Shown here in pieces: positions 1 through 64,000 of a stretch of DNA of 64,000 nucleotides. This DNA is from Eutreptiella sp. 'Long Island Sound 2002' (lineage: Eukaryota; Euglenozoa; Euglenophyceae; Eutreptiales; Eutreptiaceae), in assembly GCA_964036045.1 (NCBI GenBank), contig OZ038381.1, forward strand, positions 113,853,790 to 113,917,789, read 5' to 3'. Numbering within the stretch: position 1 is the first letter of the stretch; each line of letters begins with the position of its first letter. A program made the translations under genes and the position numbers. Below the pieces are notes generated by a model. It saw only the letters and a list, made by a program, of their open reading frames with translations. It was not told the origin of the DNA and did no database searches.

Positions 1-324
1 CAGGGGATCCCTGAAGAGGTGTTCGGTGGCCTGGTGTGCGTGGCTGTGGGTTGGCCAGCCTTCGTGTTGTCCTCGGGTTTCTGCCGGGAAGCAGCCCACT
101 AGCGTGTCCCTGCCTGTATGGAGGGGGTATTTCTTGAAGTGTTCCCAGTCATCCGGGGTGGTGTGGTCGCACGGGCAACAGGGTTGTTCTTCCGGCAAGT
201 TGATGTGCTTGCGAACGAGCCATCTTGCGACCCTGCTGAACAATGGCAGTTGCTCCCTGAGGAGCTCAATGCGTCGTTTCTGGAGGTGGGCTGGGACGTT
301 TGCTGGGCGCAGTGCTGAGTGCTA
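1..324 (-). pseudogene. LINE-A zinc-binding C-terminal domain (partial)
   Basis: The frame of the upstream RNase H continues here after a single TAG (322-324), which sits where Gln would fit. The translation is charged and basic, then shows a Cys-Cys-x-Cys-x-His group followed by WEHFKKYP. This matches the zf-RVT pattern (CxxC, then EH, then Cys or its replacement) found at the end of many LINE polyproteins. The last Cys of the usual pattern appears to be Tyr. The domain continues beyond the left edge, so its end cannot be seen. It would contribute nucleic-acid binding to the RT polyprotein. Confidence 0.6.
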
Positions 325-1617
325 GAGGGGGATCCGCAGTTTCTCTTGGAGCTCCTGGATGTGTGCCCGGCTGTCTGTGTCGCCGAGCACGCGGGCGAGA
401 TCCTGGATGGGGTTGGGGTAGTGGTATGCTCTGTGGCGGGAGGAATAGGGGGCGTCCTCTGGTACCCAGTCCGGGATCTGATGTGGCTCCAGTTTGGGGG
501 GTATGTGTTGGAGGTGTGTGTGGTTTCGGCCGAGGTCGGGGATCTGGAGGGTTGGCAGGTGCGTTGTGCGCTGGTGTACTGCCTGGTTGTCGGCCCTACC
601 ATTTCCGTATTGGTGCCTGTGGAACTCCTGTTTCACGATATGGAGTTGGACGTAGAGGGGAGGGCTGCAAAGGGCTTTCCAGAGCAGCAGTGCCTGGGTG
701 CCGATGCTCGTCGCGGTGGCTTTGTGGAGTGGTTGCCTTGCTATGCAGAGGAGCAGGTGTGTGTCAACAGTGCCGTCTACCAGGAACCAGACCCGGACGA
801 TGTGCAGGAGGTGGGCGGGTAGGTGGGCCGCGATTTCGGCGATGGCGCCGGCCATGGCCCCCAGCTCCCCGTGGGAGGAAGCTCCGTAGGTGGTGTGGCC
901 CGTATGGTGGTCCATGTAGTAGTGTCCCCCGGTGTGGGTTAGCTGCAGGGTGGCCCCCCCGGTGATGGGCATGAGGGCGGATTCGCCTGAGGCATCGGTG
1001 AAGAAGAGCCGGTCCGCCGATGATGGTTGTGGGAGGCGGCATGAGTGCATGGGCAGGTAGGCGTACATGGCGAGGGCCGTTGTGAGGTGGGCCACCGGGG
1101 TTGTGGGCTGCAGGACGGGGGTGGCGTACACCCCTATTCCTTTGGAGATGATGTGTTTCGCTTGGGGGGACATGGCTATGAGTCCCTGCTCCGGCTGTCC
1201 TTGTGTGAGGTAGGAGTAGATGTAGTGGAGAATGTAGGCTGTTTCGGGGGTTAGGTCGTGGCATGTGAGGGTTTGTGTTCGGTGCTCCGGTGTGTGGCAG
1301 GAGTGGTGGAGCGGATGGTAGGGGTGCTGGTGCTTGCCGGTTCTGCCTGGTTCGTACATGCTGTAACGGAAGGCGACCCCTGCAGGGTCGGGGCGGGGCC
1401 AGGTGGGCGTAGTGGTGAAGAGCCATTGGGGTGTGTGTTCGGGGTTCCACACTACGGTGGGGTTCGCGTCGGTGCGGTGGAACCATGGGGCTACCCATGC
1501 GTAGGCTTGTGGTGGTAGGTGGGTTGTGGGGTGGGTGTGGTGGCGTGTTATGAGGTGCAATAGGGGCCATGGCGTGGTGGGTGCCTCAGGTTCACAGGGC
1601 CAACATGTGCGTGGCAT
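322..1617 (-). CDS. LINE-A RNase H domain
   Basis: A 431-codon frame. The RNase H fold is recognised by its acidic catalytic set: FFTDASGE (Asp at about residue 208), SSHGELGA (Glu about 251), a central FLVDGTVD (Asp about 281) and the terminal HRHQYGNGRAD block (His about 335, Asp about 343), in the order and spacing of type-1 RNase H. Residues 1-200 are the connection from the RT. The domain would remove the RNA strand from the cDNA hybrid during target-primed reverse transcription. It overlaps the preceding segment (1548-2447) in another frame, so a frameshift lies near 1600. It ends in TAG, but the same frame continues into the zinc-binding domain. Confidence 0.85.
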   Translation of the reverse strand: MPRTCWPCEPEAPTTPWPLLHLITRHHTHPTTHLPPQAYAWVAPWFHRTDANPTVVWNPEHTPQWLFTTTPTWPRPDPAGVAFRYSMYEPGRTGKHQHPYHPLHHSCHTPEHRTQTLTCHDLTPETAYILHYIYSYLTQGQPEQGLIAMSPQAKHIISKGIGVYATPVLQPTTPVAHLTTALAMYAYLPMHSCRLPQPSSADRLFFTDASGESALMPITGGATLQLTHTGGHYYMDHHTGHTTYGASSHGELGAMAGAIAEIAAHLPAHLLHIVRVWFLVDGTVDTHLLLCIARQPLHKATATSIGTQALLLWKALCSPPLYVQLHIVKQEFHRHQYGNGRADNQAVHQRTTHLPTLQIPDLGRNHTHLQHIPPKLEPHQIPDWVPEDAPYSSRHRAYHYPNPIQDLARVLGDTDSRAHIQELQEKLRIPL

Positions 1618-2447
1618 GCTCTAGGAGTCATGGCAACCTTTGGTAGGTCTCGGGCGCTCATGTGGTGCTTCGGTATGCGCCATTTTGCCCCGTGGTAGAT
1701 GACGGTGGTCTGAATGGGTTTGGCTTCATTCGGGGCCAGTAGTAGGGTTAGTGGTGGGACTGAGCCCGTCACCGGGGGGACGGGTTCGTGTTTGGTGCCG
1801 GTGGGTGCGTAGGGCGGTGTCGCTGGGATGGGTCGGTGGTGCTGCTTTTTGAAGTCTCCGTAGGCTGCTCGCATGTCTGTGCTTCCTGGCAGAGTGTGGC
1901 CCCCTGCTCGTGCCGTCTGCGTGAGGTACTGGCGGAAGAGGCAGTATTTCGGCCATTCGGGAAGTTGTAGGAAGGGGGTGTGGTGTGCTCCGCTGTGGTG
2001 AAGGACCCGCATTTCTGAGAGGGTGACGTATACTATGGTGATGGAGGCCCCGACGAGGTCTATGGTGTTGATGGTGCCCTTGGGGTGATGGTGGAGTTCC
2101 CCGCAGAGGACTGCCAGAGGCCCTTCCTCCAGGCACGTGTGGTTGGTGAGTATGGCGTGGTGTGGGGATGGGAGGAGGAGCTGCAGGTGGTTCCAAAGGC
2201 GCGTGTTCATGTCGGTGGGTATGCCCGTCTGGTGGAGTATCCAGTGCGGGCATGTGTTGCGGGCCCGTTGTGCGACCCCGAGGCGGATTGTGGCGAGTGG
2301 TTGTGGGTCATGCAGTGAAGGAGGAGGGCGGTGTGTCTGCTGTAGGCCGCTTTCACCTCGTCCCCTATGGCGTCCCCATAGTGGGGCCATGCCGCCCGGA
2401 TGGCGCAGGTTGGTATGGAGGAGGGCCAGCCCTCGTGTGCTGCCCAT
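1548..2447 (-). CDS. LINE-A connection region between RT and RNase H
   Basis: A 299-codon frame linking the end of the RT frame to the RNase H frame. I see no catalytic motif. The middle (about 1700-2250) reads like the thumb and connection portion of LINE polyproteins, for example a stretch ending KWRIPKHHMSARDLPK. It overlaps the RT frame at 2207-2447 and the RNase H frame at 1548-1617 in different registers. This implies two single-nucleotide shifts relative to an intact polyprotein rather than separate proteins. Confidence 0.5.
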   Translation of the reverse strand: MGSTRGLALLHTNLRHPGGMAPLWGRHRGRGESGLQQTHRPPPSLHDPQPLATIRLGVAQRARNTCPHWILHQTGIPTDMNTRLWNHLQLLLPSPHHAILTNHTCLEEGPLAVLCGELHHHPKGTINTIDLVGASITIVYVTLSEMRVLHHSGAHHTPFLQLPEWPKYCLFRQYLTQTARAGGHTLPGSTDMRAAYGDFKKQHHRPIPATPPYAPTGTKHEPVPPVTGSVPPLTLLLAPNEAKPIQTTVIYHGAKWRIPKHHMSARDLPKVAMTPRACHAHVGPVNLRHPPRHGPYCTS

Positions 2448-4072
2448 GCCTTGGTCAAGGCGGACGTGGACGGTTGGAGGGCGGTGGTGGGGTGTGTCAG
2501 GTGGAGTGCCTGGAAGCCTATGGAGGCGTTCAAGACCCCGGTGAGGTAGTACGCCAGGCTCTGGTGGGACAGGGAGAGGGCCTTGGTGGTCGGGGACGCA
2601 TATCTGGGGAGATGGGCGAGGTGTGACTGCAACTTGGGAGGGAGGGTGGCGTCCTCAGGGTTGGTGGCCTGGATTACCCCCGGGTGGGTAGTGGTTGTCA
2701 CGACTTGCAAGGGGGTTCCTTGTGGCCCTAGGGTGGGGGGTGTGGCAGACCCCTTGATCATGGCTACCGACTTTGTGGGGTTGACGATGAGGTTGTTGCG
2801 GGAGAGGTAGGAGATGGTCACGTCCAGTAATTCGTTGGCCTGCTGGGTGGCCGTGGCCCCGGGGTCTGGGGTGTGGTGTTCGTGTGGGGTGTGTGCGACC
2901 GTGAGGTTGGTGTCGTCCGCGAAGCCCACCAGGGGGGAGAGGAGGGGGTGGGGTGCGTACGCCGGGTAATCCTGCTCAATTGTGAGGGCCAGGGGGAGCG
3001 TCACGAGGAGGTACAGGAAGGGGCCTTCTGCTCGTCCTTGGGGGACCCCGCTGCCTGGCTCCACGAAGGGGGTGAGGCCTGCTCCAGTGCGGACCGTGTA
3101 TTTGGGGGTGCAGATGTAGCCGGAGGCGAAGTTGTAGAAGGGGAGGCCCAGGAAATTCCATACCGCCTCCAGAAGGAGCCAGGGGGTGATCAGGAAGGCT
3201 CCTTTGATGTCGAGGGAGGCGATGATGAGGTCCACCGGGTCTCCGTCGGCGATGGTGTCCTGGAGGAAGATGGCCTCATGTGGGAACCGGCCTGGGATGG
3301 CCCCCCAGGGGCTGGCGGGTATGTGGGGATCCGGGTGGGGGCGTATGCGGCGTAGGAGGATGGTCCAGACAATTTTGACCTCCGCCACTGCACAGACTAT
3401 GGGGCGCCAGTTGTCCGGGTTGGCCCAGTCCCCGTTTTTGTAGAGGGGGCAGACAACGTTTGCCCAGTCTGGTGGTAGGGGGGTTTGCCCCGTGACGATG
3501 TCCCAGAGGCGGTGGGCGAGGGTGCGGAAGAGGTGGGCGGGGAGGTGGTGGTATGCATCCGCAGGGAGACCGTCGTCGCCAGGGCTTTTGTGTTGCCGGA
3601 GACTGTGGATGGCCTTCCGGACTTCGTGGATGGTGAAGGGGCGCTTTTCCAGTTGCCTCCTCTGGGCGTGGTTGAGGGTCTGAGGGAGGCAGTCGATTTT
3701 GGCCTGGATGTCCGTGTCCAGTGTGTCTTGGGTGGGCGTGTGTTGTTGGAGGAAGCTGTCTTGGGTGGCTCGGAGCACGGTGGCTGGGTCGTTGGTGAGG
3801 AAGCCGTCCTCCTGTCTGACCGTGGTGATGGTAAGGTGGCCGGTGTCGGTCATGGCGTCGTTGAGGTGGCGGATGGCCTTGTAGGGGAGTTCATGTTGCG
3901 CATACCGTTCATGTTCCTGGGCGCTGCGCTGTTGCCTGTGGATGTGCCACTGCTGCAGGTCTGCCCTGATGTGGGCTATCTGTGTCCTGCAGTGGTGTAT
4001 CTGGCGGCGGGTTTTGGGGGGTGTTGGTGTGGGGGAGGGTTGCCAGTTGTTGCTTTGCATGCCAGAGGTCAT
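2207..4072 (-). CDS. LINE-A reverse transcriptase
   Basis: A 621-codon frame with the canonical non-LTR RT motifs in order. These are a HKSPGDDGLPADAY block (about 162-174), LYKNGDWANPDNWRPI (about 210-224), SLDIKGAF with the first catalytic Asp (about 288), SGVPQGRAEGPFLY (about 341-354) and GFADDTNL with the Asp pair (about 383-390). FADD replaces the commoner YADD. No stop interrupts the core, and all three catalytic Asp are present. The enzyme would copy the element RNA into DNA at a nicked target. The endonuclease lies immediately upstream in a different frame or after stops (4072-4111), so an intact ORF2 is not present. It is the best preserved part of LINE-A. Confidence 0.92.
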   Translation of the reverse strand: MTSGMQSNNWQPSPTPTPPKTRRQIHHCRTQIAHIRADLQQWHIHRQQRSAQEHERYAQHELPYKAIRHLNDAMTDTGHLTITTVRQEDGFLTNDPATVLRATQDSFLQQHTPTQDTLDTDIQAKIDCLPQTLNHAQRRQLEKRPFTIHEVRKAIHSLRQHKSPGDDGLPADAYHHLPAHLFRTLAHRLWDIVTGQTPLPPDWANVVCPLYKNGDWANPDNWRPIVCAVAEVKIVWTILLRRIRPHPDPHIPASPWGAIPGRFPHEAIFLQDTIADGDPVDLIIASLDIKGAFLITPWLLLEAVWNFLGLPFYNFASGYICTPKYTVRTGAGLTPFVEPGSGVPQGRAEGPFLYLLVTLPLALTIEQDYPAYAPHPLLSPLVGFADDTNLTVAHTPHEHHTPDPGATATQQANELLDVTISYLSRNNLIVNPTKSVAMIKGSATPPTLGPQGTPLQVVTTTTHPGVIQATNPEDATLPPKLQSHLAHLPRYASPTTKALSLSHQSLAYYLTGVLNASIGFQALHLTHPTTALQPSTSALTKAWAAHEGWPSSIPTCAIRAAWPHYGDAIGDEVKAAYSRHTALLLHCMTHNHSPQSASGSHNGPATHARTGYSTRRAYPPT

Positions 4073-4110
4073 GGAGCATGTCCCCTAGGGCCGTGGGTGG
4101 TTGGTTGTCG

Positions 4111-5165
4111 TCAGTGTGGGGGTACTTGCTGGAAGCCGCAGGCGACGCCGGCCGTGCGCATGGCTGTGGGTAGGTCAGTGGGGTCCGGTTGGATGCGCCG
4201 GGCGCGGTCTATGGCCCTTTGATATTGGGACCAGGCTTGTTTGTGGTGCAGTCGGAGCATCCTCAGGGGGGGTGGTAGGCCTTGGTCCGCATCCTCTGGG
4301 GGGCTGGGGGGAGGGTTCGGGATGGTGAGGCGGATGTGCAGGGGGCTATGGCCTGTGGGTCCCAGTGGGAGGGGCTCATATCGGGCCTCCGCCTGGATGA
4401 TGGTGGTGGGGTTGCCATAGCATACGTCGATGCGGGAGGGGGCGGCATCTGCTTGGTGGGGGAAGTGGGATAGTTGGCCTTCAAGGTTGGCCGTCAGGTC
4501 CACGAGCCCCAGCATTTCGATGGTGTCGTGGACTGTTTGGTCCTGGAGTGTGGCCTGTCCCCCTCGGTCCGCCGGGGTGGGGGCGGCGTTCATGTCGCCG
4601 ATGATGATTGTGGGGACGATCATGGCCATCTGGCGGTATGCCTCGGCCAGGGCTTGGGGGAAGGGTTCCGTGGCTTCGCCGAAGGGGACATGGGCGTTGA
4701 TGACGTTGAGTTGCCATCCGTCCCCGACAACCTCGTAGACGCCTAGCCACCCTGGGATGCTGAGGTGGTGGACGGGGTGGAAGTGGATGCCGGCTCGGGC
4801 GTACAGGGGGGTCCCCTTGTGCTAGTAGCATTTATACGCTTTCTGGTCCGGGGTATATATGGGGGTGGTTTCCGGGAGTCGTCGCGTTGTAGGCCTTGTT
4901 CCTGGAAGGCGAGGAGGTGGGGAACCCACTCCGGCCCCTGTGCCATGGAGAGCTCCTGGAGGGCGGTTGTGGCGTCCTTGCAGTATGTGACGGCCGGGTG
5001 GTTGAGGTCGAGGAGGTTGACGGTGGCCTCGGTGGGGGCGCCCCGGGGCTGTGGAGGCTGGTGCCCTCGGCCCTTGCCCGTCAGGGAGGGCAACTGGGGC
5101 CCGGGGACTTTTTGCCTGGTGGTGGGCGCTTGGGTTGGCGCGGTGGGGGGAGGCCTTGGCTCCAC
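4111..5165 (-). pseudogene. LINE-A APE-type endonuclease, frameshifted
   Basis: The C-terminal half (4111-4629 and upstream in the same frame to about 4815) shows TIIIGDMNAAP (GDxN motif), SRIDVCY (the SRID substrate-binding motif) and TGHSPLHI (the usual SDH motif, here GHS). The N-terminal half (about 4830-5165) is in another frame and ends LLAFQEQGL, matching the catalytic-Glu LQE motif. The frames switch at about 4815-4835, where the downstream frame has a TAG just upstream of HKGTPLYA. An intact protein would nick target DNA to prime reverse transcription. The Asp-to-Gly change in the final SDH motif, if real, would also weaken catalysis. Confidence 0.82.
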
Positions 5166-6409
5166 TCTGGGGGGAATTCCTCAGTGTATTTGGTGCCTCT
5201 GTGGGCCTTGTTCTCGTGGGTGCGGAGCCAGATGGGATGGGTGCTGTTGAGCTCCAGGGTGTGGCCTTCTGGCTTGTCCGGGGCCCTGCTGCCTTGGTCT
5301 AGCTCCTTTCGGCGGTGCCAGACCACCCGGATCTGTGGCCCCCCATTGTCCCCCAGGCCGCGGAGGCGGTACTGGGTTGTGCCCTCACACCAGATCCAGT
5401 CGCCCGTGTGGTCGTCGCGGAAGGGCTGCTGGACCTTCGCGCCTTTTTCGAATCCTGGGTACGCCTCGGGTGGGGGCGGTGCTGGTGGCAGGAGGGAGGA
5501 TGATGAGGATGCCTGGTCCGGGTGGGGTGGTGGTAATGATGGGAGGGAGGATGACGAGGGTGCTTGGTCTGGGTTTGCCGGGTGCATCGGGGGGGGTGCG
5601 GGAGGTTGTGAGGTTGCTGTTTTCCTGGCCTGGTTGGGGGCCAGTGCGCCCCTTTTCCGTCTCGCTCGCTTGGGTGGGACCCGAGGTGGTGGGGCTGGGG
5701 GGGCGTGGGGTTGGAAGAAGGGGTGCGTAGCCTGCTGACCCGGATCCCTTCGCGGGGGTTCTGCCGTCCTTTGCATGGTCGCTTTCGCGTGGCTGCGCGT
5801 GAGGTCGGCGAGCTTGCGCACGGTCTCCGGGGGGTTGGTTCCCCATGGCAGTGCGGCCGGGCTGTTGTCGAAAGGGTGGTGGTGGTGGTAGTTCCTCATG
5901 GCCTTGGCCTGTTTGATCCAGGCCTCCGTGGGTTCCGGTGTGTCTGGGCCGCTCGGGGACCCTTGAGCCCAGTAGAGTGCTGTGTGGAGGGCTTTCCACG
6001 GGGCGCCCTCGCGGCCTGTGAGGGTGGTGGCCTGGAGGAGTCGCTGCCGGCCTCGTGGGGGGTCTTCCGAGTCTATCTCTGGGGTGTAGGCCTGGGCCGC
6101 CATGAGGACTCCGTGTGCCCAGTGGAGGACCCACCACTGGGCGTCCGCTTTGAGGATGTGGATGGCGGGTTGTTGGGGGGGGGTGTCCAGGGTGTCCCAC
6201 GATGCGATGGCTAGTTCTATCCTGGAGGAGTGGAGGTGTGGGGTGGCCCTGCGGCTTAGGAGTTGATGGATGTGGAGGGGGGTGACGGGATCGTTGGGGC
6301 CTTGCGGTGGTGGGGGCATCGCTGGGATGGCTGTGGGGTCCCAGTGGTGATCGTGGGCGGCGAGGGTGTATAGGGCGGCGGTGATGATGTGGTGGGCTTG
6401 CCCCTCCAA
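5081..6409 (-). CDS. LINE-A ORF1-like protein, C-terminal part (Pro-rich)
   Basis: A 442-codon frame upstream of the endonuclease. The first half looks globular, with phrases such as QWWVLHWAHGVL and EAWIKQAKAMRNY. The middle is a Pro/Ser low-complexity linker with a basic PPKRARRKRG cluster. The end carries a compact aromatic stretch, GDWIWCEGTTQYRLRGLG. I recognise no known ORF1 fold (no RRM or PHD seen), so function is inferred from position only: LINE ORF1 proteins bind element RNA. The same frame appears to extend upstream to about 6530 before a frame change. Confidence 0.5.
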   Translation of the reverse strand: MEGQAHHIITAALYTLAAHDHHWDPTAIPAMPPPPQGPNDPVTPLHIHQLLSRRATPHLHSSRIELAIASWDTLDTPPQQPAIHILKADAQWWVLHWAHGVLMAAQAYTPEIDSEDPPRGRQRLLQATTLTGREGAPWKALHTALYWAQGSPSGPDTPEPTEAWIKQAKAMRNYHHHHPFDNSPAALPWGTNPPETVRKLADLTRSHAKATMQRTAEPPRRDPGQQATHPFFQPHAPPAPPPRVPPKRARRKRGALAPNQARKTATSQPPAPPPMHPANPDQAPSSSSLPSLPPPHPDQASSSSSLLPPAPPPPEAYPGFEKGAKVQQPFRDDHTGDWIWCEGTTQYRLRGLGDNGGPQIRVVWHRRKELDQGSRAPDKPEGHTLELNSTHPIWLRTHENKAHRGTKYTEEFPPEWSQGLPPPRQPKRPPPGKKSPGPSCPP

Positions 6410-6716
6410 GACGATGTGGCGCTCCGCGCCGAAGTCCTTTGGTAGGTGGGCTGTGGGGTGGTCGGTGATGTGGGCCAGGGCGCTTTGGTGGGCCTTTATT
6501 TCCCCCGTCTGGCGCCTGCGTCCGTTTGTCCCCCGGGATGTGCTGGTGTTGGTGTTTTGATGGGGGCGGTCCCAGGGCGAGGGACTCTACTCCGTGGAGG
6601 GGGATGGCGTGTTCCCTGGACCTGTTGGGCAGCATGTATATGCCCGGGTCCCCCAGTACGGTGCCCAGGTGCATGTTGCCCGTGATGGTGGGGGCCGGGA
6701 GCGGTTGGCGCAGGGG
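6410..6716 (-). pseudogene. LINE-A ORF1 linker with two frame changes
   Basis: Between the two ORF1 pieces the plausible protein moves between frames. One piece includes NMHLGTVLGDPGIYML and AIPLHGVESLALGPPP (about 6530-6680). A second, reading QTGEIKAHQSALAHITDH, joins the downstream ORF1 frame (about 6410-6530). Shifts near 6690 and 6530 would be needed for continuity. I read this as decay of one continuous ORF1, although introns cannot be excluded. Confidence 0.4.
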
Positions 6717-7499
6717 TTAGGTGCATGGAGTGGAGCAGGGCGGGTCATGGTGCTCACACCAGGGGTGGTTGATGCCGTACGGGGTGATGTGCACGGCGAA
6801 GGGTCCGACGGCGCGCTGAAGTTTGTGGGGTTGGATGTTGTTCAGGCGCGCCACCGCCCGTGTGTGGGAGCGCCCTTGGCTGATCCACACGGCGTCTGCC
6901 CGTGATGCCGCTGGGTTCAGGCAGTCCGTGATGATGCCTGTGATGGTGCGGTTGTGGGTGGTATCAGACACTCTGGCAGGGGGGGCGCTGATGCGGGGGA
7001 TGGTGTGGTCCTCGTGGAGGGTGCGGTCCTTGTGCCTTGCATCGTGTCCGTGCTGGGCCTCCTGGGGGGGGGTCTGTACGCCTGTGTGTTTGGGTTTCTT
7101 ATTGGGGCGGTCTGCCGTGTGGAAGGGGGTGGGCCAGGAGGGGGCGTGATGGAGGGTGGGATGTGGGAGGTCTGCCCGTGTCATCCACGTGTACAGGGTG
7201 GTCGTGGCGGCCCCCTCCGCCTGTATGGTGTATTGCTCGTCGTGTCGGCGATGGGTGACGAGGACGTTGGGGGCCGTCAGCTCATACACCTGTGTGGTGT
7301 GGGGGAGGTGGCGGGTGATGGTGATCTCGGCGGCGTCGTTCTTGCAGGCGGTGGTGTGGGGGATGATGTAGTGGGTCGCCCATTCGTCGTGGGGGGTGTG
7401 CTCCTTGGTGTCCAGCTTGAGTGGGGGTGGAGTGGTTTCGGCGATGGGGGCTTTTCTTGGGTTTTCGCGTGGGGCGCCACTATTGTCCTTTGTTTTCAT
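6717..7499 (-). CDS. LINE-A ORF1-like protein, N-terminal part
   Basis: I place the start at the ATG ending at 7499 (MKTKDNSGAP), because upstream codons in the same frame fall in the AT-rich tandem-repeat region and do not look like protein. The segment is about 260 codons, rich in Thr, His and Pro, and includes EITITRHLPHTTQVYELT, a DEQYTIQAEGAATTTLY stretch and a short basic PNKKPKH cluster. No family is recognised. Position at the 5' end of a LINE suggests an RNA-binding ORF1 product. It ends at a stop at 6717, after which the plausible protein resumes in another frame. Confidence 0.5.
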   Translation of the reverse strand: MKTKDNSGAPRENPRKAPIAETTPPPLKLDTKEHTPHDEWATHYIIPHTTACKNDAAEITITRHLPHTTQVYELTAPNVLVTHRRHDEQYTIQAEGAATTTLYTWMTRADLPHPTLHHAPSWPTPFHTADRPNKKPKHTGVQTPPQEAQHGHDARHKDRTLHEDHTIPRISAPPARVSDTTHNRTITGIITDCLNPAASRADAVWISQGRSHTRAVARLNNIQPHKLQRAVGPFAVHITPYGINHPWCEHHDPPCSTPCT

Positions 7500-7549
7500 T
7501 ACCGTTGGTGGTTCCTTGAATTTGAATGCATGAACATTTTGTAGGATCT

Positions 7550-8330
7550 TTGACGACCGCCGGGTTCGGGGACGGACCCACTGAAACCTGTTTGCAGTTG
7601 TATTGGAGCAACATATCGGGGGTTGCAGGGCCGCCAGCACAAAAAAAAATCCGTTTCCGCTGAAAAATGGCCAACAATTGCCAACGTTTTGCCGAAAGAC
7701 TGCACGAACGGTTTGTGAGATCATTGACGACCGTCGGCGTCGGGGAAGGACCGACTGAAACGTGTTTGCAGTTGTTTTGGCCAAAAATAGTGTATTTTTG
7801 GAGAACAATCGGGTAGGAGGAAGGCCCCTCCCCTATTTTGAGCGTGCAGAATTGAAGAAAAAAGGTTTCCTTTGGTCTTTTTGGGTACAAAACCTCTTTT
7901 CATGGTATTTTTGTGCCTACACTATAGGATACAGGTACGCTGGTGTGCAGCACTGTTCTGTAGCACCACCCCACAACAGACAAAAGTATTCGAAAATAGG
8001 CTGCGTTCCAGGGTTTTCAGATGGTTTAGGAGAAAGCTCTGGTGGGAAGAACCCCCCCTATCCGTATTTTGGGGCAAGAGAATCCCAACAAAAGGGCAAT
8101 TTCTGTCGAAAATCCTCTATAGGCAGGTACAGTGGTGTGCAGCACTGTTCTGCAGGACCAGCCCAGAGCAGGCAAAAATACCCCAAAATAGGCCAGATTT
8201 CAGGGTTTCTGATATTTCTGGACAAGAGCCATGTAGGAGGACCCCCCCCCTATTTTGGGGCCGGAGAAAACAAAAAAAAATGTAATTTTCCGCGAAAATC
8301 CCCTTTTTGCTGACTTTTTGGATTTCGGGG
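7550..8330 (-). repeat. Diverged tandem repeats at LINE-A 5' end
   Basis: Two pairs of direct repeats are visible. Pair one: GACGACCG..CGG near 7550 recurs near 7724, each followed by the ACTGAAAC..TGTTTGCAGTTGT block, 174 bp apart. Pair two: GGTAC.(C/G)TGGTGTGCAGC near 7933 recurs near 8126, about 193 bp apart, each followed by runs like CCCCTATTTTGGGG. The block is AT-richer than its surroundings and sits just upstream of the LINE-A ORF1 start, so it may be a monomeric 5' UTR or promoter array like that of rodent L1. Promoter function is inference. Confidence 0.6.
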
Positions 8331-8497
8331 AAAAACAGCTGCTAAAATCACAGGTGTTTGGTTTCGACCAGGTATTGCGGGCTCCAGGTTTCCGGAACCC
8401 CTACTTGGGTGGCTGCCGCTGCTGCAGCTCGGAGGAGGGCGGTTGTGTTGGTGTCTAGGGGGGGGGGACCTGGTTGGGGGCTGAGGGTGTTGTGATC

Positions 8498-9059
8498 TTA
8501 GTATGCCCACCAAATGGTGTAGCCTCGTTGGGTGTTGCAGTGCAGGGTCTGGGTCTGGGCTTGCTGGATGGATAGCGCGGTCTTGATGTCCTCCACTGCT
8601 TGTGGGTTTATTGGTGTGGCGTACGCCCATGACCCCGGGGTGTGTATGCCGTGTGGTGCTTGGCCTACTCCTCGTACCGGGTGGAGGGTGTGGTGGGTGC
8701 GCGCGAGCCCTAGGTGTTCCTGGAGGAGGTCCCCCCGGATGTCCTCTCACCGTTGCTGCCAGGTGTGTGTGTGGTTGTTGCGGGTGGGGTAGGTGATGAT
8801 GATGGCTTGCCATGGGTGGGGGCCCGGATGTACCGTCATAGGTGCCGACGATGGTTGTGGGGGTATGTGGACGGCGTGGGTGGGGGCTGCTGTTATGAGG
8901 TCTCCCTCCGTTGGTGTGATGCTGGCATCCCCTTGGACGGTGAGGAGGAGGTGGTAGCGGTCCGTTGGTACTGTCCAGGTGGTGGTGGGTTGGGTGATGG
9001 AGTGGAGGCGGATGGCCTGGAGCCCAGGTGTGATTTCGTCCCATCGAAGTGTGCCGTTG
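8498..9059 (-). pseudogene. 3' half of a minus-strand ORF split by Gypsy-1
   Basis: Removing Gypsy-1 and one copy of its 4-bp target duplication joins this frame directly to 22573-23574. The codons run ..RAVHN then GTLRWDEITPGLQ with no shift. The frame continues through HSITQPTTTW and HLLLTVQGDAS, meets one in-frame TGA near 8750 (between WQQR and EDIRGDLLQ, where Trp would fit), then runs on to TAA at 8498-8500 after GYTIWWAY. I recognise no family. The Thr/Pro/His-rich composition resembles the LINE-A ORF1, so it could be another element's ORF1 or a host gene. Beyond the TAA, a run of G (8459-8467) precedes a further protein-like tail in another frame. Confidence 0.55.
9056..9059. repeat. 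Target site duplication, left (GTTG), Gypsy-1
   Basis: GTTG directly precedes the 5' LTR (TGAAGCC..) and recurs directly after the 3' LTR at 22573-22576. The in-frame junction of the interrupted ORF, once one copy is removed, supports the assignment. Confidence 0.8.
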
Positions 9060-11686
9060 TGAAGCCGGTTCGAGCCCCCGTGGCCATCTTTCGGTCACTT
9101 GGGGCGTGTATCTATGGGCCGGCCAGCCGCCATGTGCTGATATCATACTCTCCCATCCACCTGACCTAACCTGATGTGATAGTGTGATAGGTCTGGCCAT
9201 TCCAGCTATGAGCGGCCATATTCAATACCGAGGCACCGCCGGCTGAGATTTATATATCAAAATATCAGGAATCAACAGGGTTTTTTTATCATAATTTTTT
9301 TCTTTGAGGCATGGCGGCTACCCGCCCAAAGTGTAACAACAAACTGAGTTCAGTGCTGGGTGGGTGGCAGTGACATAGGAATCTCCCATGCTAATCCGCC
9401 ATTTCCCTAATTCACAGAGTAAATGAACACTGAAGTGCCGGAAAAAAAACTGAGTATCTGAATTCCTGCCCTGAAAAGTTGAAGGCGCAATGCACTGCCC
9501 TAATGGCACCAGAGGCTTGCAAAAATTCTAGGAGTTTTTTTCTAGGAATTCTACGAGTTTTTTTATCATAATGTTTCCGTAATTTTTCAGCTATCTGTAC
9601 TGATTGTCAATGTATCGGCGACTGTCAGTTGGCTCGCAATTTTGCGGTAACCGATTTGTTAACTGTTATTTCGTGATATTTTAGCGGAAACCCCGATGAA
9701 GGGTCAGATTTCATCAGAAATAGGTTCGTTGCTTCCGCAATTTTCATGTTATACACTCGCGAAATTAATCAAATTTTTTCAGACATTCAGAATCCGATTT
9801 TCAACTTCGAGGTCGCCGCACTTGATATGATGAATTCCGAGTGGTCCTACATTTTTCCCCGATCACGAATCCACCTTTTTTTTGTTGTCTCCTTCCCTTT
9901 TCTTGGAGATATAGGCGATCCACTTAATCTAGGAAGCGTCAAATGCCTTTGATGTGTACACATGCTGGCTGTAGCAAGGGATAATGGTCAAGGGGGTAGA
10001 AAGTGATATATATTTCTTGGACCATGCAACCGAACATTTTAATGCGATTTTCGAGTGTATCGCATGAGTGTTGGTGTTGCATAGAAACTTCCCTTGGGTT
10101 CCTACGTATTTTTAACGTGAAGTTATGTCCATGGAGGGGCATGGCATACCATGGTGGGAGCCACTTTTAAGGGTATGTGTCATATGGATGGTATGTGCTT
10201 CGCTATGCTCACGCCCATGTTATATATCTCCGTTTGTAGGAAGATATTTGGAGTCATACGTGGCAAGGGCTTCGCCCATGTCCCAATCCTGAACTCCGTA
10301 GCGCTAGACTAAGTCTACCGCACATATAGTGCATGTGGGAAGGCTTACGGAGCGACCCATAAGCGCCACTATCAATTTTCCCATTTTCATGGTGCGTGTC
10401 GGGAGGAGGTTCGAAGGTGTTCTATGCGTCCATGTGGGGATCCAAGTGGGGGGATTGTTCGCAAATGGTCCGATGCATTTGTGTTTTGAACCATATGTTG
10501 ATACCATGGGTGAGCGAAGTTAGATACCATTGTGATTACTTTGAATTTGGCTTTATTTGCATGTTTCTCACCTCATTTCATGCTCATTTTTGCATTTAAT
10601 GTGCTCAACTGGTCGGCTAACAATAAAGTGCCTAGAGATCAGTGAACTATGGTATGTTGCTTATATTTTTCCATAGGCTTCGGTGTTGCACCTCACCATA
10701 TGCCGGATCACGTGGTCCCCTTGGCGTGGCACACAAGGCCTCAGGACAATTGGTCTCAAATTCGTGACTGGACTTGTGATGCATGGCATGTATATATCTG
10801 GAGGGGTTTGGGAGCCAATGTTGGGATATTTTTGGGGATAGTCCTTTGGTCTATATCATCCCTGTATATTACTTTCCGGTTTGACAGATGTATGGAGCAC
10901 TTGAGTACTTGCCGTATGAATTTTTGAGTATATAATTGAATTTTGGGCACTATGGTGTGATTTGCCTGATTTTGCTATATTGTGAGGTCATCTTCATGGG
11001 GCAATTCTCGGAGCCCAATCAACTCCAAGTCCAACCAAAGTTATGTCAGGGTAGGGCATGGTCCTGAGTGCCACTCTAGGCCATGACATGCCACCTGCCT
11101 CATTGGCCTAGGATTTAGAAGCTTGGGAGGGAACACATTTTCGGGGTTTGTGTAGTGACGTTTGGCACATGGCATTTAGCCATCTTATTTGACTGGGATC
11201 AGGGCATCATGTTCGCGAGTCAAGGGAAGGTCTTGAGTCCAGGGAATGAGGCGTCTATGGCTGTGATTGTGTATGTTTCCATCTTTCCCCAATTTTGCTT
11301 GATTTGTGTTCATATGCCAATTTCAGGGCTTCTTTTTCCATTATTCTATTGGTGCAATTCTATGTACATGCCCAACGCCCGTGTCTCTGTGTGCACCGTG
11401 AGACGACCGGCGTGTTGAAAGGAGTTATTGAGTGTCAACGTGGGACCTCAAACACCCTTGGAAGCCCTCAGTGTGGATCATTTGGATTGGAGCTATTATA
11501 CTTGGAAGTTGGTTATTGCAAGGGATCAGAATTTGTGTGAAGGAGCCATATTTTACTATTTGTTGTGGGACATTGTGCAGGATCGGGCAAGATCATGCAG
11601 AACCTGGTGAGAAGCAAGACCATAGGAGTGACAGGAAATGGTGGAAGGGGTACAGCAGGGGCCGGTCCTGGTAGGGACCTTCTTTA
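9060..11686 (+). repeat. Gypsy-1 5' LTR (with 261-bp insertion)
   Basis: It starts TGAAGCCGGTTC and ends GGGACCTTCTTTA, immediately followed by the primer binding site. It aligns along its length with 20125-22572. It holds an extra 261-bp insertion plus its target duplication at 9280-9572 and lacks about 96 bp present in the 3' copy (20707-20806 replaced by 4 bp near 9917). The ends are TG..TA rather than the usual TG..CA. No coding frame in it is convincing. Confidence 0.9.
9280..9572 (-). mobile_element. 261-bp retroposon-like insertion in the LTR, with 16-bp target duplication
   Basis: GTTTTTTTATCATAAT occurs at 9280-9295 and again at 9557-9572, bracketing 261 bp (9296-9556) that are absent from the 3' LTR, where a single copy of the motif lies at 20345-20360. 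On the minus strand the insert ends ..GCCTCAAAGAAAAAA, an A-rich tail next to the duplication, as expected of a LINE-mobilised retroposon or SINE. No A or B box is obvious. A short internal duplication (AATTCTA.GAGTTTTTTT) lies at its other end. Confidence 0.8.
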
Positions 11687-11700
11687 TGGTAGCAGAGGAG
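11687..11700 (+). promoter_or_regulatory. Gypsy-1 primer binding site (initiator Met tRNA)
   Basis: TGGTAGCAGAGGAG abuts the 5' LTR. The first 13 bases are complementary to the 3' end (including CCA) of a common eukaryotic initiator methionine tRNA. The same PBS core is used by Gypsy-2. Confidence 0.85.
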
Positions 11701-11729
11701 TACCTGCCCCCTAGCGCGGCACCGGGGAC

Positions 11730-14519
11730 TTGGGCCCTCATGAGCCCTGCCCAAGGACGCCCCGGGTGCAGATCGTGGAGTCCGTCGAGTTGACGCCGGA
11801 CTTGGAAGCCCAAGAAGAGCGAAGATGCTCAGAACAGAGAGCCCTTGCAGGACATGGGCTAGACATGGAGGACCTGGCCTCCATGTGTGAAAGGCAATGC
11901 CACAAGGCTTGCAATCTCCGCTCCGCTGCGGAGGAGTTGGAGGAGACTGGTAGCAACGGCAGGGCCCGGCGTTACCGGAAGCGCGGGTCCCCGAAACCCG
12001 CGGCAGAAGCCAGGGCGATGGAGACGGATCCCGGCCCGGTCACGCTGTGGTCAGCTGCAGATTCCGAGGGACATACCGATTGCTATCGGACCGCTTTCCC
12101 TTCAGAGTCGGAGGAGATGGCCAGACCGCCCACAAGGGCGCACACAGCCCCAGAACCGAGCCTGGAGCATGAGGCAGAGGCGTTAGAGAGGCCTACCAGA
12201 ACCAGAACGGCGCCAGTGGCCCGGCACACGGAGCCAAAGCGGGATAGCATGGGTGACACACCCATGGCGGAGGAGTCCGAGACGCCAGGAACCGTGGGAT
12301 GCGCCGGATCAGGTGGAAAGCACGTTGAGTGCCACTGCGAGCACGTATCCTTCCTCATCGGCAAGTACCCAAAGATGGGGATGGACGCCATCGTGCAGCA
12401 CCTCGACCGCCTGGACAACCAGACGGACGGCCTAGAGGGGGACATCGCAGGGATCCCGGATGACCAGTCGGAAGCGGAGAGAGACATGGCGGAGCTGCGA
12501 GCGGAGCAGGACCGGTCCCGGAGAAGCTGGAGATGGCCCTGCAGAAGCAGCAGCGAGTGGTGGACAGCCTCCCCCACCTGGTGGAGGACATGTCGGGACG
12601 CCTGAAAAGGCTAGAGGAGTTACAACCCCTCGCCTCGGGTCCGGAGCTTCCGGCAAGGCCGGCAACGGCAGAGCTGGTGGAGCGGGTTAAGACCCTCAGG
12701 AGCACCATGGAGAAACCCATGGGCGGCCCTGCAGAGGCACCTTACGCGCCTCCGCGTGTTGACCCGGGTGCGCTGCCGTTTGTTCCCATGTTCAGCGACT
12801 CCAAAATGCTCGAGGAGCATACGGCACCGGCTGGGTCCATGCGGGAAGAGCACGCAACCACGGACCTGAGGAGCCTGACGGTACAGATGTCCCATGCCGC
12901 CCAGGATCAACCGATCGCTACGACTGCCCATGCAGTTTATGCGGAAGAGGAGATCCAGACCATGCAGGGGCGAACCATGGGAAGAGCCGACGGACATGGT
13001 CGAGGACATCCAGGCGGAAGCCTGTGGGTGAAGGACCCCAGTACGGGGATATGGACAGCCGGTGGAGCAAGTCCTTCCCGCATCCCAAACCCCATGGGTT
13101 CAGGCCCAACTGGACCGCACTCCATGGAGGAGAGGGATGTAAGGGGAGTGTACTCACACCTCCCGGCCACAGGTGGTATCCGTCTCGGTGGAGTGGTGGC
13201 TGCGGACGTCGGAGGCGCCATCAGGATTGACGACCTCAGGGGAATCAAAATCCCCTATTACAATGGCAATCCCTCCAACCTGGATGACTTCATCCTGGAT
13301 TGGGAAGACTTCGCCGAGGAGGTTGTCGGCGAGATGAAGGGGGTGCCAAGGGACAAGTGGGTATGCCGGACATTCCCACACAGGCTGGAGCAGGACCTGA
13401 AGGAGGAGCTCAGGGACAAGATCCGCGAGGGATTGATCCAGGGGAGCAGGCCTGCCTCCAGTGGCTGGAGGACGAGGAGCGAGTGGACGCCCCAAACCAG
13501 AAGTTGGAGGATTTGTGGTCCATTCCGCTGCCGCTGGAGCGCCGGGAATTGAGGGTCCGGGAATGGAATTGGTACATCCGCAAGTACCGAAGAAGCCTCA
13601 AGCTGGTGGAGGACTGGAATGAGGCCAGCGAGATCCGACACCTGCTGAAGAACGTCCTCCCTGGCCACTGGAAGAGAAGGGTGGAAGATGAGGAGAAGAA
13701 GAGAGCAAAGAAGCGCGTGGCCGTACGGATCATGGCATCGGAGGACACCGACGCCGGAATAATGGAGTTTTTCCGGCGAAACCTCGGCGAGCCCAGCCGA
13801 ATGTTGGGGTTGAAGAACGCCGTCTATGTGGAGGTATTTGGTGACAACATGGAGCAAAGGCTGATGCGCCTCAACAACGCGCAGTGGAGGCGCGGAGAGC
13901 CGCTAAGGATGCAGGTCATCTTCGCCCGCATGAGCCTGGACGAGATCGTGAAGTACATCACGGTGGAGCTGAAGCTCAACGCCAAGAACGAGGCCCAAGT
14001 GCAGGATCGACAGGGCAATGGACATCGAGGTCATCGTGAAGATCGCCAACACAGAGAGGTCAAGGAGGCTCGGTCGGCACCGCGGAGGAAGGCAATGGAA
14101 GCGGCCAAGGTCTCTGGACCGCGACCACCCGAGAGGATCAAGAAGAAGCCCACTTCTTCGCGTTCGTAGCGCACAATATGAAGCAGCATGGGCAGGACAG
14201 GCCCAGGTGGAACCGCCTGGACCCAAGGACCAAGAACCGCAGAGAACTGCGGAGGATCGGGAACCCGCCGCTCTCGTTCCGCGAGTACAGATCACAGCAC
14301 GACGGTTGCTGGGTCTGCTACGGCAAGGGGAACAACCATGCCCATGATCACCGGCATTGCAAGGTATATGAGGATGACAAGAAGACCTACTTCACCGCCC
14401 GGCCTGACAAGAAGCCCAAGGAACAACGAATTGCTGATTGGAAGGCGAAGGGCGGAGACGGTGGAAAAGGCCAAGGAAAGGGCCAAGGGAAAGGCGGAGG
14501 AAAAGGCTATGGTGGATGA
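11730..14519 (+). pseudogene. Gypsy-1 gag, frameshifted
   Basis: Gag runs through four frame segments: about 11730-12530, 12533-13440, 13440-14000 and a last segment to TGA at 14517-14519 (with the 14018-14178 part uncertain). The N-terminal part is acidic, and its end (KYPKMGMDAIVQHLDRLDN through RRSWR) looks coiled-coil-like. The middle holds the capsid-like region with PYYNGNPSNLDDFILDWEDF, typical of Ty3 gag (F/YxG followed by a helix rich in W and D). The end has a zinc knuckle variant beginning CWVCYGKGNNHAHDH (CX2CX8HX4C) and a Lys/Gly-rich tail. It would form the particle and bind genomic RNA. The true start codon is not clear. Confidence 0.75.
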
Positions 14520-14744
14520 CCCGGCCGGGACCGACGCGTGAGGTCGATCGAGGAGGTGGCTGAGGACATGTTGGGGACGTTGGAGGAACTCAAAGCCCAG
14601 CAACGTGGTGGACAAAGTATGAGCGGATCGCAGCAGGAGGGAGCTGCGGCAGGCCACGTCTAGAGGAGCCCCCACGGGAGTGGGAACCTGGAGGTCTCTC
14701 CTCAGGAAATCAGTGGAATCCTAGAGAAAGCGAAGGCACATCGG
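14520..14744 (+). pseudogene. Gypsy-1 gag-pol junction with two in-frame stops
   Basis: The last gag frame and the pol frame are the same register, separated only by TGA (14517-14519) and TAG (14661-14663). The codons between and after them read as protein (RSIEEVAEDMLGTLEELKAQ, then EISGILEKAKAHRVPKK). This means gag and pol were once one reading frame, or are joined by stop readthrough. Ordinary decay is the simpler reading for a copy this damaged. Confidence 0.6.
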
Positions 14745-15344
14745 GTGCCAAAGAAGGCTCCAGAAGAGCCAAAACCACTGAGTTTCGCCACTCCCAACCC
14801 CTGCAGCGCCCTGCCAAGGGAAGTGTATGTGGGCAAGGGACGTGGCAAGAAGGAAGGAGCGACCACGGAGAGCCCCGTGGATGGGCAGGACCAGCCCAAG
14901 ATCTGCACCATCCGTGACCATACCCTCGAAGTCCTGATGCACCCGGATGTGCTAGAGTTGCATGCCGTGAGAGTCGTCCATACACCGCAGGGTGACGAGC
15001 GGCAGTTGCACTTGAAGGTGCGTGTACGGTGCGGACAAGAGGAGTTGGTGGTGGATGTTTTGGTAGATACGGGTGCCCAGGTGAGCCTGGTCCGGAGAGG
15101 GTTGTTCAAGGAGGAATCCCTGCAGCCCAGCCGTAGACCGGTACTACTGAAGGTGGTCAATGGAGAGATTATGGGTGGCGGCACCCACGAGGCCCCTATC
15201 AGTATGGAATTCTGGGAGCATGAGCGCTTGAACCGCCCTGATTTGGCGAAGAGAAGCACTCTATCCGGGAGCTTCTATGTGGCCGACATTACAGATTGGG
15301 ATATGATCATGGGGTATGACTTCATGGTGGGAAACGCCATTGGA
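14745..15344 (+). CDS. Gypsy-1 aspartic protease
   Basis: The active-site motif VLVDTGAQVSLV (catalytic Asp at about codon 108 of this segment, nucleotide 15066) is intact. The second conserved block, ITDWDMIMGYDFM, corresponds to the usual ILG-x-D-x-(L/M) near the C-terminus of retroelement proteases. The upstream 90 codons are basic and proline-rich, as at the N-terminus of Ty3 pol. It would cleave the Gag-Pol precursor in the particle. The frame continues without a stop into the spacer domain and RT. Confidence 0.85.
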
Positions 15345-15581
15345 GCCCTTCCCCATCTTACAACGCTGGTCCGGGAGGATAATGAGTGCCTTACATGGCT
15401 TTCGACGGACTATGCATGCGGATCATCCCAATGGAATGCTGAGGAAGAGGATCGGATCGTCCAAGCAGTGCAAGCTGTGGGTGCCAAGTCCAGAGGAGAC
15501 CGCGGAGTTCAGCTCACGGAGTATGGAATGGCGCCGCAGGTGTATGCCAGGATGATCCAGACGCTGGAAGCCGAAGCGCCC

Positions 15582-15959
15582 GAGACGGACGTCTTTGCTT
15601 ACCGGGATGCCCCGCTTTTGAGGAAGTGTAGGAGGCATTGGCATCGAGGAGACTCAGCCTGGCACAGGCATTGGGGTTTGAAGGAGTGGGGGCGCATGTA
15701 TTGGCATGGCTCCCTGGAAATGACCAGACATACGGTGGAGAAGATTGTCGCGGATAGGGCGAAGGGGATCCTGGTCATAACCGGCATAGGATTCACCCCA
15801 TGTCCGCTGGAAGGTCTCAAGTCGACGCTGGGTTCCATCACCCTGAACGGGATGTCATTCGAGCCAGAGGAGGAGTTGTTCATCGAAGCCAAGGGTTTAT
15901 CAATGCCCTCCCCGGGTCAAGCGTGGGGTACCAAGGCTTTCCTGGTGGATGGGGCGCAA
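15582..15959 (+). CDS. Gypsy-1 spacer domain, likely degenerate Dam-like methyltransferase
   Basis: Between protease and RT lies a block (codons about 280-405 of this pol frame) with the layout DVFAYRD, then HW and W residues, MYWHGSL, VEKIVADRAKGILVITG and finally GQAWGTKAFLVDG. Gypsy-2 has a clearly related block at the same place: DAFANREN, then WINPPF, HKIKQDKTQAILVVP and SSLAFLVDG. Gypsy-2 retains the NPPF catalytic motif. Here the equivalent position reads YWHGS, so this copy would be catalytically dead. Homology is inferred from position, order of hydrophobic blocks and the shared FLVDG end, not from an alignment program. Confidence 0.5.
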
Positions 15960-16514
15960 GCCCAGCCCACGGGTGATGAAGCATTCATCCGTAGGGTTGA
16001 GGCGGTGCCCATGAAGGTCATGTTTGAGCCCAAGGAGGGGACCGATCAGCCAATGGATGGCATTGACGTTCTGTCCCACGCTGAAATCGACGACGTCGTC
16101 AACTACATGCGGATGGGGATGCACGACCGTGTAGCAGCCAAGAAGGGGCGGGCCATGGTCACATCTCTGCATTGGTGGGATGACAAGATGTTGGTCACCG
16201 GCAAGTACGAGAAGGATGAGTTCGTGGCGAGGGTCATGGATCACATCGCGGACCAACATGATGGTCCGGCTGGGTCGGACCCGCCGACGTGGGATTCTCC
16301 AAGAATGGGGGCCGGTAGCGACAAGAACTCGGCTGATGCCGCAAATTTCCAAAGATTATCGGTGGTAAGTGCACCCCACGACGATGAAGACAGCATATCG
16401 GACGAGGAGAAGTCGGACTCAGACCCAGAAGAGGCCTACACCGCAGTGCGGTCAGTTGTATCGATACCGAAGCAAGCGGCTGAAGAGGCCCAGGAGAACG
16501 CGAAGGTCGCCGAG

Positions 16515-17560
16515 CTGAGGGAGAGGCTGATAAATGCCTATCCGCGGCTATTCAGTGGCGTCGCCAACGGAAACCCTCCAGATCGTGGGAGGTTTGGCAC
16601 AGTGAGGATCAAGCTGAAGCCGAACCCCAAGATCTATCGTCATCGGGAGTACCAACTTCAGGGCGATCGGGCCGAGGCCATGAAGAAGCTGTTGGCCGAG
16701 TTTATTGAGCGGAGCTGGATCAAACCCTCCGACAGTGAGTGGGCCAGCCCAGCCTTTATCGTGCCCAAGAAAAAGAAGGGCGAGTGGAGGTTGGTGGTTG
16801 ATTACAGGGGTCTGAACAAGCAAACCGAGCACGACTCATACCCGCTTCCTCTGATCGACACCATCCTCCAAAGGCAACAGAAAAAGCGAATCTTCACGGT
16901 GTTAGACCTGAAACAGGGCTATCACCAGATGCCGCTGCACCCGGACTCCAGGCCACGCACAGCGATGTCAACGCCGCTGGGACCCATGCAGTGAAAAGTG
17001 GTGCCTATGGGCGCCAAGAATGGCAACGCCGCTTTCCAGCGCATGATGGAGAACCTACTCGGTGCTGTCCGGGACTGTGCCGACCCCTTTGTGGATGACA
17101 TCATCATCGGGTCCGGCACGGAGGACATGACTGAGGACGAGCTCACCGAAGCGCATGAGAAGGATCTGCGCCGAGTGCTCAGCGAGCTGGACAAGCACAA
17201 CATGGTGTGCAAGCCCACCAAAGCCTCACTCTTCATGAGGGAAGTGGAGTTCGCGGGTCACGTGGTTGGTCACAGGCAACACCGTCCCATGCCTGGGAAG
17301 CGGGCGTCCCTGCACCACTGGGAGAAGCTCCAGACCATCAGCGAACTCCGATCCTTCATGGGGTTCTGCAATTACTATTCGGGCTATGTCCGGATGTATG
17401 CAGAACTATCGGGGCCGCTGCACAAGATGCTGCAGGTGGGGAAGTTCGATGGCCGGAAGGGGAGCAAGAAGAAGCTTGCCTGGACCCCTGAGGCCAAATA
17501 TGCGTTCAGCCGCCTGAAGGAGCGACTCCTGGGGCATCTGGGGCTATTCCTGGTGGACCC
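16515..17560 (+). pseudogene. Gypsy-1 reverse transcriptase, one in-frame TGA
   Basis: The Ty3-type RT order is complete: EFIERSWIKPSDSEWASP, WRLVVDYRGLNKQT, VLDLKQGYHQMPLHPDSR (catalytic Asp), STPLGPMQ, then TGA (16992-16994), KVVPMGAKNGNAAFQRMM and the second motif PFVDDIII (FVDD, with both Asp present). The TGA stands exactly where nearly all Ty3/gypsy RTs have Trp (QWKVMPFGL type). The rest continues in frame through ELRSFMGFCNYYSGYVR, the usual end of the thumb. Apart from the stop, the RT core looks sound. Confidence 0.88.
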
Positions 17561-18300
17561 GGACAAGGGATTCGTGCTACGGACGGACGCCTCGGACTAT
17601 GCTGTAGAAGCGTCCTCGAGCAGGTCCGGGATGACGGGTTGCACGTACCCGTGGCGTTTTGGAGCCGGATCCTGGCCGAGGGCCAACGTCGAACATGGAC
17701 AGCGAGGGAGAAGGAGACGTCCGCCATTGTTTGTGCGCTCAGGAAGTGGTCTGGCCATATCGGATTGCAACCGGTGGTGGTTTGCACGGACCATCAGTCC
17801 TTACAGAGCAGGCACAAGGAGCACGTCGACACCCCCTCGGGACCGGCGGCAAGGAGGGCCCGGTGGCACGAGACGTTCGCCAAGTTCGACCTCAGCGTCG
17901 TATATGTCCCGGGAAAGGACAACACTGTGGCAGATTGCCTCAGTCGATGGGCCTACCCCGCAGGCAAGGCTTGGATGGACATATCCAACCATGGGGACGC
18001 CGAGGAGACCGAGGAGGCCAAGCGCATCATGGAGATGGAGAAGGCCATGGAGCAAGAGGGGGTCAAGTGCTTTGTGGTGATGGCAAACCGTACAGACCTG
18101 GCCAAGTTCCGGGGCGCCTGGGTCCAAGCTATTCGAGGGAAAACCCTCGAGCAATGGATGGTGGCCCCCGTAGAGCTAGTCAGGTCGGTGCTGACAGAGG
18201 ACTGGTTGGATGACTATGCGGCATCCGACCACTGGAGCAGGTACTGAAATGCCGTGAGCGCCCCGTCGGACGACGAATGGCCTGAGGGCTGGACCCAGGA
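17561..18300 (+). pseudogene. Gypsy-1 RNase H and linker, frameshifted
   Basis: RNase H begins in the RT frame with FVLRTDASDYAVEA (first catalytic Asp), then shifts frame at about 17615-17640. It continues with VAFWSRILAEGQRRTW, REKETSAIVCAL (Glu), CTDHQSLQ (Asp) and VPGKDNTVADCLSRW, the usual Ty3 end motif. A linker follows to an in-frame TGA at 18244-18246 and another frame change near 18310 before integrase. An intact protein would degrade the RNA template during cDNA synthesis. Confidence 0.85.
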
Positions 18301-18311
18301 CTGGGGATAAA

Positions 18312-19304
18312 TTATTCCTCAAGGACAAGCTATTGGTCCCTGAGAACCGAATGGAGGAGCTCATTGACCACTGGCATAACGCCCAGCTCATGCGTCCTGG
18401 TCGGGACAAGATGCAGCAGGACTTGGAGTGGCGTTTCAAGTTCCCACCGGGGTACTACGCCATCCTGGATAAGTACTGCAGCGACTGCGTCGTGTGTTGG
18501 GCCACGAAGAGCCCCAACCACTCCACGGCTGGCAACCTGGTGTACACGGCTATACTGGAGGCCCCTATGTGGTCCGTGGCCATGGATGTGTTCGCCATGC
18601 CTGAGGTCACCATGGAAGGAGAGACCTACGACTGTGTCATCCTGGCGCCGGATAGGCACAGCGGGTATATCGTGGCGGTCCCTGGCAAGAAGTCTAAGAA
18701 GAAGGACAAGAAGGACAAGCATGGAGTGGGTCTGCAAGCCAAGACCGTCACTAATGCCATGATCAGGCATTGGCTGATGATTTTTGATGTCCCAGCTGTC
18801 ATCTGCAGCGATCGGAGCAGTCAATTTGTGGGGACGTGGTTCAAGACAATGTGCAAGCACATGGGGATTCGGCACGCCAAGACCGTGGCGTACCACAGCC
18901 GGTCGAATGGCCGGGCTGAGGTGGTCGGGCGGCAGATGTTCGAAACGTTGCGCCAGCTGCACATTGACGAACCGGGCCAGAATTGGTACAATTCGCTGTG
19001 GAGAGTACTCCAGACGTACCACGACCTTCCGGGGCCCACTGGACTGGCGCCCTATCGTATCCTGTTCCTACGGGATCGAGTGTCACGCACTCTCCCGTGG
19101 TTGAACCATGGCAAAGTGGCCCGGGATGCGAGTGCTATGATGGCTGAGGCGGACGACACGGCGGCCAAGGTGTGCAAAGCACTTCAGGACGAGCATGAGA
19201 AGAGGGCCAAGTACTTCAAGCAGGGAAAAGTCCAGAAATATGCTCTCAGAAACACCGTGTGGGTGGAGCGGCACCACAAGGATGTCCTGTCCAGGCATCG
19301 GTAG
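18312..19304 (+). CDS. Gypsy-1 integrase
   Basis: An HHCC-type zinc region is visible (HWHNAQLMRPGRDKM, then YCSDCVVC), followed by the DDE core: VAMDVFAMP (Asp about codon 85 from 18333), VICSDRSSQFVG (Asp about 160) and SNGRAEVVGR (Glu about 196). The 35 residues between the second Asp and Glu are the classical DD35E spacing. The C-terminal part has NTVWVERHH, like the usual GPY/F-adjacent beta strand. It ends at TAG 19302-19304, but the same protein continues after it (ASWYVPG) towards the chromodomain. It would insert the cDNA into the host genome. Confidence 0.88.
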   Translation, partial: LFLKDKLLVPENRMEELIDHWHNAQLMRPGRDKMQQDLEWRFKFPPGYYAILDKYCSDCVVCWATKSPNHSTAGNLVYTAILEAPMWSVAMDVFAMPEVTMEGETYDCVILAPDRHSGYIVAVPGKKSKKKDKKDKHGVGLQAKTVTNAMIRHWLMIFDVPAVICSDRSSQFVGTWFKTMCKHMGIRHAKTVAYHSRSNGRAEVVGRQMFETLRQLHIDEPGQNWYNSLWRVLQTYHDLPGPTGLAPYRILFLRDRVSRTLPWLNHGKVARDASAMMAEADDTAAKVCKALQDEHEKRAKYFKQGKVQKYALRNTVWVERHHKDVLSRHR

Positions 19305-19316
19305 GCGTCTTGGTAT

Positions 19317-19730
19317 GTGCCGGGGGTAATCGTTCGGAAGGTTGGGCAGGATGTGTATGCGGTTCGTGTGGGGGATAACAAGATCCTGGACCGCGACCAT
19401 ACCCAGCTTTGTCCCCGAGCACCAGACCCCAGCGGACGTCCCGTCACCTTCGAGTTCACAGCCGGCGATGCGGACTCGGATGACGAGGGTGAGGACGACG
19501 ACTTCACGGCCGAGAAAATCCTGATGGTCAAGCCAGACCCAGGGACGCCTGCGGTGAGGCTATATAAGGTCCGTTGGAAGAGATTTGCCGCATCCAGAGA
19601 TTCGTGGGAACCACCGAGCAGTTTCGTGCCGAGGTATACCACGATCTGGATGGATTATCTAAGGAAAAACAACATTTCCTTGGATGTCAAGGACGTGTTG
19701 GTCCATCTGGTGGCTGCAGCAGCACCGTGA
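19317..19730 (+). CDS. Gypsy-1 chromodomain C-terminus
   Basis: After an acidic linker (GDADSDDEGEDDD) the sequence FTAEKILMVK..LYKVRWKRFAASRDSWEPPSSFV matches the chromodomain pattern: an initial aromatic-(x)-EKIL, a Y-x-V-x-W-(K/R)-x-F strand and a (T/S)WEP element, ending in a helix with YLRKNN. Chromodomains on Ty3 integrases target insertion to marked chromatin. It is in frame with the integrase across the TAG at 19302. The stop is TGA at 19728-19730. Confidence 0.85.
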   Translation: MPGVIVRKVGQDVYAVRVGDNKILDRDHTQLCPRAPDPSGRPVTFEFTAGDADSDDEGEDDDFTAEKILMVKPDPGTPAVRLYKVRWKRFAASRDSWEPPSSFVPRYTTIWMDYLRKNNISLDVKDVLVHLVAAAAP

Positions 19731-20113
19731 TGGATCCATCTCGGCGTTTTTGTTTGTTCTTGTGCTTGGGGAACGGCTGAGGGCGTTCATCCGGGGATTT
19801 CTGGGCCTTGTCTGGCCATATACCCCCTCCACTCGGTCTCCATATATATATTTCATTGTGGTATACGTATTTAGGTCGACCGACGAGGTTTCTCTATCTT
19901 TGACCCTCTTGGTCCATGTTGTAGATCAAGAGGAGACCAGATATGGCGGAGGACACCAATTATGAATGTCCTCACCCCTCCCTTGGGGCATGGGGGACGC
20001 CTACGCTGTATGTGGGGCCTCCATGTGTCCTTGAGACATGGGGGGGGGGGGTTGGAGCCCATTGTGGTCCTCCTGTCCTCTCTTCAATGACTTCCGAGCG
20101 GATACAACGCTCT
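19731..20113 (+). other. Gypsy-1 3' untranslated region
   Basis: No coding sequence is seen. It contains a TATATATATT stretch near 19840 and a run of ten or more G near 20041, but the polypurine tract adjoining the LTR is the later one at 20114-20124. Confidence 0.6.
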
Positions 20114-20124
20114 GAGAAGGGGGG
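20114..20124 (+). promoter_or_regulatory. Gypsy-1 polypurine tract
   Basis: GAGAAGGGGGG directly precedes the 3' LTR start TGAAGCC and would prime plus-strand synthesis. Confidence 0.8.
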
Positions 20125-22572
20125 TGAAGCCGGTTCGGACCCCCGTGGCCATCTTGGGGTCACTTGGGGTGTGTATCTATGGGCCGGCCAGCCGCCATGG
20201 GCTGGTATCATACTCTCCCATCCACCTGACCTGACCTGATATGATAGTGTGATAGGTTTGGCCATTCCAGCTATGAGCGGCCATATTCAATACCGAGGCG
20301 CCGCCGGCTGAGATTTATATATCAAAATGTCAGGAATCAACAGGGTTTTTTTATCATAATGTTTCCTTAATTTTTCAGCTGTCCGTTCTGATTGTCAATG
20401 TATCGGCGACTGTCGGTTGGCTCGCGATTTTGCGGTAACCGATTGGTTAACTGTTATTTCCAGATATTTTAGCGGAAACCCCGATGAAGGGTCAGATTTC
20501 ATCAGAAAAGGGTTCGTTGCTTCCGCAACTTTCATGTCATACACTCGCAAAAATAATCCGATTTTTTCAGACATTCAGAATCGGATTTTCAGCTTCGAGG
20601 TCGCCGCACTTGATATGATGAATTTCGAGTGGTCCTACTCTTTTCCCCGATCACGAATGAACCTTCCTTTTGTTGTCTCCTTCATTTTTCTTGGAGATAT
20701 AGGCGAAACAAATTTGATTCGTGAGGCCACTTTGAAAAGTCGTATCTCCAGCTCACTGCGAGGTGTTACGATCTTGAGATATGGGCTAGAATCGCCTTGG
20801 TCTCAGCTTAATCTAGAAAGCGTCAAACGCCTTTGATGGGTACACATGCTCGGTGTAGCAAGGGATAATGGTCAAGAGGGTAGAAAGTGATATATAACTC
20901 TTGGACCATGCAACCGAACATTTTAATGCGACTTTTGAGTGTACCACATGACTGTTGGTGTTGCATAGAAACTTTCCTTGGGTTCCTACATATTTTAAAG
21001 TTGAAGTTATGTCCATGGAGGGGCATGGCATACCATGGTGGGAGCCACTTTTAAGGGTATGTGTCATATGGATGGTATGTGCTTCGCTATGCTCACGCCC
21101 ATGTTATATATCTCCGTTTGTAGGAAGATATGTGGAGTCATACGTGGCAAGGGCTTCGCCCATGTCCAAATGGTGAACTCCATAGTGCTGGACTAAGTCT
21201 ACCGCACATATAGTGCATGTGGGAAGGCTTACGGAGCGACCCCTAAGCGCCACTATCAATTTTCCCATTTTCATGGTGCGTGTCGGGAGGAGGTTTCGAA
21301 GCTGTCCCTATGCGTCCATCTGGGGATCCAAGTGGGGGGATTGTTTGCAAATGGTCCCAAGCAATTGTGTTTTGAACCATATGTTGATACCATGGGTGAG
21401 CGAAGTTATATACTATTGTGATTACTTTGAATCTGGCTTTATTTGCATGTTTTTGACCTCATTTTATGCTCATTTTTGCATTTTATTTGCTCAACTGGTC
21501 GGCTAACAGTAAAGTGCCTAGAGATCTGTGAACTATGGTATGTTGCTTATATGTTGGCATATGCTTCGGTGTTGCACCTCACCATGTGCCGGATCACATG
21601 GTCCCCTTGGCGTGGCACACGAGGCCTCACAACAATTGGTCTCAAATTCGTGAGTGGACTTGTGATGCATGGCATGTATATATCTGGAGGGGTTTGGGAG
21701 CCAATGTTGGGATATTTTTGGGCATGGACCTTTGGTGTATATCACCCTTGTAAATTACTTTCCGGTTTGACACATGTATGGAGCACTTGAGTACTTGCCG
21801 TATGCAATTTTCAGGATATAATTCAATTTTGGGCACTATGGTGTGATTTGCCTGATTTTGCTATATTGTGAGGTCATCTTCATGGGGCAATTCTCCAAGC
21901 CCAATCAACTCCAAGTCCAACCAAAGTTATGTCAGGGTAGGGCATGGTCCTGAGTGCCACTCTAGGCCATGACATGCCACCTGCCCTATTGGGCTAGGAT
22001 TTAGAGGCTTGGGAGAGAACACATTTTTGGGGTTTGTGTAGTGATTTTTGGCACATGGCAGTTAGCCATCTTATTTGACTGGGTTCAGGGCATCCTGTTG
22101 GCGAGTCGAGGGAAGGTCTTGAGTCCAGGGAATGAGGCGTCTATGGCTGTGATTGTGTATGTTTCCATCTTTCCCCAGTTTTGCTTGATTTGTGTTCATA
22201 TGCCACTTTCAGGGCTTCTTTTTCCATTATTCTTTTGGTGCAATTCTATGTACATGCCCAACGCCCGTGTCTCCGTGTGCACCGTGAGACGACCGGCGTG
22301 TTGAGATGAGTTGTTGAGTGTCAACGCGGGACCTCAAACACCCTTGGAAGCCCTCAGTGTGGATCATTTGGATTGGAGCTATCCTACTTGGGAGTTGGTT
22401 ATTGCAAGGGATCAGAATTTGTGTGAAGGAGCCATATTTTACTATTTGTTGTGGGAAATTGTGCAGGATAGGGCAAGATCATGCAGAACCTGGTGAGAAG
22501 CAAGACCATAGGAGTGACAGGAAATGGTGGAAGGGGTACAGTAGGGGCCGGTCCTGGTAGGGACCTTCTTTA
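20125..22572 (+). repeat. Gypsy-1 3' LTR
   Basis: 2448 bp from TGAAGCCGGTTC to GGGACCTTCTTTA, matching 9060-11686. It has a single, uninterrupted TTTTTTTATCATAAT site (20346-20360), i.e. the empty site for the 261-bp insertion seen in the other LTR. AT-rich stretches such as TTATATATC near 21105 and TTATATACT near 21407 could hold a TATA element. No convincing gene lies inside. Confidence 0.9.
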
Positions 22573-22576
22573 GTTG
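22573..22576. repeat. Target site duplication, right (GTTG), Gypsy-1
   Basis: Second copy of the GTTG found at 9056-9059. Confidence 0.8.
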
Positions 22577-23574
22577 TGGACCGCCCGTTTCCGTGGCAGG
22601 TTCCAAAACCCGTTGCGGTCCGGGGTGGTGCGGTGCTGTGGGGGGAGCTCCATTGTGGTGATGGGGTGGGTGAGGGGCTCTGTGCAGGGGCTTTCCTGTG
22701 TGGTTGGTGGAGATGGTGCCTGAGGCATCTGTTTGTCCGTTTGTTGTGGGGCTTTCGCTTCCTGCAGTTCTGCGCTGATGGTGGCGGGGACGTCTGGGAG
22801 GGTGGGGGAGGCGGGGGGGTGGGGTGCCCGATCGTTCCAGGTGATGTGGTACTCCTCTGGGTTCTCGGGGTTTTGCTGTATGGTGATGGCAGCGGTGGCG
22901 TCGTTTTCAGGTGTCCATCGGTGTGGATTGTGGTCGAGGGAGTGGAGGCTGGTGGCGTGGCGGTGTTTCCAGCTGTGGAATGCTAAGAGGGCGTGGAGGC
23001 CGTGCCTGGTGTCCCCGGGCGGGTGGGGGTAGGTTTCGGCTGCCGCTTCCAGGAAGGTGTCCATGGTGCCTTTCCAGGTGTCTTCCCAGAGAAGGTTTTC
23101 CTCCGTGCCCCATCCGTTGTCGTTCCTTTTCTCCTGCTTCCACCCCTGGAGGGTGGCGTGGTCCGCCGGGAGGTCTCGTTGGATGCACTGGTAGTACTGC
23201 TCGGCGTCGATGGGGGCTAGGCTGCCGGCCAGTGTGGCGTAGATGTCCTTTGGGGGGGGGGGCGGTGGGGGCGTGGCGGCGTGGTCCGGCTCCCTTTGCT
23301 GGTGCTCTGGGCTCTGGTCTGCGGTGGACGCGGGGGATATGGAGCGTGGTGGCATGAGGTGGTTGGGCTCCTGCGGTTCTGTGGGTTGCTGGTGGGCTTG
23401 TGAGCGCGGGGCCGTGGCTCCCAGTAGGTGTCGGATGGCCGGAAGGATGTCGTAGTTGTTCCCCCAGCAGTGGGCTGCAGCGCACTTCCTGTCGGGGGAA
23501 GCGGGGGGGCGGTGTGGCTGCGGTGTTGCAGAGCGGTGTACGATAGGGTGGGCGACGCGTGCGGGTGGTGGCAT
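22573..23574 (-). pseudogene. 5' half of a minus-strand ORF split by Gypsy-1
   Basis: A 334-codon frame ending at the LTR border; its stop (TAA) is supplied by the last bases of Gypsy-1. It contains DRKCAAAHCWGNNYDILP, a proline run before DIYATLAGSLAPIDAEQYY, NLLWEDTWKGTMDTFLEAAA and ENPEEYHITWNDR, which read like genuine protein. Without the transposon the frame continues into 9055-8498. No domain is recognised. Upstream of the first Met the minus strand still yields protein-like text in the neighbouring frame (ASGTITHSNTRTTLTTNI), linking it to the repeat region at 23.6-27.3 kb. Host gene or element ORF1 cannot be decided. Confidence 0.55.
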
Positions 23575-23599
23575 GCTCGCTCTGCTGTTCCGTTCCCCG

Positions 23600-26500
23600 T
23601 GAGCCCTGAGCCTTTGGGGGTGGTGGTGATGTTGGTGGTGAGGGTGGTGCGGGTGTTGGAGTGGGTGATAGTCCCGCTGGCGGTGCCGTTTGTGAGGGCG
23701 GTATAGGCGTTAGTGTAGGTGAGGTTGGTGCAGGGACCGCGTTAGTTGATGGTGAGGTTGGTGGGTCAGCCAGTCACTGCTGTCGCTGTCGCTGCTGCCG
23801 GTGGTGTTGGTGCCTCTGGTGGTGTCGTGGACGCTGATGGTGAGGGTGCTGGTTCGGTTGGTGATGGCGAGGGTGACGTATGGGGCGGTCGTGTTGCCAG
23901 TTGCGTCGATGATGAGGGTGTTGTCTCTGGCCATCGGGGGCGTAACGTATGTGGGCCGGACGTGGCGGTGGTGGCGAGGGTGCTGTAGATGACGGGTGGT
24001 GTGGCCGATGTCGCCGCCGGCGGTGGAGGTGTGTTAGGTACTGTTGTGGTGAGGGTGGTGTTGGCGACGTTGGCGTGCCGCGTGTGGTGTAGTGGTTGAT
24101 GGTGGTGGAGCTGTTCTTGGTCTGTGGGTAGACCCCGTCCGGTGGTGGTGGTGTTGCCGGTGTTGACGTTCGTTGAGGCTGTTGGTGATGCCAGGCTCCT
24201 GGCGTTGCGTGGGGTGGTGGTGGCGCTGCTGCGTGCAGGTGGGGCCATGGGCAGCGGTGCCAGTGACGGTCCGGGCGGGTGTGCTGGTAGCGATGCCGAC
24301 AGCGTGGGTGCCGTGGCGGCAGTGATGTTCACGTTAGTTTGTCAAGGTTGGTGGCGGTGACGGCGGCGGCGCCGTTGGTGTCTACCTGGGTGTCGGTGAC
24401 ACTGATGGTGGGTCGGCGTAGGTGCTGCTACCGGGTGTGGGCCCGGACGCGGGAGGTCTTTGGGCTGTTGTGGGCGCTAAGGGCTTGCTTTCCTGCTGGT
24501 GCTGTTCATCGTCTTCTGGCTCTGTCGGTGTTGGGTGGCTGTTCCTGGTGGAGGGTGATGTCGCTGGTGGGGTTACCGCGGGTGTTGCTGCAGGCTTTCG
24601 GTGTAGGTGTGGTTTAGGGTGTGGCGTTGGCGTCGTTGGTGGCTGGCGTTGACGGTGGGTGGTGTGACTGGTGGTGGTGGTGCTGGTGACAGTGGTAGTG
24701 GGGGTGCCGATTGTTCCTGAGGCTGCCGTCACCGGTGTTTCCGTTGGTGCTGGTGATGGTGTCGCTGGTTGTGCAGATGGTGGGGGATGTAGGCGATGCC
24801 GGTGTTGTTCGTGGGAGGGGGGATGGGATGGGGGACCCGTATCCAGGTGGTGGCGTCGCCCGTGGCACGGTTTCTTAGGGTGATGTGGGCATCGGTCGAT
24901 GTTGCTGCTTTCGGTGGTGTTGCTGCCGGCGGTGCGGGTGTTGTCAGCGATGTGCTGGTTGTTAGTGCCTGCGGCTCGCGGTCGCAGGTGGTTAACTGGG
25001 CTATGTCGCCGGCGATGCTGGTGCAGGTGTTGTCGGTGACGGTTCGGCTGATGCCGTTGGTGCGGGCTGTCTGGTTGTCGTGTCAGGCGTCGGTGGCGTT
25101 GGTGACGTTGATGGTGGTGTGTTGGTTGTTGGTGCCGGTTATGGTGCTCCGATGGTGAGGATGCCAGGGGCGCTGGGTGCGGCTCCGCGTTGTCGGGTTA
25201 TCTCCTTGCCACTCCTGGGGGGGGGTGCCGCTGGTGTCTCTGCTGGTGAGGGTGGTGGATGTGATGGTGTTGTTGTGGTTGTTGGTGCTGCCCGGGGTGG
25301 TTGTTGATGATGCTCCGGGTGATGTCGATGCTGCGGGCGGTGATGCGAATGGTGAGGGTGTTGTAGGTAGGCGGCGTGTTGCCCTGTGGTGCCGCTGGCG
25401 TTGATGATGGTGGGTTTAGTGTGTGCTGTTGCTGCCCCTGGCTGGGGGCCCGGTGGGTGGCGCTGGTGGCTTTTGTTCGCCAGTTCTGCTGGCCTCCTTG
25501 GTGACTTGGTGTGGATAGTGCCGTGGGTGTTGGTGTCGCTGGTGTTGCCCACGTTGAGGGTGTCACAGGTGATACTTGGTGGTTGGCGTGTCTCCTGGTG
25601 GTCTGATGGTGTGGGTGTTGTTGGTGTTGGTGCTGGGCGCGGGCTGCGCTTGGGTGGAGGGCGGTTCCGGGCGTGCCACTCCTGGCCGGGGGCCCGGCGT
25701 GCTCTGCTAGTTGGCTGGTGGTCGGTTGGCTTGCGGTCCTCGTGGTGCCGGTTGTCTCTGGTGTTGGGGTAGTTCCTTCGGCTGTCTTTGGGTCTGTAGT
25801 TGTAGGTGTTGCACCGGTTGCCGTTGAGGGTGTCCATGCTGTGGGTGGGTGGTGGTGTTGCTGTGTTGCCGGTGTCGTCGGTGCTGGTGACGTTGTTGCT
25901 GAGGGCGCCGCCGGCGGAGCTCCGGCTGTTGGCGCCGCCGGTGATGCCAATGGCGAGGGCGTTGTAGGCGATGCCCTGGTGGATGGTGGTGTTCTGACGG
26001 TGTCATGGGGGTGGGACCTTCCACTCCTGGCGGAGGTTTCTGTGGGCATTGCTGGCCGGTGTGTCCGCCCTGGCGGTGTTGGCCGTGCCTGGTGTCGGGG
26101 CCCTCCTTGGTGTCGTTGATGCCGATGGTGGTGCAGGCGTTGTACCGGGTGGTGTCGCTGTGGTGGCTGTTGTTGGCGCTCCGGGTTGCTGTCGCTGAGG
26201 TCGCGCTGTCGGTGACGCCAGTGGCGAGGCTGTTGCGGGCGTTGCTACGGTTTACGGCGTCTCTGATGTTGCTGATGCTGCTGGTGGTTGGTGTGGGTCG
26301 GTGTCTGGGCGGTCAGTGGCTTGTGTTCGGGGGTGGGCTGCCTTTGTTCCCGGGCGGGCGCTGGCTGGTTCCATTGGCTCTGACAGGGAGGGTTGGCAGT
26401 AGGTGCAGGTGGTGTGGGCCACTGGTGATGCCGTTGGTGAGGGTGTTGCAGGCAATGCCCCGGGTGATGTCGTCGGTGAGGGTGGTGTTGGTGGCGCCGG

Positions 26501-27300
26501 TGGTGTGGGTGCCGCTGGTGACGGTGTCGTGGATGGGGTCTTGTGCGATGCTTTGGTGGCGAGGGTGTTGTTGTTGATTGTTCCGGGCGTGTGCCCTTGT
26601 CTCCTCTGGCGGAGGCTTGGTGGTTTGTTGGTTTGCCGGTTGTGGTGGCGTTGGTTGCCTCTGTTGCAGGAGGTTGCCGGTGGCGACACTGATGGCGGGT
26701 TGGTGCTGGCGATGGTGTTGTTGATACTGTTGGCTTGGGTGGTGTAGGTGTTGTAGCTGGTGTTGGTTCTGCGTAGGTGTCGTAGGCGTCGGTGAGGACG
26801 GCGACACCGCCGGTGATGGTGATGGTGAGGGTGTTGTGTTGGCATGATTGTTGGTGGTGTTGGTGTTTCCAATGGTGTGGATGCTTGCGGTGGCGGCTCT
26901 GGATGCGGGTCGGTGGGTGGCGCGGGTGTGGTCGTTGGCCGCTGTTGGGTGGGTTCTTGTGTTGATTTGATGTTGGCGAGGGTGTCTTAGGTGTTTTGCT
27001 GGGTGCTGAGGTTGCTGGTGTTGCCGACGGTGAGGGCGTTGCGCTGGACGATGAGGGTGCCGTTTTTGATGTACTGGGTGTCCTTGCCGCCGGTGTCTCT
27101 GTTGGCTCCGGGTGTTTCCGCTGGTGAGGGTGTTGTGGCGTTCGGTTTGGCTGGTCTTCGTTTAGGTGTTGGTGGCGGTGCTGGTGTGGGTGTCGCAGTT
27201 ACTGGTCCTCGGTGTGGGTTTGGGCGTGGTTGGTCGTTGGGTGTTGCTAGGTGTGGGCGCTCGCCACTCCTGGCTGAGGGCCTGGTGGGTGCTGCTGGTT
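23600..27300 (-). repeat. Degenerate repeat region with Asn/Thr-rich coding phrases
   Basis: The plus strand is strongly G/T-rich and repeats variants of GGTGAGGGTGTTG (for example near 25350, 25940, 26430, 26825 and 27025) and of CCACTCCTGG (25205, 25672, 26023, 27267). On the minus strand these give recurring phrases such as AYNALAIGITGG, TYNTLTIRIT, CNTLTNGITSG, RNALTVGNTSN and CDTLNVGNTSD. Others are DNTLIIDATGNTT (23.9 kb), TISVTDTQVDTNG (24.4 kb) and AHITLRNRATGDATTW (24.85 kb). This looks like a decayed beta-helix or surface-type repeat protein, or a minisatellite that happens to encode such text. No single frame exceeds about 230 codons. Confidence 0.5.
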
Positions 27301-27831
27301 GGTCTACCCTTGTGTCCTAGTGGTGTTTCTGGCGGCCCTGCAGATCCCCTGGCGGAGAGTTGCTGGGCTCTTGTTCTTTCAGTTTTCCTGTGTTGTGTGC
27401 GTTTTCGGTGCGGGCGGTGCTCGCGCTTTGGTGTGTTGTGCGCGTTTGTGGGGCTCGTGTTGGTGGCGGCTGTGGCAGTGTGTGTTGTGTGCGCGCACAG
27501 GCGTGTGTGCGGTGTGTTGGTGGTGGGTTTGGGTGCCTGTCCTCGCCCTTCTGCGCTTGTTTTGGCGTCTCTGTGTTGGCGCGGGGCTGTGTGTTGTGGC
27601 CCCTTTCCCGCTAGCTGTGGGGCCCGGGTGTGGTTCCCCGCCAACCCCTTTGTGTGCCCTCCTGCCTCTTTCTCTTTGCCGCGTCGCTTGGGGTGCTGTC
27701 CGCCTGGTGCCTTGCCCGGGCCTACCGGGGCTGGGGTGGGTGTGTGGTGCGGCTGGGTGGGTACGGAGGGAGGGGTCTTTGACGCTGGCTCGGGTCCCCT
27801 CCCCTCGTGTTTCCCCTTTGGGGGGGCGATG
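27301..27831. other. No gene seen (T/G- and C-rich spacer)
   Basis: Low-complexity GTGTG and pyrimidine-rich DNA between the repeat region and the integrase fragment. Open frames exist on both strands but show no motif or plausible composition. Confidence 0.5.
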
Positions 27832-28345
27832 CTTGGGAAGAGGCTTATCATCTACGTCCAGAGTGATTTTGAATTTTCGAAGCCAAACTGGATCGTCCAC
27901 TGCATAATTGTGTGGGTTTTTGGGCCATGATTCTGGAACCGGAGCCGGTCAGCCTGATGCTTATCATTAATTTAGTCACATTTTTTGTGACCTTCCAATT
28001 TCGTCCATAAACAGCGAAGCATCTTTGCACGCACGAGGATTATTCAACAGCATTATCTGCCGACACTTCTTTCTTCCAAAGACAGATTCATCTGCAGAAA
28101 GGCCAAGGTACAAAGGCGTGTTGTGGTAAAAGCGAAGCAAAGGAAAGAGGGTCTCGAGCCAATGGAAGTCCTTCTCACTGGCGAGGACCTTACAGAGCAT
28201 ATTTATAAGTGAGCGGCCGGGTCTTTCGCCTGGCAGCGCTCGATGTGATTGGATTTCACACCTGAGTTGATGGATTCCAAGGCGGGTACATAATTCTCTC
28301 CACCATTCGGATCTGTCCTCCTTACCTGAGTCCGTATTCACCTCT
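27832..28345 (-). pseudogene. Integrase fragment of the Gypsy-2 family
   Basis: Minus-strand translation from about 28340 downwards reads SEWWRELCTRLGIH, RALPGERPGRSLINML, ASEKDFHWLETLF and YHNTPLYLGLS. It is close to Gypsy-2 integrase at about 45660-46160 with scattered substitutions, and includes the catalytic-Glu motif GER. It breaks off near 27832, at the point matching the LPLWEGP junction of Gypsy-2, and near 28345, just before the second catalytic Asp region. It is an isolated piece with no LTR nearby, so probably a relic of an older, rearranged insertion in the opposite orientation. Confidence 0.85.
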
Positions 28346-30890
28346 GATGCGGTTCGAGGTTTGATTTTCGGGTACTAGGCGCTCTTCGGCTCCGGGGGGC
28401 CACCTGGTCGGCCCAGGTGATATCCTCCCCACCGGGACCTAGTAGGGGGCCCTTCACGACACACCTCCTGCCTGGTGGCGGAGTATCCCGGGTTCACAGG
28501 GCTCGGAGCCCCGTCCCTGCCCAGCTTCCCCATTTCGCCACTCCTTGGTCAGTGCGTCACTCAGCAACGGTGGTTGCAGGCGACTACCCACCACGCCGCC
28601 CCCCCAATGCATGGTCGCCCCGGGTGCAGGCGGCGCCGGGCCCCTGCTGCTGGCTTGTCGCCAGTGGGACCCCCGCGGGCTGGCGCGGAGGCTGCCTAGC
28701 CGCGGGGCTCATGCGTAGCACTGTGTGCTACTACGGCCATGGCGGGTGCAGTGCCCTGGTGGTGTGCGCCCTGCGCTCGCGGCAGGTCCGGGGGGTCGGG
28801 GCCCGTACCGGCTCTCGCGTCTCCCCTCTGCCCCCCCCCCTTTCCCCGCGCTCCTCGCGGCGCAAGTTGCGGGGCATCCCGTTCGGGTCTCCCTTTTCCC
28901 CGCCTGCCGGTACGCCATTCCATGCGGTCTGTGCACTCCGCAGGCTCGGTCCGGTAGCCTTTCCGGTACGTGCTGCGTGGCCGTTGCGTGCGTGTGCCCT
29001 CGTGCACCCCCAGCTTACCCCCCCCCCCCGGTCGGTGTGGCGCGCGCACCACGCGCGGTTCTGGTGCAGGGCGTTCGTAGGGCCATTCCAGGCGGTTCGT
29101 GCCTCTCCGCGTTTTCTGCCGCGGTCCCGTGCTCCGGGGAGGGGTGGCCCGGTCCCTTCTCCCCCTGCCTGGCTCTGGGTAGCGTGCCCCCTCGTTAATG
29201 GCCCTGTGCGTCCGGGGCGTTCCTGCGTCCGGCGGGTGTGGGGGGGAGGGGGGAGGGCGGCCCGCTTGCCGGCCCCCTTCGGGGCGTGGTTGGGTCCGGT
29301 TCGGTCTGGGGGTCTCGGCGGGTGGGGGGGCGGGGGGTCGCTCTGCCTCGGTCCGTCCCTCTGCCTCCCTTGTACGGGCACCAAGGGAGCCTCGTTGGCG
29401 TCGCTTAGCCCATGGAGGGTGTGGCCTCCATACTGCTCCGGCTACTGTCCGCGCGCTCCTGCTCGGCGCGGCCCGAGGGGGGCGCCTTGGGGCCTTCCTG
29501 TGTACCGGCGAGTGGCTGGCGGGCAGGCTGGCAGGCTGGCAGGCGCTGCGGCTTACCAAGGTCACTGTGGGAGTGGGTGGGTGACGGTCCGGGGGCGCGC
29601 GGCGCGTGGACCCAGCGGCGTGCCCAGCCTGGCGCCCGGCCTCGGGCGCCATGGTCATCTCGGGGGGGATGGGGGGAAGGTGTCCCCTGGCCTCGCGGAG
29701 GGGTACATGGCCGGCGTCCCCCGGCGGGTCACCAGCTCTCCGCGGGCTGGAGGGGGGGGGGGGGGGAGCGGGTCGCGCGAGGGTAGTGCAGTCTGTCTGC
29801 TTCCTACCGGCCCTCCGGTCCATTTCTCGGCTGCGCCGCCCGCCCGGCGGCTGCGGAGGGTGGCTTGAGGGCTTAGGCCCGGGTCCCCACCACGGTTGGG
29901 TTCCCCTGCGTGTCCGGGACGGTTCGTCGTCGTCCGGGCCGCGTGGCACTGGCGCGCCGGCCTGTGTCAGGGGCCACAGCTCGGGGGGGGCGCTCTCCTT
30001 CTTGCCCTGTGACGTGCAAGTGGCTGGGGGGGGGGGGGTGTGCCGCAGGGTGGCCTTATGCGCCCCTTGCCGCGACGTGCCCGGCTGCCAGTTGCCAGGG
30101 GCCCTCCGGCTCGGGAGTGTGTGGTGTCCTCGGGCGCCGGGTGCGGCCTGGGGGGTAAGCAGCTGGCGGGTCGGTCCCTGCCGTCGTGCCCATCGGCGTG
30201 CCGCGTGCCGCTGGCGGCCTGTTACGGTCAGGTTCGGTCGCGGCGCCCCTCCCACTGTGTGCCCTGGCGTGCGGGCGGCCGGGCTAAGGGGTGGGGGGGG
30301 TAGGTCCCGGCTCTGGGGGTGGGTGCCCCTCGGGGGAGCACCGCGGGTCGCTGTTCCGTGCCCTCCCTCCCTGCTCACCGTTCGGGGCCCGGCGCACTGG
30401 GCACCGAGTCATCACCTTGGCCTTCCCCCTGGGTCTCCCCTGCCACCCGCGTCACCGCTTTCGCGTTGTGCAGTGCTTCGGGGGGCGTGTGGGCGGCAGG
30501 GCAGTCTGGGCGCTCCACCCGTCCTTGGATGCAGGCAGGCGCCTTGTGTTCGTGGGCGCTGAGCGCGGCGGCCCGGGCCAGCGCTCAGTGGTCGACGGTC
30601 AGCGGGTCACAGGGACTCCATTGCAGCGCACGCCCGCGCGTCGCGTGCCGCCGGCGTGCGCCTGATTGGCAGCGTCCCTGCTCGTGTGCAGGCAGCGGTC
30701 CAGGCCTCCAAGGGCGGGGGTTACGCTCTTGGCCCACATTTCCTGCTCCGCGGACGGCTCGGAGGGGGCGGGGGCTGCCCAGGGCCGGTGGGCCAGGGCC
30801 TGCCGGGCTGGGGACTCTGGGATGTCGGTCTGCACCCATCCCCCCCCGTGGTTGCCCTCGGGGTCCGGGGCTCGGCCTGCCGGGCGTCGG
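28346..30890. other. Extremely GC-rich DNA, no supported gene
   Basis: Long runs of G and C (for example near 29030, 29750 and 30030) keep many frames open on both strands, up to 560 codons. Composition is that of random GC-rich DNA (Pro/Arg/Gly/Ala) and no motif is visible. A short GGCAGGCT triplication lies at about 29520. It may be 3' untranslated or flanking DNA of the LINE copies above it. Confidence 0.5.
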
Positions 30891-30891
30891 G

Positions 30892-32875
30892 CTAGACTTC
30901 CGGCAATTTGCTGCCAGCCCCCTTGGCCGCCGGTGTCATCGCCTTCAGTTTGGCCGTCACCTGCTCCTCTGTTTTTCGGGGGCCGGAGCTGCGGCGGCGG
31001 CGGGTTCCTCGGGCGGTAGCGCCAGTGGCCGAAGGCGGCGCGCAGGGCTCGGGGCAGCCAGACATTGGCCTCCGCGTCGGGGACACTGAGCACCGCCCCC
31101 CCCTCCAGGAAAGCCGGCCAGCCAGGCTCCTGGTCGGGCCATCCCGCTCCGAATCACGGCCCGGAGGATCCTGTTGTGTTCCTCCCGGCCACCAACCCCC
31201 CCGGGGGTACTTCCCGGTTTTCCCCATCCCTCCTGAGGAGCACGGCATCGAAGGGCCGTTCCTCAACCCCCTGGTGGTCCCCGAGGTGGCCCAGCTCAGC
31301 CACCCATACACCTCCAGCACCAGGGGGAGGGCTTTGCCCCCCAAGGGGGGTCGGGGATCGCGGACCCATTCATTCCTGGCCTCGGTGGGGCGCGGGGCCC
31401 CCGACGCCCCCCGTGCCGACTCTGCCTGTGGCTCCTGCGCCATCCGCGCTGGCTCCGCGCTGGACCCCCGCGCTGCCGGGGCGGCGGCCATCTGCGCAGG
31501 CTCCGCAGGCGGTTCCCGTGCCGCAGGGGCGGAGTGGTGCGAGGCGTCACCGTGTAGGCAGGGGGGCGGTTGGCGGGGGGGCTGGGGGGGCAGGCGGAGA
31601 ATCAGGGCCCCCATATCAGGGTCCATGTTGTATATGGGCTGGTGGTGGTGGCTGGCGTGGTGCGCCGGCATCTGGTGGATGCCGGGGGGGTAGCACCGCA
31701 CCGCCTGGACGTCCAGCTGCGGGGCCTCTCCGCCCCCCTTCCCCTGTCCTTTACCCTTCCCTTCCCCTCCCGTCACCGTGCCCAGTCTGGGCTGCCCGCG
31801 GTAACCCACTTCACCCCCCCCTTCCTTGCCACAGGGCCCCCTTCCTGCCCCCAGCCCCTGCCTCGGGTGCGCCCTCCTCTGCCTGCCCCCCTGCTCCTGT
31901 CTTGTGTCCCTCCCTCTGTCGCCAGCGCCCTTGCCTTTCCTGCTGCCGCAGGCGCCCGTGTCCTTCCCGTGCCCCTGCCCATGTCCTTTGCCGTGCCCTG
32001 TGTCCCTCCCTCGAATGCCCGTGCCCTTGCCTTTCCCGTGTGTCTGCCCTCCCCCGGTGCTGCTTGCGGTGGCGCCCTGCCCGTGCCCCTGCCCCCCCGC
32101 GTCCCCGCGAGCGCCCTGGACCTTCCCTTGTGTCCGTCGCCTTGCGCTGCTGCCGGCTCCTTTGTCCAACCTTGGTGCCTGCCCTGCTCCTTCGCTTGCT
32201 ACCCTCCCTCGGTCGCCCTCCGCCCCTCACCCTGCACCCCTGTGACTTGCACGCCCCACCCATCCGATCGCCGTCACCTCCTGCCTGGACCACGCGCCGC
32301 TGCAGCTGCGGCAGCGTGATGCCCATCGGCGTGCGCTTGGGCGTCGGGGCGCGGACGGGCCGCGGCCTTCCCTCGGAAGACGCGGCCTTGGGCGGGTTTG
32401 CCTTGGGGGGGCTCATGTGGGTGTGGCTGGGCTTGGTGTGGGCGCGGTACTTGGCGCCCTCCCTGCCCTCTGCCGCGGACGCGGCCCTCCCCGGCGAGGC
32501 GCGCCGGGCCCGTGCAGGGCCTGTCCCCCGCGCCAGCGGCGTGCCGGGGGCAATGGCGTGGCTTGCCGGATGGGTGGTTGCGGCCCCATGCGCGTCCCCG
32601 GCCCCTCCCGGGGGCGGGACGGCAAGAGCAGTCGCCTGGGCAGCAGGGGCGGCCTCGCCGGCCGGCACTGGTTCCGAGACCGGCGGTTCCGGGTCGCTGG
32701 GGGGCGCCTGGGGCTGCTCGGCCGGCGGCCAGACAGGGCCGGCGGCCTCCACCAGCCGCCGCTCCTTGCGCTCCGGGGGGGTTTCCCCCGCGCACCCTGG
32801 GGAGACGGGGGAGCGGGGGCGGGATCGACGGTGGTGACGGTCGTCCCGCTGGGGGGAGCCATTGGAGTCAGACAT
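30892..32875 (-). CDS. Gly/Lys-rich ORF1-like frame
   Basis: Two overlapping minus-strand frames. The first begins at an ATG ending at 32875 (MSDSNGSPQRDDRHHRRSR) and is basic, then Pro/Ala-rich, with a PTPKRTPMGITLPQLQRR stretch. The second (to 30892) carries a long Gly/Lys/His/Arg repeat (GKGKGTGIRGRDTGHGKGHG and variants) and ends KTEEQVTAKLKAMTPAAKG. A frame change between 31811 and 32169 would join them. The composition recalls RNA-binding tails such as RGG-type ORF1 or gag, and it lies next to a LINE-B copy on the same strand. No domain is recognised, and part may be an artefact of GC-rich repeats. Confidence 0.35.
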
Positions 32876-33186
32876 CGCAACTATCCTGATAGGCGTGCGT
32901 TGCTGCAGGCGTGCCCGTCCGACTACCTCCCAGTGCATCGCTGGCGCGCCGTGGAGGGTGCCGTGCGGTGCCGGGGGCTTGTCGTGGCGGTGGCTCCAGG
33001 CGGTCATGGGTCGGTGGCCATCCACCGGCACTGGGGCGGGAGGCAGGCGAGCAACTGGGCCCACACGCTGCGCCACAGCTCCCAGTCCGGGGTCTGGCAA
33101 GAGCCCCCGGGCACTCCCCTGCTCCTCCTCGTTCTCATTACACGCAGAGGCCCGGAGCGGGTCCTCGGGGCTACCCCCAGCCATTC

Positions 33187-34569
33187 CTACGGGGCCTCTC
33201 CCGTGCCGTGCCCCCAACCTGCGGCGCCCGAGGCGCAGAACGGGGTACACACCTTCCTGCGGACCCAGGAGGTCAACGCGGTTACGGGGGTCCACCTTGT
33301 GCAGCTCCCCCCGGCAGCCCCCGACGACCCCCGAGGGCCCAGAGCCCTGAGCCTGACCCAGAGGACCTGCCCCCTGTTGTGGGCGTGCCTGGTCCTAGAG
33401 AGGGCGGCAGACAGGTGCGGCTGGGCCCAGCTCCGAGGCGCGTGGGTCGCTGGCGGGAGTGCGGGGCACCTGGTGGGCTCTCTGGGGAACACCTTGCACA
33501 CGACGGCGTACAGGGGTGTCGGCCCGGTGCCTTCATACACCGGGTTGGTTGGGCGGGGCGGGAGGGCGTCTCGCCCGCGCCTTCCACGAATATAGTGACT
33601 TCGCCCACTTCTAAGTACTTGTCCGGCTGACCGGAGAGGTGGAGCGCCGCGTGCAGCTGGTACATCCCTCCCGGGTACGTGGCCCCCGCCTGGTTCAGGT
33701 ACGGGGCCGCGTCCATGGAGTGGTGCGTCCTCAGGGTGTGCAGCAGGGCCGGGGCGCTGCTGTGGAGGGAGGTGGCCGCCCCTTGGCCCATCAGCCGCAG
33801 GGCGTCCCCCATGGATACAGGCCAACCCAACTGGTTGCATGTGCGCCACTCCATCCAGTACCCGTAGAGGGCCGCCTCGGGGCCTACGAGCTTCGGGCGT
33901 ACGGCTTTCACAACTCGGTGTATCGCCGGGAGCAGCGTGGGGGCTCCCGGCCCGTTCAGAGCGCGGACGGCCAGGAGGGCGGCCTCGCCGAGGAAGGTCC
34001 GCCGGGTCCTGCAGGGCGGCTGCATGCGCCGCGTGCGCCTCTGCCACCGCGCCCGCTACCAGGCCCCAGATGGTTGCCTCCTGCGCCTGGTGGCGGTTTC
34101 GGGCATGCTCCGGCCCGTTCCCCCTTTGGCGGGGCATTGTGCTGCAGGCTCTGCAATGCGCGGCGTCAGGTGGAGGTCCCTCAGGTGCACATGGATCCAC
34201 AGGAGGGCTGCACCTGCGGGGCCCCCTTGGCTGTGGGAGGGGGTCAGCACGCCCTCTATGCGCCGCTGCAGCGCCCCTTCCTCCGTGCGCCGGCGCGGGC
34301 CCGCGGGGGGCTTGGGTCAGGGGCATGCGGCCACCTGAAAGCACTGCGTGCCCCTGTTGGTGCCCGTCGGCGTGGCAGAGGATACCGTGTCGCGCTCCCC
34401 GCTGAGGAGGCAGGCGTGTGGGAGGTGGGAGGCCGGGGACGAGGGGTCGTGGCGGCGTAGCCAGAGGTCGCCCCACCGGTGGCAGAGGGGGCCCCGGGGC
34501 TCCAGCAGGCGGGCGCGGACGCGGCGCCGGTAGTCCCTGCCGAGCGTTTTCTGTCGGACCGCTTGCCAT
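33187..34569 (-). CDS. Uncharacterised frame downstream of LINE-B extension
   Basis: Two overlapping minus-strand frames (460 and 247 codons). The shorter, 33282-34025, reads more like protein: FLGEAALLAVRALNGPG, AALYGYWMEWRTCNQLGW, YLEVGEVTIFVEGAGE. It could be the last part of the LINE-B extension after a frameshift near 34000-34900. No motif gives a function. Confidence 0.35.
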   Translation of the reverse strand: MASGPTENARQGLPAPRPRPPAGAPGPPLPPVGRPLATPPRPLVPGLPPPTRLPPQRGARHGILCHADGHQQGHAVLSGGRMPLTQAPRGPAPAHGGRGAAAAHRGRADPLPQPRGPRRCSPPVDPCAPEGPPPDAAHCRACSTMPRQRGNGPEHARNRHQAQEATIWGLVAGAVAEAHAAHAAALQDPADLPRRGRPPGRPRSERAGSPHAAPGDTPSCESRTPEARRPRGGPLRVLDGVAHMQPVGLACIHGGRPAADGPRGGHLPPQQRPGPAAHPEDAPLHGRGPVPEPGGGHVPGRDVPAARGAPPLRSAGQVLRSGRSHYIRGRRGRDALPPRPTNPVYEGTGPTPLYAVVCKVFPREPTRCPALPPATHAPRSWAQPHLSAALSRTRHAHNRGQVLWVRLRALGPRGSSGAAGGSCTRWTPVTALTSWVRRKVCTPFCASGAAGWGHGTGEAP

Positions 34570-34906
34570 GTGTTGTCGGGGAGTATCTCGTGGTCCCTGA
34601 AGGCAGCTATGAGTCAGCGCACACCGGGCGGGGGTGCCCCTGGGGGGTCGTCATATAGGTGTGACGCCCGCTGCGGTGGGGCACAACAGCGTCCCACCGG
34701 CATCAATCGTCAATACCCCGCTGGAGGAGGGCCAGCAGGGTGCCGTCCGCAACCGCCTCCCACCGCACCTTCAGCCCGTCGCAGCCGTCCAGCTCCAGGC
34801 GCAGCGCGGCAGCGAGGTCGGTGGGGAGGCTGAGGAGCAGGGGTCCTGGAATGTTTCCCACCCGGGACAGGGCGTGAAATGCGCCACAGTAATCCGGGTG
34901 CCCCCT

Positions 34907-35833
34907 TCATCCGGGTGGAGCCACCGGACAGTGGCTGCGTCGCACCCCGGAGTGTGTATCTCCGCGGCTCGGAGTATGTTGGCAGTGTGGAGCACGAGGC
35001 GGGGGGGGGAGGGGTGCCCAGAGGAGCGAGGAAACAGCGCCTCTCCACCTCGTATTGGGCTCTGGGGCTGCCCGCAGCAATTCCGTGGTCGCCGCGTCGC
35101 ACGGGCGCGCAGGGCCCGCCCCACAAATCACCGTGGGACGCGGTTGGGTGTGTGGCCCCCAACCTTTGAGTAAGACGGCAGCATACTGCAGTGCTGGAGT
35201 TCCCAGTGTGTGTGTTGTCGCGCACCACGGGCTCCACTCCAGCACCCACTCCGCGTCCACAATGTGCGCTTCCCACGCGGTCATGGAATTGAGTCCCATG
35301 AACCACAGTGGGGAGATCGTGCCCCGGAGGTGCTTCGAGAAACCCCCACGCAGGTCCCAATACTGGTGGGGGTCCTCCTGTGTGGGACACTCCAGAGTGC
35401 CGTTCACTAGGCGGAGGTAGGCCACGAAGTTCCTGCTAGGACGCGGGGGAGGGGGAAGGCAGTCGCCCTCCGCCGCAGTGAGCCATCGGTGCACCCGGGC
35501 CGCCGCTCTGTGGGGCGCGCAGAGGAGTTGCTCCAGCCGGTGATTGCGGAGCTCCGACGTAAAATCCCCAAGCCGGAGCATGTACTGGAGGAACTCGTCC
35601 ATGGAGTTCCCCTCTGGTGAATAGTAACGGGCAATCGTGTGGAGCTGTGCCTCTGCAGCCTCGGGCACCAGCCCGGAACAGAAGACCTCCGTCCACTCGG
35701 CGCCGGCGGAACGCCACGAGGCTAGCCACAGCGCCTTGTCCCGGGGCGGGAGGGTTCGGGCCCCCTCGTGTACCGCCTGGCGGTAGTGGGGCCAGAGGAG
35801 GCATGAGTGGGCGCAGCCCACTCGCATGTGCAC
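34907..35833 (-). CDS. LINE-B C-terminal extension
   Basis: A 308-codon frame running on from the zinc-binding domain. The first 200 residues look globular (KALWLASWRSAGAEWTEVF, GNSMDEFLQYMLRLGDFTS, DLRGGFSKHLRGTISPLWF). The end is low-complexity. LINE polyproteins usually stop soon after zf-RVT, so this is either an unusually long C-terminal domain or a neighbouring gene read in frame. No family recognised. Confidence 0.45.
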   Translation of the reverse strand: MHMRVGCAHSCLLWPHYRQAVHEGARTLPPRDKALWLASWRSAGAEWTEVFCSGLVPEAAEAQLHTIARYYSPEGNSMDEFLQYMLRLGDFTSELRNHRLEQLLCAPHRAAARVHRWLTAAEGDCLPPPPRPSRNFVAYLRLVNGTLECPTQEDPHQYWDLRGGFSKHLRGTISPLWFMGLNSMTAWEAHIVDAEWVLEWSPWCATTHTLGTPALQYAAVLLKGWGPHTQPRPTVICGAGPARPCDAATTELLRAAPEPNTRWRGAVSSLLWAPLPPPPRAPHCQHTPSRGDTHSGVRRSHCPVAPPG

Positions 35834-36405
35834 TGGGGTCTGTTCCCGGCCCCTGCAGAGGAGGCATGGCTGTGGAGGATGGCGATGCCGGAAAGCCGCT
35901 CCTTCCAGAGGCGGAGCCTGAGTTGCACCGGCGTGTGGCCGTCCCTGGCCCGCAGCGCCCGGTGGACAGTTGCTGCCGCGGTAAGGTCCCGGGCGTGGAC
36001 GTAGGCCGTGGCGTGGGCCGTGCCCAGGGTTGTGTGTCCTCGGTGCGTTGACGCGTGGCCGAGTTGTGCCCCCTGGGCTACCGTGCCAAGCGTCTGCATT
36101 GTCGGGGGCCGCAGGTCGAGGTGGCCGTCACTGCCGGTGATGATGAGCTGGGCGTGGTCAGGGCCCTGGCAGCGTGTGCTGCAGGAAGGTGTCCTGGGAC
36201 GCTGCCCAGTCCGCCTTGTGCAGCAGCGCGTCGCTGTGGTGGGAGATGGCTCGCAGAAAAACCAGAATGCGTGCTCGGTGTGTTGTCCGCGCACGCTCAG
36301 GCTGTCCTGAAGCCACTGCAGGGGCATCTGGTTGACCGGCTCTGCCGCGCACGCGGGGACTCCCGTGGTCTGCTCGTGGTCCGCGTGTTGTAGAAGGTAG
36401 GTGAT
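35800..36405 (-). pseudogene. LINE-B RNase H end and zinc-binding domain
   Basis: Minus-strand text includes the end of RNase H (NQMPLQWLQDSLSVRGQ, FWFF, and in shifting frames SHHSDALLHKADWAAS). It then reads ERLSGIAIL followed by CLLCRGREQTPVHMRVGC and LLWPHYRQ, the Cys-x2-Cys ... His ... aromatic pattern of zf-RVT domains. Frame changes occur around 35850-36200, so no intact protein is made. The equivalent piece in the second copy is at 49755-50320. Confidence 0.65.
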
Positions 36406-37603
36406 TAGGTCATCTCAGGACTGGGATTGCCCCCCAGGGGGGTCTTACCAAGGGGCTTTTGCTCAACCACCCGCGGCCCTAATTCACGTGCCCCGGGAAA
36501 GCGGCTCCCCCACATGGGGGAAGGGCGCGGTCGCCGCGAGCTGTACCCTACTGCAGGCTCTGCCCAGAGAGGTAACCCATGTTCGACCGAAGTCTCACAT
36601 TCCTCTCCTTCAGGCGGATGATACGTGGGGGAGGGTCCCATCGCACATCCTCATCAACCTCCGAATTCTGGGGCCCAGGGGCGCGGAGCCAGGCAAACGG
36701 CCCTGTCCTGCAGGCACTCTCTCCTGGGTTGGTTTTAAGTAGGCGTGAGATGACTCGAAGAAGCACTTGCTACGGGATTCGCATGCCATGACGCGTACTC
36801 ACGCGTCCTGACTCGGTCGAGCTTGCGCTCTCCCGGGGGGCCGGGGGTTCGAAGTAGTTCGTTGCGGTTGGTTGGTTGGTTGTATAATGGTAGAGTTGCG
36901 GTGTTGTGTTGTGTCCGTGGGTATGATCGTCAGCGGGCGTGGCACACTATGGTGTCGCCAACCCGTGGGACGCCGTTCCCGTTTCGACCCTTGCATGCCC
37001 GGCTGGTTTGGTGTTGGCCGGCTTGTGTGTGGTCTGTTCTTTGTCGGGTCGTTTTCTCTGTAGCAGTTTGGTTGGTGCATGGTTGTGCTAGCCGCCTTAC
37101 TGTTCGCGTGTTCGTCCTGGGGTCTTTCGCGCTGCAGCCCGCGCCGGCTCAGCCGGATGTTGTCCTTGTTGTCCTCTCGGTTAATTCTCAGGTTTGTTGC
37201 GGCCCGCCAGTCCGATGTGGCGGTCTTTGGGTTGCAACCGGAGCGTGTCCGGCGCGTTGTGGTGGTTCGCTGTCATCGTAGCCGCCAGTGGTCCACTTGT
37301 CTGGGGTTGTGCTGTGGCCCGTATGGGCCTGGCCTGCCGCGTTTGGTTGCTGTAGGCCGTTCCCTACGCTGTTTGTTTCCTGTCGGGTGTGTGTTGTCGT
37401 GGCTTGTCGGTTTTTGGCGTGTCCGAGTGTGAGGTTGTTGCGTTGTTGCCAGCACTATGCTTGGCTGGTTTTGTTGGTTGGCCGTCGTCTTCGCCGTCCA
37501 ATGGTCGGCTTGTCCTGCTGTCCAATGTGTTGGGCCGTGGTGGCCGTTTTGGGTCGGTTCCGGTTGTTTTGGTTGCGTTCGGCCGCCACGGCATGCTTTG
37601 GTG
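36406..37603. other. No gene seen
   Basis: Between the LINE-B truncation point and the minisatellite I see no convincing coding frame. There is a GGTTGGTTGGTTGT tetranucleotide run at about 36867, and a GGGTTCGAA palindrome-like B-box match at about 36847 without an accompanying tRNA fold. Confidence 0.5.
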
Positions 37604-38216
37604 GTGCATCACCCCCCTCATGGTGGGGCCTGCTTTGGCGGTGCCTGGCCTTCCTCTTGGTGGGGCATGTCCTGGTGCTGCTGGGCCCCCCTCATGGTGG
37701 GGCCTGCTCTGGTGGTGCCTGGCCCCCCTCATGGTGGGGCCTTTTGTGGTGGTGCCTGGCCCCCCTCATGGTGGAGCGTGCTGTGTTGGTGCCTGGCCCC
37801 CCTCATGGTGGAGCGTGCTGTGTTGGTGCGTCGCCCGCCGTCTTGGTGGGGCTGGCTGTGGTGGTGTGTGGCCCGTCTCCTTGGTTGGGCGTACGGTGGC
37901 CTTGCGTGGCGCCCCTCTTGGTGGGGCGTGGTGTGGTGGTGCCTGGCCCCCCTCGTGGTTGGGAATGCTGTGTTGGTGCGCGGCCCCCCGTATGGTGGGG
38001 TGCGCTGTGGTGGTTGTGGTCGTGCATGGCCCCCCTCATGGTGGGGGGTGCTGTGTTGGTGCTTGGCCCCTTTGATGGTGGGGCGTGCGCTGGTGCTGCC
38101 TGGCCCCCCTCATGGTGGGGCGTGCTGTGTTGGTGCCTGGCCCCCCTCATAGTGGGACGTGTTATGTTGGGGCGCGGCCCCCCTGTATGGTGGGGCGTAT
38201 TGCGTTGGTGCGTGGC
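37604..38216 (+). repeat. 37-bp minisatellite (left part)
   Basis: About 16 imperfect units of a 37-bp repeat with core CCCCCTCATGGTGGGGC followed by a TG/GT-rich half and GGTGCCTGG. CTCATGG cores lie at 37691, 37728, 37765 and 37802, exactly 37 bp apart. Because 37 is not a multiple of three, all three frames stay open and give PPHGGA-, PPSWWG- and APLMVG-like text, which is not evidence of a gene. The array resumes after Gypsy-2. Confidence 0.9.
38212..38216. repeat. Target site duplication, left (GTGGC), Gypsy-2
   Basis: GTGGC immediately before the 5' LTR recurs immediately after the 3' LTR at 49131-49135. Confidence 0.9.
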
Positions 38217-38750
38217 TGTAAGTGCGGCTAACCCCCATCTGCTCAGATTTTAGCAGATCTGCCCCAGATTGGCTACATTTTGGCCATTTTATCTGCTTCG
38301 GCGGAATCGCCGCCCCGCAGCTCAGTCTCAGGATCAGACCTATATATTTCTGATGTGCCGGATCTGATTCCGCGGTCCATTCATCGTGAATCCGCCGCGT
38401 TCCGATCATTTACCCGGAATCGCCATTTGCCGCTGACGCGCGTGCGCGAGCCAGATCGGCCAAATATTTTTTCACAATCGGATTTATATAAATCTTTTCA
38501 GATAGATATGGACACTCAGATGTACTTAGGATAATCCGCATCAATTTTCTTTATAGACTGGGATTTTTTGCCGGATAACAATCAGCATGGATCTTGCCTC
38601 CGTTGTCGCCGCTCTTGCCTCCGTTGGTGTCAGTGTATCCTGTTCTGCCCCCAACAGCAGCGTTCAGGTCGACTCCTCGCGTGCCTGCCCCCCCGGTCTT
38701 GCCGGCCCTGAGCCCTCCGGCACCATCAACGACCTAGGGCAGCACTTTCA
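38217..38750 (+). repeat. Gypsy-2 5' LTR
   Basis: 534 bp, TG..CA ends, near-identical to 48597-49130. It contains a TATA element at 38485-38493 and, downstream of it, an ATG at 38587 in good context (A at -3, G at +4) whose frame leaves the LTR. Confidence 0.95.
38485..38493 (+). promoter_or_regulatory. Gypsy-2 LTR TATA box
   Basis: TATATAAAT about 100 bp upstream of the LTR-borne ATG, with a matching copy at 48865-48873. Transcription would be expected to start near 38515-38525. Confidence 0.6.
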
Positions 38751-39468
38751 TGGTAGCAGAGGCTACCTGAATGTTGCTTCAGTGGTCTCTGCTCCACAGC
38801 TCGCTCCCCAGTACGGCCCCGTAGACCCCGCCGCTTCTGGAGAAGTAACGATTACACTGCCTTGGTGCTGCGCGAACGAGGCCTTGAGAGGAATGCCTTG
38901 CGCGAGTCCAAGCTGCCCAAGAAGGGCGCACATCAGCAGCTGTGGAGACCCAGATTACCATAATCCCAGTCGAAACTGGCCATCGAGCAGCTGGAATCCG
39001 CCGGCCTACGACGATGGCAACGCTCCGGTGGAGCTTACGGAGCTGGCAGGTACCAACATTCCTTACGCATGTCCAACATTTGAGACCACGGACGCCGATC
39101 TGAACGACATTGAGATGGGCGGTCCAGGTGAGGTACCTAGCTATAATCGACCAGCCTCTTGGGCACAATGGGACGACCATTTGTCCTCAGAAGTGACCCG
39201 TAGCCTTGAGGCCCTTGAGGCCCTTTGTTACTTAGCCACGTCTAAGCTGATCGAACAAGAAAGAATCGCCTCTGATTTTTTAACGGAATATTTTTTCCTC
39301 CTTCAGAACGAAATTAATACCAGGATGTGGTGGCGTTCTAAAGAAGATGAGTCTTTTGCCATTTTTTGCAGATCTGGGAGGCAAGCCCCTTCCCGAAGGA
39401 GAAGGTCCGGGCACCTGTTCCCGGGCCCTCCGCCCCTCATCCCCCTGTTTCCATTCGCGACGATCTAG
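38587..39468 (+). CDS. Gypsy-2 leader/N-terminal Gag frame starting inside the LTR
   Basis: A 293-codon frame from an ATG in the LTR (MDLASVVAALASVGVS), reading through the LTR end and the primer binding site (translated as HGSRG) into the internal region. The part from about 39050 to 39360 looks like real protein, ending in an acidic-helical stretch (EVTRSLEALEALCYLATSKL, then LTEYFFLLQNEINTRMWW). The plausible protein switches to another frame around 39365-39470, where the next segment begins. A TTTTTTGCAG at 39362-39371 resembles a 3' splice site, so splicing rather than decay is possible. Function unknown, probably matrix-like Gag. Confidence 0.55.
   Translation: MDLASVVAALASVGVSVSCSAPNSSVQVDSSRACPPGLAGPEPSGTINDLGQHFHGSRGYLNVASVVSAPQLAPQYGPVDPAASGEVTITLPWCCANEALRGMPCASPSCPRRAHISSCGDPDYHNPSRNWPSSSWNPPAYDDGNAPVELTELAGTNIPYACPTFETTDADLNDIEMGGPGEVPSYNRPASWAQWDDHLSSEVTRSLEALEALCYLATSKLIEQERIASDFLTEYFFLLQNEINTRMWWRSKEDESFAIFCRSGRQAPSRRRRSGHLFPGPPPLIPLFPFATI
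38751..38763 (+). promoter_or_regulatory. Gypsy-2 primer binding site (initiator Met tRNA)
   Basis: TGGTAGCAGAGGC directly follows the LTR; the first 12 bases match the 3' end of eukaryotic initiator methionine tRNA, as in Gypsy-1. Confidence 0.88.
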
Positions 39469-39797
39469 CCGCCGCGGTTGAGGAGGGAATTTTAGAGGCG
39501 GCCAGGCAGGCAAGCCTGGAAATCAGGGCTGAAGGAGCTCCCCAAGTGGACTCCTGGCTGCGGACCACCGAGATCAGCGGTCCGACAGCCTGCTCAGGCC
39601 CTTCAGGACACGGCATGTACTGTCCTGCCGACTGTTCCTGCAGATTCCAGCGAGATGCTGAGCTCCAAACGCTCAAAGATCAAATGCACCTCATCATTGA
39701 AACGCTGGGAATAAAAAATCTTTTCAAGACGCACATGCGGTCTGAGGGCGCTTCATCGGTGGAACAAGCAACAGAGCCATCGGAGGAGGCGACATAA
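39366..39797 (+). CDS. Gypsy-2 gag, second segment
   Basis: A 143-codon frame in the same register as the main gag, from which it is separated by one TAA (39795-39797). It includes VSIRDDLAAAVEEGILEAAR, a Cys-bearing stretch (PADCSCRF) and QTLKDQMHLIIETLGIKN, likely helical. If the TAA is a lesion, this and the main gag form one protein. No ATG in good context begins it, consistent with its being fed from the LTR-borne frame. Confidence 0.5.
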   Translation: MQIWEASPFPKEKVRAPVPGPSAPHPPVSIRDDLAAAVEEGILEAARQASLEIRAEGAPQVDSWLRTTEISGPTACSGPSGHGMYCPADCSCRFQRDAELQTLKDQMHLIIETLGIKNLFKTHMRSEGASSVEQATEPSEEAT

Positions 39798-41618
39798 ATT
39801 TTTTCAATTGCTCCTTCGGTGGACTCCAGGACCACCGATGCAAGGATCAGCAGGACCAAGCTAAAGGAAAGGGTTAAAATCTCTCGTTCTGAGAGTAGGA
39901 CGGCGAAGGCTAGGACTGAGGCTCAGAATGCCAAGCGAACTGCCTCCCGTACTGCCCCTCCTGCTGCTGATTCCAATACCTTAGCCCAGCTGTTGCTCGC
40001 CCAGACCCTCGCTGGAGCTGGTGTGGCGAATGATGCCGCCAAGGTGTCTGCCATTACGGCCGGTGTTGGGCTGGATTCGCTTCTTAATCCTACTTCCTTG
40101 CGACTTCGTCAGGTTGCCAAGCAACCGAAGTATAATGGGAACCCCCGACGTTGGCCTCAGTTCCAACGGGAATTTAAACTGTGGGTTAAGACTCAAAAAC
40201 TCCAAGATGATCAGTTCCTGATGGCCCTCTTGGATTGCCTTGAGGGAGCGCCGGCCAACACTTGGCTCAGGACTTGGAGTGATCGCGAGGATACAAGTTC
40301 CCCCCTTACCTTTGATGAGGTGTGGGAACAGTTGGAGGTACGTGGATCCCGGCTGCCAGAGGACCACTACCACCAAATGTTGAAGAATTTTCCTTCATTC
40401 TCGCGATTAATCTTGCACGAGGTGCAAGACAAAAAACAGCGCTTCTGGAATTTAGTGGAAGAAGCTGAACATTCAGGCGAAAAATTTTCTAGTGCCGAGC
40501 TGAAAAGTCTGATTTTTGACAAGATCCCCTCAGAAACTGCCGCCACCCTTCGGAACAAACAGTCCGAAGAAAAGGTCAAGACCTGGTGGGCGGAGGTGGA
40601 AGGCTTCGATGCCTCTGCCAACAAGTTTTCCGTCAGGGAGGCACTTCAAAAGTGCTCCCCAACGTCCTTCTCCAAGGTGAAATTCACTGAGGAGACGTGG
40701 AAAATCAAGTTTCATGAACACGAGGATCGGGACTTGTTTGTCCAAGTCCTCAACAGGGGAGTAAGCTTCCATGGCCATCGCCTGAAGGCCAAAAACTGGG
40801 TGTTTTCGTACACCCCGAAGGAACTCTGGGAGGAGGTTGAGCGGCTCGCCGACGCCGCCAACCAGAATTTCCATGACGGTCTTGGGGGAAACAAGAATAC
40901 CCAGCAAAACACCCAAAATGGGGCCCAAAAGGGCAACAAAAAGGTGAATGACACCCGGAATGTTCAGCAGCACTGTAGCATCTGCCTTCTTTTAGGTTCT
41001 ACGAACCGAGCTAAGACGCATTCTACTGATAATCACCGATGGTCTCCTTACGATCACAAGGTGATTGGTGAAAATATCAGTAATTCGCAGAATTCAGACA
41101 GGAATGACAGACAGGTGCACGGTGGGAAGGCTGGAAAAGGGAATCCGACCCCCTCCGGTGGAAACAAAAATCCTGGAGGCCCTGGCGGGTCCCAAGGCAC
41201 AGGAAATCGGACTCCATCCGGCTCCGGTGGGCAGCCGAACGGCCAGAAAAATTCCAATAGCAACGCCGGAGGCGGAAATCGAAATCCAGGTCAAACCCCT
41301 CAATCCGGTGCAAACAAGGGAAATGCTCTGGGATTCCAGGGTAAAGGTAAGGGAAATCCTTCGGGAACCCCTTCCTCTGGTAAGGGCAGAGGGCGTGGCG
41401 ACGGTGGAGGTCCATCATCCGGCGGCCGTGGCCGTGGACGTGGAAAGGGCAACCATCGTGTGGATCAGGTCTCAGGTGCAGATCAGGTGTCCGATGCGGA
41501 CCGAGATTACGTTGAAAATGCCTTGAATCCAGCAGATGATCCGCTCCAAGATGAGTGGGTCGACGAATCAGGGTGTGTCCATAATGTGAACGCAGCCACT
41601 GGAGGTCAGAACGCCTAG
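39798..41618 (+). CDS. Gypsy-2 gag (capsid and zinc knuckle)
   Basis: About 600 codons. A basic N-terminal part is followed by a Ty3 capsid pattern (VAKQPKYNGNPRRWPQFQRE, DDQFLMALLDCLEGAPANTW, EVWEQLEVRGSRLPEDHY). A C-terminal knuckle begins HCSICLLLGSTNRAKTH and has a CX2CX11HX4H arrangement, longer than the usual CX2CX4HX4C. The tail is Gly/Asn/Arg-rich with GRGRGDGGG and GRGRGRGKG. It would assemble the particle and bind RNA. It ends at TAG 41616-41618, with pol continuing in the same frame. Confidence 0.88.
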   Translation: MFSIAPSVDSRTTDARISRTKLKERVKISRSESRTAKARTEAQNAKRTASRTAPPAADSNTLAQLLLAQTLAGAGVANDAAKVSAITAGVGLDSLLNPTSLRLRQVAKQPKYNGNPRRWPQFQREFKLWVKTQKLQDDQFLMALLDCLEGAPANTWLRTWSDREDTSSPLTFDEVWEQLEVRGSRLPEDHYHQMLKNFPSFSRLILHEVQDKKQRFWNLVEEAEHSGEKFSSAELKSLIFDKIPSETAATLRNKQSEEKVKTWWAEVEGFDASANKFSVREALQKCSPTSFSKVKFTEETWKIKFHEHEDRDLFVQVLNRGVSFHGHRLKAKNWVFSYTPKELWEEVERLADAANQNFHDGLGGNKNTQQNTQNGAQKGNKKVNDTRNVQQHCSICLLLGSTNRAKTHSTDNHRWSPYDHKVIGENISNSQNSDRNDRQVHGGKAGKGNPTPSGGNKNPGGPGGSQGTGNRTPSGSGGQPNGQKNSNSNAGGGNRNPGQTPQSGANKGNALGFQGKGKGNPSGTPSSGKGRGRGDGGGPSSGGRGRGRGKGNHRVDQVSGADQVSDADRDYVENALNPADDPLQDEWVDESGCVHNVNAATGGQNA

Positions 41619-41649
41619 GGGAGCCACGAAAATCGCCCCTCCCCAGGCG
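41616..41649 (+). promoter_or_regulatory. Possible UAG readthrough signal between gag and pol
   Basis: The single stop separating gag from protease in the same frame is TAG followed by GG. GGGGAG (starting at the last base of the stop, 41618-41623) can pair with CTCCCC at 41639-41644, and CGCC (41634-41637) with GGCG (41646-41649). A stop plus adjacent downstream structure is how gammaretroviral gag-pol readthrough is arranged. That this one functions is inference; decay is the alternative. Confidence 0.35.
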
Positions 41650-42330
41650 ATTTCAGGCATGATCCCCAGATTCCTTCCCGACCACTACTTGATGTAGGGT
41701 CGCTTGTCTCCTCTCCCCTGGATCCGGCAGCGGATCCTTCTGTTGTAGTGGACGAGGTTGGTGTACAGTCCAAGCACAGGGCCCGTCAGTTTGTCACAAA
41801 GCTGTGGGTCTCTGATTGCAAGGGCAATTTCCACCTCGCCACTTGTTTGTGTGACAATGGATCGGAGGTAAATCTCCAATCCAATTCTTTTTTGCCTGAC
41901 GACTGCGTGTTTGATTCGCCTCATCCTGTTACCCTCGAGGGAGTTTCTGGACATTCTCTCGCAGGTGGGCAACGCGGTTGTTATATATCAACTCATTTGG
42001 TCGCCCAAGACCTTTGGGAAGAAGGTAATGTGGAGGAAGTTATCCTTAAGGATGACTACTTCTATCGTGCCGACATAAAGTATGACCTTTACTTGGGCCA
42101 TCCTTGGCTTCGCAAGAACAGGGTGGCGCCCGTAGGTCATCGGCATTGTTTTTTGCTGGAGTCAGGTCCCTTGGAGCGTCCTGAATTTCGTTTTTTGCAC
42201 GCAGGGTTTAAAAGTGCAGAAGAATTTTTGAAGCAAAATGTTACACCAAAATTTGGCGAAGATGTCACCATTGCAGAGGTGAATGGGAGTGCCGATTACT
42301 CCCGAGAGTTAGAATGTCTTCGTCCGGACT
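41619..42330 (+). CDS. Gypsy-2 protease (DNG active site)
   Basis: In frame after the gag TAG. ATCLCDNGSEVNLQ aligns with the retroviral-type protease motif (D-S/T-G-A/S-x-V), and YDLYLGHPWLRKN with the later ILG-x-x-W block. The active-site Ser/Thr is Asn here (AAT at 41856-41858, one G-to-A change from AGT). The catalytic Asp remains, but the adjacent Ser/Thr is near-invariant, so this copy may be impaired. The frame continues into the Dam-like domain. Confidence 0.8.
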
Positions 42331-42419
42331 CTGAGCCACGACGCCCTTCGCGCTGGCACTCTTCATCCTACAGAGTTGTCGACAAATGGCGCGATGCAAT
42401 TTGTGAAAATTTTTATGAA

Positions 42420-42758
42420 CACCATTCCTTTTGGCCACAGTATGATGCCTTTGCTAACCGCGAGAACAAGCGCTTTGACAAGCACTTTCGCGACGCTTGG
42501 ACCCATAAATGGGACAAGAAGTTATGGATTAATCCTCCGTTTCACTTAATCCAGCAGGTCATCCACAAAATCAAGCAAGATAAAACCCAGGCGATTTTAG
42601 TTGTGCCCTTGTGGGACGACAAGCCTTGGTTTCAGGAATTGCAAGACATTTGTGTAGATTACATCGAACTTCCCAGGAAGATTAAGCTGTATGCCAGGGA
42701 CGACACAGGTCCCCTGCCACAGCGGCCCTGGAGTTCGCTTGCATTCCTGGTGGATGGA
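42420..42758 (+). CDS. Gypsy-2 Dam-like N6-adenine methyltransferase domain
   Basis: Directly after the protease in the same frame: FWPQYDAFANRENKRFDKHF, then KKLWINPPFHLIQQVIHKI, then TQAILVVPLWDDKPWFQELQ. This is the layout of the phage/Dam-type DNA N6-adenine methyltransferase family, also known from DIRS-like retrotransposons: an early D..A...N..F motif, catalytic (D/N)PPF/Y, a helix, a hydrophobic strand ending in P, and a W-F element. NPPF is intact. It would methylate adenine in DNA, perhaps the element's own cDNA, but no activity is shown. The domain ends LAFLVDGKL before an acidic Ser/Asp-rich linker (SDSDSADSSTDS). Gypsy-1 has a degenerate counterpart at 15582-15959. Confidence 0.65.
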
Positions 42759-43065
42759 AAGCTTTCTGACTCTGATTCTGCTGATTCTAGTACTGATTCC
42801 TGTGTTGGGTCTGAATCTGAGGTTGAGCGTGGTACTGATGATGAATCTATTTTTTCTGATTTTTGTCCGTCAGATGCCCAAGGTGATCCAACGTCAAATG
42901 GATCCGCCTCGTCTCCCTCTTCCCCAATACGATCTACATCCAAAAGAATCTACGGCGCACGGACGACAAAAAAATTTTAAATCGCGCCGCAAATTCAGAG
43001 TTTTTTATGAAAAACCCCGTGTGGAAGCTTTCATAGATCTTTTCGAGGAGCTGGATCACGAATAG
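42759..43065 (+). pseudogene. Gypsy-2 acidic linker and frame change before RT
   Basis: The protease/Dam frame ends at TAA 42978-42980 right after seven A (42968-42974). The RT frame is the +1 register and is already protein-like from about 42979 (KSRRKFRVFYEKPR). It passes one TAG (43063-43065) and continues. The A7 run would favour -1 slippage, which gives the wrong register, so I read this as an indel or an unknown +1 site. Confidence 0.55.
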
Positions 43066-44079
43066 AATCTCTGGAATGTCGACACTCGACCCACCTATCT
43101 TCAAGAGGCAGTTGATACGGACCTTTTTAGGGACATCCGTAAGAAGATTCTTCCTGCCAAGGCCGAAGAAATCGCCAATGTTTTTTCAACAGTAATTCCT
43201 GGCGATCAGGTGGACACTGAGTTGTGTTCCAAGAAAAGAGACAAGATTTTTGAGGAACGGAAGGACACAACCCTTTCGGGGAAGTTGATCAAAAACCCTC
43301 CTGTCCGTGGGCAGTTCGGTGAAGCCTTCATCGAGCTTCGTGAAGGGTACAAGGCGAAGAAACAGCGTCCTTATGAGAACCATGGACAGAAACATGAGAT
43401 ACTCAGAAAAAAAATCGAGAGAAATCTCAGGGAATTTGGTTGGCTTGAGGGTTGTATGACCAGCGAGTGGTGCTGTGCACCCTTCACAGTCCCGAAGCCG
43501 CCGCCTGCAGACCAGAACACTATTGATGGTTGGCGAATGGTTGTTGATTTTCGCAACCTCAACGCCAAAACCAAGGCGGATTCACACCCCCTGCCCCTCA
43601 TTGAGGAGGAAATCGCCAAGAGGGCAAGAGGTCTTTTGTTTTCTGTGCTGGATCTCCGTCACGGCTTTCACCAAATGCCGTTGAGGAAGGACAGCCGACC
43701 TCTCACCTGTATGTGCACGCCATGTGGCCCAGTCCAGTGGACGGTCATGCCCATGGGCCTGAAGAACGCCCCTTCGTTTTTTCAAAGAATGATGGAGGAT
43801 GTACTTTTTACAGCTCATCCTGAGCTTCGTGCCTTCGTGAGTGTGTACATAGATGACATAATCATCGCGACAGAGGGGGAGGGACTGACCGAAGCCGAGC
43901 TGGTGGCCCTACATGAAAAGCAGCTGAACCAGGTTTTGGACATTCTTGATGCCAATCAGCTGATTTGTGGGCCAAAGAAGGGAAAATTATTTTTAAAATC
44001 AGTCGAATTTTGTGGTTCTCTCCTTGAGAATGGCACCCGACGACCCAGTCCAGGGAAGCTCGTCGCTATTCAGAAGTGA
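43066..44079 (+). CDS. Gypsy-2 reverse transcriptase
   Basis: Complete Ty3 RT core: LREFGWLEGCMTSEWCCAP, WRMVVDFRNLNAKT, VLDLRHGFHQMPLRKDSR (catalytic Asp), CTPCGPVQWTVMPMGLKNAP, SVYIDDIIIA (YIDD, both Asp present) and KLFLKSVEFCG. No stop interrupts the core. It ends at TGA 44077-44079 after VAIQK. The following codons KRPETITELRGFVGCCNFY are the normal continuation, and the stop occupies the position of the conserved Trp of Ty3 elements. Confidence 0.92.
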   Translation, partial: NLWNVDTRPTYLQEAVDTDLFRDIRKKILPAKAEEIANVFSTVIPGDQVDTELCSKKRDKIFEERKDTTLSGKLIKNPPVRGQFGEAFIELREGYKAKKQRPYENHGQKHEILRKKIERNLREFGWLEGCMTSEWCCAPFTVPKPPPADQNTIDGWRMVVDFRNLNAKTKADSHPLPLIEEEIAKRARGLLFSVLDLRHGFHQMPLRKDSRPLTCMCTPCGPVQWTVMPMGLKNAPSFFQRMMEDVLFTAHPELRAFVSVYIDDIIIATEGEGLTEAELVALHEKQLNQVLDILDANQLICGPKKGKLFLKSVEFCGSLLENGTRRPSPGKLVAIQK

Positions 44080-44832
44080 AAGCGCCCTGAGACGATCACG
44101 GAATTGAGAGGATTCGTGGGTTGTTGCAATTTTTACCACACTTTTGTGCCGAATTATGCCAAATTTGCTGCCCCCCTCACTGAACTATTGAAGGTAGGGA
44201 GAGATGCAGGCAAGGCAGGTTCAAAGGTTCGTGTCAAGTGGACTGACGAGTGCGAGGAGGCCTTCCATCACTTGAAGGCGGCCCTCTGCGAAGTCGCCAC
44301 GTTGCATGTGCCGAAATTCGATCGACCCTTCTACATAAGAACCGACGCTTCTAGGTACGCGATCGGAGCTGTCCTTGAACAGGTTGATGAAGCCACAGGT
44401 GATCATTACCCTCTTGCATTTTGGTCTCGGAAGCTAGCTCCACGCCAGATGCAATGGTCACCGCGTGAGCAAGAGACATATGCCATAATCTGCGCGCTGA
44501 AGAAGTACCAATCGTGGATTGGCACCAATCGAGTCGAGGTCCTGACGGATCATCGATCTCTGGAGTATTGGGCCACCGAACACATTGATACTGTCGCGAG
44601 CCCAGCTGGTCGACGGGCCAGATGGCATGAATTTCTCAGTTTGTTTGACCTCCATGTGTCGTATTTGCCTGGAAAACACAACACGGTAGCGAATGCTCTG
44701 AGCCGATGGGCTTACCCCGCTTCAGAGGGGCTGCAAAGTACCAACATCCATGGTACGGAGCAGGACCGCCACGTCGTAATCGAGTGGGATCAAGAAGAAA
44801 AAAAGCTCATTCGACGTGAATGCATGCAATGA
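44080..44832 (+). CDS. Gypsy-2 RNase H
   Basis: Same frame as RT across the TGA. Thumb end ELRGFVGCCNFYHTF, then FYIRTDASRYAIGAVL (Asp), WSPREQETYAIICAL (Glu), VLTDHRSLEYW (Asp) and LPGKHNTVANALSRWAYP, the standard Ty3 RNase H signature. All catalytic residues seen. It ends at another TGA (44830-44832), after which the frame again reads as protein towards integrase. Confidence 0.9.
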   Translation, partial: KRPETITELRGFVGCCNFYHTFVPNYAKFAAPLTELLKVGRDAGKAGSKVRVKWTDECEEAFHHLKAALCEVATLHVPKFDRPFYIRTDASRYAIGAVLEQVDEATGDHYPLAFWSRKLAPRQMQWSPREQETYAIICALKKYQSWIGTNRVEVLTDHRSLEYWATEHIDTVASPAGRRARWHEFLSLFDLHVSYLPGKHNTVANALSRWAYPASEGLQSTNIHGTEQDRHVVIEWDQEEKKLIRRECMQ

Positions 44833-45243
44833 TCTGTTAAACAGCATGCATTACCGTGTCACGACATCAGGGCCTTCTCAGATCCGGCGCATGCCCATGA
44901 GATCGTCACCAAATCACTGAAAGTCGTGGAGAAAGTCACCGATCCCTCCTCAGGGAGTGTGAAACGGTTCGAGTATACCCGACCAGTAAGTGGATTTCGG
45001 TTGATTCAGGGCATCGAGCGTCAAGATCCGGCCAAAACTCCACCCCTGCCGAAAGATTCCCTTATCATCCGTGACTGGACGAACGATTATTCGAATGATT
45101 CCATGTTTAAAGAGGTCTTTGAGAATCTCAAATCCAAAGATGCTCACAAGGATGGAATTTATTCTGAATATTCGTTGGATGGGGGGAAGCTGTGGATGGA
45201 GGGTAAGTTGTGCGTACCAGACGCCCTGGCCCCCGAGTGTTAA
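44833..45243 (+). CDS. Gypsy-2 RNase H-integrase linker
   Basis: Continues in frame after TGA 44830-44832: ALPCHDIRAFSDPAHAH, VSGFRLIQGIERQDPAK, DGGKLWMEGKLCVPDALAPE. The last phrase is the usual lead-in to the integrase zinc finger (short strand followed by V-P). A frame change occurs at about 45237, where the protein moves to the register used at 45210-46804. Confidence 0.7.
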   Translation, partial: SVKQHALPCHDIRAFSDPAHAHEIVTKSLKVVEKVTDPSSGSVKRFEYTRPVSGFRLIQGIERQDPAKTPPLPKDSLIIRDWTNDYSNDSMFKEVFENLKSKDAHKDGIYSEYSLDGGKLWMEGKLCVPDALAPEC

Positions 45244-46804
45244 ACTGGTGGCACAAATGGGAGTCCCCCCACGCACATGGCCGTAGATTATGGTCGATGA
45301 TTAAACATAGGTTGTTCGGCTCAAGGCTATATACTCATTGTATGAAAGTAGCCGCCGGATGTGCCCAATGTGCTGTCTCGACGCCCCCCAGCGCGGAGAA
45401 GCACGGCCATCTGAGGCCACATTCTATTCCGGAGCGCCTCTTTAACAGCGTCACCAGTGATTTTTTCTATCTTGGTGAACTCGACGACGAAGAGTGCCAT
45501 TGGACCAACAAAAAGGTCAATGGAGTGCTCCTTATTCAGTGCCGTCATTCCGGCTACATTCAGGTGTTGCCTTGTAACATCGAGTCGATGACTGGCAAGG
45601 CTGCCGCCAAATGGTGCGCGCAGACCTGGATGGGAGGTTGGGACGTCCCATCCGAGGTGATTACGGACTCAGGTAAGGAGTACACCTCCGAATGGTGGAG
45701 AGAATTATGTACCCGCCTTGGAATCCATCACCTCAGATGTGAAATCCACTCACATCGAGCGCTGCCAGGCGAAAGAGCCGGCCGCTCACTTATAAATATG
45801 CTCCGTAAGGAACTCGCCAGTGAGAAGGACTTCCATTGGCTTGAGACTCTTTTCGCCATGCTTCGCCGTTACCACAACACGCCTTTGTATCATGGCCTTT
45901 CTCCAAATGAAATTGTTTTTGGACGAAAGAAGTGTTGGTGGAACATGCCGTTGAATAATCCTCACCCTTGTAAAGATGCTTCGTTGTTTTTGAACGAAAT
46001 CCAACGAGCAGAAAAAACTGTCTCGAAATTAATCGATAAGCACCAAGCTGACTGGCTTTGGGTCCAGAATCAAGGCCGAAAAAACCCCCACAATTTTGAA
46101 GTCGATGATCGAGTTTGGCTTCGAAAATCCGAAACGACCCTGGACGGAGATGATAAGCTTCTTCCCTTGTGGGAGGGACCATTCGCAGTTACAGCGCGTC
46201 TAGGTGAGAACAGGTGGAGGATTCGTGTGGATGTCAGCAGGGAAATTGAAGTTTCGGGCGATCGCCTCAAGAGAGAGATCCCCTCCCCCAAGGATCGGGT
46301 TAAACCCCTTTTTTGGACTTCGAAATTTTTGTCCGATCGGGTCATCGAAGGGGGGAAGTACGAACTCAAGAGGATTTTAGAAGCAAGATGTGACGAAAAG
46401 GGGGAACGGGAATTTCTATGTGAGTGGAGGGGCTTTGATTCCAGTCACAACAACTGGGAACCAGCCCATTCTTTTGTCCATGGGTACACCAAGGGGTTCA
46501 TCGACTTCCTCAAGAAGCACCCCGAAATTGGCGTACTCCTGACAGACTGCCTGTCGAAACCCGACAGACAGGTGGAGAGCGACGGAAAAAGACCTGTGGT
46601 GAATCGAGATCCAGCCTTTTACGGCCCTCAGCAGCCACATTCCAAGGCTGATCCGTCGATCCCCCCTCCTGCGGTCAGGCCAGCCCAGGAGCCTAATGAA
46701 GACCAAGCTTCGAGTTCGGCCGCTGATTTGCAGCGCCCAAGCCGTACGAGGGCCCCACCAGATAGGTTGGCGGTCACATGTATTCGTGCTTGGCCCAATT
46801 GAGG
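45210..46804 (+). CDS. Gypsy-2 integrase and chromodomain
   Basis: About 530 codons. A zinc region (WWHKWESPHAHGRRLW, then CAQC) precedes the catalytic core. VTSDFFYLG (Asp about codon 84), VITDSGKEYTSEWW (Asp about 153) and LPGERAGRSLINM (Glu about 188) give DD-x(34)-E spacing. Then follow RVWLRKSETTLDGDDKLLPLWEGPF (a GPF-type C-terminal domain) and the chromodomain (YELKRILEARCD, EFLCEWRGFDSSHNNWEPAHS). A disordered Pro/Ser-rich tail closes the protein at TGA. Chromodomain integrases tether insertion to marked chromatin. The fragment at 27832-28345 is a relative of codons about 150-310. Confidence 0.93.
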
Positions 46805-48585
46805 GAGACCCGTCGTGACTTGAGTCGCCGACGCCATAATCTGGGTAACAGTCGTCTAGTCCAGGGCGTCATGGCACTCGTCGCTAGGGCTCAAGGGTGT
46901 AGGTTCGAAACCCTTGCATGTCCAACTCCTACAAAAGCTCCAGCCTTGCCCCGTCGACCACTTATTCCAACGTGAGTGTTCTGACGACTTGAAAAAACCA
47001 CATTCTGCTCAATCCACTGTTCATTCTTCCTGATTACGACATGATGTGGAGAACTGCGAATGTTTGATAATTTGACGTCAATCAACTTTTCTTTGGTCTC
47101 CGTTCGGCAGACAAGGCGTAGATACGCTGCCGAAAGCCACGGAGTGTGCTGCCGTGTCCAGAAAAAACCAAACTCAGGCTTAATTCAGGCAGATCCGGGG
47201 TAATCTTGTCTCTGTTGGTCTGTGCATCTTTGGAATTTGGCTACTCGTGCAGATGGAAGCAAATGTACATAGTAAAAACGCTGCGCAGCGACATTCACCC
47301 CTACAGGCACCCCCTGTAGTACTGGCTGCACTAGATGCGACGCCAGGAACACAGATCTTACCTTCATTTGCCGTGATGCTGAAGCCAAAGTCCAGATTCA
47401 GATCCAGATTCCTTGAATTTACCTTGAATTCCTCAGGTTTGTCCATCATTCTGCGCAACAGTTGTTCAGACAACCAAAATACACCGAAGCTACACCGAAT
47501 GTATTTTTGGCACACGCCAATGTGAGCTCAATCCGACCTGAAACTGTCGAAAATGGTGAATCCAAGTGTCTTGTGGGACTCAATCGAAGGATGGGCCTTG
47601 TCCAAGTCGATTGACACCGCCGCCACTGTAAATAAAGGACTATTCGGTGTCTCTCAGTTACATACTGTCAGTAAAGCGCCTTCAGCGAACCTTCGGCGCG
47701 TTACATGCCAAGGATCCAGGGCCATCATGTCCCATCATGATGCATCATCACATGATCCACAATTTCATGGAATCTGTTGGATGCTCGCGAACCAACGTGC
47801 CGGAAAGCACAAGTCAGCTGAATAAACGACAATATACATTAACTTTAGTCTAAACGAAGGTGTTAGTAGTTTCAGTTCTAGACATTCCGCTTCATTTCAC
47901 CTTCATCTGAGGGAATTTGCCTCATTTTAGGACAGTTTAGGTTGATTTCCTTGTCATCTCCTCTCATTCAACGAAGTTAGGCAAGTTAGGCGAAGTTAGT
48001 TCGTTGACGCTGATGTTTTTCTGTTCACTTAGGGCCTGCAGACTACATTTGTATTGTTTTCCCTCTCTGTGATTGTTTCATCTCCTTCATCTCTGCTCAA
48101 ATTGATTCTCAATCTTGCTTAATCTTGTGATCATCCACCAGATGCGCCAAATCTAAAGCACATGCTGCACTTTTCAGAACGAGAAAAGCGGGAGTAACAC
48201 GATGTAGAGTACGTGGAGGACACCGTAGCGTGCCCGCGACAGCTAAACTGTGCCAGAGCGCCGAGATGTCACTCCATTTCTTGATTCTCCCACTCAATCC
48301 ACCAATAATCTACCTCATTCTCAATCAGGGCATGGTTTGGTATCGATTCTCGATACGTTTACATGCTTTTTAGCCCTTAACCTAATGTTTTACTGCACGG
48401 AGGACTGTTCGTCACTCCTCATTCTGTCTCATTTCAGGTTCATCCATCCTGATTCAGTGCCAATTCAGCCCAAATCAGGTCAGATCAAGCAGATTTCGCC
48501 CCATCGAGGCTACATTTCTATTTTTTTCTGGGACTTACCCGCACTAAGTTCTTCGTTGACGTAGCGACACACCCCAGTGTGTTTT
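46805..48585 (+). other. Gypsy-2 3' untranslated region
   Basis: 1.8 kb without a convincing gene, AT-richer than the host DNA. Near 46850-46935 there is a TAGTCCAGGGC and a GGTTCGAAACC, resembling Pol III A and B boxes, but the flanking bases do not fold into a tRNA. The rest shows only short, unremarkable open frames. Confidence 0.6.
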
Positions 48586-48596
48586 AGGAGGGGGAG
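48586..48596 (+). promoter_or_regulatory. Gypsy-2 polypurine tract
   Basis: AGGAGGGGGAG immediately before the 3' LTR start TGTAAGTG. Confidence 0.85.
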
Positions 48597-49130
48597 TGTA
48601 AGTGCGGCTAACCCCCATCTGCTCAGATTTTAGCAGATCTGCCCCAGATTGGCTACATTTTGGCCATTTTCTCTGCTTCGGCGGAATCGCCGCCCCGCAG
48701 CTCAGTCTCAGGATCAGACCTATATATTTCTGATGTGCCGGATCTGATTCCGCGGTCCATTCATCGTAAATCCGCCGCGTTCCGATCATTTACCCGGAAT
48801 CGCCATTTGCCGCTGACGCGCGTGCGCGAGCCAGATCGGCCAAATATTTTTTCACAATCGGATTTATATAAATCTTTTCAGATAGATATGGACACTCAGA
48901 TGTACTTAGGATAATCCGCATCAATTTTCTTCATAGACTGGGATTTTTTGCCGGATAACAATCAGCATGGATCTTGCCTCCGTTGTCGCCGCTCTTGCCT
49001 CCGTTGGTGTCCGTGTATCCGGTTCTGCCCCCAACAGCAGCGTTCAGGTCGACTCCTCGCGTGCCTGCCCCCCCGGTCTTGCCGGCCCTGAGCCCTCTGG
49101 CACCATCAACGACCTAGGGCAGCACTTTCA
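48597..49130 (+). repeat. Gypsy-2 3' LTR
   Basis: 534 bp, equal in length to the 5' LTR, with six differences visible (for example A/C near 38291 versus 48671, G/A in CATCGT(G/A)AATCC, and two changes in GTC(A/C)GTGTATCC(T/G)). The LTR-borne ATG frame is conserved here too but runs into flanking minisatellite. Confidence 0.95.
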
Positions 49131-49205
49131 GTGGCCCCCTGATGGTGGGGAGTGCGCTGGCGGTGCGTGGCCCCGCTCATGGTGGGGCATGCTGCGTTGG
49201 TGTTG
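49131..49205 (+). repeat. 37-bp minisatellite (right remnant) and target duplication
   Basis: Begins with the GTGGC duplication (49131-49135), followed by about two more units of the same CCCC-TGATGGTGGGG repeat seen at 37604-38216. This shows that Gypsy-2 split one array. Confidence 0.85.
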
Positions 49206-49745
49206 TTGTCGGTGTTTGTGGTCGCCGTTTTGGCTTTGGTTGGTTGTGTCCTTGCCTGGCCGGGTCGGGCGGGCCGGCCTTCCGAGCACGTGCGGTGCGC
49301 CACCCCTTTGTCGTGGCCTGGACGGACCGGCCGGCCTCCCGGGCGCGTGCGGGGCGCCACCCCTTGTTGTTGTTTCGCGGGTGTCGTCGCCCTGCCGCTC
49401 GTTTCCCTTGTTCGCCCCCCGCCGTCCTTTGTGTGCGCGGTTGCTGGCCGGCTGCTGGCGGTTTTCCTCGCTCTCTTGTGCCCCCCCAATCCCCTCCCCC
49501 TCAGGTTGTGTCGTCGCGGCGCCGCTGTTTTTTCCCTCTCCTCTCCGTGCATGCTGGTTGCTGGTATTGGCCGGGCCCCCCGCCCCGGCTGGTTCCGGTT
49601 TGGTGTTGCGCTGCTCATTTTCCCGTGCGCGCACTCTGCTTTGCCCTTACTGCGCGCCCTTTTGATGTTGCGGGGCAGTCCCGGCTGGTTCGGGTTTTGT
49701 GGGTGTTTTGCTGCTCGTTTTCCCGTGCGCGCGCTCTGCTTTGCC
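49206..49745. other. No gene seen; short imperfect direct repeats
   Basis: Two imperfect duplications are visible: a CCTGG(C/A)CGG...GCGCCACCCCTT block (about 49253-49360) and a GGCTGGTTC...CTCTGCTTTGCCC block (about 49577-49745). No coding motif on either strand. Confidence 0.5.
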
Positions 49746-49754
49746 CCATGCACT

Positions 49755-51083
49755 GGGGTCTCTCTCCGGCCCCTGCAGAGGAGGCATGGCTGTGGGAGGA
49801 TGGCGATGCCGGAGAGCCGCTCCTTCCCGAGGCGGAGCCTGCCTTGCACCGGCGTGTGGCTGTCCCTGGCCCGCAGCACCCGGTCAGTGGTGGCTGTTGC
49901 GATGAGGTCCCAGGCGTGGACGTAGGCCGTGGCGTGGGCCGTGCCCAGGGGTATGTGTCCTCGGTGCGTTGACGTGTGGCCGAGTTGTGCCCGCTGGGCT
50001 ACCGCGCAAAGGGTCTGCATGGTGGGGGGCCGCAGGTCGAGGTGGCCGTCACTGCCGGCGATGATGAGCTGGGCGTGGCCGGGGCCCCGCGGGGGGTTTC
50101 TGCAGGACGGTGTCCTGGGACGCGGCCCAGTCCGCCTTATGCAGCAGCGCGTCGCTGTGGTGGGAGGTGGCTCGGGCAAACCAGAATGGGTGCTCGGCGT
50201 GTTGTCCGCGCACGCGCAGGCTGTCCTGAAGCCACTGCGGGGGCATCTGGTTGACTGCTTTCGCCACACCCGCGGGGACTCCTGTGGTCCGCTCGGGGTC
50301 CGCATGTCGTAGAAGGTGGAGGATGACTTCGGCGTCCACTGTATGGACCCACGGCCACTGGGTGCAGTACTGCAGGGGGATAAAGGCGGCGACCCCCTCC
50401 CCGTCGGGTACCGTGCCCGGGATGGCCACCGCCCACGTGCGGGTGAGGTCGGCAGCGAGGGCGACACTAGTGGCGTGCCTGCGGGGCCCGCCCCCCGATG
50501 CGTCGGAAAATGTGAGGCCCCAGGTCTCCGGGACCCAATAGTATCTGGTGGGGCTGAGCCATCCCGCGTTGAGGGCGGCGGAGAGCCACTTGACGTCGCG
50601 GTGGCCGGAAGTCAACTGGTCTACGCTCAGTTCCAGAGTGTTGTTGGGGCGGCTTGCCGGGTGTTCGTGGAATCAGACCTCGGCTCTGGTGACCGTGCCC
50701 GCACAGGATCGGAGCGTCGTCAGGTGCTCCTGGAGCCATGCCGGGCCTCCGCGTTGCTGCACCACCAGGTGCCCTGCGTCCTCGGGCTGGTCCTCCAGCG
50801 CGTGCAATGCCATGTGTGGATCTTGTGGCACTGCCGTAGCCACCAGCAGGGTAGTGTCACGGGGTAGCCCCCGGGGCCTGGGCTGGCCCGCTCTCACCTG
50901 CACTATCACCCACTCGGCCCAGAGATGCGCTTGTTCCGCCGCCCGGGAGCACTGCTCGTCCGTGGTCACCAACCACACCAGTGTCCGCGTGTGGGGTCGT
51001 GGACGTAGGTGCTCAGGCCACGCCACGTCCGCATAGGGCGCGTGGTGTTCGCCGTCCGCCAGCACGTTGTCGAGGAGGTACAT
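49755..51083 (-). pseudogene. LINE-B RNase H
   Basis: The frame at 50049-50615 shows LTFSDASGGG (first Asp), PWVHTVDAEVILHLL (acidic pair) and SHHSDALLHKADWAAS (terminal His/Asp). These are the RNase H type-1 catalytic set in an unusual setting. The upstream segment 50673-51083 (TRTLVWLVTTDEQCSRAAEQ) is part of the same region in another frame. The frame then changes again into the zinc-domain lead-in (ERLSGIAIL, CLLCRGR) at about 49790-49850. At least two frameshifts lie in this region. Confidence 0.7.
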
Positions 51084-51170
51084 GAGGGCTGCCGGCGGGT
51101 GGTACGCCGCCCCCTGCGGGGAGGGGGACAGGCTGCCCTGACGGCGGTAGCCCCGGACGTGGAGGTGCAG

Positions 51171-52452
51171 TCAGTCCGAGGTCATCCTTGGGCCAGTGTG
51201 GGTGTCCTGTTTAGTCCTCGTGGAGTGGATGAGCGTCAGGCGGGGGTCCCGCATGCCCGTGGTGTGGAACAGGTTGAGCAGTGCGTCGCGCCATCTGGGC
51301 TGGTTGGTGGGCCCCTGTTCGCTACGGCAGTAGTGGAGGTGCTCATCGGTGCACTGGTTGAGGCACTCCCACACTGCTGCTGGCCATGGGTTGTCGTTAT
51401 CCGGAAAGGGGTGGTGCGGCCGGTGGTGCCCGTGCCAGGGCGTCGTGTGTGGCACCCTCAGGCGGCACGTGTCGCGGTGCTGTAGCTTGGCTTCACGCAG
51501 CGTGACGACACTGCCGGGGGGGGACTGCGGCTGGACGTGGGCCGCACTGAGGCACTCAATGGGGTTGTAGAGTCCCACTCCCAAAGCGGCCAGGGCCCGG
51601 GGTATGCGATGGACCCAGCCGCCCCCGGCCAGGGTCGCGAAAACCGGAACGGGATAGTGCACCTCGGGGCAGATGCCATGTGTGCCAGCAATTTCCCAGA
51701 TCATCCTGGTGGCCTCGGCGCGCACGGAGGCCGAGCAGTGGTGGACGAGAGTGCCCTGGAGGGCCACCGCCGCCTGCTGGCACCGTGTCGGCACCCGCGT
51801 GAGCCGCAGGGTCCAGTCGTCCTGTAGGCTGTCCAGGGAGGCTTCGAAGGCGTACGGCTCCTTGTCCTTTGTGACATGGACCATGATGTGGTCCAGGTGG
51901 CGCGCGGTGTCAGAGTTGTCAGCGATGTAGGGAGCAACGTACTGGGTCACCCCCCCAAGGATCGCAAGGAAGAAGTCCTGCACCACTTTGGGCGCGGCGA
52001 GGATGTTGAGGCACCAGTGGTGTACCGCCACCAGGTGCAACCGGTGCTTGCGCTGCAGGGAGAATTCCCCGTCGGGCTGCAGCTGAAGTCGCAGGTAGGG
52101 GACGGAGTCCGCCGCCGGAACCCAGTGCCATGGCTTTTCCAGGTGGGGGCAGAGGCGCAGGTGCAGGCCGGAGACTCCCTCGGCGCTGGCCATGGCGCAC
52201 TTGCGGGGGTTGAGCTCCATGCCCATCATCCCTGGGTACGCAGCCACGGCCTCCACGCCCTCGACGAAGTGCTGCAGCGTGTGGGCCGCCACCAGCAGGT
52301 CGTTTATATGGGCCTGGATGAGGCCCCTCTCGGCCTCCCCAGGCGGGCGTAGGCGGTGCCCCTGCACCCGGAGTAGGGCTTCCAGGAGGAGCGCATACAG
52401 CAGGGGGCTCTCGGGGTTGTCCTGCCGCACGCGGCGCAGCATGTGGACTGGC
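51171..52452 (-). pseudogene. LINE-B reverse transcriptase, C-terminal half (catalytic Asp lost)
   Basis: Follows the upstream RT frame after one in-frame TAG (52450-52452). RRVRQDNPESPLLYALLLEA matches the GVRQGxPLSPLLF motif. ERGLIQAHINDLLVAAHT stands where A-(Y/F)-A-D-D is expected, so the first Asp of the pair is Asn (AAC, one G-to-A step from GAC). GMELNPRKCAMAS is the following motif. The 423-codon frame then gives the thumb and connection. The Asn change would abolish polymerase activity. Confidence 0.85.
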
Positions 52453-53672
52453 TATGTCAGGCCCTGGGCTGTGGCGATGCAAAGCCTGGCCGCCGTGTGG
52501 AGGAAAAGCAGGAGGTCAATGACCTCCGGCGGCACGGAGAGATGGCGCAGAATGAGGAAGAGTGCACTGTGCGGGGCGGTGTCAAAGGCCTTGCGGGCGT
52601 CGAAGGAGAAGACGTAGATGGGTCTTCCCCGTTGAAGCTGCTGCTGCGCCATGAACAGGGGGGGGGGGTGTTGGAGCCGGGGAGGGCCCCCTGCTGCCAC
52701 CCCCTGACCACGCCGTATCATGTGAGCACCTCCATGATCTGCTGGGTGAGGGGGTGCGTTAACAGCTGAATGTCCAGTTGGCCCAGGGCTATGGGCCGGT
52801 AGCTGTCCAGTTTGACGGAGCCCGGGCGCTTCAGGCTGAGCCGAATGTGCGCCTCCCTCCGGTGTGCCGGTGGCGGGGCGCCACGGAGGATGGCCCGGTA
52901 GGAGTGGACGAGGAGCCACTGGACAGGTGCCGGGAGGGCCTTGATGAAGCGGGCCTCCACCTGGTTGGGGCTTCGGGCCTTGCGATCGGGCTTGTCCAGC
53001 TCGGACTGTAGGTCCTGCATGGAGTACTGGTGGACCTGCGCCCATGCCCCCTCTGGGACCCGGGGCACATGGCGGCCCAGGACCGCCCTCAAGCTGGGGA
53101 CGTCCACTGGGCGCTTGTCGTACAGCTCCCGCCAGAAAGCTCGCCTTGCGGACATCACGTCGTGGGCCTCTGTCCGCAGCGTTTGGGTAGTTGGGGACCC
53201 GCACGTTCCAGAGGCCTGACGGGCCCGGGGCCTCAACCTCAATGGCTCCTCCCACGGCCTTCCACCGCTGGACGATGTCCTGGGCGTGGCGGCGCCAGAA
53301 GTCTTTGATGGCGCGCTTGCGGTCGGCCGCCAGGAGCGCGCGCAGCTGGCGGATGGCCTTCTCTACGGCGGCTGCTTGCATCTCCAGCTCCTCCTGTAGC
53401 TGGCCCTGCGTGGCTGGGCGGAACTCTTGCGACGCACCCCTCAGCCCCTCCGTGAGCCGGAGCGCGGCCTCCGAGTTGACGCCATGCCCGGCCGCGTTTG
53501 CCTTGTACACCGCTGGTGCGCACGCTGCCGCCGTCATACCGAAGGATCGCCGCCTGCAGCCGCTTTCCGCTCTCGGGGTGGTCCCCTCCAGCCGGGTCCG
53601 ATCCCGCCAGGGAGGGCTGTTGGTGCCCCACCCTGCGCACCAGGGCGTCAAGCGCCGCGTGGGGGTGTTCAA
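52453..53672 (-). pseudogene. LINE-B reverse transcriptase, N-terminal half
   Basis: Split between two frames. One (53242-52718) contains ARRAFWRELYDKRPVDVP, RKARSPNQVEARFIKALP and HIRLSLKRPGSVKLDSYRPI, the LINE fingers motifs, ending at a stop. The other (about 52715-52453) has IYVFSFDARKAFDTAPHSA with the first catalytic Asp intact. Upstream, ADRKRAIKDFWRRHAQDIVQ (about 53330) is the helical lead-in. Frameshifts near 53240 and 52720. Confidence 0.8.
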
Positions 53673-53804
53673 ACACCTTGTCTACGGTTGCTGCGGGCAT
53701 GGACCCACGGGCGTGTTGCTCGGCGGGGCCCAGCCAGAGCCCAGGGAGGGCTCGTCTTGCGCGGCGGTGACCGCCCCCCACAGGCAGCGCTTGACGGGTG
53801 CAGC

Positions 53805-54716
53805 CTAGGGGTCGTACGGGAGGAGGTGGCCCTCCCTGTCGCTGTAGGGGGTGGGCACCGCCGCTTGCCCCGCCGTGTCAAGGAGACCCGGCACGGCCAG
53901 GCGGACCGGGAGGTGGTCCGACCCGACCACCTGGGGTTGTGCCATGCCGCGGGCCAAGACGCTCTCCCGCAGGGACCATGGCAGGAGGGGCTCGCTGACC
54001 AGGAAGGTGTCCACCCTGTGCCAGGACGGGCGGAGCGTGGGGGTCATGTCCTCGGCTCCTGCCTTGGCTCTCTGGAAGCCGCTGGCCTCCCAGCCCGCGC
54101 GGAAGTGCTCCGTGGCCGGGTTAGTGGCGGCATCCCTGTAGATGTTGGTGTTGCCGGCGATGACCACCAGGTGCCTACCACCGAGGCTGCGCGCTGTGGC
54201 ATACATTTGTATGTCGGCCCAGAACGCCGCCCGTCCCGCCCAGGGAAAGCAGCCTGCCTGCGGCACGTGGACGTTGATGAGGGTGAGGCCACCCTTGTCC
54301 GTGCCGATCTCCAGGGCCGCGGCCTTCCAAGGGACGAGTTCCGTGAAGCTGAGCACTTCGTGCTCGGCCATGTACTTGCTGCTGACGGCGGTGAGGAGGC
54401 CTCTCCCCCTTGAGGTGGAGGTGGAGCCCGTCTCCGCCAGTCAGCTGCTGAAGAAGGGGGTGTATCCCTTGTCCGGGAGCGCCGCGGCCACGTGCATCTC
54501 CTGCCGCCGGGTGGCCATCCCTGTTTCCTGGAGCATTATGGCAAAGCCCCCCTCCTCGGGCAGCATGCCAGTGATGAGGTGCTCCTTGTTGGTACAGGCC
54601 GCCGGCCCCCGGCGTTGTCGGAGTGTGTCCCGGAGGGACCGGTCCTGCGGGAGGAGGCCATTGCGCATGTTCCAGGAGATAAGCCAGAGGGCGTCGTCCG
54701 CCGCCTCCTCCTGGAG
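53805..54716 (-). pseudogene. LINE-B APE-type endonuclease (catalytic Asp lost)
   Basis: Begins in the same frame as ORF1 after one TGA (54717-54719): LISWNMRNG (the N-terminal Asn motif) and IMLQETGMATRR (catalytic Glu). One TGA (54441-54443) is followed in frame by GLLTAVSSKYMAEHEVLSF, LINVHVPQAG, VVIAGNTNIY, WHRVDTFLVSE and VVGSDHLPVRL. The usual GD(F/M)N reads GNTN, so the catalytic Asp is Asn. The terminal SDH is intact. It would nick target DNA if repaired in evolution, but this copy cannot. It ends in TAG at about 53805. Confidence 0.82.
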
Positions 54717-55406
54717 TCAGCGGTTGCTGACCGGCATCGCTGCGGGGTCCGCTGGGTCTGCCAGGTCTCCGGAGGGTGCCGGGGCCAGGGGGTGCGGGGA
54801 GCTCGCGACCAGAGGGGCCCACAGGGGGGCAATGGCCAGCCCCGCGGGGATGGAACCCTCGTGGGCTGCAACACCAGCCCCCGGGACCGCGTCGGCCGCC
54901 TCCTCTCCCTCCTCGGGGGAGGCTGCGTTGTCGGGCGCCTGGAGGGCGGGGCGCTGGGCGTAGGGGGCGTGCCACGGAAGCCTCCGTGCCCGTCCTTGGA
55001 TGATGTGGGAGGTCGCTTCCCTGTCTTCTGCCGGGGCGGCGGCGTGCACCGCGTGCCACGTCAGGTGTTCCAGCATTGCCCCACTTGTGTAGAACGTGTC
55101 TGCACATAGGAGGCATTTTTTGGGTTCCGTGACCCCCCTCGCCGGAGGGAGCGATACTGACTTGCGGACGGAGCTCTCCGGCGCTGGGTTGAAGGGCAGG
55201 TTGGCCAGCAGGACCGTCTGCGGTGCCAGCGCGCGGCCAGGGGCCGACGCGTCGAGGGCCCTCGCCGTTGGCGCAAGTCCCTGGCCTCGGACGGTGCCGT
55301 GCTGAGCGTCCGCCTGTAGCCAAGTCTGCCGGTGCGTGGCGCCGATTTGGCGGTCGGGGTTGCCCCTCCACCCCAGGTCGTGGAAGGCCTGGAGCCAGTG
55401 GTACAC
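54717..55406 (-). CDS. LINE-B ORF1, C-terminal part with C2H2 zinc finger
   Basis: A 229-codon frame. CLLCADTFYTSGAMLEHLTW plus a following His gives Cys-x2-Cys-x12-His-x3-His (codons about 98-118, nucleotides about 55115-55053) with the expected Phe and Leu core, a classical C2H2 finger. Before it are MYHWLQAFHDLGWRGN and a TVLLANLPFNPAPESS stretch; after it an Ala/Pro-rich tail. The finger would bind nucleic acid, fitting an ORF1 or N-terminal ORF2 role. The TGA that ends it is followed in the same frame by the endonuclease, so the two were probably one polypeptide. Confidence 0.7.
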   Translation of the reverse strand: MYHWLQAFHDLGWRGNPDRQIGATHRQTWLQADAQHGTVRGQGLAPTARALDASAPGRALAPQTVLLANLPFNPAPESSVRKSVSLPPARGVTEPKKCLLCADTFYTSGAMLEHLTWHAVHAAAPAEDREATSHIIQGRARRLPWHAPYAQRPALQAPDNAASPEEGEEAADAVPGAGVAAHEGSIPAGLAIAPLWAPLVASSPHPLAPAPSGDLADPADPAAMPVSNR

Positions 55407-58400
55407 CCAGGAGGCACTGCCAGCTGGAGCTCTAGGTCAGCGGGGAGCGCTGCGGCTGGCCACACCCCTGGTTTCGCTGCCTTGGCATTGTCCTTGAGGC
55501 GGGCTTGGAGCAGGAGGGCGTGGTGGTCGCCCTCTTGCATCACCTTGACGATCACGTGGGCGCAGTCCGCCACGCAGATTACAGCCTCAGGCCCCAGCAG
55601 GCGTTCGGGGTCGTAGACGGCGATTTGCACGTGCGCCGGGCTGAACATGCAGACGACCCACTTCGGCCTCTGCTGTCCGCGTTGCGCCACCGCGGGGTTG
55701 GCTGCTGGGCGGGCGTGCGTGATGGGCCCCGCGTGGAGGTCCGGGACGTTCCTGGTCTGGATGGCGTCGCCCTGCCATGCGGCCCACAGATGCTTCTCCT
55801 GGTCCGGGCTCCAGACCAGCGTAGGGAGGTGGGCTCATCGGCTCCTGCCGCCTGCTTGGGGTGCTGACGGTGTGCAGCAGGACCGCCAGCCGCTAGGGGT
55901 TCGCCGCCATATAGTAGGCCTTGGTGGAAGCCTGCCGCAAATGGACGTGGGGCAGGAAGGCACCTTGTCTGTTGGTGCCATGCCAGACCGTTCATTTGCC
56001 TTCGGCTAGGATGTGCGACCGGCAGCCTGCGGAGTGGCTGTGCAGGATGGCTTGGTAGCCCGCCGTCTGCATCACCAGCGCTTCCCCCTGCTAGGGTCCG
56101 GGAGGGAGTGTTCCGCCGCCCCTGTCCCTGATGCGGGTGCGCTCACAGAGCGTCGCGTGCCACAGGTGGGGCGCATCGCGCTGCAACCCTTGGATGCTGC
56201 CTGCGATCTGCCACGGGCCGTGGTGGTGGACAAAGCTTTCCCCGCTGTCTGCCAGTAGCGCCGCTGCGACGGCGTACAGCTACTCCGCCCTGAGGGGCGC
56301 CGTTGTTGCGCTTGTCGCGGCTCGTTGGCAGGGTCCCGCGTCTTGGCAGGGGACCTGGGGCAGCAGGCGCGCCAGCCAGGCCGCCACGGGCCCCATGGTG
56401 ACGGCCGCCACGATGGACGCCAGCGCCCTGCGGTCCGCAGGCCGGTACGGCCTGGGTCCCGTGGTGTCCTGGGCGAGTTGCCTGCAGACCGCGGTCCAGG
56501 CCACCACCCCGCAGTTCGTGCAGTCCGGTTCGGCCCTGTCGGTGTCGCGGCATCCCCTTTGCTGCACCGCGGTGGTCGCGTCGAGCGGGGGCCCCTGCAG
56601 CAGTGCCTCACGGCCCTGCCCCTGCGGGAGGGCGGGTGGGGCCGGCTGTGGGAAGCTCTGTGCGCCCAGACACTGCGGATGCGTGTCATATGGGGCCTGC
56701 CAGCGCTGCTCAGGGGCCGCCCGCGGGAAAAAGAGGAGTTTGTGCAGGTACCAGTAGCCTTGCGTGGTGGACGGGTTTTGGAGAGTCAGCCACTGTCCCA
56801 CCACGCTTCCCGCGTGGGCGGCCTCGACGCGGTGCTGTAGTCCTAGGCGGGCGAGCTGCTTGGACCTGCATGGGCATGCGGGTAGAGTACCCGCAAAGGG
56901 TTCGAGCGCCAGGTCCACCACCTCGTCGGTGGGCTGTTACATTGGAGCCAACGCCCTGTGCAGGGCGTGGCAGACTCCGGGTGTGGGGGCCGTGAGTTGC
57001 TCAAGTACCGGCCTCGGTGGGTATCGTGCGCCTGGAGTCGTCATCCACTCCATTAGGTGGCTCAGCAGGGCCCGCCACACTTCTCGCGTGGAGGCGTGGC
57101 GGGGGGCCAAAGGGGGGACTGTTTGTAGGAGGTGGTGGCACGGCGGTGGCGGCCGCATTGCGCTCGCCGCATTGCACGATCGCCCCCGACTCCACGGTCC
57201 CCATGCCTTCCGCGTGAAGCAGAGTCTGCCCTTGTGGCAGCAGGAAGTACGGGCCCGGGCGTCCGACCTTTTGCAACCGAACCCAGGCCCCTCCCACCTG
57301 CAGGCCGCAGAGCAGGGCAGCGTCCGGGGACTGGGGCGGCGGGAAGGCCCCCTTGACGGCCTGGGTGGCATCGGCCAGGGCATCTGTGGGCAAGTACCAA
57401 ACTGGGGGAATCCAGGGGTCCGGCACCGGTTGTGCCTCCTCTGCGTCCGACTTCCACCCCGAGCCCGGAGGGGCGATCGGGACCGTGCCTGTCTGCAGGA
57501 AGGGGCGCGCCCTTTTGTCGGGATGTCGCTGGAGGGTCGCCAGGAGGCTGAATCCCTCCACCACGGGCCCCACTGGGGGACTGCCTTGGGGTCTGCGCCA
57601 GGGGAAGTCCTGATCAACCGGCCAGGTGTGGAGGTCCCGGGAGATTTACTCCGTGGTTCCCGTGGGGGTGCCCTCTGGTGCCAGGTGCCACATGATGGCG
57701 AGTACTGCCCATGTGCAGAAAAGCCACGCCCGTGTAGGGTGTACACCGGGATGGTCCACTGCGGGCGCGCGCCGCACCCGGGAGGCATGGAGTACTCCGG
57801 GGACCATGGACGCGGCCACGACTAGTGCCATCCCCGTGGGCTCCACGATGATCCCTTCCGCTGGTCCACCCTGGCGGCCCCCGGTGTGTGGGGCCACTTC
57901 CGTCTGGCCCCTGTGGGCGATCCGGCCGAAGGCTTCCTGGACGTTCACGCTGCCGCGCATGGTCTCATCCTGGATCCAGCCCCGCGCCACACCGTAGCAC
58001 AGGGCCGCGCGTGCGGCCGCGTATCCCACTGCGGGCAGCGCCCCGTCGTTGGTGGCGGGTCGGGGGTGTTGCCTGGGGCAGCAGCCCTCTCCGGTGCAGT
58101 GCCCCCGTTTTCACGCGGGGCAGAGGGCTTGTACGCTGCCCGCCGGCGGCCTGGGTCTCGCTGGCGCGCTGCCCGCGGGGGCATTTGGTATCAATTCCAG
58201 GTCCCAATCCGTGTCCACGTCCTTCTGGGAGGGCTCCCCGCCGCGGCATTTGAGCCCCAGCGCCCTGATGACCTCGTGCGCCGTGTCCAGCGTCAGAGAT
58301 CGGGGGCGTGTTTTGCATGGGGCAGTGGGCTCAACCATTGCTGTGTCACTGTGCCTGAGAGCAGGGACGAGGTACGGACCTTCTGTGGCCTTCCAGTGCC

Positions 58401-58600
58401 TGTAGTGGTCCGTTGTATGGCCCGTGCTGTGGGTGTGGTGGGGTGCGGGTGGGAGAGGCTGGCGCTGGTTCCACAGCGTACACCCCCGCGGGCTGGCGCC
58501 GAATGTTGCAGGGCTGCCCGGGACTTGCTCCGCGGGCCCCATTGGGGCGCCTTGCACGTGCTCAGGACGGCCCAAGGGCAAGTGGTGCGCCCGCGGGAAC
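55407..58600 (-). pseudogene. LINE-B ORF1, N-terminal region, several frames
   Basis: Protein-like segments alternate between frames: DTAHEVIRALGLKCRGGEP with TDWDLELIPNAP (58110-58330), YAAARAALCYGVARGWIQD with VNVQEAFGRIAHRG (57646-58029), YLPTDALADATQAVKGAFPP (about 57340), DCTNCGVVAWTAVCRQLAQD (about 56490), and KWVVCMFSPAHVQIAVYDPE with CVADCAHVIVKVMQEGDHHA (about 55550-55670). A possible knuckle, LCPA then TGA then KRGHCTGEGCC, lies near 58100. No family is recognised. At over 1000 codons it is long for an ORF1. Decay has introduced numerous frame changes. Confidence 0.5.
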
Positions 58601-58620
58601 CCGGCACCACCCTGGTGTTA

Positions 58621-61600
58621 GGCGCCCCCCCCCCCCCCCCGTAGCCCATCCGCAAGGCGGGTGGCGGTGCCCCGCCGCCTGTTCTTGTTGGGCGTGGGGA
58701 CCCGGCACCGTCCCTTTGGCGTGCGTGCCCTGCGGGGTGTCACGCGCCCCACGGGTGGCGGGAGGCCGCCCCGGGGGGGGGGTCCTCTCACCTTTGTGAG
58801 GGGCGTCTGGTGCCAGGTGCTCTCCCTCTCCGGCCCGCCAGTCATTGGTCCCGTTGCCCACGCCTGCTGGGCGCGGGTGGTGTGGGCATGGGGATCTGTC
58901 CCCAGCCCCAAAGCGTGCGCCCTTGCCAGCCGGTGATGCGCGCTGTGGATGTGGCGGGAGGTCTTCACCGGGGGGGTGCCTCGTGCCGTTGTGAGGGGCG
59001 TCCGGGGTAGGGCGCTCGTCCTCCCCCGGCCACCCTTCCTTGGGCCGGGTAGCTGGGGTCCACTGCCCACATGCCGTGGGCGAGGGTGTGCCCGTGCAGG
59101 GACCCGCACTGTCCCTTTGGCCTGCGTACCCTTTGATGGGTGTTGCGCGCTGCGGGGGCTGGCGATAGGTTGCCCCGGGGGGGGGGATCTCTCACCGTTG
59201 TGAGGGGCGTCTGATTTCAGGCGCTCTCCCTCTCCAGGCCGTCCGTCCTCGGGGCGGGCAGGCAGGCTTCGTTGCCAGTGTGTCCCGGGCGCGGGTGGTG
59301 TGGGTGTGGTGACCCAGCACCGGTCCCACAGCGTACACTCTCGCGAGCCTGCGTTGCGCGCTGTGGGAGTGGCGGGAGGGTGTCCCCAGGGGGGCTGCCG
59401 TGCGCCGTTGTGAGGGGCGTCTAGGGTTAGACGCTTGTCCTCCCCCGGCCGCGCGCCCTTGGGGCGGTCAGCTTGGGTCCGTTGCCCACTTGCTGTGGGC
59501 GCGCGTGTGCGGGCATGGCGACCCGGCATTGTCTCTTTGGCGTGCGTGCCCAGTGGGTGGTGTTGCGCGCCGCGGATTGTGCCGGGGGGTTGCTCCTGGC
59601 TGCGACCTGTCACCGTGGTGAGGGGCCTCTGATGTCAGGCGCTCTCCCTCTCCGGGCTGCCCGTCTGTGGGGTGGGCAGCCAGACCCCATTGTCCCTGTT
59701 CCCTGGGCGTGGGTGCCGTGGGCGTGGGGACCCAGCACCAGCCCCACAGCGTGCGCTCTTGCAAGCCGGCGTTGCGCGCTGTGGGGGTGGCGGGATGGCA
59801 TCCCCGGGGGAGGGTGCCTCGCGCCGATGTGAGGGGCATCTGAGGTTAGGCGCTCTACTTCCCCCTGGCTGCTCGTCCTTGGAGCGGGTGGCCGGGGTCT
59901 GCTGCCCGCGTGATGTGGGCGCGGGTGTGCGGGCATGGGGAACCGGCACTGTCCCTTTGGCGTGCGTGCCCTGCGGGGTGTTGCGCGCCGCGGGGGTGGC
60001 GGGAGGTTGCCTCTGAGGGGGGGGAACCTCTCACGGTTCTGAGGGGCGTCTGGTGTCAGGTGCTCTCTCTCTGCCGGTCACCCGTCCTTGGGGCGGGCAG
60101 CCAGGCCCCGTTGCCAGTATTTCCCGGGAGCGGGTGGTGTGGGCGTGGCGACCCAGCACCGGCCCCACAGCGTGCGCTCTTGCAAGCCGGCGTTGCGCGC
60201 TGTTGGGGTGGCGGGAGGGCGTCCCCGCAGGGGGTTGCCCCGCTCCATTGTGAGGCGCGTCTGAGAATAGGTGCTCGTCCTCTCCTGGCTGCCCGCCCCA
60301 GAAGCGGGTGGTCGGGGTCCGCTGTCCACGTGCTGTGGGCGCGTGCCTGCAGGCGTGGGGAGCCGGCACTGTCCCTTTGGCGTGCATGGCCTGCAGGGTG
60401 TTGCGCGCCGCAGGGAAGGCGGGAGGTCGCCCCTGGGGGGAGGAACCTCGCACCGTTGTGAGGGGCGTCTGGTTTCACGCGCTCTCCCTCCCCCGGCCGC
60501 CCTTCCTTGGGGCGGGCAGCAAGGCCTCGTTGCCTGTATTTCCTAGGCGCGGGTCGTGTCGGCGTGGGGACCCAGCATTGGCCCCACAGCGTGCGCTGTT
60601 GGGAGCCGGCGTTGCGCACTGTTGGGGTGGTGGGAGGGCGTCCCTGGGGGGGTGCCTCGCGATGTTGTGAGGGGCGTTTTGGATTAGGCGGTTGTCCTCC
60701 CCGTCTGCCCGTCCTTTGGGCGGGTAGGCGGGGTCGGCTGCCCACCTGCTGTGGGAGCAGCTGCGTGGGTGTGGGGGCCCGGCTCTGTCCCTTTGGCGTG
60801 CGTGCCCTGCTCGGGGTCGCGCGCCGCGGGGGTGGCGGGAGGTTGCCCCGGGGGGAGGACCTCTCACCGCTGTGAGGAGCATCTGGTGTCAGGTGCTCCC
60901 CCCCTCCCGGCCGCCCGTCCTTGGGGCGGGCGGCCAAGCCCTGTTGCCCGTCTTTCCCGGGCGTTGGTGGTGTTGGCGTGGAGACCCAGCACCGGTCCCA
61001 CAGCGTGCGCTCTTGCGAGGCGGCGTTGCGCGCTGTGGGGGTGGCGGGAGGGCGTCCCCGGGGGGGGTGCCTCGCACTGTTTTGAGGGGCGTCTGAGGTT
61101 AGGCCCTTGTCCCCTCCCTGGCTGCTCCTCCTTGAGGCGGGAAGCCGGGGTCCGCTGCCCAGGTGCTGTGGGGGCGGGTGTGCGGGTGCGGGGCCCCGGC
61201 ACTGTCCCTGTGGCGTGTGTGCCGTGCGGGGGGTTGCACTCAGCCGGGTTCGCAGGAGGACGACCTCTCATCGCTGTGAGGGGCGTCTGGTGTCAGGCGC
61301 TCTCCCTCTCCCGGCCGCCCATCCTTGGGAAGGGCGGCCAGCCCCTGTTGCCTGTGTTTAGCGAGCTTTGGGTGGTGTGGGTGTTGGGACCCAGCACCAG
61401 CCCCATCGTTGCTGGCCGGCCTTGCGCGCTGTGGGGTTGGCGGGAGGGCGTTTCCGGGGGGGGGTGGCTCGCACTGTATTGAGGAGTGTCTGAGGTTCGA
61501 CGCTCGTCCTCCCCTGGCTGCCTGTCCTTGAGGCGGGCTGTTGGAATCCGCTGCCCATGTGCTCTGGCCACAGCTGTGCGGCTGTGGGGGCCCTGCACTG

Positions 61601-62840
61601 TCCCTTTGGCGTGCGTGCCCTGCCGGGTGTTGCGCGCCGCGGGCTTGGCCGGAGGTCGCCCCCCCCGCGGGTACCTCTCCCCGTTGTCAGGAACGCCTGC
61701 CATCAGGCGCTCTCCCTCTGCCGGCCACCCGTCTTTGGGGCAGGCAGCCAGGTCCCGTTGCCCGTATTTCCCGGGCGCGGCTGGTGTGGGCCCAGGGACC
61801 AAGCACCAGCCCCACAGCGTGCGCTCTTGCGAGCCGGCGTTGCGCGCTGTGGAGCTGGCAGGAGGGCATCCCCGGGGGGGGGATGCCTCGCGCCTTGTGA
61901 GGGGCGTCTGAGGTAAGGCGCTTGTCCTCCCCCGGCTGCCCATCCATGGAGCGGGCAGTCGGCGTCCAGTGCCCAGGTGCTGTGGGCGCGGGTGTGCGGG
62001 CGTGGGGGCCCGGCACTGTCCCTTTGGCGTGCGTGCCCTGCGGGGTGTTGCGCGCTGCCATTGTGGCGGGAGGTCGCCCCTGAAGGGGGGATTTCTCACC
62101 ATTGTGCGGGGCGTCTGGTGTCAGGCGCTCTCGTTCTCCCGGCCGCCCGTCCTTGGGGTGGGCGGCCAGGCCCTGTTGTGGGTTTTTTCCAGAAGGGGGT
62201 GGTCTGGGCGTGGGGATTCAGCACCTGCCCCACAGCGTGCGCTCTTGCGAGCCGGCGTTGCGCACTGTGGGGATGGCGGAAGGGCATTCCCGGGAAGGGT
62301 GCCTCGCGCCATTGTGAAAGGTGTCTGGGGTTGGGCGCCTGTCTCCCCAGGGGTGCCCGTCCTTGGGCGGGTAGCCGGGTCGCTGCCCACGTGCTTTGGC
62401 TGCGGGTGTGCGGGTTTGTGGACCCGGCACTGTCCCTTTGGCGTGCGTGCCCTGCGGGGGGTTGCGCGCCGCGGGGCTGCATGGAAGTTGCCCCGGGGGG
62501 GGGGGGGATCTCTCACGGCTGTGAGGGGCTTCTGGTGTCAGGCGCTCTCCCTCTCCCGGCCGCCCGTCCTTGGGGCGGGCGGCCGGGCCCTGTTGCCCGT
62601 GTTTTCCGGGCGCGGGTGGCATGGGCGTGGGGATCCAGCACCAGCCCCACAGCGTGTGCTCTTGCAAGCCGGCGTTGCGCACTGTTGGGGTGGCCAGAGG
62701 GTGTCCCGGGGGGGGGTGCTCCGCGCCGTTGTGAGGGGCGTGTGGCATCAGGCGCTCACCCTCGCCCGGCTGCCCATCCTTGGGCGGAGTAGCCAGGGTC
62801 TGTCGCCCACTTGCTGGGGGCGCGGGTGTGCGGGTGTGGG
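58621..62840 (-). repeat. Tandem array, about 209-bp monomers in about 418-bp dimers
   Basis: The marker TCCCTTTGG(C) recurs at 58711, 59112, 59532 (one base changed), 59952, 60372, 60788, 61205 (one change), 61601, 62019 and 62433. Spacing is 396-420 bp, with three spacings of exactly 420. Midway between them a second, related monomer type recurs with CACAGCGTGCGCTCTTGC. Both types share the blocks GTTGCGCGC..GG.GG..GGCGGGAGG, TTGTGAGGGGCGTCTG and CCGTCCTTGG.GCGGG. About ten dimers are present. The edge monomer merges into LINE-B's 5' end (CCACAGCGTACACC near 58475), suggesting a LINE 5' monomer array rather than unrelated satellite. Confidence 0.9.
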
Positions 62841-64000
62841 TGTGGATGTGGGTGTACCGCCCGTCCTTGGGGCAGGCGACCGGCTGTGGGTGTGCGTGGT
62901 GGGCGTGGTGTCTGTGTGCTTGCGTGGTTGCATGGTGGTGCGGTGTGTGCCATGGTGCCATGGTTCGTGGTGCTCCCTCCCTGCTTCCGCTGCCCCTGTG
63001 CCCGCCTCTCACCCTCTGCCTGGTGTTGCTGTGATGTGCGTGCCGTGGTGCCGTGGCTGGTGGCGGTGCACCCTTTCCAGCGTCTGTCCCTCGCCCTTGT
63101 GCGTCCCCTGCCTGGCTGGCGCGGTTTCCTCTACCTCTGGCGTACCCTTTGTCTCCGGGTTTACTCGTTGCAGCGTTTTTTACCCTTTCATATATCCCTT
63201 GCTGGTGAGCCCTCCGCCCTGGCGCGCATTTTTCCCTGCCTCTCTTGTGTCCTTGTGCGTGGCTCGGCTTTTTCTTTTGCCTATTTTCTCTTTCACTTGG
63301 TCTTTTGCGCCCTCTGTTGTGTGTGGCTACGGCTTTTCACTTTCTCTTCTCCGCTCCTTCGTGGACCTGTGAGACAGGGGTTGCAGGGCAAGGGCCGTTG
63401 CGGGTGTGGTGGTCAGGCGCTACGTACGCGCCATTTATGCTTCATGGGACGTGCTACGGTCCGAGGGCCGTGCATTTGTTGGTGGTTATGACTATGCGAG
63501 CAACGACTATGCAATCGTTCATGATTATGACTATACGGCGGCGGCGGCGACGTCGGACCCCTTTGGCCTGCAAAGAGCGTGCAAGGGGGCTGGGGGGGTA
63601 TGGGCTTTGTTATTGGTGTGACGGAATGGTGGTGCAGTTGCTCCCTTTCATGTACGCCGCGCTTTCCCCGTCGTTGATATGGGAGTTCTTGTCTTTCTGT
63701 TGTACAGGGACGGTGCATGGTACATACCTCTTTGCTTCGTGTGTGTGTGTGTCGGCATACCCGGCGCGGTTTGGCGTGGACCTTGTCTTCCCTGGCGCGT
63801 GTTGTTTGTCCCTTCATTTGACGGTGCACCCTTTAGGGAGGAGGTGGCAAGGGGGGGCGTGGGAGGCACATATGTGTTTGTGCGCGCAGGCACCTTGTCT
63901 TGCGCTCTTGTGGTGGCGCTTCATTTTTTTTCCGTGTGCACCATGTGACCGTCACTCCTTGTGTGTGTGTCGCCCACGTACTCTCCTTTTGTGTGGTGCG
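62841..64000. other. No gene seen
   Basis: GT-rich then pyrimidine-rich DNA. A small frame with GYDYASNDYAIVHDYDYT (about 63480-63540) reflects a short GA(C/T)TATG repeat and has no supporting context. (GT)n runs occur near 63740 and 63960. Confidence 0.4.

Follow-up and report, generated by a model that had tools for sequence, protein, structure and literature searches.

A Dam-like adenine methyltransferase domain between the protease and reverse transcriptase of a Ty3/gypsy-type retrotransposon of Eutreptiella, and its homologue without the catalytic motif in a second element

The 64,000-nucleotide stretch of DNA from Eutreptiella sp. 'Long Island Sound 2002' that was analyzed here (hereinafter, the window) contains a complete LTR element, at 38217-49130, whose pol region encodes, between a protease-like region and the reverse transcriptase (RT), a domain that profile comparisons and a predicted fold relate to the Dam-type adenine methyltransferases of phages (Table 1). 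The similarity is weak for the single sequence in the window and holds for the family of related elements. Beyond what had been noted in a preliminary description of this DNA, the window holds another Ty3/gypsy element (the second element), with a homologous domain that lacks the NPPF motif. The domain thus resides in high-copy LTR elements, in one lineage with the catalytic motif and in another without it.

Each LTR of the first element is about 534 bases long, with the ends TG...CA, and a 5-bp target duplication, GTGGC, flanks the element; the stretch TGGTAGCAGAGG sits downstream of the 5' LTR and looks like a tRNA-Met primer site. A Ty3/gypsy element is identified by these LTRs together with the target duplication and by the succession of protease, RT, RNase H and integrase, of which the protease is recognized by motif and alignment only. 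A chromodomain is present C-terminal to the integrase (27.7 bits against a cut-off of 25.1). The original description, which put the domain into a chromodomain-bearing element of Ty3/gypsy type, after the protease and ahead of RT, stands in this respect. The pol of this copy is broken, with a frame shift near 42967-42977 and stops at 43063, 44077, 44830 and 45241; an unbroken relative of 1056 aa (P0069), which represents 964 database sequences, comprises the protease-like region, the domain, RT and RNase H. With regard to classification, the chromodomain makes the element a candidate chromovirus, as the preliminary description had called it; a passage of PMC12477816 cautions that brown-algal Gypsy elements that carry a chromodomain are not chromoviruses.

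The protease-like region was assigned on the strength of the motif CDNGSEVNL ... LGHPWL and the alignment with the second element; no Pfam protease family matched the open reading frame (ORF) at E<=1. The active site of such proteases is usually DTG or DSG. In the first element, the site near 41850 reads DNG, as it does in most of the aligned relatives that cover it; DTG is found in P0018 and in the second element. The gag-like ORF and pol are in the same frame and are divided by a TAG at 41616-41618, an arrangement comparable to that of elements with stop-codon readthrough. A tandem array of 37-base units (37590-38196; 16 copies, 75% matches) lies immediately upstream of the 5' LTR, and short stretches similar to this array also lie immediately behind the 3' LTR, so the element seems to have been inserted at or into the array. 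Elsewhere in the window, the minus strand at 27835-28349 carries a fragment that shares 85% identity with the first element's integrase region (45649-46166) and thus represents another, degraded copy of the family.

Table 1. Features of the two Ty3/gypsy elements in the window
Feature	Position	Strand	Evidence and remarks
Second Ty3/gypsy element	9059-22572	+ (pol ORF)	LTR-like repeats about 9059-11686 and 20124-22572
Second element, pol ORF (protease, homologous domain, RT start)	14664..16994	+	PF13975 E 0.0011 (below cut-off), RVT_1 E 2.3e-12
Second element, homologous domain	15522..15965	+	hhalign E 1.5e-8 against the first-element domain
WHGS in place of NPPF	15702-15713	+	in the second-element domain
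First element, 5' LTR	38217..38750	+	TG...CA; 98.7% identity with the 3' LTR over 538 aligned columns
Gag-like ORF	39798..41618	+	weak Pfam match, DUF1759 E 0.0058 (below cut-off)
ORF with protease-like region and Dam-like domain	41619..42980	+	ORF, Pfam scan, family alignment
Dam-like adenine methyltransferase domain (predicted)	42369..42758	+	130 aa, YRVVDKW to LVDG; Pfam PF05869, hhalign, AlphaFold
NPPF motif codons	42531..42542	+	read from the sequence
RT piece of broken pol	43066..44079	+	RVT_1 E 1.6e-26
RNase H piece	44080..44832	+	RT_RNaseH_2 E 1.1e-30
Integrase and chromodomain piece	45207..46802	+	rve E 4.4e-6 (below cut-off), Chromo E 2.6e-6
First element, 3' LTR	48597..49130	+	purine-rich tract immediately 5' of the LTR

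The preliminary description had recognized the Dam-type fold by the succession of DAFANREN, WINPPF, HKIKQDKTQAILVVP and DKPWFQEL, all of which indeed occur in this order in one open frame, with NPPF intact in the window copy. The 3' end of the domain, which had been delimited at 42420..42758, is unchanged; on the 5' side, the domain extends slightly further. The Dam motif set is present, namely, D-x-x-A...N, motif IV NPP[YF] and the later P/W motifs. In the profile search that had been proposed, Pfam Dam (PF05869) alone reached E<=1 with the ORF (E 9.3e-4, 19.3 bits), and the domain alone matched with E 1.8e-4 and 21.6 bits, so that the window copy scores below the gathering cut-off of 28.1 bits for this family. 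PF05869 matched all 11 domain sequences taken from three subfamilies (best E 7.9e-6), and one relative, P0023, carries a precomputed PF05869 label.

Comparison with phage proteins is in line with this assignment. A tblastn search of the domain against 50,697 phage records retrieved 319 records at E up to 10, none of them significantly (best E 0.4), and 17 of the 20 records listed are annotated as methyltransferase or methylase where matched; three of these phage proteins match Pfam Dam with E 2e-47 to 2e-63. When the profile of the element family was aligned by hhalign with the alignment of these three phage Dam proteins (T1-type), the E-value was 6.9e-8 over 118 columns, compared to 0.04 for the best of 60 column shuffles, a comparison that is slightly favoured because the three proteins were picked as top tblastn hits. 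Positions at which the three phage proteins do not vary are preferentially conserved in the element family (21 of 37, against 22 of 81 other positions; odds ratio 3.5, one-sided p 0.002), among them D38, N45, W60, W65, N67, P68, P69, K79, P92 and W99 (numbering of a 148-aa piece).

Structure prediction, which had likewise been suggested, produced a methyltransferase-like AlphaFold model of the domain (pLDDT 79.6, pTM 0.78) that resembles phage adenine methyltransferases and PCIF1 and has, as predicted, a Rossmann-type methyltransferase fold. A BFVD fold search with this model yielded 23 matches at E<=0.001, of which 9 bear the name N-6-adenine methyltransferase, 1 is named methyltransferase, 3 are giant-virus PCIF1/WW proteins and 10 are unnamed or uncharacterized. 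The weak scores of the single sequence (19.3-21.6 bits against the cut-off of 28.1) and the phage tblastn E-values of 0.4-10 are compatible with an ordinary pol linker that by chance shares a few residues with Dam. The hhalign result against its shuffles, the confident model with its matching fold hits and the methyltransferase annotation of most of the listed phage records all argue against such a coincidence, which we consider highly improbable.

The domain shares with the phage Dam-type N6-adenine methyltransferases (PF05869; phage T1 Dam and its relatives) the predicted fold and, over the 118 columns, the order and identity of the motifs D-x-[AF]-A...N, W, W[IL]NPP[FY], K, P and W; it differs in that it is embedded in a retrotransposon pol and contains NPPF rather than NPPY, at about 28% identity (hhalign). 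The top PDB match found by Foldseek is PCIF1 (CAPAM), the cap-specific adenosine methyltransferase, which also contains NPPF and is a larger protein, with chains of 467-494 residues; the PDB matches reach E 6e-3 at best. This is a likeness of fold only, as none of the 11 subfamily domains scanned matched the PCIF1 family at E<=1 in sequence. The domain might accordingly be a PCIF1-like RNA adenine methyltransferase that marks the transcripts of the element with cap-proximal or internal m6A, helping them to escape host RNA surveillance or steering packaging, a possibility that we judge to be unlikely. The fold and the NPPF form of the motif, which point to an RNA cap-adenosine methyltransferase, make RNA a possible alternative substrate; however, in sequence the domain has more in common with Dam than with PCIF1, for which reason self-marking of cDNA appears somewhat more likely.

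To assess how well the domain is conserved among the relatives of the first element, subfamilies A, B and C, each with a single representative, were compared by protein identity. The values for the domain are 58, 52 and 46%, without gaps, as against 69, 48 and 39% for the protease region, 68, 57 and 43% for the first part of RT, 46, 26 and 21% for the linker N-terminal to the domain and 37, 25 and 15% for the C-terminal linker. Thus, the domain is conserved about as well as the protease and RT, and better than the flanking linkers. The preliminary description had also asked whether NPPF persists in related copies. Among 69 proteins (68 relatives found and P0069), the domain is present in 66 and the motif is covered in 54, with exact NPPF in 39 of these and deviations in 15; many rows in this set are decayed single copies. 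The four columns of the motif are conserved at 89, 89, 96 and 91%, compared to a median of 75%, and rank 51, 51, 15 and 41 among the 130 columns. Hence NPPF is retained, yet is not the most conserved part of the domain. Deviating representatives of larger clusters are P0044 (126 sequences), with NRPF, and P0005 (106 sequences), with NLPF.

The LTR-like repeats of the second element are about 2.4-2.6 kb long (three pieces, 91-95% identical), and its chromodomain match (23.3 bits) is slightly below the cut-off of 25.1. In tblastn searches of the window, P0069 and P0051 also match the protease and the domain of this element, at 15000-15953, with 20-22% identity (E 5.8e-8 and 8.8e-10, respectively). 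For the direct hhalign comparison of the two domains, the best of 60 shuffles reached E 0.026. When the profile was compared with 310 window ORFs, the second-element domain ranked second (6.6e-6), behind the first element itself and ahead of the next ORF (0.0077), and reciprocal HMMER searches between the two domains gave 4.4e-5 and 1.3e-4 among 963 window ORFs. Both domains occupy the same position in pol and belong to the same family.

Where the first family reads WINPPF, the second aligns with MYWHGSL, and NPP at the motif site was found in 0 of 121 rows (the best 120 of 217 proteins and the window copy). The second-element profile gave a negative result against phage Dam (hhalign E 0.42), Pfam Dam matched none of 8 second-family domains, and fold prediction failed for this domain. 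The best reading of these alignments is that the domain of the second element is a homologue of the first that lost the catalytic motif. It is nonetheless conserved: between second-family subfamilies, identity is 74-75% in the domain, 74-79% in the protease and 72-75% in the stretch after the domain, as against 49-54% in the linker before it. The family is abundant, its largest cluster (P0079, 1321 aa) alone representing 4545 sequences. As this sister lineage illustrates, elements of this kind are able to spread when the catalysis is gone.

The persistence of a motif-less domain in the sister lineage, with NPPF absent from all of the rows compared, raises the alternative that the domain of the first lineage is now non-catalytic as well, being a structural or nucleic-acid-binding part of pol in which NPPF is a weakly constrained remnant; the 15 deviating copies of the first lineage fit the same picture. 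However, NPPF is common to most copies of three subfamilies whose domains are only 46-58% identical, the phage-invariant, active-site-like positions are preferentially conserved, and many of the deviating copies are single decayed ORFs, as expected of pseudogenes. We regard a non-catalytic domain in the first lineage as decidedly unlikely.

The explanation we favour, and hold to be probable, is that the domain is a compact adenine-N6 methyltransferase of the phage Dam/PCIF1 type that was acquired once, kept its catalytic motif in one lineage and likely marks the element's own nucleic acid. Homology and equal position of the domain in two lineages with RTs about 41% identical suggest that pol acquired it a single time, between protease and RT, in an ancestor of both Ty3/gypsy lineages of the window; one lineage would then have retained the catalytic motif, and the other would have lost the motif and retained the domain. 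In the NPPF lineage, the predicted adenine methyltransferase is probably working and would be made with RT and packaged with element RNA and cDNA, which makes these nucleic acids its likely substrate. Adenines would be methylated while the domain remains joined to the protease and RT or is packaged together with them, and the new cDNA or element RNA marked in this way may be tolerated by the host. More tentatively, and with considerable doubt, the Ty3/gypsy elements of this host could be envisaged to carry in pol an ancestral, still active adenine methyltransferase of the PCIF1/Dam type with which they tag their RNA or cDNA as self, by m6A or 6mA, and of which the far more numerous sister lineage has made a catalytically dead module.

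Dam-type domains in DIRS-like retrotransposons, which the preliminary description had mentioned, are indeed known: passages of PMC3783388 report such a domain, detected with PF05869, in the pol of DIRS1-like tyrosine-recombinase elements, and a passage of PMC3266345 states its function as unknown. The same passages place the DIRS1 domain behind RT and RNase H, in elements without a protease or DDE integrase, whereas the domain described here, as far as a comparison by description goes, lies ahead of RT, and the element around it has LTRs, an integrase and a chromodomain. Retrotransposons with a DNA methyltransferase are also known in the Ty3/gypsy, DIRS and LINE groups, namely, KnitGypsy-Dnmt3 of Klebsormidium (Ty3/gypsy) and SymbioDIRS-Dnmt and SymbioLINE-Dnmt of Symbiodinium (DIRS and LINE); in passages of PMC5890265, these are C5-cytosine enzymes that are called structurally unrelated to Dam. 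Searches of PMC texts brought up no paper that describes a Dam-type domain located between the protease and RT in a Ty3/gypsy element. As a caution, one passage of PMC6338049 is ambiguous as to whether it attributes DAM to Ty3/gypsy, since the preceding sentence assigns DAM to DIRS and DCM to both.

Lineages with and without the catalytic motif make the question of why retroelements acquire nucleic-acid methyltransferases testable, by comparing methylation and mobility in one host. If the more tentative of the readings above is true, these LTR elements carry a retroelement-borne adenine writer, along with a natural active/dead pair with which to probe its purpose. Maps of 6mA or m6A in such genomes may also have to allow for adenine marks encoded by the elements themselves.

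Outside both Ty3/gypsy elements, the window contains an ORF on the minus strand (2207-4084) with an RVT_1 match (E 3.6e-12). In addition, a unit of about 418 bases is repeated in tandem in a large array at 58690-62840, with 10 copies and 76% matches.
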